From a virus, in IMG/VR virus record IMGVR_UViG_3300025154_000129, positions 1-53,908 of that record: a stretch of DNA of 53,908 nucleotides; one strand, given 5' to 3'. The position numbers and the translations under genes are program-made. Shown here in pieces: positions 1-53,908 of the stretch (position 1 is its first letter; every line of letters begins with the position of its first letter). Under the pieces are notes generated by a model. It searched no databases. It saw only the letters and a program-made list of their open reading frames with translations, and had not been told where the DNA came from.

Positions 1-132
1 GAGTTGTTTTGATATAGCAAGGAAAATTAAATCCTTGTGCTTTCCTTCAATCGAAAGTTACAGAACGAACTTTGAGTCATTGTAGAATTTGACGAGAAGG
101 TTGCTAGTTTGTAGATATGAAAGGATGAGTCA
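1..132. other. Upstream region of the tape measure gene with a repeated hairpin element
   Basis: No gene is supported here. Positions 18-37 form a small hairpin (CAAGGA at 18-23 and TCCTTG at 32-37) followed by TGCTTTCCTTCAATC. A closely related stretch lies on the - strand at about 38031-37990 and another on the + strand at about 48486-48555. It may end transcription of the gene lying before the window. The ribosome binding site of the next gene, GAAAGGATGA, ends shortly before position 133. Confidence 0.45.
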
Positions 133-3100
133 GTGGCGAGAACATTAGATCTTGGTATTCTATTCAAAGGCAACGCCGGGGATCTCATCAATACGGTGAA
201 CAAAGTTCGTTCGTCTCTTCAAAGTTTGAAAAAAGATTTTGAAGATCTAAACAAAGCTGCGGGACAAACAGGGGAAGGATCTGATAAAGCATCAAAGGGC
301 TTTGATAAAGCAGGGAAAAGTTCAAGAAAAACGGGGGATGACCTTAACTATCAAGGTAAACAAATAGGAAAGCTTAGTGATAGTTGGTATCGTCTAGGCG
401 CTGCTATGAGAGTAGTTTTGAGCTATACGATAGCAGGAGGTTTGTTTTACGGAGTAATAGAAGGAGCCAAAAAAGCTGTTTCGGAAATTATAAATTTCGA
501 TCAGGCTTTGCATAACTTGATGGCTATTTCAGGTGCTACTCGCGGTGAAGTAGGGGCAATGGGTGACATAATCAAGACTCTAGGCTCTACTACTCGATAT
601 GGTGCAAAAGAAATAGCAGATGGTATGGTTTACTTAGCACAGGCGGGTTTCAGTGCTGAAGAGTCTTTGGTTGCTATTAAAGACATTGCGATTTTGTCTA
701 CAGCTACTCTGGAGAAGTTTGAAACTACAGCGGATCTGGTGACGACTACCATAAGATCTTTTGGACTTCAAGCTTCTGATACAGCCAGAGTTACAGATAT
801 TTTTGCAACTGCGATTAATAAGTCCAAACTCGATATTGACAAATTGAGGGTCGCATTTAACTATGTAGGTCCTTTTGCACATAAAGCAGGAATGACGTTA
901 GAAGAAACGGCAGCGTCAATGATGGTCCTCGCTGATGCAGGCGTGAGACAATCAACAATAGGTACAGGTCTTCGTCAGGTTATTGCTCGTTTGGCAGGAC
1001 CTAGTGAGAAATTACGAGAAATTTTTTCCAAGTACAAAGTTGACATGGACAAAGTAAATCCTGCTACGAGTTCTTTTGTAGATATTATCAAAGAGCTTGA
1101 GAAGGTTATTCCTAAAGCAGCCGAGTCAGCTACAGGTCTAGGCAAAGCAGTTCAATTGTTTGGTCTTCGTGGTGCTCCTATCATATCAATTCTTACAGAA
1201 ATAGGATCTGAGAGGTATCAAGAGATTCTAAATATGACCTTCAAAATGGGATCTGCTGCTGAAATGGCAGAAATTCAGTTGCAAGGTCTAGGTTCTATGG
1301 TAAAGCAGCTTGGTGATAAGATGGGAGTTCTAGCTATTACTATAGGAGAAGGGGGAGTTTCATCTGCTTTTCGTGTTCTTTTAGGTATTCTAAGACCTTT
1401 AGCTGATGCAATGATTTACATAGCAGGAACAGCAGTGGGGAAATTCAATATTGCAATGACAGGTTTGACAGTCACAATTCTTGCTCTATACGCGGCTTTT
1501 AAGTTCCTTGCCCTTTCTTTCATCGCATTCAACTTTGGAACAACGATCATAGCTGCAAACTCTGCTGCAAAAGCATTAGGTTTGCTTACTTTATCTGCTG
1601 ATGCTTGCACCCTGGCTTTTAGATCACTGTGGGCGACCATGTTAGCTCATCCTATTATTGCTATAGCAGCAGGTTTAGCTGCTGTGATAGTGGCAATAAA
1701 GACATATGCGGATCATACAAAACAAGCTGCCCTAGAAGCAGAAAAGATGATTGTCAAGCATAATCAGGTCATCACAACTCTTGAGGGCTATAAAGATAAA
1801 CTGAGTAAGGTTGAAAAAGGATCAGCTAAGTACCATTCAATTGTTATGGCTCTTGTGAAAGAATATCCCCAACTTGCTTCCGTCATGTTAGATACAAATG
1901 CAACAATTGATGATCAAAGACTTGCAGTTAATAAGTTAATAGAGGAATACAAAAAACTCAAAGGTCTTGATCTTGAAACAGTAATGAGAAACATGGGGAA
2001 GGAAATTGTTGCAGCCACTACTAGAATGGAAGGTTTGCAAGAGCTTATACAAAAGAGGGGACAAGTTCCGACTGCGGTAGATGTTTTACCTCAAACTTTT
2101 GAAGCAAACGAAGCTCAGTTGAACTCGTGGGCAGCAGAAGCAGGCAAAGCAAAAACAGAATTGGAAGCTTTGCAAATGCAGGCTATGGAGTTGGACAGAG
2201 AATACACAAAGCTGACAGGGAAGAAATTTGATTGGAGCGGAGTAAAACTCCCTGAAGATTTGTACAAAAAAATAGAGCAGTTGAATGAGATAGTCAAAAA
2301 ACATGAAAAGTACATGCTCTCAGATGAAGCTAAGTTACAAGCTCAAATAGAAATGCTAGGTCAATTAGGAGATGCTTGGGTACAATACTACAATAGTGTT
2401 TCAGGTGCGGAAAAAGTCGATGTGATGGAAGCCGCAGAAAAAACGAACAAAGCAATAGATGAAATGAGGTCTAATGCTGAAAATCAATTCCTTACAGAAT
2501 CCCAAATAGAAGCAAAGAGAAAAGACCTTGTTGAAGACGGTCTAAAAACTCTCATGAAGAGTAAGCAGAAGGAAATAAAAGAGGTAGATCGAGCGGAGAG
2601 AGAAAAATACAATCTCAAAGAAGCTTGGTTGAATATAGAATACATGCGTCAGGCTATGGAACTCACGGAGAACGAGCAAAATTGGAGAAAAATAGCTGAT
2701 GCAGAATTGGAAGTTCTGACGGAAAGATTGGCAAACAGACAAAGGCTTACAAAAGAATTATCAGAACAAAGAGATTCCATGACTCCTGATACTTATGCTA
2801 AGTTGATGGAGGATGCAGTAAAGGGAGAGTTTGAGGCGTTCAAGGCACTATATGCCAAAGACAAAGAAGTTGTGAAGAAAAATCTGGATGAGAAATTAGC
2901 GAAAGAAGTTGACTACTCCCGAGAACATGCACGAATTACTAAGCTCATGTTTGACAATGATTTGATAACACGTAAGCAGTATGATGAATATGTAAAAAAT
3001 ATGTATCTTCACAGGCACCAATACGATACAGAGTATTACAAACAAGGGAAGCTATCTGCCAAAGAATATTTTGATTATTTGCTTGAGCTAGTCAAACAAG

Positions 3101-3876
3101 AAGGTGAGTTCTCTAAAGAAGCCAAAGAACAAATGGCTACAGAGTTCGGGACTATGACAGAGAGAATAGCTTTAGGGTTTGATCGAGCTAGAGAGAAAAT
3201 GAAAACATGGGGGGAAACAATTGTAAGCATAAGTGAGCAGATTGGTGATAAAATAGCAGATGAAGCTGTAGGGGCACTGGATTTGTTCGGAGATTCTGCG
3301 GATTCAATGTCGGAGAGATTTGCTAACGCTGCACGAAACATATTGAAGTGGTTGGCAGAAATGATCATCAAGCAAACTCTGATGAATGCTCTTATGGGAG
3401 GTGCCGGGGGAGGGGGAGGAATATTAGGTTTAATAACAGGAGCTTTGGGAATGAGCGGGGGACTAGGTTACGACCCTGCTCTAGGAAAAACTGGTTTTGG
3501 TATCACTCCTTATCATCACAAAGGTGGAATATTAGGCAAAGAAGCTACATTCCAAAGAGCAATTCCTTTGTCTGTATTTGCTAACGCGAAACGTGCTCAT
3601 GAAGGTGCTATACTTGGGAAAGATGAGATTCCTTTCATTGGTAAAAAAGGCGAAGGTGTTTTCACTGAGAAACAAATGGAAGCTTTAGGATCTTTCAGTC
3701 AACCCACAGTCAATGTAAAAACAGAGTTCAAAGTTGATCCTAATTTGAAAATGAAAATAAAAGAAGGTCCTACAAGACAAGAACTGCAAACAACCATTAA
3801 AACCATTCATCTTCAAGCTCTTACTGAGGACGAGGATTATTTAAATATGAATAGGTCTTTCATTAGGGGAGGTTGA
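133..3876 (+). CDS. Tail tape measure protein (TP901 type)
   Basis: This 1247-residue protein sets tail length and is threaded through the tail tube; the family may help DNA enter the cell. The N-terminal 400 residues match the TP901 tape measure core (repeated ALxNLMAISGAT-like and TGLRQVIARL-like stretches). Hydrophobic segments lie near residues 90-115 and 425-540. A long charged coiled-coil region covers roughly residues 540-1080, followed by a glycine-rich stretch (GGAGGGGG) near 1090. The start is GTG at 133, spaced from GAAAGGATGA. It sits directly before small minor tail genes, as expected for a lambda-type tail operon. The family assignment is firm; the exact tail length cannot be derived with confidence. 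Confidence 0.93.
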   Translation: MARTLDLGILFKGNAGDLINTVNKVRSSLQSLKKDFEDLNKAAGQTGEGSDKASKGFDKAGKSSRKTGDDLNYQGKQIGKLSDSWYRLGAAMRVVLSYTIAGGLFYGVIEGAKKAVSEIINFDQALHNLMAISGATRGEVGAMGDIIKTLGSTTRYGAKEIADGMVYLAQAGFSAEESLVAIKDIAILSTATLEKFETTADLVTTTIRSFGLQASDTARVTDIFATAINKSKLDIDKLRVAFNYVGPFAHKAGMTLEETAASMMVLADAGVRQSTIGTGLRQVIARLAGPSEKLREIFSKYKVDMDKVNPATSSFVDIIKELEKVIPKAAESATGLGKAVQLFGLRGAPIISILTEIGSERYQEILNMTFKMGSAAEMAEIQLQGLGSMVKQLGDKMGVLAITIGEGGVSSAFRVLLGILRPLADAMIYIAGTAVGKFNIAMTGLTVTILALYAAFKFLALSFIAFNFGTTIIAANSAAKALGLLTLSADACTLAFRSLWATMLAHPIIAIAAGLAAVIVAIKTYADHTKQAALEAEKMIVKHNQVITTLEGYKDKLSKVEKGSAKYHSIVMALVKEYPQLASVMLDTNATIDDQRLAVNKLIEEYKKLKGLDLETVMRNMGKEIVAATTRMEGLQELIQKRGQVPTAVDVLPQTFEANEAQLNSWAAEAGKAKTELEALQMQAMELDREYTKLTGKKFDWSGVKLPEDLYKKIEQLNEIVKKHEKYMLSDEAKLQAQIEMLGQLGDAWVQYYNSVSGAEKVDVMEAAEKTNKAIDEMRSNAENQFLTESQIEAKRKDLVEDGLKTLMKSKQKEIKEVDRAEREKYNLKEAWLNIEYMRQAMELTENEQNWRKIADAELEVLTERLANRQRLTKELSEQRDSMTPDTYAKLMEDAVKGEFEAFKALYAKDKEVVKKNLDEKLAKEVDYSREHARITKLMFDNDLITRKQYDEYVKNMYLHRHQYDTEYYKQGKLSAKEYFDYLLELVKQEGEFSKEAKEQMATEFGTMTERIALGFDRAREKMKTWGETIVSISEQIGDKIADEAVGALDLFGDSADSMSERFANAARNILKWLAEMIIKQTLMNALMGGAGGGGGILGLITGALGMSGGLGYDPALGKTGFGITPYHHKGGILGKEATFQRAIPLSVFANAKRAHEGAILGKDEIPFIGKKGEGVFTEKQMEALGSFSQPTVNVKTEFKVDPNLKMKIKEGPTRQELQTTIKTIHLQALTEDEDYLNMNRSFIRGG

Positions 3877-3877
3877 T

Positions 3878-4336
3878 ATGGCTTACGATTCGTGGCCATG
3901 GAATGCCATAGCAGGGGGACAATACACCCCTGATAATTTTAAATGTAAATGGGTAGATAAGATATTTATCCAAGAAGCAGGATCGGGGCAAATTTCGACT
4001 GAGCCCATGAATACTGATGGTTACTGGGTTTTTTCAATGGAATTCAAATGTGTCTATCCTGAATCATTCATTGACTTCCTTAATTTTTACTATGCTCATA
4101 GAGGGGGATCTCCTTTTTACTTTCGCTTTCCTTTTGAATTAGCAGGATATCCTGAAGGTGCAGAAGAAGCAGAGCCGGGGGGCTTAGGCCCTTGGGCTTC
4201 AGAAGTAGCGATAGGTGCAGGAGAGTCTTTCACTAAATTAGTAATTTGGGAACAAGATGATCTTGAGTTTGAGCGTCATCCTACAAAAGAGAACTACTGG
4301 CAAGTAAACGGAACTGTAATATTGAGGCAAATATAA
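3878..4336 (+). CDS. Minor tail protein, probable distal-tail component (lambda gpM / DUF2460-like)
   Basis: A 152-residue protein in the position lambda gpM holds, between the tape measure and an L-like protein. The central motif FYYAHRGGSPFYFRFPFE resembles the part of small tail-tip proteins where an aromatic-rich strand packs on the tail tube. It starts one base after the tape measure stop and its stop codon overlaps the next ATG, so it is translated with its neighbours. Assignment rests on gene order and overall character, not on a decisive motif; DUF2460-like is an inference. Confidence 0.7.
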   Translation: MAYDSWPWNAIAGGQYTPDNFKCKWVDKIFIQEAGSGQISTEPMNTDGYWVFSMEFKCVYPESFIDFLNFYYAHRGGSPFYFRFPFELAGYPEGAEEAEPGGLGPWASEVAIGAGESFTKLVIWEQDDLEFERHPTKENYWQVNGTVILRQI

Positions 4337-4953
4337 TGCTGCCTATACCGTCTAATGTAATGGAAGAAATGCACAAGCTACACAGAGATGGGAGTTTACT
4401 CTGCTTGATTTCTGTAGCCGAAGCTGACATATACCTTGCGAGAAATGTGAAGGATGTTGTTTGGAATAGTATTACTTGGTTGAAGAGTTGGTTTGAGATA
4501 GACGGGATCACTCAGGATGGTAATGAGTACGCTCCCACTATCCAAGTTCATTTCAGTAACATAGGTGGAGGGGTTGAGCAGACAATTAGAGATAATGATA
4601 TGCTCAAAAGAATGTGGGCAGAATTGTATGTTATCAACTCCAAACTACTAGAAGCCGATGAATACATTTTTTACTCTAAGTTCCAAATAAAGAAACCTAC
4701 AGTGAGCAGAGGAGTAGCTACTGTTGTTGCTGGTCTTGACAACCCTCTGACTTTGCCTTGGCCCTATTGGAAGATGCATGATAGTATTTGTCAGTATCCT
4801 ACTTTTCCTGGAGATCCTAGATGCCCTTATTCTGGGGAATTAACTACATGCCCAAGAACTTTACGGGGCTGTCTTGATCGACATGGAAATGCAAAATACT
4901 TTGGTGCTCAATTAGGTATTGTTAGATCAATACAGGATGATGAAGATTTATGA
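4336..4953 (+). CDS. Tail tip protein, lambda gpL-like with four-cysteine cluster site
   Basis: A 205-residue protein. Its C-terminal part carries four cysteines at about residues 152, 163, 172 and 179 (C-x10-C-x8-C-x6-C), ending in a YFGAQLGI motif. Lambda gpL binds an iron-sulfur cluster through a similar C-terminal set of four cysteines, so a metal cluster is likely here too. gpL forms part of the tail tip that joins tube and central fibre. The gene overlaps the previous stop and the next ATG (ATGA), consistent with coupled translation. The N-terminal half would be the tail-hub fold by analogy. Confidence 0.8.
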   Translation: MLPIPSNVMEEMHKLHRDGSLLCLISVAEADIYLARNVKDVVWNSITWLKSWFEIDGITQDGNEYAPTIQVHFSNIGGGVEQTIRDNDMLKRMWAELYVINSKLLEADEYIFYSKFQIKKPTVSRGVATVVAGLDNPLTLPWPYWKMHDSICQYPTFPGDPRCPYSGELTTCPRTLRGCLDRHGNAKYFGAQLGIVRSIQDDEDL

Positions 4954-5339
4954 AAAGTGAATTTGATCATCTTATCGGTAAGCCTTTCGGAGAGTACGGC
5001 AGAGGTCCTGATTTGTACGATTGTTGGGGTGTTGTTATTGAGTCAGGAAAATTGATGGGAGAAGATACTCCAGATTATTCTGATATTTCACACAATGAAG
5101 CTGATAAAGTTTGGGGAATCGTAAGGAAAACGCTCCCCGAGTACGAACAGATAGACAAGCCCGTCAGAAAAGCTATCGTTCTTTTCAAGCATGTTGACGG
5201 GTCTGCCCACTTCGGTCGTATGATAGATAAAAGATACATGATTCATACCAATGAAGAACTAGGATGCCATATATCTTCTGTAACTGATGGTTTGTATTCT
5301 AAACTGGTGAAGGGATTCTACCTGTGCAAGAAACAGTGA
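4950..5339 (+). CDS. NlpC/P60-family cell wall peptidase, tail tip (lambda gpK C-domain-like)
   Basis: A 129-residue protein with the NlpC/P60 signature YDCWGVV (candidate nucleophile Cys25) and a later GSAHFGRM segment that can supply the catalytic histidine (about residue 93). Enzymes of this family cut peptide links in peptidoglycan. In lambda-like tails this domain sits in gpK, between L and I, and helps the tail pass the cell wall. Unlike lambda gpK it lacks the N-terminal JAMM metalloprotease domain. It starts in an ATGA overlap with the L-like gene. Confidence 0.85.
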   Translation: MKSEFDHLIGKPFGEYGRGPDLYDCWGVVIESGKLMGEDTPDYSDISHNEADKVWGIVRKTLPEYEQIDKPVRKAIVLFKHVDGSAHFGRMIDKRYMIHTNEELGCHISSVTDGLYSKLVKGFYLCKKQ

Positions 5340-8300
5340 GAGTTGTAGTTATCCCATATCTTATCTCCCCTTCTAAAGATAGAGTTGTGTACAACTACCC
5401 TTGGAGATTAGGTCTTACTATTGATGAGGCTATAAGGCTAGGAAAAGCACATCTTGATAAGCTAGGTGTAGATAGGATTCATATTAGTTGTCAGGGATAC
5501 CCATCTTCGCCGGAACAAGAATTGCTCCCGAGCGATATGATCATAATCTCATCGTATCAAGGAGCCCCTGCAATTGCAGGACTTCTTGTTACTTATGCAG
5601 GAACGGCTGCTACTACTGCTATGGTTGTTGCCAATATTGCAGCGGCAGTTTTAACCATAGGAGCAGGTCTTCTTATCAGTTCAATCATGTCCCCGACAAT
5701 ACCTGAATCTCCAGGTTCAGAGAAAGCCACGTACGGTTGGGGAGGAATGCAAAACATGAATGCTTCAGGACTTCCTGTTCCTGTAGCATATGGAGAGTTG
5801 TGGAGTGCCCCTCCTATTATCGGAGGTTACAGAACAGTAGATGAAGACTACAATATGTGGCAGTTTATTTTGTTTGCTCTGAGTGCAGGCAAAACAAATA
5901 ACGTAATAACAGCAGATAGAGTACGAATAGGGGAAGAACTTTTAACGAGCTATGATAATTATGTTTTTGCGGCTACAGACGGAGATACAACCGTAGGAGC
6001 TTCTACAGTAACTACACTCTCCAATTTTCCTGATACAAAACATGATTTCTCGTATGACAGAAGACTGAGATACGACCCTAGAGCAAATGCAGTAGGCGTT
6101 TGTCTTTTGAATTTTAACACTGCAATATGGTCTATGGAAACAACTTTTTTAGATGGGGATTACGTTCTCCCTACTGTAGTTGGAGACTACTGCTACGAAT
6201 GTACGACAGCAGGAGATACAGATATAACAGAGCCTGTGTGGGGGACTACCCCTGGGGGAACAACATCTGACGGAACAGTTGTTTGGACTTGCAGGGCTTT
6301 AGCTTCTCCTTCAGATTGGACAGCGAACACAGCAAAGATTTCAGGGGATTACGTTACCTCTACTGTATCTAATGGGTATTGGTATGAATGTACTACACCA
6401 GGAACTACTCATGCTACTACAGAACCTACATGGGGGACGGTTGTAGGGGGAACAACATCTGATGGGGTGGATGTTGTATGGACTTGTAGAACAGCAAAAA
6501 ACTTACCTGTGCTTGATTCTTCAGGGAGAGGCTCACCTTGGACGAAATACGGACAAGCTGAGGTAAAACTAGATAGTCCTAAATGGGGAAATGGTTATAT
6601 TGATTTACCCGGAGAAGGGGACTACTTATCTACAGATGATTATGAAACTCTGCTAATGTCTCGCCCTGTTCAATTTGAATTTTGGGTTAAATTCCCTGAT
6701 TATAATAATAGATGTCTTTTTTACACAACTTCTACAGAAACAGAAGGAGAAGTTGTTACCGTAACGAGAGTTTTCTTCGGTTACTTGAGCAGCCAATTAT
6801 ATTTTCAATCTTCTCAAGTGAAGTACGAAGTCTCAAACCCTCCTGCGGGAGGGGTAGATAGTTTGCAGTGGTCGGTTATTTTTAGTTCTTCTGAAGACTT
6901 CACTCCTACATTGGATACTTGGTACTATATCAAAGGAACAGTTTCGTCAGGTCATCTAATTTATACAGGGGAGATGGGTGCCCCGGAGGTAACGGAAGGT
7001 GATTTCAAAATCCAAGTTGAGGATGATTTAGGAGATCTTGTAACTTTAATGACCGACAAGGATTTTTACATAGCAAATAACGACGCCAGACTAAGCGATG
7101 CCCCTGAAGATTACAGTTCTTTGTCCTATAAGAGTTATTATAACCAATACATAGGATATGGTAAGTATGTTCTATCGGGTGTTCCTACAGAAATCTATGG
7201 TCTTTGTAGTTTGGATTGCATTAGAATTACTAGAGGAACAGCTTATGATTTGACAGTTGAAGGAACAGAAGATGTCGTTCCTACGGAAGAGATTACAACC
7301 AATGCGACAACAGACTTCGCCGCTGCTTTCATTATTCAAACTCAAAGTAAATGCGATCATGTCAAAATAATATTGGAGTTCAGGGAAGGCTTAGGGCATG
7401 TAAGTAGTAACACAGGTAAAACAAGTGCGAGGTCTGTAGAATTCTCTTACCATTATAGAGTAACAGGAACTTCTACTTGGACAGAAAGTACAATAGTATG
7501 TGGAGCAGAAAGATTATCTTCTGTCCCTCGTTTTGAATTTCAACTTGATTTGCCTTCTCGAGATTTTTACGATATTCTTTTAGTAAGGAAAACATCTGAC
7601 CATGACAACGAAGATAATACGAAAGATAGTTCATGGTTAGTGTCGTTTCAAGAAATACTAGATTTGCAGCAATTATATCCAGGTATTCAGGTAATGGCTT
7701 TGGGTGTGAAAGCTAGTGACAAAGTATCTGGTACTTTAGGAACTGTAGTTGTTAAACACCAAAGAACTCTTATTACAGTCCCTACTTGGGACAATTCAAG
7801 TACCCAAGAAGTTGATCCTTCTGTCCCCGCATGGCAAATGTTTGATGCTTGCACAAATAGACTATACGGAATAAAACAGACACCTTCAGATTTAAAACGA
7901 ACCTCTTTTGAGGATTGGGAAGAATGGACAGAAGCTTTAGTTGTAGGAAATAGAAGAGCAACGTGCAATGTTGTCTATGATGAGTTGTCCAATTTCGCTG
8001 ATGGGTTTCTAAGAAACATCGAACAATGTGGAAGAATGAGAATACTAAGAGAAGGGTCTTTGTGGAAACCTGTTGTTGATAAACCCAGAATCTCTCAATA
8101 TGTATTTTCAGCAGGAAATATCCTTCCTTCAAGCAAAGGATCAAAAGATAGTTCTTGTAGTTGGTCAGGGTATGACGAAACTGAGAAGGTTGATGCGGTT
8201 ACAGTAACTTGGTGGGATGCAGATAAGTACGGAGTAAAAAAGACCACTGCACTTGCAAAAGCTTCTTGGTATGAAGAACTTTCAAGACTTCCTAAAGTTC

Positions 8301-8851
8301 AGAACGTAGAATTAAGAGGATGCAATAATGAAGATGAAGCAAATAGACATGCTCGATATCGCATTAATAAAAATGAACACATTACAATGCAAGGTTCTCA
8401 TAAAGCGGGCGCTCAATGCTCTGGCATAGAATTCGGAGATGTTTTTACTTTGCTCCCTAGTAGTTATAAATCTGTTTGGGGAGGAAATCTTGCGAGAGAT
8501 CATACAAGCGAATCAGCTTTATATGTGAATGGCGAGGTTAATTTGACATATCCTAGTGGAGAGACTGAAACCTCTTATTTGAGTGCAGCTAAATTGTTCG
8601 CTGTGGGAACAAGTGGAGAATATTGCAGTTATTCAATTTCTAGTATTTCAGGAAATGTAATAGAAATAGTAGGAAGCCATTCAGGAAACAGGGGAGATAC
8701 AGTAGGTATAGGCAGATTAACAGAAGACAGATTGACACAGCAGGTTACAAAAGTCAGTCATAATTTTTCTGCTAGGGAAGTTTCTTTTGAATGGTGTACA
8801 TATTCAGATGATGTGTTTTATTATGACGATTGGCCCGGCATTCCTATTTAA
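5324..8851 (+). CDS. Tail tip attachment protein: gpI-like domain fused to gpJ-like host specificity protein
   Basis: 1175 residues. Residues 1-90 resemble the ubiquitin-like part of lambda tail assembly protein I, ending LLPSDMIIISSYQGAP, and are followed by an Ala/Gly/Ile hydrophobic stretch typical of gpI. The rest is a gpJ-like tip protein (GLPVPVAYGELWSAPPI), the central fibre that meets the receptor. Residues about 265-395 hold two copies of a GDYV...YECTT...EPTWG...VVWTCR repeat seen in carbohydrate-binding phage proteins; residues about 410-640 look like a LamG-type beta sandwich. The start is GTG 5324, or GTG 5336 overlapping the upstream stop. Inserted binding modules suggest glycan recognition. 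Confidence 0.85.
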   Translation: MQETVRVVVIPYLISPSKDRVVYNYPWRLGLTIDEAIRLGKAHLDKLGVDRIHISCQGYPSSPEQELLPSDMIIISSYQGAPAIAGLLVTYAGTAATTAMVVANIAAAVLTIGAGLLISSIMSPTIPESPGSEKATYGWGGMQNMNASGLPVPVAYGELWSAPPIIGGYRTVDEDYNMWQFILFALSAGKTNNVITADRVRIGEELLTSYDNYVFAATDGDTTVGASTVTTLSNFPDTKHDFSYDRRLRYDPRANAVGVCLLNFNTAIWSMETTFLDGDYVLPTVVGDYCYECTTAGDTDITEPVWGTTPGGTTSDGTVVWTCRALASPSDWTANTAKISGDYVTSTVSNGYWYECTTPGTTHATTEPTWGTVVGGTTSDGVDVVWTCRTAKNLPVLDSSGRGSPWTKYGQAEVKLDSPKWGNGYIDLPGEGDYLSTDDYETLLMSRPVQFEFWVKFPDYNNRCLFYTTSTETEGEVVTVTRVFFGYLSSQLYFQSSQVKYEVSNPPAGGVDSLQWSVIFSSSEDFTPTLDTWYYIKGTVSSGHLIYTGEMGAPEVTEGDFKIQVEDDLGDLVTLMTDKDFYIANNDARLSDAPEDYSSLSYKSYYNQYIGYGKYVLSGVPTEIYGLCSLDCIRITRGTAYDLTVEGTEDVVPTEEITTNATTDFAAAFIIQTQSKCDHVKIILEFREGLGHVSSNTGKTSARSVEFSYHYRVTGTSTWTESTIVCGAERLSSVPRFEFQLDLPSRDFYDILLVRKTSDHDNEDNTKDSSWLVSFQEILDLQQLYPGIQVMALGVKASDKVSGTLGTVVVKHQRTLITVPTWDNSSTQEVDPSVPAWQMFDACTNRLYGIKQTPSDLKRTSFEDWEEWTEALVVGNRRATCNVVYDELSNFADGFLRNIEQCGRMRILREGSLWKPVVDKPRISQYVFSAGNILPSSKGSKDSSCSWSGYDETEKVDAVTVTWWDADKYGVKKTTALAKASWYEELSRLPKVQNVELRGCNNEDEANRHARYRINKNEHITMQGSHKAGAQCSGIEFGDVFTLLPSSYKSVWGGNLARDHTSESALYVNGEVNLTYPSGETETSYLSAAKLFAVGTSGEYCSYSISSISGNVIEIVGSHSGNRGDTVGIGRLTEDRLTQQVTKVSHNFSAREVSFEWCTYSDDVFYYDDWPGIPI

Positions 8852-8860
8852 GGAGAAAAA

Positions 8861-11671
8861 ATGAGCACACGAACTCCCAATTTAGTTTTGACTAAACCTT
8901 CTCAAGGAGAAGCTTGGAGAAGCGCCTACAACGAAGATATGGACGCTATTGACGTAGCCTATGGGACACTATCATCCAGAATCTCTAACGTAGCTTCCGA
9001 AATTTCCGATTCCCCTGAAGTTTATATTCTAACAGGTACGTTTAACGGCCCTACAGGAGTGACTGTATCGCTTCCGAAAGCCGTTTCTGCTATAACAGAG
9101 TACGGGACAAGTGAAGCTGTTCCGAATACTCATGCAGGGGCTATAGGAGATATATGGGTAGTACCCGGAACATCTTCGCTTGTTGTTTATTGTGCTGAGA
9201 ACAACACGACAGATACCTTTAGAATAGTTGTTTACTATAAAGGTACTGTAAATGCTTACGGTAATTCACAGTATCGAGAATGGATTGTTTCTCCGGATAC
9301 ATCTATTACAGATCATGGAGATGCTACAGACGAAGGTTCCCTAGCCTGGGTTTTGGCTACGCTTTCGGGCGAGGTCAGTGTTCGGCTTCCAGGTAATCAT
9401 ACCTATCAGCTTCTCCAATCCGTTACTGTGCCTACAGGCGTCACGGTAAGGCCGGATCGGGGTGCAATCATAGCCACACAGCTTTCCGTTGCCGGTGGAG
9501 GGGCCGCGTGGACCGTGGTGTCTGGGTCAATCTATGAGATGACCTTGGCTAATGAGCCTGCAACACTTTATGAGTCTGGGGTTGCGCTCACCAAAGTAGC
9601 TGGGGTTGGTAGCATTGACGCGGCTGGCAAATGGGCCTGGAACGCCGGACAGCTTATGGTGCGAACCACCGGCTCAGTGGATCCCGACTCATTGGGAGCA
9701 GATTTGCTGAAGGCTGGGTATTCAATCACCTTCGCCTCCGGCTCCCACCTGGAGGACAACGGCGGGCAGATGTTTTCGAGTCTGCCGGGGGAGGTGGTTG
9801 GGCTGAATTATGCTAGTCCTAATATGTTTGGAGAAAATACTTCTCCAGGCACTACAGCTATGACATCTTTCATAAATACTGCAATCCAATGTGTATCTGA
9901 TTCCGGCGGCGGGACAGTGGAACTTAGACCTGGTGAAACCTATTTAGCACTTTCAATAGCACACAAATCCAACGTCCGACTCATCGCTAATGGTGCGACA
10001 ATTACGAAAAATTCGGGGGCTGCACAAACCTGGATTATTAATATGGATGGATCAGAATCAGCCACAACTACGGCATTTTCCGTAAATTCGGCGGTAGGAG
10101 ATACCACATTAAATGTAACGAGTAGCGCTGGGTTTGCTGCCGGTGATTATGTAATAGTTTATGACGCTACCTATATCGTGGCGACAGATGGGAGGAACCA
10201 GGAACTTAACCGCGTTGCATCTGTTGGTGCTGGTACTATCGTGCTGCAAAATAAAACCATAGGCGCATACGTAATAGCAAGCACCGCCACGGTCACAAAG
10301 TTGAATGCACTTACGAACTCAACCATAGAAGGTGGTACATGGCAACTTGATGCAGGTGTGGTCGGTGGAGGAATTAAGTTATCATTGGCATACGGATGTC
10401 AGGTGAAAAATGCTGTTGTTACAGGCCCAGATGATGGAGAGGGTATAGAAATAGAGCAATCCGCTCATTGTGACATCGAAAACGTCATTGTGAGAGATGG
10501 ACAAAACATTGCAACTCCAGCGAAGGGATATGGATTTCATATCGGGGAATCTTCTCACAATATAGATATCTCTCATTGTAGAACTGAAAATGTCCGAGAA
10601 AATGCAATAACAGCTAATGTGAGATATTCTGGTTTCACAGATTGTACTGCAATTGGTGGGACGGGAGATGGTTTCAATCTTCATGGATTCTCATCTAAAG
10701 GTTGTTGGATTAGGGGTTGTAATATTATCGGTGCTACAGGTAATGGAATATCTGTAGGATACAACACACATAATTCCGGTGATCTTGATGCTGATGTATC
10801 TGGCAACATTGTAATAAATGCTGGAGCTAATGGGATATCAGTCAAGGGTCACACTGACGGAACCAAAGACAACAATGGTATTATAGTTAGTGGGAATACA
10901 ATAAAAGGTTATGGCCTAATAACGGCGTCGAGTAACGGGATTTCGGTGCATCATTCTGACAATGTAACAGTTTCGGGTAATGAAATAGACGGGAACAGCA
11001 TCAGCAATGCTGCATATGGAATTTACTTTTTGGACTCTTCATATAGCGTTGCATCTACTAACAAAATAAAGGGTATTTCTAATGGGTATGGAATAGCATG
11101 GAGCGGCGTTACTAATTTTTTGGCTAATGGCAATACTCTTAATAATATTTCTAGCTCAAATCTTAGGTCGCTAGGAACAAATGTAAATGTCAAGATATGT
11201 GACAATATTACAGATGATTCCACTGTGACCCAACAAGCGGGAGAAGTGTGGAGTGGGAATCATCTTGGTGCTATTCCAAGTAGTGAGCAGTTATTGACAG
11301 GAGCAAGTGGCGAAAAAGCCAGTATTGGAACCGTTACCCAACTTGTTACAGTCGCCGCCGCCGCAACGACAGATACAACAATAGATCTTCCGGCTAATGC
11401 TATAATACTAGGTGTTTCGGTGCGTGTTACCGTACTGATTCCTACAGCAGCTACTTTTACGGTGACAGGAGCCACTACGGGGACGGCTTTTCAAACGGGA
11501 GCAAGTGTTGCTGTGGCAGCAGGCACGACGGATGTTGGCACTAAGTCGTGTCCATACCTTAATGCGTCGGCACAAAAAATAAGGATTACTCCAAACGCAT
11601 CGCCAGCAGACAATACTGGTCGGGTAAGAGTTACAGTGTTTTATATTCAACTTACAGCACCAACATTATGA
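8861..11671 (+). CDS. Tailspike / tail fibre with right-handed beta-helix (pectate-lyase-like)
   Basis: 936 residues. The N-terminal 45 residues (MSTRTPNLVLTKPSQGEAW) are a typical phage fibre anchor. Residues about 315-760 show the short, glycine-rich, repeating strands of a right-handed beta-helix (NGISVGYN, SGNTIKGYG, VSGNEIDGN), the fold of pectate-lyase-like tailspikes that bind or cut surface polysaccharide. The C-terminal 110 residues are an Ala/Thr-rich beta domain. A strong ribosome binding site (AAGGAGAAAAAATG) precedes it. A GC-rich segment at about 9340-9830 differs from the AT-rich flanks, which points to exchange of the middle portion. Confidence 0.85.
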   Translation: MSTRTPNLVLTKPSQGEAWRSAYNEDMDAIDVAYGTLSSRISNVASEISDSPEVYILTGTFNGPTGVTVSLPKAVSAITEYGTSEAVPNTHAGAIGDIWVVPGTSSLVVYCAENNTTDTFRIVVYYKGTVNAYGNSQYREWIVSPDTSITDHGDATDEGSLAWVLATLSGEVSVRLPGNHTYQLLQSVTVPTGVTVRPDRGAIIATQLSVAGGGAAWTVVSGSIYEMTLANEPATLYESGVALTKVAGVGSIDAAGKWAWNAGQLMVRTTGSVDPDSLGADLLKAGYSITFASGSHLEDNGGQMFSSLPGEVVGLNYASPNMFGENTSPGTTAMTSFINTAIQCVSDSGGGTVELRPGETYLALSIAHKSNVRLIANGATITKNSGAAQTWIINMDGSESATTTAFSVNSAVGDTTLNVTSSAGFAAGDYVIVYDATYIVATDGRNQELNRVASVGAGTIVLQNKTIGAYVIASTATVTKLNALTNSTIEGGTWQLDAGVVGGGIKLSLAYGCQVKNAVVTGPDDGEGIEIEQSAHCDIENVIVRDGQNIATPAKGYGFHIGESSHNIDISHCRTENVRENAITANVRYSGFTDCTAIGGTGDGFNLHGFSSKGCWIRGCNIIGATGNGISVGYNTHNSGDLDADVSGNIVINAGANGISVKGHTDGTKDNNGIIVSGNTIKGYGLITASSNGISVHHSDNVTVSGNEIDGNSISNAAYGIYFLDSSYSVASTNKIKGISNGYGIAWSGVTNFLANGNTLNNISSSNLRSLGTNVNVKICDNITDDSTVTQQAGEVWSGNHLGAIPSSEQLLTGASGEKASIGTVTQLVTVAAAATTDTTIDLPANAIILGVSVRVTVLIPTAATFTVTGATTGTAFQTGASVAVAAGTTDVGTKSCPYLNASAQKIRITPNASPADNTGRVRVTVFYIQLTAPTL

Positions 11672-11726
11672 GCGGTCTGCGAGGGATGCGGTGATAATGT
11701 TGCGACTCCTTTGTCGAGGACTGAGA

Positions 11727-12103
11727 ATGACAAAAATCCTACTCACTATAGCAACAATCCTCATTCTCGCGTCCCATTCCATCGCGGCAGACATCCGACT
11801 GGAACGGGACGTCACGAAGGATGCAACCGGCTACAAGCTCCAGATCAGCACCGACAACAAACCTTGGCATCCCTCACCGACTACCGTGAATGCGAAGTGG
11901 TCGGTGAGGGATGTGAGGATGTTAGGCCATGGGGAGAGGTCAGGGATACCGGGAGCGCCGGGCCTGAGTACGTTTGGAAGGGCGCTTCCGATTCCGGGCT
12001 GCTGATGTTTCGGATCATGTCATATAACGATTATGGGCGAGCATGGAATACTACTCGTGGGGTTTGGACTAATGAGGGTCGTAAAATCCCGACAAAGCAT
12101 TGA
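11727..12103 (+). pseudogene. Frameshifted secreted FnIII-like protein (copy 1)
   Basis: The reading frame from ATG 11727 gives a signal peptide (MTKILLTIATILILASHSIA) and ADIRLERDVTKDATGYKLQI, then runs into low-quality sequence and stops near 12003. A second frame carries the sensible C-terminal part (EYVWKGASDSGLLMFRIM, then YNDYGRAWNT) to the stop at 12103. Together they read as one fibronectin-III-like extracytoplasmic protein broken by a frameshift at about 11870-11930. A second, more degraded copy lies at 15545-15700. GC content is higher than in neighbours. Programmed frameshifting or a sequencing error remain possible. Confidence 0.6.
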
Positions 12104-12225
12104 GGTGCCTTCAATGGTTATAGGGTTTGAAGTGTCAGATTGGAAGTATCAGCAAGATACACCATAATGAAGACTGAGGGGAATGTAAGGAAACAATTAA
12201 AGTATTCAAAATTAAGGAGAAGAAA
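12104..12225 (+). promoter_or_regulatory. Candidate promoter before the lipoprotein gene
   Basis: TTGGAA at 12140-12145 and CATAAT at 12163-12168 are spaced by 17 bases, a fair sigma-70-type pair. A short hairpin, GTATC-agcaa-GATAC, lies in the spacer. A good ribosome binding site (AAGGAGAAGAAA) precedes ATG 12226. The prediction rests on the sequence pattern alone. Confidence 0.4.
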
Positions 12226-12600
12226 ATGAACAAATTTTTTATTGCTTTGTTGAGTGTATTTGTGCTAGCGAGTTGTTCGTCGGTATCCACATTTAGAGAT
12301 CCTTACGCAACTGTTTTTGATAAGGCTCAAGCTGTGTGCTCAGATCTTCAAACAAGTGCAGGACTTGCTCATCTCTCAATAGGAATTGCATCTGCAACTT
12401 CTCAAGGGAAAATGAAGGAATATATCGACAACAAGATACAACCTCTGCTATTGAGAATTGATGATGGAATCTCTGCTTACTGTACAATTGTTCCTCTCAC
12501 TGAGTCTACAAAAGATGTAAAGACTTTGTTGACCAAAGAACAAGAGATAAGAGATCTTATCAACTATGTTCTTAGAGCAGTAGGAACAAACAAAAGATGA
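12226..12600 (+). CDS. Small lipoprotein
   Basis: 124 residues. The N-terminus has a basic end, a hydrophobic core and a lipobox (VLASC, Cys17), so signal peptidase II cleavage and lipid attachment are expected. The mature part is mostly helical (TKDVKTLLTKEQEIRDLINY) with two further cysteines. It is followed by a holin candidate, so a role in lysis or in altering the envelope (for example blocking superinfection) is possible, but it is too long and too little proline-rich for a typical Rz1 o-spanin. The function is unknown. Confidence 0.7.
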   Translation: MNKFFIALLSVFVLASCSSVSTFRDPYATVFDKAQAVCSDLQTSAGLAHLSIGIASATSQGKMKEYIDNKIQPLLLRIDDGISAYCTIVPLTESTKDVKTLLTKEQEIRDLINYVLRAVGTNKR

Positions 12601-12617
12601 AGTATCCTTTTTGAAAT

Positions 12618-12669
12618 AATACCGCAAGAAGAGGACAATAGGAAACTAAAGTCTATCTTCTTCGGTATT
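12618..12669 (+). promoter_or_regulatory. Stem-loop upstream of the holin candidate
   Basis: Arms 12618-12632 and 12656-12669 pair over 14 base pairs with one bulged base; the loop is 23 bases. There is no T run after it. It ends 3 bases before the ribosome binding site region of the gene at 12686, so it could shape mRNA stability or translation timing. Confidence 0.4.
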
Positions 12670-12685
12670 AAATGGAGATATTGAA

Positions 12686-13129
12686 ATGCAAATATCATGG
12701 TGGCAGCTTGTAAAATCAATTCCTGAGCTTCGTAAAGCTATTGCTCCTATTGGCGAGAGTAAAGATTGGTATCTATCCGAGACATACTGGGCAGCTATCA
12801 TCAAAGCAACATTTACGTTGCTTTCCTGTTTTGGGATCTATGTCGCCGCGACTGTCGAGCAGATCCAGACAATCAGCATAGCTATCCCGCTCATTATCGT
12901 GCCCGCATGTTCGGCCTTCACCTCGCTCGCCATGATGTGGCTGAGAAACAGGTCCTCGACGCCGATCTCGGGAACCGCGGCTTCGGCTGTGATTGGGGAT
13001 AATACGATTGTACTTCCATCGGGTACAGAGGTTGAGGATACCACTGAAGTTATTAAAACAGCACGGGAAGCAGGCAAGAACGTAGTTGTGATTGTTCCGA
13101 AGACGAGTGATAGTAACAGTGTTAAGTAA
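12686..13129 (+). CDS. Membrane protein, holin candidate
   Basis: 147 residues. Two hydrophobic segments, about residues 35-57 (TYWAAIIKATFTLLSCFGIY) and 64-88 (ISIAIPLIIVPACSAF), are joined by a short loop; a soluble tail of about 50 residues follows. The preceding region of about 30 residues is charged. Two helices, small size and position after the fibre and lipoprotein genes fit a class II holin or an anti-holin-like membrane protein, but no endolysin is adjacent. The middle (12830-12990) is GC-rich while both ends are AT-rich, which suggests patchwork exchange. Confidence 0.5.
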   Translation: MQISWWQLVKSIPELRKAIAPIGESKDWYLSETYWAAIIKATFTLLSCFGIYVAATVEQIQTISIAIPLIIVPACSAFTSLAMMWLRNRSSTPISGTAASAVIGDNTIVLPSGTEVEDTTEVIKTAREAGKNVVVIVPKTSDSNSVK

Positions 13130-13169
13130 TAAGAAAATGAAAAATCTTTTGTAGTAAAAGGAGTGAAGT

Positions 13170-13496
13170 ATGCCTTGGAATATCGAAGCTGCAATAAGAA
13201 GAATGGCTCCTCCTGAAAACGAGTTCAAGATAACCGCAGTAACAGTAAGATCAGGGGAAGCTGAGTTTGCTACACATCTAACAGGGGGACAAGGAAGAAC
13301 AGGGATATATGCTTATAATAATTCTAATGGCTCTAGTGGTGAATGTTATTGGGGAAGCTCTCCTTTAACACCAGCTAACGGAATGCCTATACCTGTAGGT
13401 TCTATAATAGAAGTTCTCATACCGCCTGCTCAAAATCCATATTTTTGTAGCTTGAGCGGAGAAATAGGGGATCTTAGAGTTCTTGAAGTATCGTAA
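13170..13496 (+). CDS. Hypothetical small protein of the fibre region
   Basis: 108 residues, preceded by a strong site (AAAAGGAGTGAAGT). It is rich in glycine, serine and beta-formers (LTGGQGRTGIYAYNNSNGSS) and has a proline-rich end (EVLIPPAQNPYF). It has no signal peptide or membrane segment. Its place between the holin candidate and fibre-like genes suggests a structural decoration or fibre accessory role, but I do not recognise the family. Confidence 0.65.
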   Translation: MPWNIEAAIRRMAPPENEFKITAVTVRSGEAEFATHLTGGQGRTGIYAYNNSNGSSGECYWGSSPLTPANGMPIPVGSIIEVLIPPAQNPYFCSLSGEIGDLRVLEVS

Positions 13497-13507
13497 AGGA
13501 GTATCGA

Positions 13508-14089
13508 ATGAAAAGAATACCAGGCACTCAGCTCAAACAAGATCCTGTTGCAACTACAGCAGAAATGCAAGCAGGGGCAGAGACAAAACCACGAAGAGTA
13601 AGTCCTGTCCTTGTTTGGGAATCCATAGCTTCTTGGTGGTCTACAGTAGGCCGACTGGCTCCTGGGGACATCGGTGGTACGACGCCTGCCGCTGGCACAT
13701 TCACCACGCTGAACGGAGGCATAAAGCGGGAAGAAGTCCCGACCACCGGGAATCTAACGGTTCAGCAGATGCGTGGAACGCTCATCAGTAATTCGGGCCA
13801 GACCGTAGCCAACACGCAACAATGCCCAACGCTTACAGGGGAAATGAATGGGCTGGTGCAGGTCGAAACCGCAGGGGCGGGTGCATTCTACATCAAGACC
13901 GGCCCCAACGACCGACCTGGAATCTCATCCGGTGGGGTAATCACGTGGGGGAACAACGGCGATAAAGTTGGATTTGCGACTCCATCAGTTGGTGATTCTT
14001 TCACGTTTAAAACTATCAAGGTCGGTGTCGATGCCTTCGATCTCATAATTTATCCCGGCGAGGGTAATGTCGTGAACGGAGGCGCATAA
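13508..14089 (+). CDS. Tail fibre-like protein with GTTPAAGTFTTL motif
   Basis: 193 residues. Residues 55-70 carry DIGGTTPAAGTFTTL, a motif found again and again in phage tail fibres and their short homologues. The rest is beta-rich (QCPTLTGEMNGLVQVE, FTFKTIKVGVDAFDLIIYPG). The first 140 bases are AT-rich like the phage backbone; from about 13640 the sequence becomes GC-rich. This suggests that a phage-specific N-terminal anchor was joined to an exchanged distal part. A strong ribosome binding site (AAAGGAGTATCGA) precedes ATG 13508. Confidence 0.7.
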   Translation: MKRIPGTQLKQDPVATTAEMQAGAETKPRRVSPVLVWESIASWWSTVGRLAPGDIGGTTPAAGTFTTLNGGIKREEVPTTGNLTVQQMRGTLISNSGQTVANTQQCPTLTGEMNGLVQVETAGAGAFYIKTGPNDRPGISSGGVITWGNNGDKVGFATPSVGDSFTFKTIKVGVDAFDLIIYPGEGNVVNGGA

Positions 14090-14091
14090 TC

Positions 14092-15048
14092 ATGGCTCAT
14101 CCAATAATTCTCGATAGACTAAAACAGGAGTGGTACGGGCCAACCTGGGTGCTCGATTCGGCCACGGGGATTTGGACGAATACGCCTACGTTGGGTGAAG
14201 AGTTGTTGACCAATGGCGACATGGAACTGTTTACGGGAACTCTAGCAGACAATTGTGCAACTCAAGTTGGAACGAGTACGACAATTGATACAATCAAGGA
14301 GGCTACAATAAAGCACGGAGGAAATTATAGCCAAGGCTTCAATAGATCCTCCGGTGTATCATTCGTTTTGGTAAAACAAACAACCAACCAAACAAATGGA
14401 TTTTATAGAGCAGATGTTTGGTTATATGGTGACAATAATGCAATTATGACAAAAATTCAGGAAAATGGGGGATCTTATACTAATTACACCGGTGATATTA
14501 GTTCAAATGTTCCAGAAAGCTGGAACAAACGAATACACACATATCTAAAATATGGAGTTGCATCTACTATGTTTATAGTGCAACGTAATGTCGATGGTGT
14601 TGTGTATTTTGATGATATGTCAGTTAAGCAAATTTCCCTTCCAACCCTTTTCAAAACCCGACTTTTCTCGTCTGCTCTCGGAGCGGTGAAGGCGAAACTG
14701 GTAAACTCTCCCAACGGCACGCAGGCAGGTGTCTGCATGGGCCTTGACAGTTATTCTGCTCCAACATACGGAGTGGTTGGCTATCACAACGGAAAGAACT
14801 GCAAATTGGAGTATTTCTTAAACGGTTCATGGACCACGACTATCAATTCAGCGGTTGCTTTTGTAGCAAACGCCCTGATTGAAATTGAGCATCCAGACAC
14901 AACGACATATAGGCTCAAGTATAACGGTTCTCAGATTTTGGGCGATATCACAATCAACGACGCCACGCTCAACGCGAGTAGGCGGCATGGTCTGATTTCG
15001 ACATACGGCGGGAATCGGATAAAGGAATTTTCGTTTGTTCCGGCGTAA
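14092..15048 (+). CDS. Fibre-associated protein with carbohydrate-binding-like beta-sandwich domains
   Basis: 318 residues. Residues about 35-180 follow the pattern of a jelly-roll carbohydrate-binding module: an opening GEELLTNGDMELF, a middle HGGNYSQGF and a closing VYFDDMSVKQ strand. Residues about 185-318 form a second beta domain (LEYFLNGSWTTTINSA, YRLKYNGSQILGD) resembling concanavalin-like folds. It starts 2 bases after the preceding stop, with GGAGG 11 bases upstream. A part in adhesion or as a distal fibre component is likely. AT-rich (14220-14620) and GC-rich parts alternate within the gene. Confidence 0.65.
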   Translation: MAHPIILDRLKQEWYGPTWVLDSATGIWTNTPTLGEELLTNGDMELFTGTLADNCATQVGTSTTIDTIKEATIKHGGNYSQGFNRSSGVSFVLVKQTTNQTNGFYRADVWLYGDNNAIMTKIQENGGSYTNYTGDISSNVPESWNKRIHTYLKYGVASTMFIVQRNVDGVVYFDDMSVKQISLPTLFKTRLFSSALGAVKAKLVNSPNGTQAGVCMGLDSYSAPTYGVVGYHNGKNCKLEYFLNGSWTTTINSAVAFVANALIEIEHPDTTTYRLKYNGSQILGDITINDATLNASRRHGLISTYGGNRIKEFSFVPA

Positions 15049-15058
15049 TGGAGGTTGC

Positions 15059-15295
15059 ATGCTAGAGATACCAGAAAAAAGAATTTGCGGAACATGCCGA
15101 AAATGGGAAGCCGACTTAAGGCGAGACAAGCTCACATGGGGCCAGTGCTCCCATAATCACCTGCGCCCATTCGTTGCGTTTGAGGAAGAAGGGAATTTGG
15201 TTGATTTTAAGCAGGCGTTATTCCCGAGTACATTTAACTGCATCAATTATGAGATAGGGCGACCGAAATCAATGTGGTGTATCGAGGAGGCATGA
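15059..15295 (+). CDS. Small cysteine-rich protein
   Basis: 78 residues from ATG 15059, chosen because GGAGG lies just upstream; an earlier ATG in the same frame would overlap the previous gene. It carries ICGTCRKW, then QCSHNHL and NCINYE, a spacing that suits a single zinc site. Similar CxxCxxW starts occur in two unrelated-looking small proteins elsewhere in the window (30586-30858, 46979-47317). The function is unknown. Confidence 0.6.
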   Translation: MLEIPEKRICGTCRKWEADLRRDKLTWGQCSHNHLRPFVAFEEEGNLVDFKQALFPSTFNCINYEIGRPKSMWCIEEA

Positions 15296-15296
15296 C

Positions 15297-15548
15297 GTGG
15301 CACTTGTGACAAAAGTATTTCGAATGGCCCAGGACGGTGACTCCCTCACGCCGGAAGCCTGGCACGCTATCCAGGCCGAGCTTGAGGCCGTGATATTTGT
15401 CGAAGGGATGGAAGGTTGTGGTTTTGCCTGGAATGCCGAGCCGTGGTCTTCGCAGCTTGGTGAGCCCTGCACTCGCATCGCAACCGACGAAGCGGTTATG
15501 GCCGTGATCGAAGCGGACCCGCGCAGCGTGAAGGTCGCTGATCTGTGA
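15297..15548 (+). CDS. Hypothetical small protein
   Basis: 83 residues, starting at GTG 15297, 1 base after the preceding stop, with AGGAGG upstream. It is GC-rich compared with the phage backbone. No recognisable domain; it contains one tryptophan-rich stretch (CGFAWNAEPWSS). Its stop overlaps the start of the degraded secreted gene copy (GTGA). It belongs to the GC-rich accessory block at the end of the + strand genes. Confidence 0.55.
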   Translation: MALVTKVFRMAQDGDSLTPEAWHAIQAELEAVIFVEGMEGCGFAWNAEPWSSQLGEPCTRIATDEAVMAVIEADPRSVKVADL

Positions 15549-15634
15549 GAGCATCCGTGCTCACAGTGGCTTTCGTTCTACTCCTGGCAGTCCCATTCCA
15601 GGCGGTAGACATCCGCCTGGAATGGGACTGCCAG
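15543..15634. terminator. Two hairpins at the point where + and - transcription meet
   Basis: A 7-bp stem with a 10-base loop (15543-15549 with 15560-15566) is followed by a perfect 22-bp stem with a 7-base loop (15584-15634). Neither is followed by a T run, so intrinsic termination is uncertain, but both structures read the same on either strand and lie between the last + gene and the last - gene. They may stop RNA polymerase or protect 3' ends. Confidence 0.35.
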
Positions 15635-15700
15635 TAAGAATGCGACCAGATACAAGCTACAGATCAGCACCGACCGGGGCCGCACCTGGGGTAGCTGTTT
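15545..15700 (+). pseudogene. Degraded secreted FnIII-like protein (copy 2) with perfect palindrome
   Basis: GTG 15545 opens a signal peptide (VRASVLTVAFVLLLAVPFQA) and VDIRLEWDCQ, then hits a stop at 15635. Shifting frame by one base restores NATRYKLQISTDRGRTWG, which matches copy 1 (DATGYKLQISTDN). It is thus a truncated, frameshifted relative of the gene at 11727-12103. The break coincides with a perfect 22-bp inverted repeat (15584-15605 and 15613-15634, 7-base loop). No distal part is left. Confidence 0.6.
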
Positions 15701-15737
15701 TTCATGGTCGTATCCTCTCCGCGTCGTCTAACCACTG

Positions 15738-16118
15738 CTATGCCTTCTTAGCGTCCCTCATCGACAGAAAATCGATCTGATTCAAAATCATATACCGGCA
15801 TTCAGGGCACCGATCCATGAGTGCCTGCCTGGAGGCTGCGGGATCGGCCTTCCACTCTCGTTCCCACTCTTCCAGATAGCCAAAGTCCGGCTGCTCAATG
15901 GGGGAGTTGTGGTTCCCTCCCCGCCTCAACATTTCTGCCGCAAGTTCGTCGTGGCGCTCCTTGTACCTGGCCGGCTCGAAGCAATTATTCGTTAGATACT
16001 TACCAGGGCGCATTTTTTTTATGGTCCACTTTTTGATATGCTTGTGGTGCTCAAAATGCGCTCCATTGAGACACTGTGGACACATGAACTTCGGGTTGAT
16101 TGTTGGTCTGTGGTTCAT
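15738..16118 (-). CDS. Small protein with two CxxC pairs
   Basis: 126 residues from ATG 16118, which has GGGGGAG upstream; a longer frame would add a hydrophobic stretch without a ribosome binding site. CPQCLNGAHFEHHKH near the N-terminus and CPECRYM near the C-terminus look like two halves of a zinc ribbon. GC-rich like the neighbouring fibre-end genes. It is the last gene of the - strand transcription unit. The function is unknown. Confidence 0.55.
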   Translation of the reverse strand: MNHRPTINPKFMCPQCLNGAHFEHHKHIKKWTIKKMRPGKYLTNNCFEPARYKERHDELAAEMLRRGGNHNSPIEQPDFGYLEEWEREWKADPAASRQALMDRCPECRYMILNQIDFLSMRDAKKA

Positions 16119-16140
16119 TTGTACTCCCCCTTGTTTTGAG

Positions 16141-16743
16141 CTAGCTAACCACAGAAACACCGTCAATAAGATCAACATTAAAAACCTTATCCGCTGCTTT
16201 ATTTACAAGATCAACGTCACTGACCATTAAAAACTGAATGCCTAACTCATCTGATAACATCTTTACCATTTCAGAGCATCTTTCTTGTTCCTTTATTCCA
16301 TGTAGATTTCTAAAAGGTTCATCAATTAGTATCGTATCCCTGTTCTTCTTTAAGCTCCAAAAAGCAATCCTCAGAGCAAAGCAAGTAATGTCAAGAACTC
16401 CGCCCCCTGTAAATCCGATGGGATTCATTTCTCTCCCGTTTTTGATAAACAGCAAATCGCACTCTGTTTTGCCTCTTCTCTTTACGAATTTAACAAGAAA
16501 CTCTTCAGGATCATCAAATACCGCAGATAAAGCGGTTGTAACAAGTTTGGATATTCTAAACTCAAGATTCTTCTGTGTTTGTTCTGCAACTGCTTGAATC
16601 AAGACTCTCATCTTTTCAAGACGCAAGGATCTGTCTTCTAGTGTGTTTCCCTTCACTTTTAAAGCTTCAACATCTCTTTGTAGTATAGATTCTTCTGCTC
16701 TCAAGGAAATGTATTTCTCACGATAATCCTGCAATGTTGTCAT
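16141..16743 (-). CDS. C-terminal half of a split Rad50/SbcC/gp46-type ATPase
   Basis: 200 residues. The first 65 form a coiled coil. Residues about 110-120 (GFTGGGVLDIT) occupy the ABC signature position, and RDTILIDEPFRNLH (about 136-148) is the Walker B and D-loop. MVSDVDLV after it fits the H-loop region, although a histidine is not obvious. It needs the Walker A half encoded at 18194-19444 to form an ATP site. Members of this family work with an SbcD/Mre11/gp47 nuclease, here at 17262-18197, on DNA ends. It overlaps its upstream neighbour by ATGA. Confidence 0.85.
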   Translation of the reverse strand: MTTLQDYREKYISLRAEESILQRDVEALKVKGNTLEDRSLRLEKMRVLIQAVAEQTQKNLEFRISKLVTTALSAVFDDPEEFLVKFVKRRGKTECDLLFIKNGREMNPIGFTGGGVLDITCFALRIAFWSLKKNRDTILIDEPFRNLHGIKEQERCSEMVKMLSDELGIQFLMVSDVDLVNKAADKVFNVDLIDGVSVVS

Positions 16744-17024
16744 TTGTCATCTACTCCGAATATGTGATTCAATACATTGTTTTCTTTCGCTCTAGGATAA
16801 GGAGGAATAGGACCAAAGTAACATTCAACATCTGATATTTGTTCTAATTGGTGCTCTCCCATATACAAACATTTCGGATTTTGTGCTCTTCTCCAATCTC
16901 CGTAAGCAACAGTTACATTGTGTATGGGCCATTGTCCTCTATTCTTTATAAGATATAAACCAGGTTTAGAAGGCTTTCCTTCTTTCCATTCAAGCTTGTT
17001 ACAAGTACAAATATCTTTGATCAT
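16740..17024 (-). CDS. Hypothetical small protein
   Basis: 94 residues. KPSKPGLYLIKNRGQWP and YFGPIPPYP resemble small phage and prophage proteins with a single compact beta domain, of unknown role. CTCNKL near the start and two more cysteines may bind metal. It lies inside the Rad50/Mre11-like gene set and overlaps both neighbours by 4 bases, so it is translated with them. Confidence 0.6.
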   Translation of the reverse strand: MIKDICTCNKLEWKEGKPSKPGLYLIKNRGQWPIHNVTVAYGDWRRAQNPKCLYMGEHQLEQISDVECYFGPIPPYPRAKENNVLNHIFGVDDK

Positions 17025-17269
17025 AAAGGAAACCTCGCTTTCATATCTTCAAACCCTGATCCTAGTTCTTTCTCAATCTTCTCTTTCTCATTTTTCCAAT
17101 CATCGACTATTTTCCTTGAAGCTTCTAAATCATCTGTTCCTGTTACTTCCTTCAACTGCTTACACATTCCTTGCAGAACACCTTGATCCCTTGCAATATC
17201 TTGTTTTGTTTGTCCTATAGCGGCTTCGTATTCTTTGAGTTCTTTGATGATTTGCTCAGGTCTAACCAT
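17021..17269 (-). CDS. Small coiled-coil protein between Mre11-like and Rad50-like genes
   Basis: 82 residues, nearly all predicted helix with heptad-like spacing (IIKELKEYEAAIGQTKQDIA, KIVDDWKNEKEKIEKELG). It overlaps the SbcD-like gene by 8 bases and the next gene by 4. Because the Rad50-like halves have unequal coiled coils (about 250 residues in the N-terminal half, about 60 in the C-terminal half), this protein could add the missing strand of the coil. That role is inferred only from position and helix content. Confidence 0.6.
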   Translation of the reverse strand: MVRPEQIIKELKEYEAAIGQTKQDIARDQGVLQGMCKQLKEVTGTDDLEASRKIVDDWKNEKEKIEKELGSGFEDMKARFPL

Positions 17270-18197
17270 TTGTCGCTCCTTCTAAGATCTCTTGCATTAT
17301 GCTTTGATCGACACTATCGGGTTTTGTTTTGTCAAAAGCGTTTTTCAAATCCAAAGAGAAATCTAAACCTGATGTCTCCATATCTTTCTTTAGTTCCTCT
17401 TTGTAAACAAGTAATTCCTCATTCTTCTTTTTTTCTCTCTCAACCTTTTTCAGATCAAACACAAGAGAAGATTTTTCACAAGGAATAAAGATTTGTTCAA
17501 GCAGACCATTAAAAGTATCAAACACATAGAAACAAGGACGATGATCTGTTTGATCTGTTCCTTGTCTCATAATAGAACCTGCATTTATCAACCAAGCTCC
17601 ATCTGCTAAACCTGTAAGAGTTTGATGATTATCACCGGAAACAATCAAACTGTAATCAGGATATTTCCTCAGTAGTATGTTTGCTCTTTCTTCCCCGTCT
17701 TGGCCAAACCAGAGTTTTTCATGAACAACCATTCTGTGGGTAAGCAGGATATTGAAAGCATCAGGATCTTCTACTTGAGGAACTTCAGATCCCCATCCTG
17801 CTCCGTACACATTTGTTTCCTCATCCAACATGAAACAATCTTTGGTCATTAATTCGATTGCTCCACTTGTTCTTAGGTTCTCGATAGGAGTCCCTGTCAA
17901 GTCAGTCGAATGATACCTCTGATCGTGTTGTCCTTCTACTACAAGATGCTGAATTCCTTTATTCTTGTAAGTCAGGAACAACTCGGTGTACATATTGATT
18001 AATTTGAGCATCTGTTTCAAAGGTTGAATGGCTATGTCAAATAAGTCACCTCCATTTAAGATTGTTTTTATGTCATTTTCCAAAGCGTAGTTATAAATAA
18101 AAACAACCTTTTTGTATTGGGTGTAAAAGAAATCATCTATTCTATTCTCAGGTTTTGTAGACCTAAGATGCCAATCGTCTGTGCAGATAAGTTTCAT
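17262..18197 (-). CDS. SbcD/Mre11/gp47-like DNA exonuclease
   Basis: 311 residues from ATG 18197 (GGAGG upstream; the start overlaps the previous stop as ATGA). The metallophosphoesterase motifs are in order: CTDDWH, GGDLFD, EGQHDQ (in place of GNHD), LLTHRM and SGDNHQ. These bind two metal ions and cut DNA ends in the Rad50-Mre11 type complex. The C-terminal 60 residues are helical and can form the Rad50-binding segment. Genes for the two ATPase halves lie on either side. The family is firm; its partner set is inferred. Confidence 0.9.
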   Translation of the reverse strand: MKLICTDDWHLRSTKPENRIDDFFYTQYKKVVFIYNYALENDIKTILNGGDLFDIAIQPLKQMLKLINMYTELFLTYKNKGIQHLVVEGQHDQRYHSTDLTGTPIENLRTSGAIELMTKDCFMLDEETNVYGAGWGSEVPQVEDPDAFNILLTHRMVVHEKLWFGQDGEERANILLRKYPDYSLIVSGDNHQTLTGLADGAWLINAGSIMRQGTDQTDHRPCFYVFDTFNGLLEQIFIPCEKSSLVFDLKKVEREKKKNEELLVYKEELKKDMETSGLDFSLDLKNAFDKTKPDSVDQSIMQEILEGATNG

Positions 18198-19444
18198 GAA
18201 TCCTCCAAGCAACACGGAACGGAAAAGATGGGACACAATTGCTTGACTTGCGAAAGTAGACTTTCACGCTTGTTTACAAGCTCAAGGAGACACTTTTCCT
18301 TGCCCCGTCCTTCAGCGATCTTTCTTGAAATGACTTCTAGCATGTTCTCAGTTTGAGTGATTATGGTAACTTTCTTTTGAAGCTCAGAAAAAAGTCTTTG
18401 GTTATTTAATAAAACAGCTTCAACCACCATCCATTTCTCATTGTCATGAACTCGCTCCTTCGTTTCTTCTATTTGTCGTATCAGAGATCTCGCTCGTTTT
18501 TCTTTGCTTTCTATTTCCTGAGCTTGCTCCACTTTCTCTTTCGTTGTTTTATGTAAAGACTCAACTTTCAACCAGTTTGTTTTTTTCTCTAACCTCTCGT
18601 TTGTCTTGAGTATAGAGGCAGAAAGATTGCTTGCTGTGTTTATAGAATCTTCTAAGGAATCAATCTTCTTCTTGTTCTCTACTAAATTACTATAGATTGA
18701 TTCAACTTGAAGCCACTCTTGATTGCCTTGAATGATGTCCAATAAATCTTCTGTCTCAGATATCAAAACAGATGCTTTGTCTATTCCTCTTTCGAGTTCT
18801 CCTTTCTTTTTGTCCATTACTTCCAACGAATCGAGTTCTTTTCCTAAAGCATCAAGATACTCAAGAGTTTTTAGCTTAGCCTCTTTTTCTTTTTGCTCTC
18901 CCCTTGCTTGATCCAACTGATCCTTTGTTCTTGTGTACAACTCTTTAGCTTTGTCTGTAACCTTATCAATAATCTCTAGTCCCACTAAAGCATTGAGCTT
19001 CTTTGCAATCTCACCGGGACTTGTCTTTTTACTCAGTAGAAATCTATCATCCTCTTGACCTTGAATATTGATCTCATTCATTCTAGCAATCAATTGGATC
19101 TCTTCAGGAACATCTGAGCCCAAAGCTACTGCTTTTCTTTCATCTCTTCCATCAAAATACTTGTATCCATTAACAGCTTTCTTTCCTTGTACTTCGTTCC
19201 TCTCCCTTTGCACCCAAGTTCCGTCTTCAAATTCGATCTTGCAAGAGCTTACTTCGCTGTCTTTCACAACGGGTCTGAAGCCTGTTCCTCTTACATCATT
19301 CAGTAAGCACCAATCGCCTGCTGCTCTTATTATTACTGATTTACCGTTCTTTGTTGCACCTGCAAGAATGTTCAGACCCGGGAGAAGTTTGAGAAGAGTC
19401 TTTTTGTGACTTTGCCAATTAATTACTTCAATTGTTTTGATCAT
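18194..19444 (-). CDS. N-terminal half of a split Rad50/SbcC/gp46-type ATPase
   Basis: 416 residues. Walker A is GATKNGKS (about 29-36), followed by RGTGFRPVV and a Q-loop stretch (NEINIQGQEDDRFLLSKKTS, about 125-145). Residues 150-400 are coiled coil. The protein ends in QLCPIFSVPCCLEDS, at the place where the zinc hook lies in full-length Rad50 proteins, and there is no Walker B. The matching C-terminal half is a separate gene at 16141-16743. The stop overlaps the SbcD-like start. In cells the parts should form an end-processing complex for recombination. Confidence 0.85.
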   Translation of the reverse strand: MIKTIEVINWQSHKKTLLKLLPGLNILAGATKNGKSVIIRAAGDWCLLNDVRGTGFRPVVKDSEVSSCKIEFEDGTWVQRERNEVQGKKAVNGYKYFDGRDERKAVALGSDVPEEIQLIARMNEINIQGQEDDRFLLSKKTSPGEIAKKLNALVGLEIIDKVTDKAKELYTRTKDQLDQARGEQKEKEAKLKTLEYLDALGKELDSLEVMDKKKGELERGIDKASVLISETEDLLDIIQGNQEWLQVESIYSNLVENKKKIDSLEDSINTASNLSASILKTNERLEKKTNWLKVESLHKTTKEKVEQAQEIESKEKRARSLIRQIEETKERVHDNEKWMVVEAVLLNNQRLFSELQKKVTIITQTENMLEVISRKIAEGRGKEKCLLELVNKRESLLSQVKQLCPIFSVPCCLEDS

Positions 19445-19445
19445 C

Positions 19446-19622
19446 TTACAAACCTTTTAGAAGTTCAAAAGATTTTCTCCAAAGAAAATTATGAATTTCC
19501 ATCGAAACAACAAGTAAAAATAAAAACAGACAAGTAAAAGGTCCAGTTTCTTTGTAAGAAAAATAAAGCATGATAAAAGTCAATGCCCATCTAATCAATG
19601 CAGGTATTATTTGTTTACTCAT
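19446..19622 (-). CDS. Small membrane protein (58 aa)
   Basis: This short gene starts at ATG 19622 behind AAGGAGACAAAA and overlaps the preceding stop by ATGA; its stop lies one base before the ATG of the Rad50-like gene. The product has two hydrophobic segments (LIRWALTFIMLYFSY and CLFLFLLVVSMEI). The packing between neighbours and the strong ribosome binding site support it. The function is unknown. Confidence 0.6.
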   Translation of the reverse strand: MSKQIIPALIRWALTFIMLYFSYKETGPFTCLFLFLLVVSMEIHNFLWRKSFELLKGL

Positions 19623-20251
19623 TTTTGTCTCCTTATTATCTGTACTCTCCTAGACAACCATGATTCAATAAAAGATCTGAATCCCCCTTTAGTCCAATTC
19701 TGAAAATCCCTCCATTGCATAATTGTTATCTCTTCATTTCCTATGCTCATTTTGAAATAAGGACGTTTAACAGGATTTCCGAACTGATCTAAGAATTCCC
19801 CAAATTCAGAAGTTCTCAATGCAATACATGATTTCCTTCTATTGCGTCGGAAAATTAACATAGGAAAACGATTTGTTACTTGGGCGTCTCTTGATGCTTG
19901 TTTCCAAAATGTCTCAAACTTTGTTTCATCTTGTGCAGAATCAAGAACATCCAGAATGCACCAATGAAAAAAATAGATCTCACCACATTTCTTACATTTC
20001 TTTTTATCAGCATATCCTGTTTTGCTCTCAATGCTAAAAAGGTCAAACAGAGGTTTTATGATTGTGTCACTGAAAGTAAGATCCCCTCCTTGATATTTTG
20101 TCACTTCCGCTTTGTTATTTCTTTGTCTTGTGCTGGTCAGTCTTCCTCCGCTAGATTCTGTTCTCCTGACAAGATCCTTTCTTTTACCTTCAGTCCAAAG
20201 CTCAGACAACTCTCTGCCAATTAGATTCTCTTCAGTTCCTCCTTTAGCCAT
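19619..20251 (-). CDS. PDDEXK-type nuclease, Holliday-junction-resolvase-like candidate
   Basis: 210 residues. YQGGDLTFSD supplies the motif aspartate and FSIESKTGY the E-x-K pair of a PDDEXK nuclease core. FWKQASRDAQ and FPMLIFRRNRRK follow in the order seen in phage resolvase-like proteins, where a glutamine-containing helix and a basic strand complete the fold. A CKKCG pair with a later cysteine is inserted after the E-x-K motif and may bind zinc. It lies in the recombination gene set next to a flap exonuclease and a RecA-like gene, which suits cutting of branched DNA. Confidence 0.65.
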   Translation of the reverse strand: MAKGGTEENLIGRELSELWTEGKRKDLVRRTESSGGRLTSTRQRNNKAEVTKYQGGDLTFSDTIIKPLFDLFSIESKTGYADKKKCKKCGEIYFFHWCILDVLDSAQDETKFETFWKQASRDAQVTNRFPMLIFRRNRRKSCIALRTSEFGEFLDQFGNPVKRPYFKMSIGNEEITIMQWRDFQNWTKGGFRSFIESWLSRRVQIIRRQK

Positions 20252-21147
20252 TATTTAGTAACTCCCATGCAAGTTTTCCATTCCAAAACTTTCTCTGTTT
20301 TCAACATACTCACAAAACCATACTTATGGCACATTTGTTGGAACTTGCCCAATGACAAATCATCCTCTACTAAAGAAAATTCCCCTGTTCCTTCAAAAGG
20401 AAGTTTTACAAGACGAACATTCCTTTCAATTATTCTCTTTGAAGCAGAGGAGTCAATCAGTCTCTTTTTGCCGTCTCTTGCTGATAGTTTTTCATTGAGG
20501 TATTTACTTGCTGTTTTGTATCCTACATCAGGAATTCCATGCACTTCATCAGTATCACAACCTTTGATGCATAACAACTGCCACCATTGATCGGGTGTTA
20601 CTCCAAACTCCTCGTAAAGATCTGATTTCCTATACTTCTTTTTTGTCTTGATGTTGTACATATAAACGTCTTTTCCATTACCTTCGCTTAGCAGTTGGTA
20701 AAGATCTTTGTCAGATGATACAATGGCAATTTCTTTTTCGTAGGTGCGAACGATAGAGGCGACAATATCATCTGCTTCTAATCCTTCTTGAAAGAAAAGA
20801 TTTTTGAATCCCAACATAGGAAGAACAGCGTCTCGGATCTCATTGAATTGATCGTAGCAAACCTGATCGTAATATCTTTCCTGATCTGTTTTCTCTTTCT
20901 TCGCGTTGTTCCTCTTCAGTTTATATGTAGGATAGATCTCTCTTCTCAATGACTTCTCAGAGTCAAAAGCAAAAACAAAGTGGTTACTATTGAATTTCTT
21001 CGACAACGAAAACAGTTGAGAAATAAAGCTAAAGATTACACTGGTTTCTATTCCGTTGTTACTCAATCTGTTTGAAACCATAGCGTGCTTGGCTGTGTGC
21101 AGAATGTGAGAACAATCGACTAGAAGCATAGGAGTTGAACTTACCAT
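20251..21147 (-). CDS. 5'-3' exonuclease / flap endonuclease
   Basis: 298 residues. The FEN/5'-nuclease pattern is clear: VDCSHILH at the start, FAFDSEKSLRREIYPTYK with the conserved D and arch residues, EGLEADDIVASIV, AIVSSDKDLYQLL, and the helix-3-turn-helix region IKGCDTDEVHGIPDVGYKTA. The acidic residues bind two metal ions. Such enzymes remove RNA primers and flaps or resect ends during phage replication; here the polymerase gene lacks its own 5' nuclease domain, so this protein can supply it in trans. The gene overlaps both neighbours by a few bases. Confidence 0.92.
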   Translation of the reverse strand: MVSSTPMLLVDCSHILHTAKHAMVSNRLSNNGIETSVIFSFISQLFSLSKKFNSNHFVFAFDSEKSLRREIYPTYKLKRNNAKKEKTDQERYYDQVCYDQFNEIRDAVLPMLGFKNLFFQEGLEADDIVASIVRTYEKEIAIVSSDKDLYQLLSEGNGKDVYMYNIKTKKKYRKSDLYEEFGVTPDQWWQLLCIKGCDTDEVHGIPDVGYKTASKYLNEKLSARDGKKRLIDSSASKRIIERNVRLVKLPFEGTGEFSLVEDDLSLGKFQQMCHKYGFVSMLKTEKVLEWKTCMGVTK

Positions 21148-22217
21148 TTCGGCCTCCTTTGGACTTTAGCTTCATTTCTCATTTCATCCCATCTTTGTTG
21201 TATCTTAGATAAAAGCTCTAAATAAGCAGAGGGGTTTTCATCAAAAAAAGGTTCAAGCTTGTTCTTGCCTTGAAATCGTTCCCCATTCCAATCATACCAA
21301 GAACCTGAAGGAACAAGAATATCATACTCTAAAGCAAAACTAACCGCACTTCCGATGTTATCTATCCCATATCCATAAAGAATACGAAACTCAACAGGCA
21401 TACTGTAGATTGCAGCATGATTCTTTTCTACTTCAACATTGACATTCTTGCCTTGCTGCATTCCATTATCATGCTCAATACTTCCTCTTTCTTCCAACCA
21501 ATAAATGATCGTAGCTGCATGATCAAGAGCATGTCCCGCAGATCGAGTAAGTTTTCGTTCCCAAGGTTTTGCTCCTATCTTTGCTCTCACTTGAGAAATA
21601 ATGTGGAACACGCAATTGCATTCTTTAATAAGACCACTATTCTCTTTGAAGAAATATGAAAGCATTGTAGCAACACCCACTTTGTAGTCCTGTGCTCCTA
21701 CGCTACTCTTTTTCTTCGCATGTTTCTCTTCTCTTTTTGACAAGATTCCATCAAGACTGTCAGTTGTAAGAACCATCAGATCATATTTGCCCCTGTTTTG
21801 ATTCAAACAGTTTGTCGCCCAATTATACCAAGAATCAGAATCTTGAGTATGAACCCACTCAATCTCATCAACAGGCAGCCTATTATCTGCTGCAAGCTTG
21901 TAATCGAATTTGTTCTCAGGCTCGTTATATCCTATATAAACACTCTTTCCTTTTTTCTTGCCTTCATTGTACCAAGCTTGATTGATCACTTCACAAGCCA
22001 ACAAGGTTTTCCCGGTGTCTTTTGTTCCTATGCCATTGATTATTCTTCCTACTGGAAATCCTTTACCTACATTTCCTGACAAAGCAAGATTGAGCGTAGG
22101 ACATCCTGTGCTGACCCATTGAATCTCCTCTATCTGAGGTCGATTCCCTTCTTTGACATGACTCTCAATATCATTAACCGATTCAGATGTGGACTTTCTT
22201 CGTTTTACTATAGACAT
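21141..22217 (-). CDS. RecA/UvsX-like recombinase
   Basis: 358 residues from ATG 22217, placed 5 bases after AAGGAGAG. Walker A is GTKDTGKT (64-71). LMVLTTDSLDG is the Walker B region, and FHIISQVRAKIG followed by RSAGHALDHAATIIYW covers the DNA-binding loop region and the strand after it. RecA-like proteins pair single-stranded DNA with a duplex, a process phages use for repair and recombination-dependent replication. It sits between a 5' exonuclease and a gp32-like ssDNA-binding protein, its expected partners. Confidence 0.88.
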   Translation of the reverse strand: MSIVKRRKSTSESVNDIESHVKEGNRPQIEEIQWVSTGCPTLNLALSGNVGKGFPVGRIINGIGTKDTGKTLLACEVINQAWYNEGKKKGKSVYIGYNEPENKFDYKLAADNRLPVDEIEWVHTQDSDSWYNWATNCLNQNRGKYDLMVLTTDSLDGILSKREEKHAKKKSSVGAQDYKVGVATMLSYFFKENSGLIKECNCVFHIISQVRAKIGAKPWERKLTRSAGHALDHAATIIYWLEERGSIEHDNGMQQGKNVNVEVEKNHAAIYSMPVEFRILYGYGIDNIGSAVSFALEYDILVPSGSWYDWNGERFQGKNKLEPFFDENPSAYLELLSKIQQRWDEMRNEAKVQRRPKW

Positions 22218-22238
22218 CACCTCTCCTTATAAAAAAGA

Positions 22239-22390
22239 GCTGAGGACAGGATTTGACACCTGCAAAGATCACAGCCTTTTATAGGCTCCCCCTCTTAAAG
22301 AATCCTCAAATCGTCCCCACCCACTGCATTCCCTTATCTATACTAGATCCGGATTCAATAAGGACCTCTGTGTTCTTCGGCCACCTCAGC
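22239..22390 (-). ncRNA. tRNA-like small RNA candidate (152 nt)
   Basis: Read on the - strand, the ends GCTGAGG (22390-22384) and CCTCAGC (22245-22239) pair as a 7-bp acceptor-like stem. Directly before the 3' arm lies a T-arm-like hairpin: GCAGG, loop TGTCAAAT, CCTGT. The 5' arm is followed by TGGCC, like a tRNA D arm. Internal stems are CCTTAT/ATAAGG (22363-22358, 22337-22332) and AGCCT/AGGCT (22287-22283, 22277-22273); GAATCC and GGATTC could pair across them. TCTTTTTT follows. It is too long for a standard tRNA, the T loop has one extra base, and no anticodon arm is clear. Confidence 0.4.
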
Positions 22391-22397
22391 ATTTTTG

Positions 22398-22571
22398 TTA
22401 ATCCGTCAAGGTCAGATCTTTTTCAGAGTACCATTCATTAGATGTAGTTGTACGAACTAGATAGATCTTTTCTCCTCCTCTATTAAGACACAAACTTTCG
22501 ACTATACCGTCTTGCCCTAAATCAGTCTTTACTTTAACCTTAAGGTCAAACTTAAATTCTACTGTTCTCAT
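22398..22571 (-). CDS. Small protein (57 aa) after the ssDNA-binding gene
   Basis: ATG 22571 follows AAGGAGATAGAAA and lies 4 bases beyond the stop of the ssDNA-binding gene. The product begins MRTVEFKFDLKVKVKTDLGQ and ends in SEKDLTLTD; the alternating pattern suggests a small beta barrel or SH3-like fold (GIVESLCLNRGGEKIYLVR). The tight spacing and ribosome binding site make it a likely real gene. The function is unknown. Confidence 0.6.
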   Translation of the reverse strand: MRTVEFKFDLKVKVKTDLGQDGIVESLCLNRGGEKIYLVRTTTSNEWYSEKDLTLTD

Positions 22572-22574
22572 TTT

Positions 22575-23654
22575 CTATCTCCTTCGTCTGCGAGCAACAA
22601 CTGGAGCTTCTGTTGTCTTTGTGGGTTCTTCTCTCTTTGTCTCTTCTTTCACAGGTTCTGTTTTTGTCTCTTCTTTTGTTCCCTTAAACTCCTTTGATTT
22701 TTCAGCACAAGCATCCCAAATTTTACACTTAGAACAAAGATTAGCAGGAAGTTCTTCGCAATCTTTTCCGAATGAACCTCCATGGGGACACTCAAGCTTT
22801 GTCTTCGTCTCTTGCGTAAATGCTTGATCTGTTACAGTTGTTTTCTCCTCCGTAGTTTGGGAAGCAGTTGAGTAAGTCTTGCCTGATGATTCTAGCGTTT
22901 CAGGAGCCTGATTCAAGATCTCATAGATTTCCTCCGCTGAAGGTTGAGGAAGAAGAGTCTCAAGAGAAAGAGCACTTGCTTGTTCTAGTATCTCTTGAGG
23001 AATATCCATCCTACGATCAAGAAACTTGTGCTCGGTGTATTTGGTACTTGTAGGACCTTTGCCTGTTCTTTTGAAATAACAAGTTTTGCCTTTCTCTTTT
23101 GAAGGGTGCATGAAAAGAATTGTTCCCCCACCGAAAGGGATCTTTGCAGCACCTTGAATGTCTTGCTCAAAAATATGCCAACTAGGCATCCAGAACTGAA
23201 CTCCTTTTTGTTCTTCAGCAGGGGCATTTCGCACCCAGATGTAATACATACTTCGATGCTTCGCTCGGATTCTATCAAGATACTCTTTGTTGAAAGAGGG
23301 CTTCAGCATTTCAGCATCACGAAACTCACAGATCGGACAACGCTTTCCCCATGTTCTCAAAGGACAAGTTACGAAATGTTCAAGAGGTCCTACTTTCTCA
23401 TGCCTGAAATAATCAACCGTATACGCCCATGTTCCTTTCTTATTGTTAGGGTGTAAATCAGTCTGCACTTTCCAAGGAACGATATCTATAGCATGTTCCC
23501 CTTCAGTGCATTTCCATTGAGGTCTGCAATTTTCAGGGAGAGGGAAAATCAATCCCCCTTGCCATTTTTGATTCCCTCCCCCTTCTTCTGCTCTTTCTAT
23601 ACTTTCCTGTTGAGATTTCTCAAGATCTTTTTCGAGTTCGGATAAATCAAACAT
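22575..23654 (-). CDS. Single-stranded DNA-binding protein, T4 gp32-like
   Basis: 359 residues. EHFVTCPLRTWGKRCPICE (about 92-110) provides His93, Cys97, Cys106 and Cys109, matching the zinc site of gp32-type proteins. It is embedded in the OB-fold core (SMYYIWVRN, FLDRRMD). A second cysteine/histidine stretch, CPHGGSFGKDCEEL...CSKCKIWDAC (about 285-315), is known from other phage ssDNA-binding proteins. The tail is unusual: after a Glu/Lys/Thr-rich linker it ends in VVARRRRR, whereas such proteins generally end in an acidic partner-binding tip. It lies next to the recombinase and replication genes. Confidence 0.88.
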   Translation of the reverse strand: MFDLSELEKDLEKSQQESIERAEEGGGNQKWQGGLIFPLPENCRPQWKCTEGEHAIDIVPWKVQTDLHPNNKKGTWAYTVDYFRHEKVGPLEHFVTCPLRTWGKRCPICEFRDAEMLKPSFNKEYLDRIRAKHRSMYYIWVRNAPAEEQKGVQFWMPSWHIFEQDIQGAAKIPFGGGTILFMHPSKEKGKTCYFKRTGKGPTSTKYTEHKFLDRRMDIPQEILEQASALSLETLLPQPSAEEIYEILNQAPETLESSGKTYSTASQTTEEKTTVTDQAFTQETKTKLECPHGGSFGKDCEELPANLCSKCKIWDACAEKSKEFKGTKEETKTEPVKEETKREEPTKTTEAPVVARRRRR

Positions 23655-23663
23655 TTGTGCTCC

Positions 23664-23867
23664 TTAATGTAATTTGTTTTTGGGTTTTTGTTTCTCACTC
23701 GCCTTCTTCTGCTCAAAGTAAGCTTTGAATACGACAGAGGAAAACACTTTTAAAGGAATAACAATACAGAATAGCAATATAGCCAATGCTAATTCAATAA
23801 CAAGAGCTATAGCTGCCCCGACACAAACAACGACACTCAATGCTAAATTCTTAATTACCTTTAGCAT
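23664..23867 (-). CDS. Small membrane protein
   Basis: About 67 residues from ATG 23867. One long hydrophobic region (LALSVVVCVGAAIALVIELA, then LAILLFCIVIPL) can span the membrane once or twice; the C-terminus is basic (KKASEKQKPKNKLH). GGAAGGAT lies very close to ATG 23867; a longer form from ATG 23909 has a poorer site, so the start is uncertain. It overlaps the upstream gene by 17 bases. The function is unknown. Confidence 0.5.
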   Translation of the reverse strand: MLKVIKNLALSVVVCVGAAIALVIELALAILLFCIVIPLKVFSSVVFKAYFEQKKASEKQKPKNKLH

Positions 23868-24369
23868 ATCCTTCCATTTCTTTATCCAAGTCTTGTTGAT
23901 CCATTGCATCTTTCATGTACCTAGGAATTCTTTCTTCACTCTTATAAAGAAAGATCCATAGTTTTGTTAGTCCCTCACACGTTGCCCTCCTTTGAAAATT
24001 CATCACATTTTCTGCCATCTTCAGAATGTGGGCATCTTTTATGGCTTGCGCCCAATTGTCCGAAGCTTCTATGTAACGAGGATCATTCCTAACACAAGAT
24101 TGAATAAAACTCTCCGTAGGAGATTTACTTTCTGCCCAACCAAAATCACTAGGCGAAGATCGAACATCAAGGTCAATCTTAGCCTTTACAATTTTGTAAT
24201 TCTGCTCTGCCATTTTCAATTCATACTCAGCAATTGCAGCTTTTTCAGCCCATTTCATTGCCAAAGAGCCGTTTTTGTTCCACTCTCTTTCAAGATCAAA
24301 CTTATCAACCTCAAGATCCTGTTCGTACTCACTTTTGTAATCAGAAAGTTTTGTTTCACTCTCAGACAT
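23851..24369 (-). CDS. Hypothetical helical protein
   Basis: 172 residues from ATG 24369, which follows AAGGAGATCAAAA. The sequence is mostly helix, with acidic and aromatic residues (SDYKSEYEQDLEVDKFDLER, AEYELKMAEQNYKIVKAK), and a conserved-looking CEGLTKLWIFLYKSEERIP near the end. In other phages small helical proteins in this spot, between clamp loader and ssDNA-binding genes, are uncharacterised. No motif points to a function. Confidence 0.65.
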   Translation of the reverse strand: MSESETKLSDYKSEYEQDLEVDKFDLEREWNKNGSLAMKWAEKAAIAEYELKMAEQNYKIVKAKIDLDVRSSPSDFGWAESKSPTESFIQSCVRNDPRYIEASDNWAQAIKDAHILKMAENVMNFQRRATCEGLTKLWIFLYKSEERIPRYMKDAMDQQDLDKEMEGYAKGN

Positions 24370-24383
24370 TTTTGATCTCCTTA

Positions 24384-24506
24384 TTACCAAGTATCAATTT
24401 CTATTCCAAAAAACAACCATTGAAAAATAAATTCACCTAAACCAGTAACAATCTTAGGTTTTAATCTCCAATAAGCAGGCTTATAGTAAATGATGAAAAA
24501 CAACAT
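24384..24506 (-). CDS. Small membrane protein (40 aa)
   Basis: ATG 24506 follows GGAGGAAATAA, a very good ribosome binding site. The product starts MLFFIIYYKPAYW and ends in IEIDTW, with two short hydrophobic stretches rich in Phe, Trp and Ile. It fills the gap between two supported genes and ends just before the ribosome binding site of the next. The function is unknown. Confidence 0.5.
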   Translation of the reverse strand: MLFFIIYYKPAYWRLKPKIVTGLGEFIFQWLFFGIEIDTW

Positions 24507-24818
24507 TTATTTCCTCCATCCATTCTTTTTGTTTATTTCGCAAGGTCTGAAATCTTCTCTTACCAACTTACGTCCTATTCTCTTTTCAAAACACTCTTTA
24601 TGCACGTTCACAAATACATTAGGAAGCTCAGAAGGGAGTCCTGATTCACTCCATACTGTATCATGAACAACAAAAGAATCTTTATTGGTGAGAGGCTTAC
24701 CACATCGAAGAAAACATCCAATATTCGCTTTTTCCTTTCTGTTTTTATCACACATTAACTTTCTACTTTTTATCATATCATGATCTCGCTTTTTGCAGTC
24801 AGTTATTTTGTCATGCAA
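24507..24818 (-). CDS. Small cysteine-containing protein
   Basis: Up to 103 residues. A core GCFLRCGKPLTNKDSFVVHD and a later VHKECFEKRIGRKL give three cysteines and two histidines that could bind zinc. The longest frame begins at TTG 24818 inside the end of the clamp loader gene; an internal ATG at 24776 is an alternative start with a weak site. The function is unknown. Confidence 0.5.
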   Translation of the reverse strand: MHDKITDCKKRDHDMIKSRKLMCDKNRKEKANIGCFLRCGKPLTNKDSFVVHDTVWSESGLPSELPNVFVNVHKECFEKRIGRKLVREDFRPCEINKKNGWRK

Positions 24819-25783
24819 CTTAGGTACGCCGCAAGTCTAAGACCAGATTCCCCTGACGAATAGAAATTGTTTGTCCAATAGTTTGCTATTTTAGCAATCC
24901 TCAAGTGGTCGTTTGTTGTTAGAAGAACTTTGGTGAGATAATCAAGAATCCCCCTACGCATCTTTTCAGGATCATTCTGTCCCCTCTGATCCTTTAAACC
25001 GGTCAAAATCCCCTGCATTTTCTTCCATCTACCTTCCACTGTCAAAGTCCCATCAATCATTGTCTGAATCAAATCTTTTATCGAAGCTTCAGCGATAAAA
25101 GCAGATTCCAGTATCTCAAGAGCTTTCTTTTCATCTTCTACATCAATAACAGTCTCAAGTAGATTGAGGGCATCACGAGGAACACCTTCGGATTTCTCAG
25201 CTATTTTGACAATGACAGAATCAGGAAAAGCTGAGGAATCTTCAAATTCCGAAGCTACAACTTCAGTGAGAAGTTGATAAATATCATCCCTTCGCAACAC
25301 CTTGACTTCAAACTTCACACATCTTGATCGGATCGTTTCTGTAAGATTCTGAGGTTCAGTTGTACAGAGTATGAAATATACATGACTGGGAGGTTCTTCT
25401 AAAAGTTTTAGAAAGGCCTCTTTGGCCTCTTTGGTTAGCATGTGAACCTCATCCATTAGATACACAATACAAGGAGATTGAACAGGTGCGTACATGCAAT
25501 CCTGAGCAATATCTCTTATTGTATCTATACCCCTAAAACTAGAAGCATTGAACTCTCGAAAGTCCGGGTTATATTCTTTGTCTGCACTGTAAGCCCCTAG
25601 TTTGGATGCTACTATTCTACCTATCGAGGTCTTTCCGCATCCTTTAGGTCCATGAAATAGAAACGCATGAGGTACTTTCTCTTGCTCTCTTCCGAAGATT
25701 GAAGCCAGAGAGTTCTTGATATCTTCATTTCCTATCACTTCATCAAAATCAACAGGTCTGTAAGCTGTGTCAAGTCCGCTCAT
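24803..25783 (-). CDS. Clamp loader ATPase, DnaX/HolB-like
   Basis: 326 residues. It opens with AYRPVDFDEVIGNEDIKNSL, the classic clamp loader start. Walker A is GPKGCGKT (45-52), Walker B YLMDEVHM (about 109-115), sensor 1 LCTTEPQNLTETIRSRC with the SRC motif, and sensor 2 lies in EGVPRDALNLLE. The gene should load the sliding clamp encoded at 29058-30116 onto primed DNA. It is the only clamp loader gene seen, so one subunit may form the whole complex or work with host subunits. The zinc motif of bacterial DnaX is absent. Confidence 0.92.
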   Translation of the reverse strand: MSGLDTAYRPVDFDEVIGNEDIKNSLASIFGREQEKVPHAFLFHGPKGCGKTSIGRIVASKLGAYSADKEYNPDFREFNASSFRGIDTIRDIAQDCMYAPVQSPCIVYLMDEVHMLTKEAKEAFLKLLEEPPSHVYFILCTTEPQNLTETIRSRCVKFEVKVLRRDDIYQLLTEVVASEFEDSSAFPDSVIVKIAEKSEGVPRDALNLLETVIDVEDEKKALEILESAFIAEASIKDLIQTMIDGTLTVEGRWKKMQGILTGLKDQRGQNDPEKMRRGILDYLTKVLLTTNDHLRIAKIANYWTNNFYSSGESGLRLAAYLSCMTK

Positions 25784-25793
25784 TTGCTTCCTT

Positions 25794-26168
25794 TCAGTTA
25801 AATGTTTCCCAAATATGATTTCTTTCTATCAGTCGCTTTGCTTCAGGTATCAAATTGGAAACTTCAATGAATATTTGTCTTAATCTGTTCTCAGGAACGC
25901 AACCACTCAAAGCCAATTCCATAATAGTCATTGCTTGAGTTACTCTACCTAGTTCTTTAGATGTCAACTCTGATTTGTTATAGAGTTCCTGAAAGTTGGT
26001 CAATTCATCCTCGAGAGAGTTCACTCCCATGAGCAATTCTTCTTTCCTATTTTTATCCCTTTGTTTACTTACTTTCCTTTCTTCTATCTCCACTTTCATA
26101 TCATTGATAAGACCTTGAAGTAGAGAAAGAACAACCAAAGTGTATCTCTGTTTCTGGCTCATCCCCAT
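25794..26168 (-). CDS. Hypothetical helical protein next to the clamp loader
   Basis: 124 residues, almost all helix (VLSLLQGLINDMKVEIEERK, GVNSLEDELTNFQELYNKSE). Its ATG 26168 overlaps the preceding stop (TAATG), with AAGGAT upstream. It lies 10 bases before the clamp loader gene within one transcription unit with polymerase and clamp. A small helical accessory protein of the replisome is possible, but there is no motif to support a named role. Confidence 0.6.
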   Translation of the reverse strand: MGMSQKQRYTLVVLSLLQGLINDMKVEIEERKVSKQRDKNRKEELLMGVNSLEDELTNFQELYNKSELTSKELGRVTQAMTIMELALSGCVPENRLRQIFIEVSNLIPEAKRLIERNHIWETFN

Positions 26169-26380
26169 TAGATTAGATCCTTCTCTTCAGCTAACCATTC
26201 AGGAATTTCTATTGTAATTTCATCTCCGTTAAAAAAAGTTTTGTAATCAGAGTCTTCAAGATTCTTTACAAGGCTTTTTGGAATCCAAATTGACTCACCT
26301 TCTTCTTGTCGAATTGATATAGCTTTATCTGTATGCGTTATAAAAATGATCTCAACTTCTGTTGTTTCATTTCTTCCCAT
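26168..26380 (-). CDS. Hypothetical small acidic protein
   Basis: 70 residues with alternating beta-like pattern (TEVEIIFITHTDKAISIRQ, EITIEIPEWLAEEKDLI). ATG 26380 overlaps the polymerase stop (TAATG) behind GAAGGAG, so it is translated after the polymerase. No known family is recognised. The content of acidic residues and size resemble small inhibitor-like proteins, but nothing decides this. Confidence 0.55.
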   Translation of the reverse strand: MGRNETTEVEIIFITHTDKAISIRQEEGESIWIPKSLVKNLEDSDYKTFFNGDEITIEIPEWLAEEKDLI

Positions 26381-29058
26381 TAGATTACTCCTTCTAATCT
26401 TTGACCAAAGAAAGGTGTTCCTTTTTTAGTAAAGTATCCCTCAGAATCTATCTCTGTTTTGTGATACCAAGAATGATTAACAGGGGATGCTTCAAACTCA
26501 AGTGTCAGAGGGACGTTAATCCAATCAAATCTTTCAGGTAGAATCTTAGAAACACAGTTTTCCATTGTTTGTCGTATCTGTTTGTACTCAGAAGGAACAC
26601 AATCAGGAATGATTTCATCGTGAATTTGCAGAGCTAGATTTGATTCCCATTTATTCTTTGCACACATTTCATCCACATAGATAAGAAGCTCAAGAACGAG
26701 ATGGAACAAAGTACCCTGAATGGGAGTGTTGCCTATCTCATTTTTCTTTAAATACCCCCCTCTCCTGAATCCATGTTTCAGTCGAACAAAACCTGTCTTT
26801 TTATACTCTGCTATGATCTCTTTTTGCCATTCTCTCAAGTTGCCAAATTTGTGCCAGAACTTTTCTTCTACTTGCTTCATGTGGTTTTCAAAAGATCGGA
26901 ATTGCTGGATCTGATTGTCTTTAGGAATAATTCCTATTTTAATCAGATGATCTTTTAGAACTACACCACTGCTTGTTTTCAAAGCTATGCAGTTCTTCCA
27001 CAAAGCTTTAGCACAGTTCCCATAATAATCACCGTAAAACTCAGGGAATACAAAGCAGTTCTTTGTATAGAACCTGATCTCTTTCGCTACTTCGCTCTCT
27101 GATATGTCCCAGATAACTTCAGATTGATCCCTGTGCATATCTGTTCCCGGTGTTTTAATGTAGTAAACAAGATTAGGATCTTTAGAGTACATTGCAGCAA
27201 CACAAACTTCACCTGCTTTCACATCTCCGAATAGAAAGAATCTTCCAGGAGAGGGATAAATGCCCGATCTACAAAGTTTCTTAGCAAGTTCATCTCTCAC
27301 TGGAATGTTGTGAAGATTGGGACTGTCCGACGAAGACCTGAAACTCCTGGGAATATGAAGATTGAACCAAGTATGAATTTTATCAGAACAAGTCTCCCTA
27401 ATAAACTGATCAAAATACGTTCCTTTTGTTTTATTCAACTCCCTTAGTTTGATGTTATCTTTCACAAAAGGAAGATCAATTCCTATTATAGCTTCTTTGT
27501 CAACAGAGGTTTGTTCTGATTCTGTAGTTTTGATAGGTTCAAATTGAAGATAGTCATATAGGAGTGTTCTTAGATCTTTGTCACTCACATTCTTTCCTAT
27601 CTTCAATTCTTTCCCTGATCTTCTTTTGAAAAACTCAGCTTCCTTGCTTGTTATTATTCTATTCTTCAAATCCGCTATCTCTTTGTCTATTTCCTTCCCT
27701 GTCGTTTCGTAGTAGTTCAAATCAGATCTGACACCATGTAGAGTCATTTTTGTTAAAGAAGAGGAAGCTCGATTGAAGAACTCTCTTGCTCTTTCTAATC
27801 CTGGTGATTGAGTTATCCTCTTTTGTAGATCCCATAGCATATAGCCTATTTTTGAGTCAAGACCTCCATAGTCAAGCAAGAGATCCAAATCAGCCTCTTC
27901 CATTCTATTGAACTTTTCTCCTTTAAGAGCTTTCTTATAAGGATCAATGTAAGAATCATAAGGTTCGATTCCGAAATTGATGTAACTTTGGAAATTCAGT
28001 GATGTGAACTTCTTTCGATCATCAATCACATGCGCGGTGTCCATAGTACACCAATGACCATTGTTTGTTTCTACACCAAAGATCACATACGTCCAAACTT
28101 TTTCGTACTTAAGGTTATGAGAAGTCTTGGGAATATCAGACTGCATGATTTGTCGCCATCTTTTCTTTATTGCCATCTTTTGTATTTTATCAAAATGATG
28201 GCGATAGTCATAAGGAAAAGCGTAAGCTTTGATCTTATCATCTTCCTCGAAAGCACAAGACACAGAAACTATTTTATGACCTTCTTGATAAGGTTTCAGT
28301 CCTGAGGTCTCATAGTCGTGAAACAAGTTGTCTACACCATATGTTTCTATTCTATTGAGAAGTGACATAACAGACTCGAAAGAAAAGATGTTCTCAACGT
28401 GAGATTTGTAGTCATAGAACTCAGGTCTAGTCTCATGACAACTTTCTATAGCTCTTTTCAGATCGAGCATGTAGAAGCTTTGGAGAAGATCATCCTTCAC
28501 ATTTCGCATAGGAAAAGAAGGATGATAAAGAGGGTAAAGAAAAGCGTTGAATCTCCTACTTGGAATCTTTAACCCTCTCCATCTTCCTATCGAAGTATCT
28601 TTGAAGATTTGTCCGAACATACACCTACAAGCTGACTCGCCCATTACAAGGATATCTGTAGGTTGAAGTTCGTCAATTACAGAGTAGACGTAAGGACGAC
28701 AGCAATCTATCTCTTGGTTTGTCGGTTCTCTGTTTGCTCCTTTTTCGTCTGAAGGTCTACAATTCGCTGAATTGATCTTCCAACAATCTTCCTCCAGATC
28801 AATATAACATTCTTTCAGTTTTTGTCGGAAGAACTGCCCTACTTCACCTACTAATTGAATGTTTAGCTTGTCCTCTTGCTCTCCCGGAGCCTCCGCAATT
28901 ATAAGAATCTTCCTCTTTCCTTTTCCTGTGTAAGGCATTTTAGGGGATCTACATTTACGAAATAGACCACATTCATTACATAGATCCCCTTCAGGAGCTT
29001 TATTTATCATGCCTTCACTTGCTTCCTGAATCTCTTTCGTAGTAAAGAAGCCCAGCAT
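26380..29058 (-). CDS. Family A DNA polymerase fused to an N-terminal uracil-DNA-glycosylase domain
   Basis: 892 residues. Residues 1-215 form a family-4-like uracil-DNA glycosylase: CNECGLFRKC (Cys27, Cys30, Cys36), AEAPGEQED (55-63), NCRPSDE and CCRPYV (Cys100, Cys119/120) for the iron-sulfur site, and PLYHPSF (His179). A 3'-5' exonuclease follows (HDYETSG near 250, SHNLKYEK, LLLDYGGLDSK). The polymerase part has motif A GDVKAGEVC (D-x4-E kept, but not DYSQIE), a variant motif B (RFYTKNCFVFPEFYGDYYG) and motif C LQIHDEII. No 5' nuclease domain is present. ATG 29058 follows AAGGGGAAATA. This is the main replicative polymerase of the phage. Confidence 0.93.
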   Translation of the reverse strand: MLGFFTTKEIQEASEGMINKAPEGDLCNECGLFRKCRSPKMPYTGKGKRKILIIAEAPGEQEDKLNIQLVGEVGQFFRQKLKECYIDLEEDCWKINSANCRPSDEKGANREPTNQEIDCCRPYVYSVIDELQPTDILVMGESACRCMFGQIFKDTSIGRWRGLKIPSRRFNAFLYPLYHPSFPMRNVKDDLLQSFYMLDLKRAIESCHETRPEFYDYKSHVENIFSFESVMSLLNRIETYGVDNLFHDYETSGLKPYQEGHKIVSVSCAFEEDDKIKAYAFPYDYRHHFDKIQKMAIKKRWRQIMQSDIPKTSHNLKYEKVWTYVIFGVETNNGHWCTMDTAHVIDDRKKFTSLNFQSYINFGIEPYDSYIDPYKKALKGEKFNRMEEADLDLLLDYGGLDSKIGYMLWDLQKRITQSPGLERAREFFNRASSSLTKMTLHGVRSDLNYYETTGKEIDKEIADLKNRIITSKEAEFFKRRSGKELKIGKNVSDKDLRTLLYDYLQFEPIKTTESEQTSVDKEAIIGIDLPFVKDNIKLRELNKTKGTYFDQFIRETCSDKIHTWFNLHIPRSFRSSSDSPNLHNIPVRDELAKKLCRSGIYPSPGRFFLFGDVKAGEVCVAAMYSKDPNLVYYIKTPGTDMHRDQSEVIWDISESEVAKEIRFYTKNCFVFPEFYGDYYGNCAKALWKNCIALKTSSGVVLKDHLIKIGIIPKDNQIQQFRSFENHMKQVEEKFWHKFGNLREWQKEIIAEYKKTGFVRLKHGFRRGGYLKKNEIGNTPIQGTLFHLVLELLIYVDEMCAKNKWESNLALQIHDEIIPDCVPSEYKQIRQTMENCVSKILPERFDWINVPLTLEFEASPVNHSWYHKTEIDSEGYFTKKGTPFFGQRLEGVI

Positions 29059-30116
29059 TATTTCCCCTTCAACAAAGGAAGTTGAACCATATGCTTGAAA
29101 TTCCCTGAAGTAAACAGAGCTACTGAGAACTCTCGATCTTGGCGCTTCATTGAATGGAAAGAAACATCGGTACTCTTTTCAAGAACTTGACTGAGGAAGT
29201 AAGGATTGACGTGAAACTCTTTCTCTTCCCCTTCATACTCAGTCTTGATGATCTTCTCCAATGAACCTCTCTCCTGCTCTGCTTTACAAATGATCTCCCC
29301 CTTTTTGAACAAAACAGAGACGGTCTTTGTTGGGTCTGTTTTCACATTGTCAAGCATTACATAGGTAGATTCAATTGCAGTCTTAAATTCGGAAGGAAGA
29401 GTAAAGATTGTCGATCCTGAATCAATCAAAGAGAACAAAGAAACAAGAGGCAGATGATCACCCATCACTTTTCTGCAAGAGAAAGTTGCTTCATTTTCAG
29501 TCTTAAAATGCAACCAGTTATCTGATTCACAGTATTCAGAAACAGTGAGATTGGAAAGTTCAAGAGCATCAACAGCGGAAATCAACATCTTGTCAACACC
29601 CTCTTTCATTTTGTACCAGGATGTTCTCACTTTATCTGTAGTCGAAACATCTTCTCCATTAACAAATACAGAAGTGAGAACCAAGTCAGTCTGATTCTTG
29701 CTTGCAGAAAAGGCACACAACCACAAAGCGTCTGAGAAATCTTCAGGTAAGAACTTCCAATCACTCATTTCGTCGCTGAGTGACTTTATCAACTCTTCGA
29801 CTTTATCTCGTTCGTCAAGCATCACAGACAGCTTTGCCTTAGTGTCTGGCGTGACGATCCTTACTTTATCCTTATCAAGATTGATCTCGACTTCATCTGA
29901 AGACGAAGATTGAAGGATCTTGATAAGGTCGTCTGATTTGATAGAAGATACAAATTCAGAAGGTAAGGGGTGAGAGATCATTATGCTCCCATTTGTTGCA
30001 CAAAGATTTGTCCCTGTGAATATTAAATGGGTTTGTTGTTGAACTATTTCTCTTTTTGCTACAGCAGGTTTTACTATGTCAATTACTTCCAGCAATTGCT
30101 TCCTATTGAATTTCAT
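29058..30116 (-). CDS. Sliding clamp, DNA polymerase III beta-like
   Basis: 352 residues. The start MKFNRKQLLEVIDIVKPAV, then HLIFTGTNLCATNG and a repeated three-domain beta-alpha pattern match DnaN-like clamps. The C-terminal end (VSFHSMKRQDREFSVALFTS, then MVQLPLL) is in line with the last strands of a clamp; the MPMR-type end of bacterial DnaN is replaced. Rings of this kind hold the polymerase on DNA. It is directly upstream of the polymerase gene and is loaded by the DnaX-like protein. ATG 30116 follows AGGAGC. Confidence 0.85.
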   Translation of the reverse strand: MKFNRKQLLEVIDIVKPAVAKREIVQQQTHLIFTGTNLCATNGSIMISHPLPSEFVSSIKSDDLIKILQSSSSDEVEINLDKDKVRIVTPDTKAKLSVMLDERDKVEELIKSLSDEMSDWKFLPEDFSDALWLCAFSASKNQTDLVLTSVFVNGEDVSTTDKVRTSWYKMKEGVDKMLISAVDALELSNLTVSEYCESDNWLHFKTENEATFSCRKVMGDHLPLVSLFSLIDSGSTIFTLPSEFKTAIESTYVMLDNVKTDPTKTVSVLFKKGEIICKAEQERGSLEKIIKTEYEGEEKEFHVNPYFLSQVLEKSTDVSFHSMKRQDREFSVALFTSGNFKHMVQLPLLKGK

Positions 30117-30586
30117 GCGTTTAGCTCCTCTTTCGTTTTTCCTTTACAAGAAAGACAAGTGTAAGTATTTGATTCCTTGTCATATTCTGTATAGCAATCC
30201 CATAACCAATTACTACACACAGAACATTCAACCCATTTATCATTATCCGAGTGTAAATGCATCTTGTTTCTCCCATTTTGAAAACAAGCTTCTGTCCCTT
30301 TTTCTGTATTAATACTACTATTGAAAGGTAAGTCTGTTGCATCTTGATGATTAGATGGGGCAAGAGCACGAAACACGCCTTTAGTCACCCACCCTGACCC
30401 AGCACAAAAATCACAATCTTGTGGTTCATTACACCAACAAGGAACAGTAAACCCCAAGCAAGGACCTACTGCAAACACACCACTTTCCGGAATATCTAAC
30501 TCCTTCCAACATTCTTGTGCCAAGTGCATCATGTTCCCAAAGCCTATAATATGCCCTAATTCTTTAACTAATCCTTTATCTGACAT
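30113..30586 (-). CDS. Cysteine-rich protein with DnaJ-like zinc motif
   Basis: 157 residues from ATG 30586, which overlaps the preceding stop (TAATG) after GGGAGAAAGAG. VPCWCNEPQDCDFCAGSGW carries a CxxCxGxG-like knuckle, and a second set, ECSVCSNWLWDC...TCLSCKGK, follows. Two zinc sites are therefore likely. The N-terminal part is helical. It lies between the clamp gene and the base-modification genes. The function is unknown; phages often carry such small zinc proteins. Confidence 0.6.
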   Translation of the reverse strand: MSDKGLVKELGHIIGFGNMMHLAQECWKELDIPESGVFAVGPCLGFTVPCWCNEPQDCDFCAGSGWVTKGVFRALAPSNHQDATDLPFNSSINTEKGTEACFQNGRNKMHLHSDNDKWVECSVCSNWLWDCYTEYDKESNTYTCLSCKGKTKEELNA

Positions 30587-30858
30587 TACTCTTTCTCCCA
30601 TTTAGGACACCAAAAGTTTTCACTAATTTCTGTAGTGTGCGGAGATTGAACTATGTTACAAAAAGGCTCACCATTTGAATGCTTGCAGTTTAAACATTTC
30701 TCCTCTTTCAAATCTAAAATATTTTGCACATGTTTAGGGTAAAAGAAAGAGACAAGTCTTTTGTATTCAAGTCCTTTGGACTCAACAAATTCCTTGTTTG
30801 CTCTTTCGATAGTAGGGGTGTTTAGTGCAGGGAAGTTCCCGGCTAAGTAGAGTTTCAT
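30586..30858 (-). CDS. Hypothetical small protein with zinc-like C-terminus
   Basis: 90 residues. It starts MKLYLAGNFPALNTPTIERA and continues to YKRLVSFFYPK, an N-terminal pattern (KLYLAG...LVSFFY) I have seen in other phage hypotheticals. The C-terminal CLNCKHSNGEPFC...WCPKW suggests a zinc site. It overlaps both neighbours by one to four bases. No function can be assigned. The location just downstream of the base-modification genes leaves a link possible. Confidence 0.6.
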   Translation of the reverse strand: MKLYLAGNFPALNTPTIERANKEFVESKGLEYKRLVSFFYPKHVQNILDLKEEKCLNCKHSNGEPFCNIVQSPHTTEISENFWCPKWEKE

Positions 30859-31271
30859 TATATATCATACTCCTCTATTTCTTTTCTCAATCTAAACCTT
30901 GTTCTTATTGTTTTCGTCAACACATCTTCGGCAGGAAATCTGTGTTTGTGACGAAGCTCAAGTAAAGAGGAAACAGTTATCCAGTAAGAGAACAACAAAC
31001 CAAATACAGCTTTCTCTTCCGAAGTTTCTGCCAACGATTGCTTTTCTCTCACGATCAGATTCATTTGCCTAGACCAGATTCCCCATTCATCGCTCAATCT
31101 TCCCAGTCTTTGTTTCGCTGCCCACTCATACTTTTCATCAATTACATTCAGAAGTTGAAGATGAAGAGGTTGATCAGGGTTAATCACAAACTGAGGTTCT
31201 GCTAGTTCTGCTTTCTTTACCAGAGCATCAAACCTTTGCATTATTTCTTCTTGTGTCAAACTGCTGCTCAT
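30858..31271 (-). CDS. Hypothetical helical protein
   Basis: 137 residues; helical throughout (EEIMQRFDALVKKAELAEPQ, EKYEWAAKQRLGRLSDEWG), with a more hydrophobic segment VFGLLFSYWITVSSLLEL that could be buried or membrane-linked. ATG 31271 follows AGGAGC. No known motif. It lies in the - strand operon downstream of the DUF2493-like and DpdA-like genes. Confidence 0.55.
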   Translation of the reverse strand: MSSSLTQEEIMQRFDALVKKAELAEPQFVINPDQPLHLQLLNVIDEKYEWAAKQRLGRLSDEWGIWSRQMNLIVREKQSLAETSEEKAVFGLLFSYWITVSSLLELRHKHRFPAEDVLTKTIRTRFRLRKEIEEYDI

Positions 31272-31297
31272 TGTATTGCTCCTATAGTTAATTGTGT

Positions 31298-31651
31298 TTA
31301 GTGAGGTTTAAATTGCCAGACAAAAACAGGCTTACCTAACCTTTTCATCTCCTCAATCATATTGACAGAGCCTCGAGATTTGCCATCCCAACAAACTATA
31401 GCTGCGTCTGCGTACTCTGCCATTTCTTTATTTCGTATAAAGCCTGCTGATTTACCATATTTATCCCAATCAGCAGGAAACTCTTTTACAGAGATATTGT
31501 TGCGTTGCGCCCATTCCTTCCCATGAGAGTCTGCACCCCTTGCCATACCACATACAACTTCTGTGATATTTCGACCTGTACCTGACCAATCGACAGCTTC
31601 AATTACATCGGCGTACCTGGCTGTTCTGCTTCCTGCAATTACAACTTTCAT
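31298..31651 (-). CDS. DUF2493 / SLOG-like nucleotide-binding protein
   Basis: 117 residues from ATG 31651 (GAGGAGATATT upstream). MKVVIAGSRTARYADVIEAV, then VVCGMARGADSHGKEWA and KSAGFIRNKEMAEYADAAIV, are the hallmarks of the small SLOG Rossmann proteins annotated DUF2493 (YspA-like), which are thought to bind a nucleotide or ADP-ribose-like ligand. It sits 12 bases after the DpdA-like gene. Its role in phages is not settled; a link to nucleotide metabolism or modification is an inference. Confidence 0.8.
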   Translation of the reverse strand: MKVVIAGSRTARYADVIEAVDWSGTGRNITEVVCGMARGADSHGKEWAQRNNISVKEFPADWDKYGKSAGFIRNKEMAEYADAAIVCWDGKSRGSVNMIEEMKRLGKPVFVWQFKPH

Positions 31652-31662
31652 AATATCTCCTC

Positions 31663-32544
31663 TCATAAGTCAAAAGCGCCTGTAAATATTCCTTTTTTGT
31701 GTTTGAAAGCCCAAGGCCATTTAGGTAAAGCTTGTTCCATTCTGAGAAAGAAAAGCATATTCCACTTATCTCTTACAGAACAATCATTGCTCAAACCCGG
31801 TTCTTCTACAACCTCCTTTCCATTTTCAAAATGACTCTTGCCTAGTGTAAAACCTTCTCCACTGATAACTTCTTCCAAATACTCACGTTCTGTTACAGAC
31901 ATAGTTTGTAGGTGTTTATCTGCTTTTTCAAGAGATGGGGATTTAGTGGATACTTTGATTGTGTAAGGGGATCTATCATATCTGCCTTGTTTAGGAAATA
32001 AGATAATCCCATATCTACCAAATTGAACCCAACTTGTGCTATCGACAGAGAAGAAGGGATATTTATATAACAGATCGGGAGAGGTCATAGCAAATCCGTG
32101 AGTCTTCCATCTAGGCAAACAATCAGGATAATCACAAAGCATTCCGAATACTTTATCTGCAAAATCATAGTAATCCGATTTTGTCATGTCCTGACCTAAC
32201 CCGCCTATTCCTATGTACTCATACTTATCCATATACTTTCTTAACCATTTGAAATCTTCTTTTGGATGAAATACAGGCAGAGGTGACAATCCGTGTTCTT
32301 TCTCAAGATATTCTTGAACTCGCCAAGAAGCTTCCCCATTGAAAATAACGTCCACATTGACATAGATATCAATATGATCAAAATTTTGTTTTATGAATTC
32401 GGCATAGTCATCAACATATTTCCAAAACTCTTTTGTTTCTACATAAGAATAATCAATATCTCCTTTTCTTTTTGATCCTTTATGCAGACTTTTCATTACA
32501 CGCTCATACAAAGAGTGAGCGCCTGAATCAAGAAAACATTTCAT
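31663..32544 (-). CDS. dpdA: DpdA-like 7-deazaguanine DNA transglycosylase
   Basis: 293 residues. The N-terminus FLDSGAHSLYERVM, then IDIYVNVDVIFNGEASW, PLPVFHPKEDFKWLRKYM, YEYIGIGGLGQ, THGFAMTSPDLLYKYPFFSV and DSTSWVQFGRYG follow the order of phage DpdA proteins, relatives of tRNA-guanine transglycosylase. The enzyme swaps a guanine in DNA for a 7-deazaguanine. FolE, QueE and QueD genes of the same strand (34476-37545) provide the precursor. A glycosyltransferase and a PTPS-like gene lie immediately upstream. ATG 32544 follows AGAGGATG. The family assignment is firm; which base is inserted cannot be told from sequence. Confidence 0.87.
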   Translation of the reverse strand: MKCFLDSGAHSLYERVMKSLHKGSKRKGDIDYSYVETKEFWKYVDDYAEFIKQNFDHIDIYVNVDVIFNGEASWRVQEYLEKEHGLSPLPVFHPKEDFKWLRKYMDKYEYIGIGGLGQDMTKSDYYDFADKVFGMLCDYPDCLPRWKTHGFAMTSPDLLYKYPFFSVDSTSWVQFGRYGIILFPKQGRYDRSPYTIKVSTKSPSLEKADKHLQTMSVTEREYLEEVISGEGFTLGKSHFENGKEVVEEPGLSNDCSVRDKWNMLFFLRMEQALPKWPWAFKHKKGIFTGAFDL

Positions 32545-32545
32545 A

Positions 32546-32881
32546 TCATCCTCTTTCTACTATCGCACCGTTTTCACCATCTTCAGATATCTCAACCCTG
32601 AAAGCATCAAAATGCTCAAGCAAATCTTCAGCTATCATCTCACACGAAACTCCTGTGCGAGGACGAGCTTGAGATGAATCCCATCTGTTTTTTATGTAAT
32701 CTTCTACCTTCCATTTAGTTTCGATAAACTCAATATCCCTATCGCTATGCGATACCTCAAACAACATCTTCACATGAAAGATATGCCTATGGGTAGAACG
32801 TAAAAAAGACAAATGAACAGGAGCATCAGGCCAATTATGGTACCCTTCAAACTGAGTTGTTAACCACACATAAATTTTCAT
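32546..32881 (-). CDS. PTPS-fold (QueD-like) protein of unknown activity
   Basis: 111 residues from ATG 32881, just behind the glycosyltransferase stop and AAAAAGGATTGG. KIYVWLTTQFEGYHNWPDAP, THRHIFHVKMLFEV and DRDIEFIETK correspond to the first strands of 6-pyruvoyl-tetrahydropterin synthase, with HRH in place of HGH; SCEMIAEDLLEHF and VEISEDGENGAIVE match the later PTSENVA and ET..S..E segments. The catalytic cysteine of QueD is not evident. A true QueD is encoded separately at 37174-37545, so this is a second, diverged member in the same locus. It may act on the modified base or a pterin; this is inferred. Confidence 0.6.
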   Translation of the reverse strand: MKIYVWLTTQFEGYHNWPDAPVHLSFLRSTHRHIFHVKMLFEVSHSDRDIEFIETKWKVEDYIKNRWDSSQARPRTGVSCEMIAEDLLEHFDAFRVEISEDGENGAIVERG

Positions 32882-32882
32882 T

Positions 32883-34022
32883 CTACCAATCCTTTTTGGG
32901 GTACTGTTGTGTTCCTTGCATAACATTCAACATTCTCAACCAACTGTAATCATAGGGAAGGTAAATCCAATCAACATACTTGATTCCTCCGAAATTGATC
33001 TCCTGAAGTATCTTATTCGCAGCGGATTGAACATCGTTTTTTACATACATCATATCGTAGGCATATTGCAAAGCTTCAGGGAAACTAAGGTAGTTAGGAT
33101 ACACAGGAATGCAACCACAAGTTGTTGCTTCTAGTAAAGTCCAGCTTACAAAGTCCTGATGGGCGCAATTGAATTGAATTTTTGATTCCAACAGATTGTG
33201 GTAATATTCCTCTTTTGTGAGATTGATTTTGATATCAAAGTTATCAGGATACTTATCTTTGTAGCGATACACCTTGTCAATAAGCTCAGGGTTGTTAGAT
33301 CGTAGTTCAGGGGAGGATGTGGTCACTAAGAAATTGATGTAGTCATTTCCTGATTCGAGTATTTCATCAACAACGGAAAGAAAGAACAAAGGATCTTTTT
33401 CTTCATCCCACCTCGAAGTGAAAATTATTTGATTCTTCTTTTTCGGAAGTGTGCCAGGAAAGTGAGTTCTAACTTCATCACTATTGTAAGGCAAACCCGT
33501 GATATGTACTGTTTCTTCACTCCCTACGCCTGCATACAAGCATAGATCTCTCAGACAGGTGCTGGTTACAAATATGCCATCAAAGAAATTGCCTTGCCCT
33601 ACTTCAAAGTGTCGCATCCATTTTCTCATAGGGTATGTAAAATCATAAATGTCAACAGTTTGGGCATGGAGCATGGCAAATATTTTAGGTTTAATACCTG
33701 TTAGATGAAAAGCGTAGGGAAGAGCTTCTATACCCGGCGTCCAAAAATCATCAAGATAAATACAATCATCTGAGCTTATTTCTCCCTCATTTAATTTCCT
33801 TAGAAAATTCTGAATTTGACTACATGACCAATAACCTCGACCGCAAGCATCTAAAACGCTACCTGATCTTATATCATCATTTAGGCTTGCTCCTTCTATT
33901 CTTTCATAATTTAAACCTATTTGATTCCATCTTGACTCTAACCATCCCTCTTTTTCCTTCGACAACTGACAAGTATATCGAGAACGATAAGGTTCTAAAG
34001 GAAAATACCATAACTTTCTCAT
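32883..34022 (-). CDS. GT-B fold glycosyltransferase (family 4-like)
   Basis: 379 residues. The C-terminal half has the donor-binding Rossmann pattern: IIFTSRWDEEKDPLFFLSVV, FLVTTSSPEL, KINLTKEEYYHNLLESKIQF and SWTLLEATTCGCIPVYPNYL, the last being the E-x7 region with the GxIPV turn of GT4-type enzymes. The N-terminal half (WYFPLEPYRSRYT, DCIYLDDFWTPGIEALPY) would bind the acceptor. It starts 4 bases inside the upstream gene and is followed at once by the PTPS-like and DpdA-like genes. The natural reading is a sugar transfer linked to the modified base; transfer to another acceptor is not excluded. Confidence 0.8.
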   Translation of the reverse strand: MRKLWYFPLEPYRSRYTCQLSKEKEGWLESRWNQIGLNYERIEGASLNDDIRSGSVLDACGRGYWSCSQIQNFLRKLNEGEISSDDCIYLDDFWTPGIEALPYAFHLTGIKPKIFAMLHAQTVDIYDFTYPMRKWMRHFEVGQGNFFDGIFVTSTCLRDLCLYAGVGSEETVHITGLPYNSDEVRTHFPGTLPKKKNQIIFTSRWDEEKDPLFFLSVVDEILESGNDYINFLVTTSSPELRSNNPELIDKVYRYKDKYPDNFDIKINLTKEEYYHNLLESKIQFNCAHQDFVSWTLLEATTCGCIPVYPNYLSFPEALQYAYDMMYVKNDVQSAANKILQEINFGGIKYVDWIYLPYDYSWLRMLNVMQGTQQYPKKDW

Positions 34023-34471
34023 ACAACCTCCTTATCTGTTTTGTATAAAATATCGTCAGGTTCTGTAAAATATTTGCTTTTCATCTCAAACCAGACTACC
34101 TCTTTCTTTTCATTTACCAATTTGATATCAAAACATCCCATAAAATCAAAATCAAAAGCAACCGGCAAAGTAAGAACTACTTTTATATTATCAGGTTGCA
34201 TATATGCAAGATTATCCCATATCTTTGCATATTGCTCAGGATTGTTTATTTCTATAACAACCTCTGATTCTTTTGTTAGATGCTCAAGCAATTCAACATT
34301 AATATCAGAAATGCCTTGGTTATTGTTTGCTCCGAAATAGACTCGTTTTATCTCAGGGTTTTCACTCAGGATTTTCAAGATCTCATTGTTGCCTACATCT
34401 TTAGACCCGATGAATAAAGTAAGAGCTCCTTTATCAGGACCCTCTGCTTCATTTCCTATGAATAGTTGCAT
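34019..34471 (-). CDS. Hypothetical protein within the base-modification locus
   Basis: 150 residues. MQLFIGNEAEGPDKGALTLF and VYFGANNNQGISD open an alpha/beta pattern; LTLPVAFDFDFMGCFDIKLV comes near the end. The alternation of strands and helices (EVVIEINNPEQYAKIWDNLA) could be a TIM-barrel-like or Rossmann half. It overlaps the glycosyltransferase start by 4 bases and lies 4 bases after folE, so it is most likely part of the same pathway. I do not recognise the family; no radical SAM cysteines are present. Confidence 0.65.
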   Translation of the reverse strand: MQLFIGNEAEGPDKGALTLFIGSKDVGNNEILKILSENPEIKRVYFGANNNQGISDINVELLEHLTKESEVVIEINNPEQYAKIWDNLAYMQPDNIKVVLTLPVAFDFDFMGCFDIKLVNEKKEVVWFEMKSKYFTEPDDILYKTDKEVV

Positions 34472-34475
34472 CTTC

Positions 34476-35054
34476 TTATCTCCTCATCATTAATGATAAT
34501 TCAATCATTTTTATAGCCTTTTCTTCCAAGACTGATATTTCTTTGAAAGAACCTCTAACCACAGATGTTATCATTCCCGAATCAGGTTCTTCTATGCCTC
34601 TGTGTGCCATGCATCCGTGGACAGCATCTATGTAGATCATACAACCTTGCGGCTGTATATTAGTTTCAAATCTGTCAAGAATGAGTTCTCCTAGCGACTC
34701 TTGAAGAATAGGTTGTTTTGAATAATGTTTAATCAAACGAGCAGGTTTGCTTGCTCCTATTAGCACTCTATCCGGAATGTAGAAGAACCAAGCATATCCT
34801 GATACAGGAAGAAAATGATGAGGGCAGATAGAAATGAAACTTATCTTAGGAAATGAAATGATCTGATCATAGTTATACTCATTAGGAAAACAGGCGTAAT
34901 CATCAAATTCTGTATCACAATTACAAAGAAACTCCTTGCAATACATTTTAGCTATTCTCTTAGGAGTATCTTTATAATTGGGATTGTGAATATTGAGATC
35001 CAAACCTGTTTCTAACATAGATCGAATACAATGTTCGACATGTTTCTGATCCAT
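34476..35054 (-). CDS. folE: GTP cyclohydrolase I
   Basis: 192 residues. FolE turns GTP into 7,8-dihydroneopterin triphosphate, the first step of both folate and 7-deazaguanine synthesis. Zinc ligands are visible in ICPHHFLPVSGYAWF (Cys77, His80) and HGCMAHRGIEEPDSGM (Cys near 151). RVLIGASKPARLIKHYSKQP is the substrate-binding helix. The protein matches the size of the catalytic core without the longer N-terminal part of E. coli FolE. Together with QueD and QueE in the same strand it points to a phage-encoded pathway. A 13-bp stem-loop (35092-35130) lies in front of the gene. Confidence 0.93.
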   Translation of the reverse strand: MDQKHVEHCIRSMLETGLDLNIHNPNYKDTPKRIAKMYCKEFLCNCDTEFDDYACFPNEYNYDQIISFPKISFISICPHHFLPVSGYAWFFYIPDRVLIGASKPARLIKHYSKQPILQESLGELILDRFETNIQPQGCMIYIDAVHGCMAHRGIEEPDSGMITSVVRGSFKEISVLEEKAIKMIELSLMMRR

Positions 35055-35091
35055 TTATTCTCCAACAGAATAGTGAAACGGAAAGCAAAGG

Positions 35092-35130
35092 AAGATAGAG
35101 GCTTACCTATACTAAGAAAGCCTCTATCTT
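35092..35130. terminator. 13-bp perfect stem-loop before folE
   Basis: Arms 35092-35104 and 35118-35130 pair perfectly; the loop is 13 bases. It lies 10 bases after the stop of the AT-hook gene and 38 bases before the folE start. No long T run follows on the - strand, so it may be a weak terminator, a processing site or a stabilising 3' end. Confidence 0.45.
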
Positions 35131-35139
35131 AAATTGAAA

Positions 35140-35796
35140 CTACATTTTTTCTTGTTCGATCTTAAAAAAAGATACTTCGGCTTCTCCTACTTTCTTTTTC
35201 GTTTCTGTGAGAGTAAGAGTAGGTCTTTTATCTTTGATATGCTTGAGATGGGACTGGATACGAAACTTCTTACAGGTACATTTCTCTGCTATTTCGTCCA
35301 AAGTTCCACCTTCCCAAAGAGCATCGTCAATCGCTGCTGCTTGAGTTCCTATCAAATGGCCATATCGAGATCGAGGGAGGTCCTGAATAGGCATACGCTC
35401 ACGAGGTTTCTTCTCTTTCGGTTCAGCAGGCTTGTCTCCTTCCGCTTTCTCTTTCTTAGGACGACCTCTCTTCTTAGGCTCCTCGGTCTTTGCCTCTTCT
35501 TTCTTTTCAGGTTCTGGTTCAGGAGCAGGTTCGTTGCCCTCATCTGAGTAAACAGCATTGTAAAAATCTACTGCGACTTTTGCTTTCTCCGCAAGTTCTT
35601 TTGTTGCTACGGGATCAGGATCATCAGATCCTTCTTTGTAAAGAATACTATCGAACTTCTCAGTGAAAACCTTGAGCAAAGCTTCTTTGCCTGTTCCTAC
35701 TATGCGAATCTTCACATCTCCGAGAAGCCCACTTTCATTGATCGCTTTAGCTGCCGTTTGCAGCTCCTTCGACTTGATATCTTCCAACTTTTTCAT
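35140..35796 (-). CDS. AT-hook, nucleoid-associated-like protein
   Basis: 218 residues in three parts. Residues 1-95 form a compact alpha/beta region (IRIVGTGKEALLKVFTEKFD). Residues 95-150 are a low-complexity Glu/Lys/Pro linker that contains KKRGRPKKEK, an AT-hook that grips the minor groove of AT-rich DNA. Residues 150-218 look like a small helical domain (GGTLDEIAEKCTCKKFRIQS) of the HTH type. It lies 8 bases after the HU-like gene and shares its promoter. A chromatin-like or regulatory role on phage DNA is likely but inferred. Confidence 0.7.
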   Translation of the reverse strand: MKKLEDIKSKELQTAAKAINESGLLGDVKIRIVGTGKEALLKVFTEKFDSILYKEGSDDPDPVATKELAEKAKVAVDFYNAVYSDEGNEPAPEPEPEKKEEAKTEEPKKRGRPKKEKAEGDKPAEPKEKKPRERMPIQDLPRSRYGHLIGTQAAAIDDALWEGGTLDEIAEKCTCKKFRIQSHLKHIKDKRPTLTLTETKKKVGEAEVSFFKIEQEKM

Positions 35797-35804
35797 TGTA
35801 TCTC

Positions 35805-36086
35805 CTATTTGTCGTTCAGTTCGTTCTTGGTTTCTCTGGCAGCTTTAAACTTGATCAATTTTGACTCAGGGATCTCAAGTGCTTCCCCTGTCCTGGGATT
35901 ATGTCCTGTTCGTACAGGGCGAATAGCTATCTTGAACTTCCCAAACCCATGAATTGCAACCTCTTCCCCTTGCATCAACTTTACCTTTATCTCAGTGAAG
36001 ATATAATCAACGATCCCCTTTGCTTTGTCCTTGTTCACCCCTTCAATGTTCTTCCTGATACCATCAATCAGATCTGCCTTTGTCAT
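35805..36086 (-). CDS. HU/IHF-family DNA-bending protein
   Basis: 93 residues from ATG 36086, chosen for AAGGAGAAACAAGA upstream. MTKADLIDGIRKNIEGVNKD gives the helical base, VAIHGFGKFKIAIRPVRTGH the beta saddle, and NPRTGEALEIPESKLIKFKA the arm with the conserved RNPRTG-like tip and the final strand. Such proteins bend and compact DNA and help replication or packaging. The upstream region holds a promoter with a palindrome (36156-36185). It is cotranscribed with the AT-hook gene. Confidence 0.93.
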   Translation of the reverse strand: MTKADLIDGIRKNIEGVNKDKAKGIVDYIFTEIKVKLMQGEEVAIHGFGKFKIAIRPVRTGHNPRTGEALEIPESKLIKFKAARETKNELNDK

Positions 36087-36155
36087 TCTTGTTTCTCCTT
36101 GATTGTTTTGATTTTTTACTCCCTTCAAGCACCTTGCTTGATTTCGATTGTTATT

Positions 36156-36185
36156 ATTATACTAGCACACTTTTTAAAAAGTGAA
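36156..36185 (-). promoter_or_regulatory. Promoter with overlapping palindrome before the HU-like gene
   Basis: On the - strand TTCACT (36185-36180) and TATAAT (36161-36156) are 18 bases apart, a good sigma-70-type pair. A perfect 16-bp palindrome, CACTTTTTAAAAAGTG (36168-36183), overlaps the -35 box and the spacer and could be an operator for a dimeric repressor or for autoregulation by the HU-like protein. Confidence 0.6.
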
Positions 36186-36217
36186 GCGAAAAAGTTAAAG
36201 GGTTGAGAAAAAAACCT

Positions 36218-36874
36218 CTATTTCAGACCAAGGAGCTTATGTACTTGAATATTCAGATAAAAATCGTTTATGCCTTGCGCTTCTAGCTCTCGGAGTATGT
36301 AGTGATGTCCTATTATAGTATCATCAGGGTTTATTTTGTTGAGAGGGGAGAAAGCAAATTGAGCATGACATAAACGACCATCTTTCAACTGTCTGTATAC
36401 TTCGATAGCTCTTTTCAAGTCAAGCTCAGTTCCTATAACGAACTTTACAAAATCTCTCGGTCGCAATCCATTGAAGTTGAACATATTCATTCTGTCTTCC
36501 ATACCTGAACTAGGTAGCTTATAATCCACAACAAAACTATTTACTCCGTAACCGAAAGCAGCAATTGTTCCGTTAGTCTCAATCGAAACAATCTTTTTCT
36601 CCACATTCAGTTCCCTGGTCAGATCAAATACGTTTTCTTGTAGAAGAGGCTCACCACCTGTTATTGTGACTTTCTTTGTCTTGCACTCCTTTACAATATC
36701 AATAATATTCATTTCAGTTCCTGAAGCAAAACTCTGAGCTTCAGGTGTGTCACAAGCTCTACAACGCAAATTGCACCCTGCCAAACGAATAAATGTTGTG
36801 ATTCTTCCTTGTCCTGTATTGCACACTTCACCTTCTATACTTCTAAAAATCTCTTTCACTTTCAGAGTTTTCAT
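36218..36874 (-). CDS. queE: 7-carboxy-7-deazaguanine synthase (radical SAM)
   Basis: About 218 residues. QueE converts 6-carboxytetrahydropterin to 7-carboxy-7-deazaguanine (CDG) with a radical SAM mechanism. IFRSIEGEVCNTGQGRITTF is the QueE-specific opening; AGCNLRCRACDT gives the Cx3Cx2C iron-sulfur site; TITGGEPLLQ is the SAM-binding GGEP motif; SIETNGT and VDYKLPSSGM follow. FAFSPL near residue 175 also fits. It is preceded by a small gene that overlaps it by about 30 bases. It belongs with FolE and QueD; no QueC is visible in the window. Confidence 0.93.
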   Translation of the reverse strand: MKTLKVKEIFRSIEGEVCNTGQGRITTFIRLAGCNLRCRACDTPEAQSFASGTEMNIIDIVKECKTKKVTITGGEPLLQENVFDLTRELNVEKKIVSIETNGTIAAFGYGVNSFVVDYKLPSSGMEDRMNMFNFNGLRPRDFVKFVIGTELDLKRAIEVYRQLKDGRLCHAQFAFSPLNKINPDDTIIGHHYILRELEAQGINDFYLNIQVHKLLGLK

Positions 36875-37169
36875 CATCCCCTCTTTTTGTTCTCTCTCTG
36901 TTCGCTGTTTCTAGTTTGAACTTCAATTTCTTCCTCATCTCTTCGTTAAAAATAACTTTCCTTAAAGCCTCTTCATCAGCACTTAGTATCTGACAACACC
37001 AAACAAAAGAACCAGGTCTATTACTATTCGATTCAAACCATTTGAAAGCTGACTGTCTATCTGTTTCAATCTCTTGTTTTTTTGCTGTAGTAGATACTTT
37101 ATCCAAATCTGTTATTGCAGACAAAATCATCTCTCTGAATAGATCCTTATTAGCTTCTTTATCATACAC
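36843..37169 (-). CDS. Hypothetical protein between queD and queE
   Basis: About 108 residues from GTG 37169, 5 bases after the queD stop and behind AAAGGTAGAAAA; a longer frame would start at TTG inside queD. AFKWFESNSNRPGSFVWCCQ followed by ILSADEEALRK resembles a small helical domain seen in many phage and prophage hypotheticals of unknown role. The C-terminus is highly charged (ETANRERTKRGDDENSESER). It overlaps queE by about 30 bases. Confidence 0.6.
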   Translation of the reverse strand: MYDKEANKDLFREMILSAITDLDKVSTTAKKQEIETDRQSAFKWFESNSNRPGSFVWCCQILSADEEALRKVIFNEEMRKKLKFKLETANRERTKRGDDENSESERDF

Positions 37170-37173
37170 TTTT

Positions 37174-37545
37174 CTACCTTTCTTTTGTCCATTCTGTATA
37201 TGAGGTTGAAGTTTCCCAGAACCTGATTCTCTCAAGAACTATTTCAGAATTTTCCAATGTAGTATTGAGTTTATCTGCTATCCATGTAACCACGTTCTCT
37301 GAAGTGGGGTTATCAAAAAGCGTATTGAGGTCTTTATGATCCAAATGCTTTACGATATCAACATCAACCATATCCTTCAGCTTTTTGAAATCGCAGATGA
37401 AACCTGTTTCAGGATCTACTCCGTATCTATTTGATACAGTTATTTCTATAATAGCGTTATGTCCATGAGGATTTTTGCAATCACCTTCGTACTTAGGAAG
37501 ATGATGAGCATAAGAAATTTCAAACAATTTCGTAACGGTTTTCAT
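37174..37545 (-). CDS. queD: 6-carboxytetrahydropterin synthase
   Basis: 123 residues. QueD makes 6-carboxy-5,6,7,8-tetrahydropterin from dihydroneopterin triphosphate. The zinc histidines lie in YAHHLPKYEGDCKNPHGHN (His15, His27, His29) with Cys23 as the catalytic cysteine. KHLDHKDLN and NPTSENVVTWIADKL are the conserved pterin-binding parts, and ETSTSYTEW holds the glutamate that anchors the pterin. It overlaps the cupin gene by 4 bases. It supplies QueE in the CDG pathway. Confidence 0.93.
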   Translation of the reverse strand: MKTVTKLFEISYAHHLPKYEGDCKNPHGHNAIIEITVSNRYGVDPETGFICDFKKLKDMVDVDIVKHLDHKDLNTLFDNPTSENVVTWIADKLNTTLENSEIVLERIRFWETSTSYTEWTKER

Positions 37546-37922
37546 AAGTAAGATCTCCTATAAGCGTAAAAATCATCAATTTGTCTGCCTTCTTCTACCT
37601 TGACTGCATCTTCATCATCATGATGAGTGGAAACTTCAAGCAAGATAGAACTCACCATAGAACTGAAACGATGCTTTGTATGAGGAGGAACAATAACAGA
37701 TTGGCCCTCTTTCATCAGTGTTCGTGTACTTTCAATCTCAATCCTAACAATTCCTTTCAAAATGTAGAAAGTTTCATGTTTGACGGGGTGATAATGAAGA
37801 CTGCATTGAAACCCCGGTTTGATATGAAGTAACTTACCACAATACATTTCATTATTCACTATGATTTCTTCACGTCCCCACAGCTTTTCTACTTTCTTGA
37901 TTTTGTTGTTAAAATGCATCAT
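37542..37922 (-). CDS. Cupin-fold protein, sugar isomerase-like
   Basis: 126 residues. SLHYHPVKHETFYILKG gives the HxH-x4-E metal site of a cupin, and VIVPPHTKHRFSSM the second motif. VEKLWGREEIIVNNEMYCGK and EVSTHHDDEDAVK match small cupins that accompany sugar-nucleotide genes (lyxose isomerase or mannose-6-phosphate isomerase type II relatives). ATG 37922 follows AAGGGGGCG. As first gene of the unit with queD and queE and with a glycosyltransferase further downstream, it may prepare or bind a sugar; its exact reaction is unknown. Confidence 0.7.
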   Translation of the reverse strand: MMHFNNKIKKVEKLWGREEIIVNNEMYCGKLLHIKPGFQCSLHYHPVKHETFYILKGIVRIEIESTRTLMKEGQSVIVPPHTKHRFSSMVSSILLEVSTHHDDEDAVKVEEGRQIDDFYAYRRSYL

Positions 37923-38077
37923 CGCCCCCTTCGCGTCTGAGAGTGCTCTCCTTCGATTTTAGTTTCAGATCGTAGTTGTAGTCGTTTTGAGTAAGAAGAT
38001 TGAAGGAAAATACAAGGAAATCGTTTCCTTGACTATGTTAGAATCAACTGAGAGACTAGATTAGAACAGAATCTTTT
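37923..38077 (-). promoter_or_regulatory. Intergenic region with hairpin, before the cupin-queD-queE unit
   Basis: CAAGGAAA (38013-38020) and TTTCCTTG (38024-38031) form a hairpin with a 3-base loop. Read on the - strand it is followed by TATTTTCCTTCAATC, a partly T-rich tail, so it may end the helicase transcript. The same element with the same flank occurs at the left end of the window. No clear promoter could be picked, although a start point for the cupin gene is expected here. Confidence 0.45.
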
Positions 38078-39604
38078 TCATCTTGAAGATCCTCTCTTTA
38101 TGATTGAATCCAAATATGCTTGCCCAACATCTAAATTCCTAAGAATCAGTAACTCATCATCCTCGAACATCTTCTTATGTCGATGCTCAAGTAATCCGAT
38201 CTTCGTTACATTCATCCTGTTTGCTTGGGTTGTTGTATTGATCGCCATTGCAACATCAACATGACCTAATATTTGCCTAGCTCTGCCTATGTTACTTGAC
38301 TTGATTTGTGCTGCCCCAAGTGCTTCAGTTGTAACTTGAGAGGGTGCAAACAATAGATATCCTTTCTCTGAAGCTCTACCTACAATTCTCATCCAAATGT
38401 TGTTGATGCTTTCCCAATCAGATTTGAACCTATCATCAGATCTAGTGATTTCAGGTTGATCCCATATGACAGCTTTAGGAACAAAGCCGTGTATATGCTC
38501 CAACATATCAAGATCTCTGAATACATCGTTGACTGAGGCTCCGAATCTAGGGTAACACAGGACTCTGAGATAGTCATTGCCATAGTATTTGGAATAATCA
38601 TCAATTTTTTGATAGACATTATCATAGGTGTACTTAGGTCTCTCAACTGCTTCAAACCAGATTGCTTGCTGATACAATTCAGGATCGTTATTTCTGCACC
38701 AAGAACAAACTCGATAAGGGCTGTCTTGAGTAAATTCAGGATTGGGGTTTTCTTCAGTCTTGAGTTGAACCCTGTTCTCTCTCTCGTTCCTATTGCATTC
38801 ACCTGTTTGATTCATTTCACAATCGAAACGAGGGTAGATGTAAATATTTGATGCTTCCTCTCCGTATGCTGTTATCCTTTTATAAATCCTTTCGTTTATG
38901 TCAGGACGTAACATTTCGAGACTTACATAAACAGTTGGTATTTTGCTAGAAGATGTTAAAAATGCAGTCTCCAAACAGTAGGAGCTTTTATAGCCTTTGT
39001 ATTTTCCCGCAATCAGCACAGTCCAACCTTGTCTGAGAGGACCGACAAAATCACCAAATGCTCCAGGAAATCTAAAGAAGTCCGATTCTTTGGCAGCGAA
39101 GGATTCTGCAATAAATCGTTGTTCAAAAGGATTATAGCAGTTTGAAGTGGCTTTGCTTATTTTCTTTAACCCTAGCATCTCCGCTTCAGCATCTTCGGTT
39201 TTATCTTTCTCTACAAGAGCAAGAGCATTTCTTGCTCGGATCTCAATCTCTCGTTTTTTGTAGTATCTTAGCGTCTGCTGTACGTGGTAATCTGTATTGA
39301 AGCTCTCTAGTGCTTCAAATTCTCTTGACAGAGTGGAGAGAAATGAAGCGATTAGAGTAGCTTCATTAGGATCAAGACGTTCTCTTTCTGCTTCGTAGAT
39401 GGATTCAATGTTCTTTAGCGGAGCTTGATTGTAAATGTTGTAATATTCAAGTATCCACTGTGACACTCGTTTGACGAAGGAACTTCTGAAATAATCAGAA
39501 TCGTAGGAAGGTATGATGTTTTTAAGAAAGTCTGAGGATACGATCATCCCCGTTAGAATTTGCTTTTCTACAGAGGAATCTATTGTGTATCTGGTAAGTT
39601 CCAC
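38078..39604 (-). CDS. DnaB-like replicative helicase with zinc-finger insertion
   Basis: 508 residues from GTG 39604 behind AGGAGGAT. Residues 1-150 resemble the DnaB N-terminal helical domain. The RecA-like core starts with GWTVLIAGKYKGYKSSYCLE; the P-loop GKYKGYKSS (about 200-208) lacks the second glycine of the usual GxxxxGKS. YVSLEMLRPDINERIYKRI is the DnaB-type arm and AVIWDQPE the Walker B. Inserted at about 260-305 are four cysteines (262, 270, 300, 303; C-x7-C-x29-C-x2-C), a likely zinc site that normal DnaB lacks. Arginine-finger candidates lie near ILGHVDVAMAI. It acts with the primase at 44333-45265. Confidence 0.8.
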   Translation of the reverse strand: MELTRYTIDSSVEKQILTGMIVSSDFLKNIIPSYDSDYFRSSFVKRVSQWILEYYNIYNQAPLKNIESIYEAERERLDPNEATLIASFLSTLSREFEALESFNTDYHVQQTLRYYKKREIEIRARNALALVEKDKTEDAEAEMLGLKKISKATSNCYNPFEQRFIAESFAAKESDFFRFPGAFGDFVGPLRQGWTVLIAGKYKGYKSSYCLETAFLTSSSKIPTVYVSLEMLRPDINERIYKRITAYGEEASNIYIYPRFDCEMNQTGECNRNERENRVQLKTEENPNPEFTQDSPYRVCSWCRNNDPELYQQAIWFEAVERPKYTYDNVYQKIDDYSKYYGNDYLRVLCYPRFGASVNDVFRDLDMLEHIHGFVPKAVIWDQPEITRSDDRFKSDWESINNIWMRIVGRASEKGYLLFAPSQVTTEALGAAQIKSSNIGRARQILGHVDVAMAINTTTQANRMNVTKIGLLEHRHKKMFEDDELLILRNLDVGQAYLDSIIKRGSSR

Positions 39605-39612
39605 ACATCCTC

Positions 39613-41073
39613 CTATAATTTGTAACTTATTTTTTCTTTCAAATAGCCATTCTGTTTAAGATACCGAGCAAGCTCAAGGATCATCTTATCAGAGGATAAA
39701 TAGTACGCTTTCATTTGAGATATATCTTTGGTGTTCTGTAGTACCATATCCCAAAAACGAGAAGCTAGGGTTGTAGGAGTCCACTTTAAGCCCACATCAC
39801 CTATTAACAGAGTTTTGTTATCTTCGTAAAACTTATGGATTTTATCAGAGGTGGAAATGAAAGCGTTGATGCTATCGACTGGGAGTTTGACGTTCACACC
39901 ATTGCCTAACACATGCTTCTTGAATCCATCTTGTATTATGTTTGTTACAGAAGGGTGAAGATCTAATCTAGGTTTTCGGATATACTCAGGTTCATTATGA
40001 AGGTAATGCAGAAAGTTCGATTTTCCATGTCGAGCTTGACTGAATGGATCATACAGGAATTTATTGATTGTCATTGATGATATCTTTGTTTTATCTACAG
40101 GATAAACATCGGTATCAGTCAAAGCAGAGTGGAAGTTATCGACTGCTGTTTTCCATTCATTAAAAGTATAACATCTAACATGACCATTATCATATAAACC
40201 TTTGAATATCTTGCCTAATTCAAACTTCCTCAAACTCGCTATACATTCAGCGTAAGATTTTGTGTTTTCTCTAGGAACATGTAGTCCTAATGATTTCCAA
40301 TAATCAAACAGAGGTCGTATTCTTTCAGGTATTACAGGAGTGTCTTTTTTCTTATCTTTTTCTGCTGATTGCTGAGAAACAGCACTAGCAGAGTTCCTCT
40401 TTCTTTTTACTATCTTTATTTCAGAAAAGTCATCGGGGGACGACGCGCCGACAGGGGATGAATTTGAAAAGCTTTTTTCTTTTTCTTGCGTAGCTTCAGC
40501 GGAGCGAGAAAAAGTTTCTTCTTTTTCTTTAGAAAAAGAAGTTTTCTTTCTTGATATTATTTTAATTAGTATTCTTAGTGTCATGGGAGCTGATTTTAGC
40601 TCCCCTGTGTTTAGCTTTTCTAAAAGTAGTCCCTCGTTCTTTAGCTCTTGTTCAAGTTCCTCTTTAGAAGCTAAAGCTTTTAGCCTAGGGGGAAGATCAA
40701 CAATATACCCCTGTTTGTCTAGTTCTTGTATCTGCCCTGTCATAAAATCGAAATTAAAAGGAGAGGCAGAGTAGGCCATGAAACCCTGTCTGACTTTGTT
40801 TTTTTCTTTGTCTCGTATCACTAAAGGGATAAAGTAACCGTGTGCCATGAGTTCTTCTATTGCAGATTGAATCGCTGTTGTTCCTTCAGGACTCTCTTCT
40901 TTCAGTTTTGTTATGTATGTGTGCCAGATCTCATTTTTGTTGCTTAATAGCCTACATAAGACTCCTCTAGCTCTGTAGGAAAGATTTTTGTCTCTTAACA
41001 GATCATTGGGTATTTGGGTGTAGTTTTCTTTGGGGGAGCAGTTTATTAGATCAGGAAACGGAAGACTTGTCAT
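39613..41073 (-). CDS. Replication initiator-like protein with winged-helix N-terminus
   Basis: 486 residues from ATG 41073 (AGGAGAGTAAGA upstream). YTQIPNDLLRDKNLSYRARG and GVLCRLLSNKNEIW are the usual opening of phage replisome-organiser proteins, where a winged helix binds the origin. A long Lys/Glu/Ser-rich linker (about 190-265) follows, then a helical region (IRPLFDYWKSLGLHVPRENT) seen in helicase-loader-type proteins. It lies directly upstream of the DnaB-like gene. Origin binding and loading of the helicase are inferred from gene order and the N-terminal pattern. Confidence 0.7.
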   Translation of the reverse strand: MTSLPFPDLINCSPKENYTQIPNDLLRDKNLSYRARGVLCRLLSNKNEIWHTYITKLKEESPEGTTAIQSAIEELMAHGYFIPLVIRDKEKNKVRQGFMAYSASPFNFDFMTGQIQELDKQGYIVDLPPRLKALASKEELEQELKNEGLLLEKLNTGELKSAPMTLRILIKIISRKKTSFSKEKEETFSRSAEATQEKEKSFSNSSPVGASSPDDFSEIKIVKRKRNSASAVSQQSAEKDKKKDTPVIPERIRPLFDYWKSLGLHVPRENTKSYAECIASLRKFELGKIFKGLYDNGHVRCYTFNEWKTAVDNFHSALTDTDVYPVDKTKISSMTINKFLYDPFSQARHGKSNFLHYLHNEPEYIRKPRLDLHPSVTNIIQDGFKKHVLGNGVNVKLPVDSINAFISTSDKIHKFYEDNKTLLIGDVGLKWTPTTLASRFWDMVLQNTKDISQMKAYYLSSDKMILELARYLKQNGYLKEKISYKL

Positions 41074-41803
41074 TCTTACTCTCCTCTGCGTGAATCTTAC
41101 TGTGGCATGTAAAACAAACACAAACCAGATCGTCCATATGCTCTAGTTCTTTTCCTAGTATTTTGTAGGTTGTGTGGTGTGTATTCAGATTTGTGTTTTC
41201 ACCGCAGAGTGAACATCTGAAGTTGGACCTTCTTTTTACTTCATAGGAAATTGCTTTCCAATATGGGGTTTGTAAAAAATCTTGATACCCCATTGATTTT
41301 ATTGTCTTTAGTGCGCGATAGGAAAAATCTTTGTTATAAAGTAGGAGATTTCTTACCAATTGAAATCTTTCTCTTTTTTTGACATGATCTCGCCAATAAC
41401 TTAAGGGATCTAAGATAGTGGTAAGAGTTTCCTCTTTATCCCTGCGTTCGTCTTCTTCTCTTTTTTCTTGCTTTTTGCGTCTGTTTTCTTTTCTATCCTC
41501 TTCGCATTCTTTACACAACCAGATACTTTTATTTATAGAGGAAATGTAATTAAGTATTTCTGTTTTGGTTGCATCTTTGGGATATAATAGGTTACAATCA
41601 GCACAGAAAAACTCTATAGTGGAATGAATATCTCCTCTAGTTTGTTTGGTTGTTTTTTCAAATAGGAGTTTTTCTTTGCTTTTGAATTGGGATAAAAACT
41701 GAACGTCCTCAAATGATAAGTATGACCCTCTAGGTATTACAGGATCTGTTATAAATTGCATAAAATAAGAAACAGCATCCCTATCGAGGGTTGATTCTTT
41801 CAT
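41051..41803 (-). CDS. HNH endonuclease-like protein
   Basis: 250 residues. The C-terminal 80 residues contain YWKAISYEVKRRSNFRCSLC, then NLNTHHTTYKILGKELEHMD and VCVCFTCHSKIH: the two CxxC pairs and the HH motif of an HNH nuclease of the McrA type. The N-terminal part has another zinc-ribbon-like set (FFCADCNLLYPK, WLCKECEEDR) and a very charged helix. It overlaps the initiator gene by 23 bases. It could be a homing-type or a phage-defence/recombination nuclease; the start lacks a good ribosome binding site. Confidence 0.8.
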   Translation of the reverse strand: MKESTLDRDAVSYFMQFITDPVIPRGSYLSFEDVQFLSQFKSKEKLLFEKTTKQTRGDIHSTIEFFCADCNLLYPKDATKTEILNYISSINKSIWLCKECEEDRKENRRKKQEKREEDERRDKEETLTTILDPLSYWRDHVKKRERFQLVRNLLLYNKDFSYRALKTIKSMGYQDFLQTPYWKAISYEVKRRSNFRCSLCGENTNLNTHHTTYKILGKELEHMDDLVCVCFTCHSKIHAEESKNDKSSVS

Positions 41804-41820
41804 TTTGGCAGACTTTCTTA

Positions 41821-42168
41821 TTACATTGCTTTTGAGGGTTTTGCTTCTTCGTATTCACTGAAGAATATTGATTCGGCTTGTTCTCTTTCTACCTTTGAAT
41901 TAAAGACAAGGTAAACAGAACCTGCGAAGCCTTTCTTAGCTCTGAAGCGGAATAGATGAACGTAGTTTTTCATTAAAAGTTCAGACCAGCCAGATCTTAC
42001 ACTCGATTCCCCATCGTCGCTTTCTTTTGTTAGGAATACTAGCTTGTCTCGATCTTGAGTTCCTGTTTTCATGAAAAAAGATAGCAGACCTTTAGCTTTT
42101 AAGCTCAGTTGCTTGTCAAACAAGAACTCATCAGAAGGTTGTTCAAATTTGTGTACGACAAATTTCAC
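41821..42168 (-). CDS. Small winged-helix-like DNA-binding protein
   Basis: 115 residues from GTG 42168, which follows AAGGAGCGAATA; the frame remains open further upstream, through the inverted repeat at 42239-42296, but has no start signal there. KFEQPSDEFLFDKQLSLKAK followed by GLLSFFMKTGTQDRDKLVFL matches the winged-helix opening of phage replication organisers, including the larger protein at 39613-41073. It may compete with or assist that protein, or act as a regulator. A possible -35 box (TTGACA, 42242-42237) lies upstream. Confidence 0.65.
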   Translation of the reverse strand: MKFVVHKFEQPSDEFLFDKQLSLKAKGLLSFFMKTGTQDRDKLVFLTKESDDGESSVRSGWSELLMKNYVHLFRFRAKKGFAGSVYLVFNSKVEREQAESIFFSEYEEAKPSKAM

Positions 42169-42210
42169 TATTCGCTCCTTATTATTTGTTTGTTTGTACA
42201 AATGTGAAAC

Positions 42211-42242
42211 TATAATGAACATAAGATGATACGAACTGTCAA
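42211..42242 (-). promoter_or_regulatory. Candidate promoter for the winged-helix and HNH genes
   Basis: On the - strand TTGACA (42242-42237) is a perfect -35 box; the best -10 match, CATTAT, is 19 bases on, a long spacer. On the + strand TATAAT occurs at 42211-42216 without a good -35. The TTGACA box begins at the end of the large inverted repeat. Confidence 0.35.
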
Positions 42243-42296
42243 GCAAAAATATGTTAGAGAAAAAGATAGCACATCCTCTAACATATTTTTGCTTGA
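42239..42296. terminator. Perfect 21-bp inverted repeat, probable terminator
   Basis: Arms 42239-42259 and 42276-42296 are exact reverse complements, with a 16-base loop. On the - strand it starts 6 bases after the stop of the gene at 42303-42545 and runs into the candidate promoter of the next operon. The arms are AT-rich and there is no T run beyond them, so strong RNA folding, rather than a classic intrinsic terminator, is the safe statement. Confidence 0.55.
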
Positions 42297-42302
42297 TTCG
42301 TC

Positions 42303-42545
42303 CTACTTCTCGCCTAATTTCCACCCATGTTTCTTTTCCATACATCTTGTGATTTCATAAGTTGCTCTAAGGTTGCTTGTGTAAGGGCCTTTCGTCACAG
42401 CTTCTTTTTCACAGTCATACATATCCTTTTCAAATCGAGCCAATTTAGCTGAAGGACTTTCTACAGGTTGATAATTAAGGTAGAAATACAGTCCCCCTCC
42501 CACGATCCCTGTTCCAAATATAAAACCTATGATTAGTTTTTTCAT
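42303..42545 (-). CDS. Small membrane-anchored protein
   Basis: 80 residues. An N-terminal hydrophobic segment (LIIGFIFGTGIVGGGLYFYL) with MKK in front could be an uncleaved signal anchor; no lipobox is present. The remaining 55 residues are charged, with cysteines in KDMYDCEKEAV and EITRCMEKKHGW that might form a disulfide outside the cytoplasm. ATG 42545 is behind AGGAAA. The function is unknown. Confidence 0.6.
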   Translation of the reverse strand: MKKLIIGFIFGTGIVGGGLYFYLNYQPVESPSAKLARFEKDMYDCEKEAVTKGPYTSNLRATYEITRCMEKKHGWKLGEK

Positions 42546-42556
42546 TGTGCTATTTC

Positions 42557-43636
42557 CTAATATTCAAATGGTAGATCTTCACATTGAAAACCTGCTGCGC
42601 CTTTGTGACCACCACCGCCGAAGGACTTGGCGATAGCGCCGCAGTCGATGTCGGCTTTGGTGGAGTAGAGCGAGACGTTCCACTTTTTGTCAGAGCGTCG
42701 GCAGAAGGTGATCATGAGGTCGTAGGGTTCGATGTGGCCAAGACCATTACATCGAGGACAAACTCCTACATCAAGATCAATATGTGGTAAGTAATCGCAG
42801 TCCTTCCTCCGCACCGAATCAAACACCTTCGAGTTGGACATGCCAATGTTGAGGGCGATGGCTTTGTAGGTTACATACTTATTATCTGGAAATGTAGCTT
42901 GTTGTCTATAGCAAGCTTCTAAATGGGTTTTGGGGGGATTAGTGAGATAATTAATCCTTGTTTCAAACCCATACATCTGCACATATCGGCGCTTTTGTTC
43001 GTCATCGTAGCGGAGGAGGAGTTTGCCTTCTTGTACAAATCGCTCCAAAAGAGTATTCCCGCCAACAAGAACACAACCATGATCGTGAAGAAACCACTGC
43101 TCCCAATTCGCCATAGCGTGGTCGCTGTGAGGATTGTATGGATTCATATCCTCCATCCTCATCCGCATCTGGAATGGTAGAACCATCGGCTCAAGCTTGT
43201 GGCCCTGGTAGGTCCAGGAATCGTAAAGGGAGAGGAGTTTGACAGCGAGAGGAACGGGTCTGTCAGGAAAGAGATATTCCCAAGTGAGTTCACAGGCAGC
43301 TTTGGAAGTATCTCGTTTCCCTAGGATAAGATATCCGTTCCCCGTTAATTTAATAGTAAGTCGTAAATCTCCACTATGTTCATTAATAGCACTTGAATGG
43401 TGATCTATCCATATTAGATCTCCGCCTACGAATTGATGTAGTTTTATCATTTCGTTGAAAGGTTGGAGGCAGAAATCTGTCATAAATACTTTATCATCAT
43501 GCTTGATTTCATCCCAAGGAAACTCATCCCCATAGTTAATTGGGTGCATTACAACACCCGGAAAGCAGAACTTGACGATGGCGCCGGAACAGTGCCCGTC
43601 GAGGTCACACCCGTGGTAAAAACAATGAATAGCCAT
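42557..43636 (-). CDS. DHH/DHHA1 phosphoesterase
   Basis: 359 residues from ATG 43636 (AAAAGGAGAATAAAA upstream). FYHGCDLDGHCSGAIVK, MTDFCLQP and LIWIDHHSSAINEHSGD are the DHH motifs that hold two metal ions; SFGGGGHKGAAGFQ is the DHHA1 tail motif. Members degrade short RNA (nanoRNase) or cyclic dinucleotides. A CPRCNGLGH knuckle is inserted before the DHHA1 part. The gene is a patchwork of GC-rich and AT-rich blocks, unlike its neighbours, suggesting recent acquisition. Cleavage of a host defence signal such as a cyclic dinucleotide is possible, but cannot be decided from sequence. Confidence 0.85.
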   Translation of the reverse strand: MAIHCFYHGCDLDGHCSGAIVKFCFPGVVMHPINYGDEFPWDEIKHDDKVFMTDFCLQPFNEMIKLHQFVGGDLIWIDHHSSAINEHSGDLRLTIKLTGNGYLILGKRDTSKAACELTWEYLFPDRPVPLAVKLLSLYDSWTYQGHKLEPMVLPFQMRMRMEDMNPYNPHSDHAMANWEQWFLHDHGCVLVGGNTLLERFVQEGKLLLRYDDEQKRRYVQMYGFETRINYLTNPPKTHLEACYRQQATFPDNKYVTYKAIALNIGMSNSKVFDSVRRKDCDYLPHIDLDVGVCPRCNGLGHIEPYDLMITFCRRSDKKWNVSLYSTKADIDCGAIAKSFGGGGHKGAAGFQCEDLPFEY

Positions 43637-43656
43637 TTTTATTCTCCTTTTCTTTT

Positions 43657-43848
43657 TCACATCAGATCTGTTTCAGATACTTTTAGGTCAACACCTTCTA
43701 TGAGATAGACCTTATCCCTTGTTTCTCCTATTCAGTAAATTTCTGCTTTCATCATTGTAGGTTTATTAAAGGGCTCGATAAATCCAATCGTAAATCCTAT
43801 CCAGATAATTAACAGCAAAAACGTCAGGATAAAATCTTTTTTGTTCAT
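43657..43848 (-). CDS. Small membrane protein interrupted by an in-frame TGA
   Basis: ATG 43848 (AAGGGGGAATAA upstream) opens MNKKDFILTFLLLIIWIGFT, one membrane span, and reaches a TGA at 43734-43732 after 38 codons. The same frame continues for 24 coding-like codons (ETRDKVYLIEGVDLKVSETD) to a second TGA at 43659-43657, just before the next ribosome binding site. Either the product is 38 residues, or the stop is read through, or the gene is mutated. No start codon is available for the second part by itself. Confidence 0.45.
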
Positions 43849-44067
43849 TTATTCCCCCTTCTGCAAGCTCCCTCTTGCTACGAGTTGTGTTGAAAAAGTT
43901 TCTTTCCCTGTCAATGCATCTCTTTTATTGACTTTTATCCACAGCAATTCAGGGGAAGATATAGACTCAATCAATCCCTCTGTTACTTTCTTGTCCATCT
44001 TGTGGAGAATTCTTACTCTTTGTCCTACTCTTAATCCGCTTTCGTTTGATGAAAATGCTTCTCGCAT
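43849..44067 (-). CDS. Hypothetical small protein
   Basis: 72 residues. GLRVGQRVRILHKMDKKVTE and ELLWIKVNKRDALTG have the alternating pattern of a small beta barrel (KOW or SH3-like), as found in nucleic-acid-binding proteins. It ends one base before ATG 43848. Its first 100 bases overlap the end of the HTH gene at 43967-44311 in another frame. The ribosome binding site (GGGAAG) is modest. The function is unknown. Confidence 0.55.
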   Translation of the reverse strand: MREAFSSNESGLRVGQRVRILHKMDKKVTEGLIESISSPELLWIKVNKRDALTGKETFSTQLVARGSLQKGE

Positions 44068-44311
44068 CGTTCTTCCCTGTAGTTATAGAGTTTATGTTGA
44101 TGAGTAGAGGGGCACTTTTGCTCCCTATTCGTGCCCCATCAACTCTACCATTTCTGAACATTGTATATATGCCCATTCTTGACATTTTTATTACTTTGCT
44201 TGCTTGTACTACAGTTAGCCATATTCCCTCAGGCAACTCATCCTTTGATTTTACTATCAAAGGATCCTTGAGTGCTTCTATTCTTTTGCTGCTGGGTGAT
44301 AGATAGGACAT
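43967..44311 (-). CDS. Small HTH (excisionase-like) DNA-binding protein
   Basis: 114 residues from ATG 44311 (GTGGAG upstream). WLTVVQASKVIKMSRMGIYT, then MFRNGRVDGARIGSKSAP, is the winged-helix pattern of MerR/excisionase-type proteins. The last 40 residues are low-complexity and basic (KRKRIKSRTKSKNSPQ) and overlap the next gene over 101 bases. The region before 44067 is therefore read in two frames. A regulatory role is likely by fold; the C-terminal tail may be of lesser importance. Confidence 0.6.
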   Translation of the reverse strand: MSYLSPSSKRIEALKDPLIVKSKDELPEGIWLTVVQASKVIKMSRMGIYTMFRNGRVDGARIGSKSAPLLININSITTGKNDARSIFIKRKRIKSRTKSKNSPQDGQESNRGID

Positions 44312-44332
44312 CACTTTACTCCACTAGATTTA

Positions 44333-45265
44333 TTATCTCCCAAATACTTCTTTTCTAATCCATCTGACATCAGAATCAGATAGATCATCTGGATCACCTT
44401 GTTTTAGTTGGAGAACTTCAACTTTATTCTTTGGCATAAAGACTGCTAGATCCCAAGCTAATTTATCAGCTTGTTCTTCTGCCCCTGCGTCGTACATCAC
44501 AAAAGCTCTTTTTAGTTTCCAGATAAGAATTCTTATTTGGGCTTTTGTGTATTCAACTCCAAATGTAGCAATAGCTCCATCTCCTATTCTCCATTGATCG
44601 AGAATGCCTTCAACTACAATTCCTACATCTCCGCAAGAATCAATTCCGTAAATACATTCCTTGCTGAATAAGATTGACTTTTCATGTGAGGCTGCTTTAT
44701 ACCTCTCATTCAACTTCTTTGTTGTGTCTATCCCTACATACGTCATGATCTTGTGTTCCATGTAAACAGGAACGATAATCCTATACTTGTGATCCCCGTA
44801 TTGGGGACAAGCATAGAGGTCGTACTTAGGAACAACAATGTCAGGATCATAACGTCTGCTGTAAAGATAGTTCATGTGAACAGGCAAGAATACTTTACGG
44901 GCATCAGAAGGCAGAATGTGATCGCTCTCTGTTTTCCTTTGAAACTTATCTTCGGTCCTCAAGTGAATTAGAGTTCGATCTTTGTACTTCTCAAGTATAG
45001 CATTGATAGCTGACCAAGAGCACTTCTCCTTTTCTTTGATTAAATGAGTGATGTTTCCTTTCTTTCCACATCTCCAACAGTGAATGTAATTTCTTGTGAA
45101 TCTTGGATTTGATAGGTTAATTCCAAGATGAAATGCGGGGTCGTTGTCACAGAAAGGACAACAAACCCCTATCCAACCAGAACCTACATCTTGCCCTGTA
45201 GTCTGATAAGATATTCCTCTTGACGTGAGCCAAGATTGAGTATCAAAGATTTCAGATAGATCCAT
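44333..45265 (-). CDS. DnaG-like primase
   Basis: 310 residues. The N-terminal zinc ribbon is VCCPFCDNDPAFHLG...IHCWRCGKKGN (Cys36, Cys39, Cys63, Cys66). The TOPRIM part includes GIVVEGILDQWRIGDG, with the key glutamate, and AFVMYDAGAEEQADKLA, where a DxG replaces the usual DxD. The RNA-polymerase core region between them (YRIIVPVYMEHKIMTYVGID) fits phage primases. The C-terminal helicase-binding domain of bacterial DnaG is missing. It starts where the helicase gene stops. It should make RNA primers for the polymerase at 26380-29058. Confidence 0.9.
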   Translation of the reverse strand: MDLSEIFDTQSWLTSRGISYQTTGQDVGSGWIGVCCPFCDNDPAFHLGINLSNPRFTRNYIHCWRCGKKGNITHLIKEKEKCSWSAINAILEKYKDRTLIHLRTEDKFQRKTESDHILPSDARKVFLPVHMNYLYSRRYDPDIVVPKYDLYACPQYGDHKYRIIVPVYMEHKIMTYVGIDTTKKLNERYKAASHEKSILFSKECIYGIDSCGDVGIVVEGILDQWRIGDGAIATFGVEYTKAQIRILIWKLKRAFVMYDAGAEEQADKLAWDLAVFMPKNKVEVLQLKQGDPDDLSDSDVRWIRKEVFGR

Positions 45266-46747
45266 CTAATCTACTCTCATTCGTCTTTGTATAAATTCTC
45301 TCATTGTCAGAAATTCCCAGTTATTATCTCTGTAGATTTTCATCCTTTCTTCAAAGTGAGCTTCAAACCATCTGTGGATGTTGTCTTGGTACTCGACTAT
45401 CAAAACTTCATTCTTGTCCTTCGTTTTTCTTGTCCCTCTCCCCACAGTCTGCAAAGTCATGATTTCCGATTTACCGCCCGAGGCGTTCAAGATACAGTCT
45501 ATAGCAGGGATATCAATTGCTTCTCTCCATACTACATTAGCGATACAACATTTGATTTCCCCTGTTTTGAAAACTTTTTTGAACTCTTCTCTGGTATCAT
45601 CACTCAAGTTACCATGAACGAAAGGAACATAAGTGTCTGATACTTCTCGGAACATATCTCGAATAATTTTCCCATGCTCTACCCGAGATACCATGACAAG
45701 AGTATTCAGATTGTTTTCTGTCAAGAATTTGATATCCTTGACAATTTCTTGATTTCTCAAAAAGTTCTCAACTACCCCTCTGTTGTACGCCTCAATGTAG
45801 TTTTTTACAGATCGAATGCGAACGGTTTGAGGAACTTCTCTAACGCAGATTTTGGGAGAAGCTAATATTCCTAACTCTTCTCCATCTGCTATTGAGACTT
45901 CAGCAACAACAGGACCGAACATAGCTTCAAGAGCCATCATCTTTTCGTCTGTATCAGGTAGAGTAGCTGTGAATGCTAAACGAATAGGAGCAGGGATTTG
46001 TTCAAGTAAGGTGAAGTATTGGGATTTTCTGGAATTACAGTGATGGCCCTCATCAAGTAAGATAACCTCTACGTTTTTGAAATGTTCGATTTCTTTTTCT
46101 AAGGATTGTCGTGTAGCAAGAACGATCCTTTCTCCTTGCCAAGTTTTAACTCCCGCCCCTAATATGCCAAACTTGAATTTGAACTCTTTCAAGTCTGAGG
46201 CAAGTTGAAGCAATAGTCCCTTTTTGTCACAAAGGAACAGAATCTTTTTATCAGGGAATGCAGACATGATTCCCATAATGACAATGCTCTTCCCGAAACC
46301 CGTAAAAGCTTTGATGATTCCTCTTTGGTTCTTTACTGCTTGATCTACCAGAGCCAATTGATCCGCTCTGAAGTTCTTGAAAACTCTACCGTCTGAGAAT
46401 ACAGTGATAGGTAGAAAAGGATCTTTGAAAGGGATTCTTGGTTTTGCGTTTGTTACTCTGACTTCCATTTCATTTTGAGAACAGAACTCGACAAGTCTAG
46501 GTAGTAGACCTGTGTGAAAGTACAAAGCTCTGCCTGTTTTTTTCATCATAGATTTGATGGACTTCTCTTTGCTTCTTGATCCGAATCGGTTAGGGAGCCA
46601 AACCTCTGTTTCGTAGCTCAGTCCTGATTTTATGTAAGGGGCAAGTTTAGGATCAGTAGCACACCAAATAGGGTTTACTATCGTGACAGGGATCTCAAGT
46701 ACATCCTTACTTCCCTCTTCGCTTCTCTTATCTTGTCTCTCGTCCAT
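45266..46747 (-). CDS. Superfamily 2 DNA helicase, UvsW-like
   Basis: 493 residues. The motifs are: FRADQLALVDQAV (Q-like), AFTGFGKSIVIM (motif I, about 147-158), VILLDEGHHCNS (motif II, DEGH), AFTATLPDTD (motif III), TLVMVSRVEHGKII and VPFVHGNLSDDTR (motifs IV), NVVWREAIDIPAIDCIL (motif V) and QTVGRGTRKTKDKN (motif VI). The N-terminal 110 residues form a small extra domain like that of T4 UvsW, which rewinds DNA and handles branches. Its first 70 bases overlap the gene at 46678-46992. It connects with the recombination genes of the phage. Confidence 0.9.
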   Translation of the reverse strand: MDERQDKRSEEGSKDVLEIPVTIVNPIWCATDPKLAPYIKSGLSYETEVWLPNRFGSRSKEKSIKSMMKKTGRALYFHTGLLPRLVEFCSQNEMEVRVTNAKPRIPFKDPFLPITVFSDGRVFKNFRADQLALVDQAVKNQRGIIKAFTGFGKSIVIMGIMSAFPDKKILFLCDKKGLLLQLASDLKEFKFKFGILGAGVKTWQGERIVLATRQSLEKEIEHFKNVEVILLDEGHHCNSRKSQYFTLLEQIPAPIRLAFTATLPDTDEKMMALEAMFGPVVAEVSIADGEELGILASPKICVREVPQTVRIRSVKNYIEAYNRGVVENFLRNQEIVKDIKFLTENNLNTLVMVSRVEHGKIIRDMFREVSDTYVPFVHGNLSDDTREEFKKVFKTGEIKCCIANVVWREAIDIPAIDCILNASGGKSEIMTLQTVGRGTRKTKDKNEVLIVEYQDNIHRWFEAHFEERMKIYRDNNWEFLTMREFIQRRMRVD

Positions 46748-46992
46748 TTCAGTTCCTTTTTTGCAAGTTCCATCAAGTTTTGTGGTTCAACCTCTTCAAA
46801 GTCTTCCGCTTTTTTTAGGCAGAAAGACATTAAGGTTTTGGCTTTCTTAGAAAGTTCAGGCTTGTTTATTTCCTCTTGTAGTATCAAGAGAGTTTCTGGA
46901 TCAAGACATTCAGATTGAATATCTTCCAATCTAGGGGAGAAAGTCTCCTCTGATTTCCATAGAATCTTGTAAGCGATTTCAAGATTGGTCAT
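46678..46992 (-). CDS. Hypothetical helical protein
   Basis: 104 residues, helical and charged (LEIAYKILWKSEETFSPRLE, LMELAKKELKWTRDKIREAK). ATG 46992 follows AGGAGAAGGAGAA. Its last 70 bases overlap the helicase start, which has its own site (AAAGGAACTGAA). No motif is recognised. Confidence 0.55.
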   Translation of the reverse strand: MTNLEIAYKILWKSEETFSPRLEDIQSECLDPETLLILQEEINKPELSKKAKTLMSFCLKKAEDFEEVEPQNLMELAKKELKWTRDKIREAKREVRMYLRSLSR

Positions 46993-47317
46993 TTCTCCTT
47001 CTCCTCACTATTACAGGTTCTTGATTGTTTCTTACACCTCTACGGGAAGCAACAAGATCATGGAATTGAGGACAGTTGATGCAAGTCTCTTCTTTTTGTT
47101 TGTACTTGTGGAAACAAACTTCCACTTTCATTCTGTACCCTGTGTTGTCGCAGAAAAAGTAGTTATGAATAGCAAAGTGTTTACAGGTTTCTTCATTTTC
47201 TGTGATAGGCTGTTCTTTGAAAGGACATAGCCGTAGGTGTGCATCGAATTCGTCTGTTCTTCGGTATCTCTTGGGTGTAGTCTCCCAATGCTCGCAATAT
47301 CTGCATATTTTTGCCAT
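46979..47317 (-). CDS. Cysteine-rich protein with basic C-terminal tail
   Basis: 112 residues. ICRYCEHW at the start, CPFKEQ, TCKHFAIHNYFFCDN, VCFHKYKQ and CINCPQFHD supply about nine cysteines and several histidines, enough for two zinc sites. The C-terminus NNQEPVIVRRRRNDQS resembles the ends of the ssDNA-binding protein (VVARRRRR) and of the protein at 49091-49450 (EEPVIVKRNR). ATG 47317 follows AGGAGGAATAA. The function is unknown. Confidence 0.6.
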   Translation of the reverse strand: MAKICRYCEHWETTPKRYRRTDEFDAHLRLCPFKEQPITENEETCKHFAIHNYFFCDNTGYRMKVEVCFHKYKQKEETCINCPQFHDLVASRRGVRNNQEPVIVRRRRNDQS

Positions 47318-47326
47318 TTATTCCTC

Positions 47327-47704
47327 CTATTTTTCGGTTAGAATGTTAAGTATTTCTTCAGGTTCTATGTATTCTCTGATAGAATCACTTTCGGAGTATG
47401 CTGTAATAAGGGAATAACCAGAATCATTTTCAAGACAATTGCCATGCTGTTCTTGATATTCACAGCCTTCGCAAAAATTGGGATCGTCGTAGAATAAGAC
47501 GCAGAATGGACATAACGCAGAATCTTTGTAATATTTGTTATTGATGTTGTCTATCATAACGGAAATTGCTTCCTCAGCTTTTCCGTCAGTCAAAGAGCGC
47601 AGAGCTTTTGCGTCTTCTTCATTGAAGAAAATCTTTTGGAATTCTTCAGGCAAACAAGATTGTTTGTATTCCATGACTTTTATAAGTCGCTCTTGGTTTG
47701 TCAT
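47327..47704 (-). CDS. Hypothetical protein with CxxC pairs
   Basis: 125 residues from ATG 47704 (AAAGGAAAAAAAAGAA upstream); the longer frame lacks a site. The first half is helical (QERLIKVMEYKQSCLPEEFQ). LCPFCVLFYDDPNFCEGCEY then gives two CxxC pairs for zinc. The acidic C-terminus (YIEPEEILNIL) ends the protein. It begins inside the end of the gene at 47646-47882. The function is unknown. Confidence 0.55.
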   Translation of the reverse strand: MTNQERLIKVMEYKQSCLPEEFQKIFFNEEDAKALRSLTDGKAEEAISVMIDNINNKYYKDSALCPFCVLFYDDPNFCEGCEYQEQHGNCLENDSGYSLITAYSESDSIREYIEPEEILNILTEK

Positions 47705-47882
47705 TTCTTTTTTTTCCTTTCTTTTGTTGGGAAGCGTCGAATGCTTTTTTGAATCTTTTGCCAGGAGTGGTATCATAAAGGACATAGTAAGAACAAACAC
47801 CTGAGGCTTCGATATACCCTCTGTCTCCGGGGTATAGTCTACTCTTGCATTTAGGACAGAACATTGAATGCTCGATCATCAT
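47646..47882 (-). CDS. Small zinc-ribbon-like protein
   Basis: 78 residues. HSMFCPKCKSRLYPGDRGYI has one CxxC pair, GVCSYYVLYD another cysteine; the remainder is basic (RFKKAFDASQQKKGKKRNDK). ATG 47882 follows AGGGGATGAGAAA. It overlaps the next gene by 59 bases. A nucleic-acid-binding role is possible but unproven. Confidence 0.5.
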   Translation of the reverse strand: MMIEHSMFCPKCKSRLYPGDRGYIEASGVCSYYVLYDTTPGKRFKKAFDASQQKKGKKRNDKPRATYKSHGIQTILFA

Positions 47883-47909
47883 TTTCTCATCCCCTTTCAG
47901 GGATATTTT

Positions 47910-48152
47910 TTATTTCAGGTTGCGTCGTTTTTTCATTTCTTTGTAATCAACAATGTCGCCTGATGGTATCATTTTGAACATTCCATCTTCCAAGGGATCG
48001 CAACCGTAATCTTCTCCCGGTATTCTTACTATGGGTTTAGCAATGTAAGTCTCGGGATCTTTCCCCATAGAAAAAGCCATGAGTCTTGTCTGGCCATCAC
48101 CTGTAGTATGATCAAAAGGATATAAGTGCTTGGGTTTTTTATTCTTGCTCAT
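47910..48152 (-). CDS. Hypothetical small basic protein
   Basis: 80 residues from ATG 48152, behind AGAAGGGAGAATTAAA, the same leader that serves several genes to the right. The N-terminus is basic (SKNKKPKHLYPFDHTTGDGQ), followed by a patterned middle (SMGKDPETYIAKPIVRIPGE) and a basic end (YKEMKKRRNLK). The large 18-bp stem-loop at 48166-48212 ends just before its ribosome binding site. The function is unknown. Confidence 0.55.
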   Translation of the reverse strand: MSKNKKPKHLYPFDHTTGDGQTRLMAFSMGKDPETYIAKPIVRIPGEDYGCDPLEDGMFKMIPSGDIVDYKEMKKRRNLK

Positions 48153-48165
48153 TTTAATTCTCCCT

Positions 48166-48212
48166 TCTAGTTTCATGCTATTAACTGTAATCTATAATAG
48201 CATGAAACTAGA
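48166..48212. promoter_or_regulatory. Perfect 18-bp stem-loop abutting a ribosome binding site
   Basis: Arms 48166-48183 and 48195-48212 are exact reverse complements with an 11-base loop. On the - strand the stem ends with CTAGA, directly followed by AGGGAG of the gene starting at 48152. It could end the preceding transcript, be cut by RNase III, or control access to the site. Confidence 0.55.
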
Positions 48213-48230
48213 TTACAAGATAGATTTTTA

Positions 48231-48455
48231 TTACTTTCCAAACACCGAGTCTTGACATTCTTGGCACATTCGGGATATAGCAAATTCCTTTCTACTGAGA
48301 TCATCTCGGAAATCTTCAGGGGATATTTTTCTGCTCCCACAAGTAACACAAACCAAGTCTGTCCGAGATCTGCCAAAAACATTGATTGCAATATTGTTCA
48401 GAAAAGTTTCTATGTAAGGACTTTTTTCTGACTTGGGAATTTCTTTCTCGCTCAT
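48231..48455 (-). CDS. Small zinc-ribbon-like protein
   Basis: 74 residues. VCVTCGSRKISPEDFRDDLS with a following RMCQECQDSVFG gives two CxxC pairs about 25 residues apart, a typical single-zinc ribbon. The N-terminus is charged and mostly helical. The ribosome binding site is weak (GAAGAAAG). The gene starts within 30 bases of the repeated AAATTAAATCC element. The function is unknown. Confidence 0.55.
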   Translation of the reverse strand: MSEKEIPKSEKSPYIETFLNNIAINVFGRSRTDLVCVTCGSRKISPEDFRDDLSRKEFAISRMCQECQDSVFGK

Positions 48456-48529
48456 GTCTCAATCTTGCTTTCTTCTCATCTCTGAGATAGCTAGGAAAAT
48501 TAAATCCTTGCCCCTTCCTTCGATTTTCT

Positions 48530-48871
48530 CTAAGAGAATGAACTTTGACTCATCTCTCTTTTTGAGAGAAAGGATACATCTAAGTTTTTCTCTTGTATCC
48601 TCTTCATTGTACTGAGAAAGAAGTTGATGTCCTTCCACACAGCATCAATTTTCTTGTATCTCTTACCAAAAACAGTCTTTGCCGCTCCTTTTTCTGAGAT
48701 AATTTCTGAGATCCTGTAGTGACCTTTTCCGTTTCCGTCAAGAAACCAAGCTCCTACGTTATACGCCCAGATCCCTTCTTCTTTCTCAATGTAAACGTCT
48801 GTTTCTTTTCCAAAGAGTTCCGCAAACTCCTTGAATTTATTTTCCATCCTTTGGTTCTTTTTCCTCCTCAT
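48530..48871 (-). CDS. Hypothetical protein
   Basis: 113 residues from ATG 48871 (GAGGAGAGAAA upstream). The middle has a hydrophobic/aromatic pattern (EGIWAYNVGAWFLDGNGKGH) like a small beta domain, followed by helices (KIDAVWKDINFFLSTMKRIQ). The first 35 bases overlap the previous gene. The end of the gene contains part of the dispersed repeat seen at the left of the window. No family is recognised. Confidence 0.5.
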   Translation of the reverse strand: MRRKKNQRMENKFKEFAELFGKETDVYIEKEEGIWAYNVGAWFLDGNGKGHYRISEIISEKGAAKTVFGKRYKKIDAVWKDINFFLSTMKRIQEKNLDVSFLSKREMSQSSFS

Positions 48872-49088
48872 TTTCTCTCCTCTCTTTTTTAAGAACCCAT
48901 TCCATCGCTTCTTTCAAACTATTTTTCTTTTCTACTATCATACCCTCTGAGCCACTTCTTAATGAGATGATCAAATAATTATTAGTAATCTCAAAAGGGT
49001 ATTCTCTAATGTTAAATTCTCTTTTCTCTGTTTTCCACTGTTTGTGTTCTTTGTCGTAGGTATATCCCAACGTGAATTTCTCTTTCAT
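48837..49088 (-). CDS. Hypothetical small protein
   Basis: 83 residues from ATG 49088 with AGGAGGATAATC upstream, immediately after the preceding stop. The first half is beta-like (KFTLGYTYDKEHKQWKTEKR, YPFEITNNYLIISLR), the last part acidic-basic helix (RRENEEEKEPKDGK). No function is evident. Confidence 0.5.
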   Translation of the reverse strand: MKEKFTLGYTYDKEHKQWKTEKREFNIREYPFEITNNYLIISLRSGSEGMIVEKKNSLKEAMEWVLKKERRENEEEKEPKDGK

Positions 49089-49090
49089 GA

Positions 49091-49450
49091 TTATCCTCCT
49101 AGCATGTCCAGAAAATTCAAACTTCTGTTTCTTTTGACAATGACAGGTTCCTCTTTTTTCTTTTCTTGTGATTTTGTCCATAGGTACACTTCCCAACAAT
49201 CTTGCAGAGTTCCCAGAGTAATCCTGATAATTTTTGTTGTTGTTTTAGAATCATCGGGGACAGGGAGAAGTACGTCTTTGCTGGAAGGCTTGATAGTCAT
49301 TCCTGTTCTAGCTTTGACGTACTTCAAAAATTCCAGATCATCCCAATCAAAATCGTATTCAGTTATTTTGACTAGAATGTCTGGTATTTGGCAAATAGTT
49401 ATAGGTTGTGGTCTTTTCCATCTTGTTTGACGGAATACAGAGTGAGCCAT
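49091..49450 (-). CDS. Hypothetical protein with basic C-terminal motif
   Basis: 119 residues. WKRPQPITICQIPDILVKIT, then DWDDLEFLKYVKARTGMTIK and TLGTLQDCWEVYLWTKS form an alpha/beta pattern. The tail KKKEEPVIVKRNRSLNFLDM resembles the basic end of the protein at 46979-47317. ATG 49450 follows GAGGAGTAGTAGT. The function is unknown. Confidence 0.55.
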   Translation of the reverse strand: MAHSVFRQTRWKRPQPITICQIPDILVKITEYDFDWDDLEFLKYVKARTGMTIKPSSKDVLLPVPDDSKTTTKIIRITLGTLQDCWEVYLWTKSQEKKKEEPVIVKRNRSLNFLDMLGG

Positions 49451-49454
49451 ACTA

Positions 49455-49652
49455 CTACTCCTCTTTTTTATACAGGTATTTTACAAAGACATAGCGCCAT
49501 CCATCAAAGTGCCGAAGGTAAGCAAGATCGACTTTGCCCTTCAGATTGCCCTTGTAAAATAACTCTGCTTTTTTCACAGTCATTTCCTCGGTTACTACTT
49601 TAATCTTTCCTTCCTCCATTTCAGGAGTTTTGAAACATAGCTGAACTCTCAT
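49455..49652 (-). CDS. Hypothetical small protein downstream of cassette 1
   Basis: 65 residues with a beta-rich pattern (MRVQLCFKTPEMEEGKIKVV, FDGWRYVFVKYLYKKEE). It starts behind GAAAGGAGAATTAAA, the leader of the 96-bp repeated unit (49653-49748) that also feeds the genes at 51347-51847 and 52899-53621. No family is recognised. Confidence 0.55.
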   Translation of the reverse strand: MRVQLCFKTPEMEEGKIKVVTEEMTVKKAELFYKGNLKGKVDLAYLRHFDGWRYVFVKYLYKKEE

Positions 49653-49748
49653 TTTAATTCTCCTTTCTCTCTCATTGTTAATTTCCTACTTCTAGCTTAT
49701 TCTAGTGCAGGAGAGAAAAGGCAGCGAAGCTGCCCTCTCTCTTACACA
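49653..49748 (-). repeat. 96-bp terminator-leader repeat, copy 1
   Basis: This 96-bp unit lies between the repeat-protein gene 49749-50618 and the next start. It holds an intrinsic terminator (49720-49734) and a leader ending in GAGAGAAAGGAGAATTAAA. Copies of the same length occur at 51848-51943 and 53622-53717. TAGAAT (about 18 bases after TTCGCT of the hairpin) is a possible -10 box. Confidence 0.75.
49710..49740 (-). terminator. Intrinsic terminator, copy 1
   Basis: On the - strand GGCAGC, TTC, GCTGCC (49734-49720) is followed by TTTTCTCT and preceded by AGAGAG that can extend the stem. It follows the repeat-protein gene. Confidence 0.75.
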
Positions 49749-50618
49749 CTAGACCCAAGCAGGATTTCTATTCTCAGTAATCATAAACAAATCCCAGAGG
49801 GTCTTGTCAACAATCTTGTTATACTCTGCCCTTGCAGGATCGACAATCTTGTCAAACTCTGCCCTTGCAGCATTGACAATCTTGTCACGCTCTGCCCTTG
49901 CAGCATTGACAACCTTGTCAAACTCTGCCCTTGCAGCATTGACAATCTTGTCAAACTCTGCCCATGCAGCATTGACAATCTTGCCAAACTCTGCCCTTGC
50001 AGCATTGACAATCTTGACACACTCTGCCCTTGCAGGATCGACAATCTTGCCAAACTCTGCCCTTGCAGGATCGACAATCTTGTCAAACTCTGCCCATGCA
50101 GCATTGACAATCTTGTCAAACTCTGCCCTTGCAGGATCGACAATCTTGTCAAACTCTGCCCTTGCAGGATCGACAATCTTGTCACGCTCTGCCCTTGCAG
50201 GATCGACAATCTTGTCACGCTCTGCCCTTGCAGCATTGACAATCTTGTTATACTCTGCCCTTGCAGCATCGACAATCTTGTCAAACTCTGCCCTTGCAGC
50301 ATCGACAATCTTGTCACGCTCTGCCCTTGCAGCATCATTCAACAACCCTACAGGGCATCCCATGCCTCTAAACTTTCCCGCTTTGATCGCTTCAACGATT
50401 TCAGCGGGAAAGTTTAGAGGCGTACTGAAATCAGTACACTCTCTCTGTACCCCACCTTCAAAACCCCCATAGAACCAACGCAATGCACCATGGCCTACAA
50501 GATCATCATCGTCCCCGCAATGCTCGCGGAGTTCGATGCCTCTCTTGCTCGCCAAGTCCGCCGATGTTAGAAAATAATTCTTACCGTCTTTTTCAATCCA
50601 AGAAACAAATTCACACAT
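49749..50618 (-). CDS. 11-residue tandem-repeat protein, copy 1 (16 repeats)
   Basis: 289 residues. Residues 1-94 form a globular start (MCEFVSWIEKDGKNYFLTSA, GHGALRWFYGGFEGGVQREC). Residues 95-270 are 16 tandem copies of an 11-residue unit of the type DAARAEFDKIV, with changes at the F/Y/R/C, D/N/G and A/P positions. Residues 271-289 are a fixed end (DKTLWDLFMITENRNPAWV). Eleven-residue periods are typical of long right-handed helical coils. Similar phage proteins exist but have no known function. A second copy (51944-52582) and a partial third (53718-53908) share start or end. ATG 50618 follows GAAAGGAGAATTAAA. Confidence 0.8.
   Translation of the reverse strand: MCEFVSWIEKDGKNYFLTSADLASKRGIELREHCGDDDDLVGHGALRWFYGGFEGGVQRECTDFSTPLNFPAEIVEAIKAGKFRGMGCPVGLLNDAARAERDKIVDAARAEFDKIVDAARAEYNKIVNAARAERDKIVDPARAERDKIVDPARAEFDKIVDPARAEFDKIVNAAWAEFDKIVDPARAEFGKIVDPARAECVKIVNAARAEFGKIVNAAWAEFDKIVNAARAEFDKVVNAARAERDKIVNAARAEFDKIVDPARAEYNKIVDKTLWDLFMITENRNPAWV
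49809..50336 (-). repeat. Tandem 33-bp coding repeats, 16 units
   Basis: Sixteen consecutive 33-bp units code the 11-residue repeats. Several units are identical in DNA, others differ at a few codons, as expected from recent expansion and slippage. Because the period is a multiple of three, the copy number can change without shifting the frame. Confidence 0.9.
50364..50421. repeat. 19-bp inverted repeat inside repeat-protein gene, copy 1
   Basis: Arms 50364-50382 and 50403-50421 are exact reverse complements with a 20-base loop. They lie inside the coding region for residues 66-85 (STPLNFPAEIVEAIKAGKFR). The same structure is kept in copy 2. It would form a stable hairpin in the mRNA. Confidence 0.8.
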
Positions 50619-50710
50619 TTTAATTCTCCTTTCTCTCTGGTTTGGGTTTGATACTTCGCCTCACAACACTTGAGCCTGACGAACGGTGTTTTGCTCGCAG
50701 GCTCCTTGCG

Positions 50711-50908
50711 CTAAGAGGCAGGATTCAATCTTGCGTTTATCAGAGACAATCGGAATCTGAAAGCATCTGTTTCTTTTCCAAAGTATGCAATAATACCTGT
50801 TTCGTCTGTAACAGCGTGCCAACTTTGTATTGCAGAGTCAGACATTTCGTTTTCCCATTGGTAAGGATCTATGACCGAAATTTCTTCCAAAAGATCATTC
50901 AAGTTCAT
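50711..50908 (-). CDS. Hypothetical small acidic protein
   Basis: 65 residues. LNDLLEEISVIDPYQWENEM, then WHAVTDETGIIAYFGKETDA and FRFRLSLINARLN suggest a compact alpha/beta fold. ATG 50908 follows GAAAGGAGAAATTAG. A 7-bp stem (GAGCCTG with CAGGCTC) lies in the gap after it, before the repeat-protein gene. The function is unknown. Confidence 0.55.
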   Translation of the reverse strand: MNLNDLLEEISVIDPYQWENEMSDSAIQSWHAVTDETGIIAYFGKETDAFRFRLSLINARLNPAS

Positions 50909-50921
50909 CTAATTTCTCCTT

Positions 50922-51122
50922 TCAATAACTCACTTTTCTGTAAAGAAGGTCATCGAACAGAACCATAATTTCCCCTGTTTCTGTGATAACCGCTCTACTG
51001 TTCACGTCACTTACAACATAAGCCCTAGACCAGCGAAGTCCTCCTTCTTTTGATCCTTCAAGTTCGTAAACATCATCCCCAGGCATCAAATTTTCCCATC
51101 GAACTTGTTCATAATGGGACAT
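50922..51122 (-). CDS. Hypothetical small protein
   Basis: 66 residues from ATG 51122, which overlaps the preceding stop (TGATG) behind AAGGAGAAT. WENLMPGDDVYELEGSKEGG and RAVITETGEIMVLFDDLLYR have the alternating beta pattern of a small barrel. No function is evident. Confidence 0.55.
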   Translation of the reverse strand: MSHYEQVRWENLMPGDDVYELEGSKEGGLRWSRAYVVSDVNSRAVITETGEIMVLFDDLLYRKVSY

Positions 51123-51310
51123 CAATTCTCCTTTTTCAGTATAGCTTCGACAGTAGTTCGATAGGAAAGTTCAGGATCGGGAGTGCAGGGGATCTGATCT
51201 TTCCCTTCTTTCCAGTGCTCGATCAAACGATCCCAAAACTCTGCCGTTGCTTCCAGATCCTCTTGACTAACATCTTCAAACGATCCGTCCTTCAACTGCA
51301 CTCTTTCCAC
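51122..51310 (-). CDS. Hypothetical small helical protein
   Basis: 62 residues from GTG 51310 behind AGGAGGAATAGA. The product begins ERVQLKDGSFEDVSQEDLEA and is acidic and helical. It overlaps the next start. The function is unknown. Confidence 0.5.
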   Translation of the reverse strand: MERVQLKDGSFEDVSQEDLEATAEFWDRLIEHWKEGKDQIPCTPDPELSYRTTVEAILKKEN

Positions 51311-51346
51311 TCTATTCCTCCTTCTATTCTCCTTTAAGTTATTTGC

Positions 51347-51847
51347 CTACTCTATGAGCCGTTCTTGATGGATGATTTTTGCTTCTCTTGCCTTCTTGCC
51401 AAACTGTTCTACAAATGAAGACAAATCTCTAACCAGTCCTTGCAGATGTGGAATGTATTCATCAAACAACCACATCATACTTTCTTTTGCTTCTTCCAAA
51501 GATATTTCAGGGTCTGCACAAGGAACTTTCTTAAATCTGGGCGCTCTCCTTTTTATCTGAGATTCATCTTTTCCGTTATTTTCTTTTCGTATAGCAGGAG
51601 GGCGAGAAACAAAAGCTCGGTCGATGTTGTCCAGTTCAGCTCTTTCAGGACATCTGTAAATATCTTTACCATCCATAGTGATAACACCTGTTCGACTTAT
51701 GTTTCTGAGATAGGCTGATACAGTGGCGTAGTTGCCCCCGCTGTATTCGTGGACTTCTTTGGTAGTGAATCGTCTTACCCCTTTAAGCTCTACAATTACT
51801 TTGAGGGAGTCAATAGTCCTGTCAAGAACGGTACCCTTTCTTATCAT
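51347..51847 (-). CDS. Winged-helix DNA-binding protein candidate
   Basis: 166 residues. VRRFTTKEVHEYSGGNYATV, then SAYLRNISRTGVITMDGKDI and YRCPE form a winged helix (helix-turn-helix plus wing), with basic residues suited to DNA contact. The middle is a basic linker, and residues 110-166 are helices (SMMWLFDEYIPHLQGLVRDL). It starts behind the 96-bp leader (copy 2). A role as a regulator of the accessory genes is likely but inferred. Confidence 0.65.
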   Translation of the reverse strand: MIRKGTVLDRTIDSLKVIVELKGVRRFTTKEVHEYSGGNYATVSAYLRNISRTGVITMDGKDIYRCPERAELDNIDRAFVSRPPAIRKENNGKDESQIKRRAPRFKKVPCADPEISLEEAKESMMWLFDEYIPHLQGLVRDLSSFVEQFGKKAREAKIIHQERLIE

Positions 51848-51943
51848 TTTAATTCTCCTTTCTCTCTCATTGTTAATTTCCTACTTCTAGCTTATTCTAG
51901 TGCAGGAGAGAAAAGGCAGCGAAGCTGCCCTCTCTCTTACACA
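51848..51943 (-). repeat. 96-bp terminator-leader repeat, copy 2
   Basis: Same unit as at 49653-49748. The terminator stem is at 51915-51929 (GGCAGC with GCTGCC on the - strand, T-rich tail), and the leader ends in GAGAGAAAGGAGAATTAAA before ATG 51847. It follows the stop of the second repeat-protein gene. Confidence 0.75.
51910..51934 (-). terminator. Intrinsic terminator, copy 2
   Basis: Stem GGCAGC-TTC-GCTGCC (51929-51915, - strand) with TTTTCTCT after it, identical to copy 1. Confidence 0.75.
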
Positions 51944-52582
51944 CTAGACCCAAGCAGGATTTCTATTCTCAATAATCATAAACAAATCCCAGAGGGTCTT
52001 GTCAACAACCTTGTCAAACTCTGCCCTTGCAGGATCGACAATCTTGTCAAACTCTGCCCTTGCAGGATCGACAACCTTGTCAAACTCTGCCCTTGCAGGA
52101 TCGACAATCTTGTCAAACTCTGCCCATGCAGCATTGACAATCTTGTCACGCTCTGCCCATGCAGCATCGACAATCTTGTCATACTCTGCCCTTGCAGCAT
52201 ACCTAACCTTGTCATACTCTGCCCTTGCAGCATTGACAATCTTGACACACTCTGCCCTTGCAGGATCGACAATCTTGTCAAACTCTGCCCTTGCAGCATC
52301 ATTCAACAACCCTACAGGGCATCCCATGCCTCTAAACTTTCCCGCTTTGATCGCTTCAACGATTTCAGCGGGAAAGTTTAGAGGCGTACTGAAATCAGTA
52401 CACTCTCTCTGTACCCCACCTTCAAAACCCCCATAGAACCAACGCAATGCACCATGGCCTACAAGATCATCATCGTCCCCGCAATGCTCGCGGAGTTCGA
52501 TGCCTCTCTTGCTCGCCAAGTCCGCCGATGTTAGAAAATAATTCTTACCGTCTTTTTCAATCCAAGAAATAAATTCACACAT
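51944..52582 (-). CDS. 11-residue tandem-repeat protein, copy 2 (9 repeats)
   Basis: 212 residues from ATG 52582 (GAAAGGAGAATTAAA upstream). The N-terminal 94 residues match copy 1 except for Ile instead of Val at position 5. Nine repeat units follow (residues 95-193), including a variant unit ending in KVR and one with CVK shared with copy 1. The last 19 residues are the same apart from one change (MIIENR instead of MITENR). Head and tail are thus conserved while the repeat block varies in number and order, a sign of recombination among copies. The function is unknown. Confidence 0.8.
   Translation of the reverse strand: MCEFISWIEKDGKNYFLTSADLASKRGIELREHCGDDDDLVGHGALRWFYGGFEGGVQRECTDFSTPLNFPAEIVEAIKAGKFRGMGCPVGLLNDAARAEFDKIVDPARAECVKIVNAARAEYDKVRYAARAEYDKIVDAAWAERDKIVNAAWAEFDKIVDPARAEFDKVVDPARAEFDKIVDPARAEFDKVVDKTLWDLFMIIENRNPAWV
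52004..52300 (-). repeat. Tandem 33-bp coding repeats, 9 units
   Basis: Nine 33-bp units in frame. Some are identical to units in copy 1; the order differs, as expected if blocks are exchanged between the copies. Confidence 0.9.
52328..52385. repeat. 19-bp inverted repeat inside repeat-protein gene, copy 2
   Basis: Arms 52328-52346 and 52367-52385 with a 20-base loop; same sequence and position as in copy 1. Confidence 0.8.
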
Positions 52583-52653
52583 TTTAATTCTCCTTTCTCT
52601 CTCGTTTGGGTTTGTTGGATCATACACTAGATCCGTTCTAGGGCATGAAGGAA

Positions 52654-52671
52654 AGCATAATTTCTTATGCT
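52654..52671 (-). terminator. Hairpin after the gene at 52684-52902
   Basis: On the - strand AGCATAA, GAAA, TTATGCT (52671-52654) is followed by TTCCTTC. The stem of seven and the four-base loop fit a weak intrinsic terminator between this gene and the repeat-protein gene. Confidence 0.5.
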
Positions 52672-52683
52672 CTCCCTTATAAC

Positions 52684-52902
52684 CTAGCTTGCCATGCTAA
52701 TCAAAAACTGCCGATCTTTTCTTCTGAAGTGGACTTTGAATGGTTTCATCTCATACCAAGAACTTTGACCTGATCCGTTCCTGATATTATCACAGATTTC
52801 ACAAAGTTGCTTTTGTTGTTCCGCGATGCAGTTCTTTTTTGATACTAATCCGAGTGAATTGACATACTTCAGACAATCATCAAAAGACTCGATTAGGATC
52901 AT
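52684..52902 (-). CDS. Hypothetical small protein
   Basis: 72 residues. ILIESFDDCLKYVNSLGLVS, then QQKQLCEICDNIRNGSGQSS and KPFKVHFRRKDRQFLISM. A CEIC pair and two more cysteines could bind a metal. ATG 52902 follows GAAGGGAGCTGTC and overlaps the preceding stop by 4 bases. The function is unknown. Confidence 0.55.
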   Translation of the reverse strand: MILIESFDDCLKYVNSLGLVSKKNCIAEQQKQLCEICDNIRNGSGQSSWYEMKPFKVHFRRKDRQFLISMAS

Positions 52903-53621
52903 GACAGCTCCCTTCTTCTTTCACCTGCAATAGGCTTCGTAAGAGAAAGTTTGCTCCCTGCTTCAGCTCCTCTCATCCAAGCCTCTCTTGATCCGGATGC
53001 TTTCCAAGGTCTTCCTGTTTTCACATTAGGAAACTCTTGTTTCAGGTACTTATCGACCGTATCTTTTTTAACCACGATCAGAGCTTTGCACGTTGAAATT
53101 TCGTTCCTTCTTTGGTACATGTCAGCAAGTCTCCAAGTGATCTTTGTTACCATCCCTTGCTTGAAAGATTCTCTGTCTTTTCCTTCTCTGGGAACTTCGA
53201 TTTTACTGATTTTCCCGACAGACCTTCTTACATACAAGTGCATCCACTTTGCGATTTCAACGTCGCCTTTCTGGCCTATGAAAATGATGCCCCACTCACC
53301 CCAAGTCCCTCCGTACTTTCTGTTTAGGGTGATACAGTCGAAAGCTTTTGAGATGCCTGCAGCGAGAACAGATTCCCACATCTGGAATTTGCCCATTCCT
53401 CCTACTACTTCGTTGCACATTCCTTTCATCAATGCTTCCTCTTGGGTCATAGGAGATCCATTTTCAGGAATGTCAAGCATTGATAAAGAATATTTCTCCA
53501 TGATAGAGGTTGCTTTCTCCATTGCAAGTTGCGCCTCATGTTCATTCGGCGATGTAGCAAGGGCAAGAAGTTTCTGGAGAAGGTTTGTGATTTTGGTTTT
53601 CTCTTCCGGTGAAAGTTTCAT
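52899..53621 (-). CDS. DUF2786-family protein
   Basis: 240 residues. The first 50 residues, KITNLLQKLLALATSPNEHE, then AQLAMEKATSIMEKYSL, are the DUF2786 pattern (helical, with the conserved AxxSPNEHEA core). The rest, including WESVLAAGISKAFDCITLNR and FIGQKGDVEIAKWMHLYV, matches the domain that often follows it in phage proteins. No catalytic role is known. It begins behind the 96-bp leader (copy 3). Confidence 0.8.
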   Translation of the reverse strand: MKLSPEEKTKITNLLQKLLALATSPNEHEAQLAMEKATSIMEKYSLSMLDIPENGSPMTQEEALMKGMCNEVVGGMGKFQMWESVLAAGISKAFDCITLNRKYGGTWGEWGIIFIGQKGDVEIAKWMHLYVRRSVGKISKIEVPREGKDRESFKQGMVTKITWRLADMYQRRNEISTCKALIVVKKDTVDKYLKQEFPNVKTGRPWKASGSREAWMRGAEAGSKLSLTKPIAGERRRELS

Positions 53622-53717
53622 TTTAATTCTCCTTTCTCTCTCATTGTTAATTTCCCACCTCTAGCTTATTCTAGTGCAGGAGAGAAAAGGCAGCGAAGCT
53701 GCCCTCTCTCTTACACA
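53622..53717 (-). repeat. 96-bp terminator-leader repeat, copy 3
   Basis: Third copy of the unit, with a few base changes around the leader. The terminator stem is 53689-53703 and the ribosome binding site serves ATG 53621. Confidence 0.75.
53684..53710 (-). terminator. Intrinsic terminator, copy 3
   Basis: Stem GGCAGC-TTC-GCTGCC (53703-53689, - strand) and TTTTCTCT, as in the other two copies. Confidence 0.75.
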
Positions 53718-53908
53718 CTAGACCCAAGCAGGATTTCTATTCTCAATAATCATAAACAAATCCCAAAAGGTCTTGTCAACAATCTTGTTATACTCTGCCC
53801 TTGCAGCATACCTAACCTTGTCATACTCTGCCCTTGCAGGATCGACAATCTTGTCAAACTCTGCCCTTGCAGGATCGACAATCTTGTCACGCTCTGCCCT
53901 TGCAGCAT
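53718..53908 (-). CDS. 11-residue tandem-repeat protein, copy 3 (partial, runs off the window)
   Basis: Only the 3' part lies inside the window. The stop is at 53720-53718, preceded by the fixed end DKTFWDLFMIIENRNPAWV, in which Leu is replaced by Phe. Before it are four repeat units (AARAERDKIV, DPARAEFDKIV, DPARAEYDKVR, YAARAEYNKIV), the third and fourth showing the KVR/YAARAE junction also seen in copy 2. The start and the remaining repeats lie beyond position 53908. Confidence 0.8.
   Translation of the reverse strand, partial: AARAERDKIVDPARAEFDKIVDPARAEYDKVRYAARAEYNKIVDKTFWDLFMIIENRNPAWV

Follow-up and report, generated by a model that had tools for sequence, protein, structure and literature searches.

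Multiple copies of an 11-residue-repeat protein gene and its hairpin leader in a phage genome

Repeat genes and 96-bp units in the window

The window is the whole stretch of DNA analyzed, positions 1-53,908 of IMG/VR record IMGVR_UViG_3300025154_000129. Its minus strand carries two full genes and one partial gene for a protein with tandem 11-residue repeats. Copy 1 (50618-49749) encodes 289 amino acids, with an array of 16 units of 33 bp (49806..50333). Copy 2 (52582-51944) encodes 212 amino acids, which comprise an N domain (residues 1-94), an array of 9 units of 33 bp (52001..52297) and a cap. Copy 3 (53906-53718) has lost its 5' part at the contig end and retains 4 units of 11 residues and the C-terminal cap. 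A preliminary description of this DNA had stated that the array changes from 16 to 9 units between copies 1 and 2, and that their N-terminal 94 residues differ at one position. Both unit counts were borne out, and the single difference is V/I at residue 5. The region encoding the N domain contains a 58-nt palindrome in copy 1 (50364..50421, minus strand) and in copy 2 (52328..52385, minus strand, with 19-bp perfect arms). Differences between gene copies cluster in small stretches, a pattern resembling that of gene conversion.

The same description had noted that the repeat gene, a 96-bp spacer and a different gene follow one another three times, an arrangement that the coordinates and the identity of the spacers confirm. 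All of these elements lie on the minus strand. Units 1 (49653-49748) and 2 (51848-51943) are identical over 96 bp, and unit 3 (53622-53717), a hairpin leader plus start-site sequence, is 98% identical to them. The gene behind unit 1 (49652-49455) encodes 65 amino acids and belongs to no family. That behind unit 2 (51847-51347) encodes 166 amino acids and, on weak matches only, a possible winged-helix protein. The gene behind unit 3 (53621-52899) encodes 240 amino acids with DUF2786 and DUF7168 (phrog_421); a search for a close relative of this gene found none. A 72-aa gene of no family lies at 52684..52902 on the same strand.

A second contig with further copies

The preliminary description had suggested looking in related phages for more copies and for other genes behind the unit. 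Both are present in IMGVR_UViG_3300025009_000416, which has two more copies of the repeat gene (A and B) and a 279-aa gene behind the 96-bp unit. This is the only contig outside the window that carries the unit. Four different genes are now known behind it (three in the window, one here), and no instance without a repeat gene in front was found among the sequences searched.

The second contig contains head genes and, apart from the copies and the unit, has no DNA in common with the window. In a relative, IMGVR_UViG_3300048839_001360, homologs of those head genes lie on the same contig and strand as the window's tape measure, which comes after them. By this comparison of gene order, the second contig best fits the missing part of the window's genome, which would then hold at least five copies of the repeat gene. 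This number is a lower bound, because each of the two contigs breaks off within a copy or its unit. Since the copies also have ~280 nearly identical bp in common, chimeric joins between them in the assembly are possible.

The start-site sequence and the duplicated block

A 23-nt sequence at the start of the repeat genes (50616..50638 for copy 1; AGAGAGAAAGGAGAATTAAAATG at 52580..52602 for copy 2; both minus strand) occurs in five exact copies in the window. Because shuffled sequences gave an expectation of 0.00, chance is ruled out. Three copies are present in record G001. The final 20-23 nt of the spacer also precede copies 1 and 2, and therefore the same sequence lies at both ends of the duplicated block, which takes in the repeat gene and the 96-bp leader and extends from one start-site sequence GAGAAAGGAGAATTAAAATG to the next. 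Upstream, identity stops 20-29 nt before the ATG of the repeat gene; downstream, it stops exactly at the next ATG. Thus, the earlier proposal of a duplicating module that gives any gene behind it a terminator-insulated leader is supported for the multiplied block, which ends at the following ATG and is found before four genes. The terminator part of it is not supported in the form proposed (see below).

The repeat-protein family

The repeat protein belongs to an undescribed family present in about 50 IMG/VR contigs; 35 and then 52 loci were counted in IMG/VR, and 6 in MAGs. Its signature consists of an MC[ED]F[VI]SW domain, the repeats and an FWxLF..NR..W cap, and all three parts are present here. 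No family model exists in Pfam, PHROG or NCBIfam, tblastn against INPHARED and PLSDB turned up nothing related to the N domain, searches of Rfam and PADLOC gave no match, and a literature search for the repeat sequence found no paper. Three unrelated phages (G027, G028 and G032) have two to four paralogs each.

An AF2 model of copy 2 (pLDDT 93) places helices at residues 95-147 and 152-201, so that the protein is predicted to be an N-terminal domain joined to a helical hairpin of 11-mers. A PDB fold comparison of the N domain alone reported no match, which does not in itself prove a new fold. Matches of the repeat region to Pfam and PHROG entries (cystatin, S49, DivIVA, tape measure) were rejected as compositional. 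Structural matches from a DALI-like comparison of the model (best Z 9.4) were likewise set aside as generic long-helix matches, under the tool's informative level for helical bundles.

Variation within the arrays

In 15 arrays of other phages, mean heterozygosity within arrays is 0.45, 0.43, 0.38 and 0.45 at unit positions 1, 3, 7 and 10, and at most 0.10 at the remaining positions. This clustering was reached in 0 of 20,000 permutations, in a test made on unfiltered units (regex-anchored counts bias the anchored positions). The arrays of the window vary at positions 1, 3, 6, 7, 9 and 11, which is not exactly the same set. Silent variants are moderately deficient, with 11 observed versus 23 expected over 13 arrays; in the window arrays alone the deficit is not significant (P = 0.17). 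Fixed variable positions and an excess of amino-acid over silent variation, the pattern of diversifying selection, are thus found in the arrays of other phages.

Array length changes fast, because units recombine freely: L041 and L042 are 99.5% identical over 3457 bp, yet their proteins have 171 versus 226 amino acids. Segmental duplications of 11-residue units are visible in the arrays of copy A and of L029. The exchanges are mainly among E/K/R/Q and among W/L/R, by single-base changes. A continuous surface that tolerates E/K/R/Q or W/L exchange could, together with concerted evolution, produce a comparable pattern with no arms race involved.

A proposed multiplied, fast-evolving binding protein

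The explanation that we put forward, to which we give even weight for and against, is that the repeat gene encodes a fast-evolving binding protein that has been multiplied by recombination in the leftward accessory-gene region of a tailed phage. At least five copies of the gene would have arisen in this way, with unrelated small genes now lying between them. Blocks are presumably duplicated, deleted and converted, with reading frames kept intact, by homologous recombination at those start sites, leaders and arrays that are identical. Amino-acid differences kept at fixed unit positions, with silent ones rare, would then represent a binding surface that is varied by an opponent, which might be a host factor, a defence or a rival. 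Because no Pfam, PHROG or NCBIfam model covers the family, it is the pattern of variation that suggests a possible anti-host role.

Near-identical repeats with fixed variable positions and differing unit number strongly suggest a molecular arms race, and finding the partner would reveal a new host target or defence. Furthermore, because the block ends at the start codons of unrelated genes, recombination at start sites could insert or delete accessory genes with the frames undamaged. It is also conceivable that the arrays serve for modular recognition. The residues at fixed unit positions (1, 3, 7 and 10 in most phages) would set the binding of each unit, unit order and number would set specificity, and recombination within arrays and between copies would reprogram them to follow a changing host or rival target. 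We regard this elaboration as speculative and improbable.

The same variation might instead reflect neutral expansion, in which a tolerated helical spacer protein expands through slippage and recombination, gene conversion homogenizes it and the variable sites are merely exposed. The segmental unit duplications, the preponderance of single-base E/K/R/Q and W/L/R exchanges and the patchy differences between copies are all consistent with such a process. However, silent changes would be expected to build up no more slowly than amino-acid changes, contrary to the deficit described above. Moreover, positions 4, 5, 8 and 11 are likely exposed too, yet are nearly invariant, whereas positions 1, 3, 7 and 10 vary across lineages. 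We regard neutral expansion as rather unlikely, though it keeps appreciable weight.

Hairpin leaders and mobility

The 96-mer has a folding energy of -32.1 kcal/mol (z -4.33). A long hairpin precedes every copy of the start-site sequence, and each of the eight leaders folds into a single long hairpin, which in most of them has a short internal loop. The leader hairpin of copy 1 (50659..50718, minus strand) has no U tract; that of copy 2 (52619..52678, minus strand) differs in sequence and has a similar two-tier shape. Outside the cassettes, a leader at 48150..48218 (minus strand) has a hairpin ending in CTAGA, followed by AGGGAGAATTAAAATG before a small gene, and other similar leaders with hairpin and RBS occur elsewhere in the genome.

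The spacer had been described as containing a terminator, a designation that we consider doubtful. The 13-bp hairpin of the unit has a U4 tract only, which is itself paired within the stem, and a U tract is absent from the corresponding leaders of copy 1 and copy A. A scan of the coding strand did not list the hairpin of the unit, and no sigma-70-type promoter was detected at the leaders on that strand, although this type may not be that of the host. Both promoter and terminator roles thus remain putative. Each hairpin with its strong RBS would serve as an mRNA leader, acting through RNA processing, stabilization or weak termination.

The 96-bp unit could itself be the driver, a mobile promoter-terminator cassette resembling PeSLs (see below) with the repeat gene as passenger. 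It is the most conserved stretch (98-100%), it precedes four different genes, and similar leaders are found elsewhere in the genome. However, it never occurs without a repeat gene in front in the sequences searched, copies 1, 2, A and B are preceded by differing leaders that have only the start sequence in common, and the sigma-70-type scan found no promoter on the coding strand. We consider it unlikely that the unit drives the duplication.

The cassette may be mobile. It had been suggested as a way to insert and express accessory genes. Neither a reverse transcriptase (PF00078), as in diversity-generating retroelements, nor a tyrosine recombinase (PF00589), as in integron-like gene cassettes, was matched in 14 records, including the window and G001, which may be fragments. 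Insertion with duplication of the RBS, suggested by L025, L033 and L130, was rejected as a family-wide rule. Repeated RBSs (score 12 or more) accompany 13% of repeat genes versus 6% of control pairs of genes taken from those contigs, a weak excess (P = 0.02) that leaves the controls showing them nearly as often, and in L025 the duplication is not specific because several unrelated genes there have the same RBS. Finally, misassembly of one locus with population variants, joined wrongly at repeats, might be suspected since both contigs end in a copy or its unit and several related contigs (L022, L044, L045 and L112) end inside arrays, but it is very improbable given that copies 1 and 2, and likewise A and B, lie on a single contig with different unique sequence to either side of each, and that unrelated phages also have paralogs.

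Comparison with known systems

TAL effectors contain repeat arrays with hypervariable positions, built from a two-helix repeat of 33-35 residues with variable residues 12 and 13. Hypervariable unit positions are also described for repeats of Podospora NLR proteins (PMC12222747). The phage arrays resemble both in having near-identical tandem repeats of variable number, with variation at fixed unit positions. They differ in that the units are alpha-helical 11-mers, predicted to form long continuous helices and joined to another N-terminal domain, and no homology was found.

In Cluster K mycobacteriophages, a short conserved sequence, the Start-Associated Sequence (SAS), directly precedes the start codons of some non-structural genes that have wide intergenic gaps, and inverted repeats lie upstream of many of these. 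The inverted-repeat sequence of the extended form (ESAS) is conserved, although the authors doubt that it forms a hairpin (PMC3203893). The present locus likewise has a short conserved sequence just ahead of the starts of a gene subset (five exact copies in the window and three in G001), preceded by inverted repeats. The SAS/ESAS sequence GGGATAGGAGCCC itself gave 0 matches with up to 2 mismatches. Unlike those of the ESAS, the inverted repeats here are unrelated in sequence between leaders, yet all fold.

The promoter(early)-stem-loop cassettes (PeSLs) of T4-type phages are reported to mediate gene shuffling between related phages, according to PMC4503421, which refers to Arbiol et al. 2010 (doi 10.1093/gbe/evq006) and Comeau et al. 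2014 (doi 10.1093/gbe/evu129). In contrast to PeSLs, the 96-bp unit adjoins a gene for the one repeat protein in every case and stops exactly at an ATG, its terminator is doubtful, and a promoter was not detected by the sigma-70-type scan. The likeness to PeSLs lies in near-identical short stem-loop units that recur between unrelated accessory genes of one region, here the three units of the window and more in IMGVR_UViG_3300025009_000416.

Duplicated cassettes and a second contig

The right end of the window carries, on its minus strand, a gene for a protein of tandem 11-residue units, in two full copies and a third cut off by the contig end (copies 1 to 3). Behind each copy lies a 96-bp spacer, followed each time by a different gene (products of 65 aa and 166 aa, and a 240-aa DUF2786/DUF7168 protein). 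The preliminary description was correct in reporting this arrangement, with three spacers ahead of three different genes. Spacers 1 and 2 are identical at 96/96 positions, and spacer 3 is 98% identical. The final 20-23 nt of the spacer, AGAGAGAAAGGAGAATTAAAATG, are also present ahead of copies 1 and 2; the window holds five exact copies, versus none expected. The homology between copies therefore starts 20-29 nt 5' of the repeat-gene ATG and ends exactly at the ATG of the following gene.

The 96-bp unit was found in one other IMG/VR contig, IMGVR_UViG_3300025009_000416 (20,233 bp; hereafter G001), which carries copy A, of 13 units, and copy B, of 14 units. A 279-aa gene follows the 96-bp unit of copy A, and the contig starts within that of copy B. 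Comparison of the two contigs revealed no common DNA outside the cassettes. G001 encodes terminase, portal, protease and capsid, whereas the window begins at the tape measure; in IMGVR_UViG_3300048839_001360, head-gene homologs precede a homolog of the window's tape-measure gene, all on the same strand. Composition of the two contigs agrees. They are likely fragments of a single genome, or of very closely related ones. Each of the two terminates in a repeat-gene copy or the adjoining unit, so both the number of copies and the assignment of genes to units are provisional. Window positions 4471-37392 are matched at 100% identity by a further contig, IMGVR_UViG_3300025154_001404, which stops short of the cassettes.

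A short basic motif of the IVKRNR or VVARRRRR type occurs, mostly near protein ends, in seven unrelated proteins (window 49091-49450, 46979-47317, 39613-41121, 22575-23654 and 21141-22220; G001 11915-13549 and 17732-18007), versus 0.1 expected in shuffled proteins. Its recurrence across both contigs supports one genome, and the motif may act as a common tag for binding or targeting.

A 71-nt repeat (77% identical), encoding a short C-terminal peptide of the SLPLPS type, occurs at the window's left end (10-80) and near the cassettes (48483-48553); a similar stretch lies on the minus strand of G001 (locus L014, 6530-6600). Between cassettes and head genes in the same locus, about 2.3 kb (3900-6240) lacks any ORF longer than 90 aa and is rich in the short repeats GAAACATTTTGAAAC and GTCTCAAATTA; this is possibly an origin or regulatory region.

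The repeat-protein family

Profile searches produced 35, then 52 IMG/VR loci, together with six loci in metagenome-assembled genomes, several of which are N-domain relatives from Patescibacteria. Members consist of an N domain of ~95 residues (MC[ED]F[VI]SW, GHGAI, NFP), followed by repeats in varying number and a cap that ends in FWxLF..NR..W. The repeats are mostly 11-mers, and in some members are 33-35 residues long or MORN-like; loci L047, L048, L050, L054 and L055 comprise members in phage contigs whose N domain is joined to 33-35-residue repeats (DLRYIVCYAPDKWAEKAWQQLLKQKPTN) and N-domain relatives in Patescibacteria genomes. Most contigs carry one copy, with two to four in G027, G028, G032 and G020. 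The N domain is covered by no Pfam, PHROG or NCBIfam model, and no relative of it was detected among INPHARED phages or PLSDB plasmids. An AlphaFold2 model of copy 2 (pLDDT 93, pTM 0.78) predicts that the units form an antiparallel helical hairpin (95-147 and 152-201); for the N domain modeled alone (pLDDT 86), no PDB match was reported. Within the searched literature, the family appears undescribed, and it is a stronger lead than the regulatory module.

In all full copies, the N-domain coding region contains a 58-nt palindrome whose arms are perfect over 19 bp (window 50364-50421 and 52328-52385; also locus L007). Locus L028 has a 13-bp version, because NFP..GKF, a conserved peptide, is nearly palindromic in its own right. 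The palindrome was possibly perfected by template switching. Separately, LDVLEYAIFIRK in the repeat protein of locus L008 recurs in the next gene (2680-3192 and 3206-3436), as though part of the neighboring gene had been captured by the array.

Variation within arrays

Among 15 arrays from other phages, analyzed as contiguous, unfiltered units, unit positions 1, 3, 7 and 10 have a within-array heterozygosity of 0.45, 0.43, 0.38 and 0.45, respectively, versus ≤0.10 at the other seven; 0/20,000 position permutations matched this contrast. Three of the 15, which came from a later search, have the same variable positions. From helix geometry, positions 3, 7 and 10 would form one stripe on an 11-residue, three-turn helix. 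The arrays in the window vary at positions 1, 3, 6, 7, 9 and 11, and thus variable positions shift by lineage.

The five cassette arrays contain no synonymous codon alternative across 51 internal units; every alternative alters the residue, a result that is not significant alone (P = 0.17) because variants are so few. Thirteen arrays from other phages have 11 silent and 77 amino-acid variants, where ~23 silent variants are expected. The repeat protein may present a binding surface that is under diversifying selection.

Array length has changed between near-identical phages: loci L041 and L042 differ by five units despite 99.5% identity over 3,457 bp, and length also differs in the G027/G028 pair and the L036/L037/L040 group. 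The array of copy A contains segmental duplications, differences between copies are patchy, and whole blocks have been duplicated with sharp boundaries. The process is probably homologous recombination, with start sites, leaders and arrays as its substrates. No dedicated integrase or reverse transcriptase was found in 14 records, possibly fragments, that include the window and G001. A family-wide rule of insertion at ribosome-binding sites was not supported by control gene pairs in the same contigs. Location in the leftward non-structural block suggests an early anti-host role for the protein.

Hairpin leaders

One long hairpin precedes 8/8 starts with AGAGAGAAAGGAGAATTAAAATG (five in the window, three in G001). 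In most, a short internal loop separates an inner stem of ~12-14 bp from an outer stem of 5-9 bp, and stem sequences vary from leader to leader. The 96-mer has a predicted fold of -32.1 kcal/mol (z -4.33). Hairpin and ribosome-binding site presumably constitute an mRNA leader. A U4 tract beside a GC stem is confined to the 96-bp units and the copy B leader, with none in the leaders of copies 1 and A, and a coding-strand scan detected no sigma-70-type promoter at these leaders. With their long duplex and small internal loop, the leaders are reminiscent of sites processed by RNase III. The hairpin could be a terminator, a processing site or a stability element.

A related leader at window 48150-48218 is not associated with a repeat gene. 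A 22-bp perfect hairpin (-49.5 kcal/mol; 15579-15638), near the junction of two transcription directions, is possibly a bidirectional terminator, and two more long hairpins lie among leftward genes (42239-42298 and 35079-35138). Leaders with hairpins may be a general feature of this phage.

Comparison with known systems

The cassettes had been read as a duplicating module that gives any gene behind it a terminator-insulated leader and that may serve to add and express accessory genes. This interpretation holds in part. The regulatory module represents a variation on a kind already known. The regulatory part works like the promoter(early)-stem-loop (PeSL) cassettes of T4-type phages, as these are cited in PMC4503421, and like the (extended) Start-Associated Sequences (SAS/ESAS) of Cluster K mycobacteriophages (PMC3203893). 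It is not SAS, because the SAS-defining sequence is absent, and it cannot be classed as PeSL, since neither promoter nor terminator is established. The arrays, in turn, show the behavior of other repeat proteins whose units are hypervariable at certain positions.
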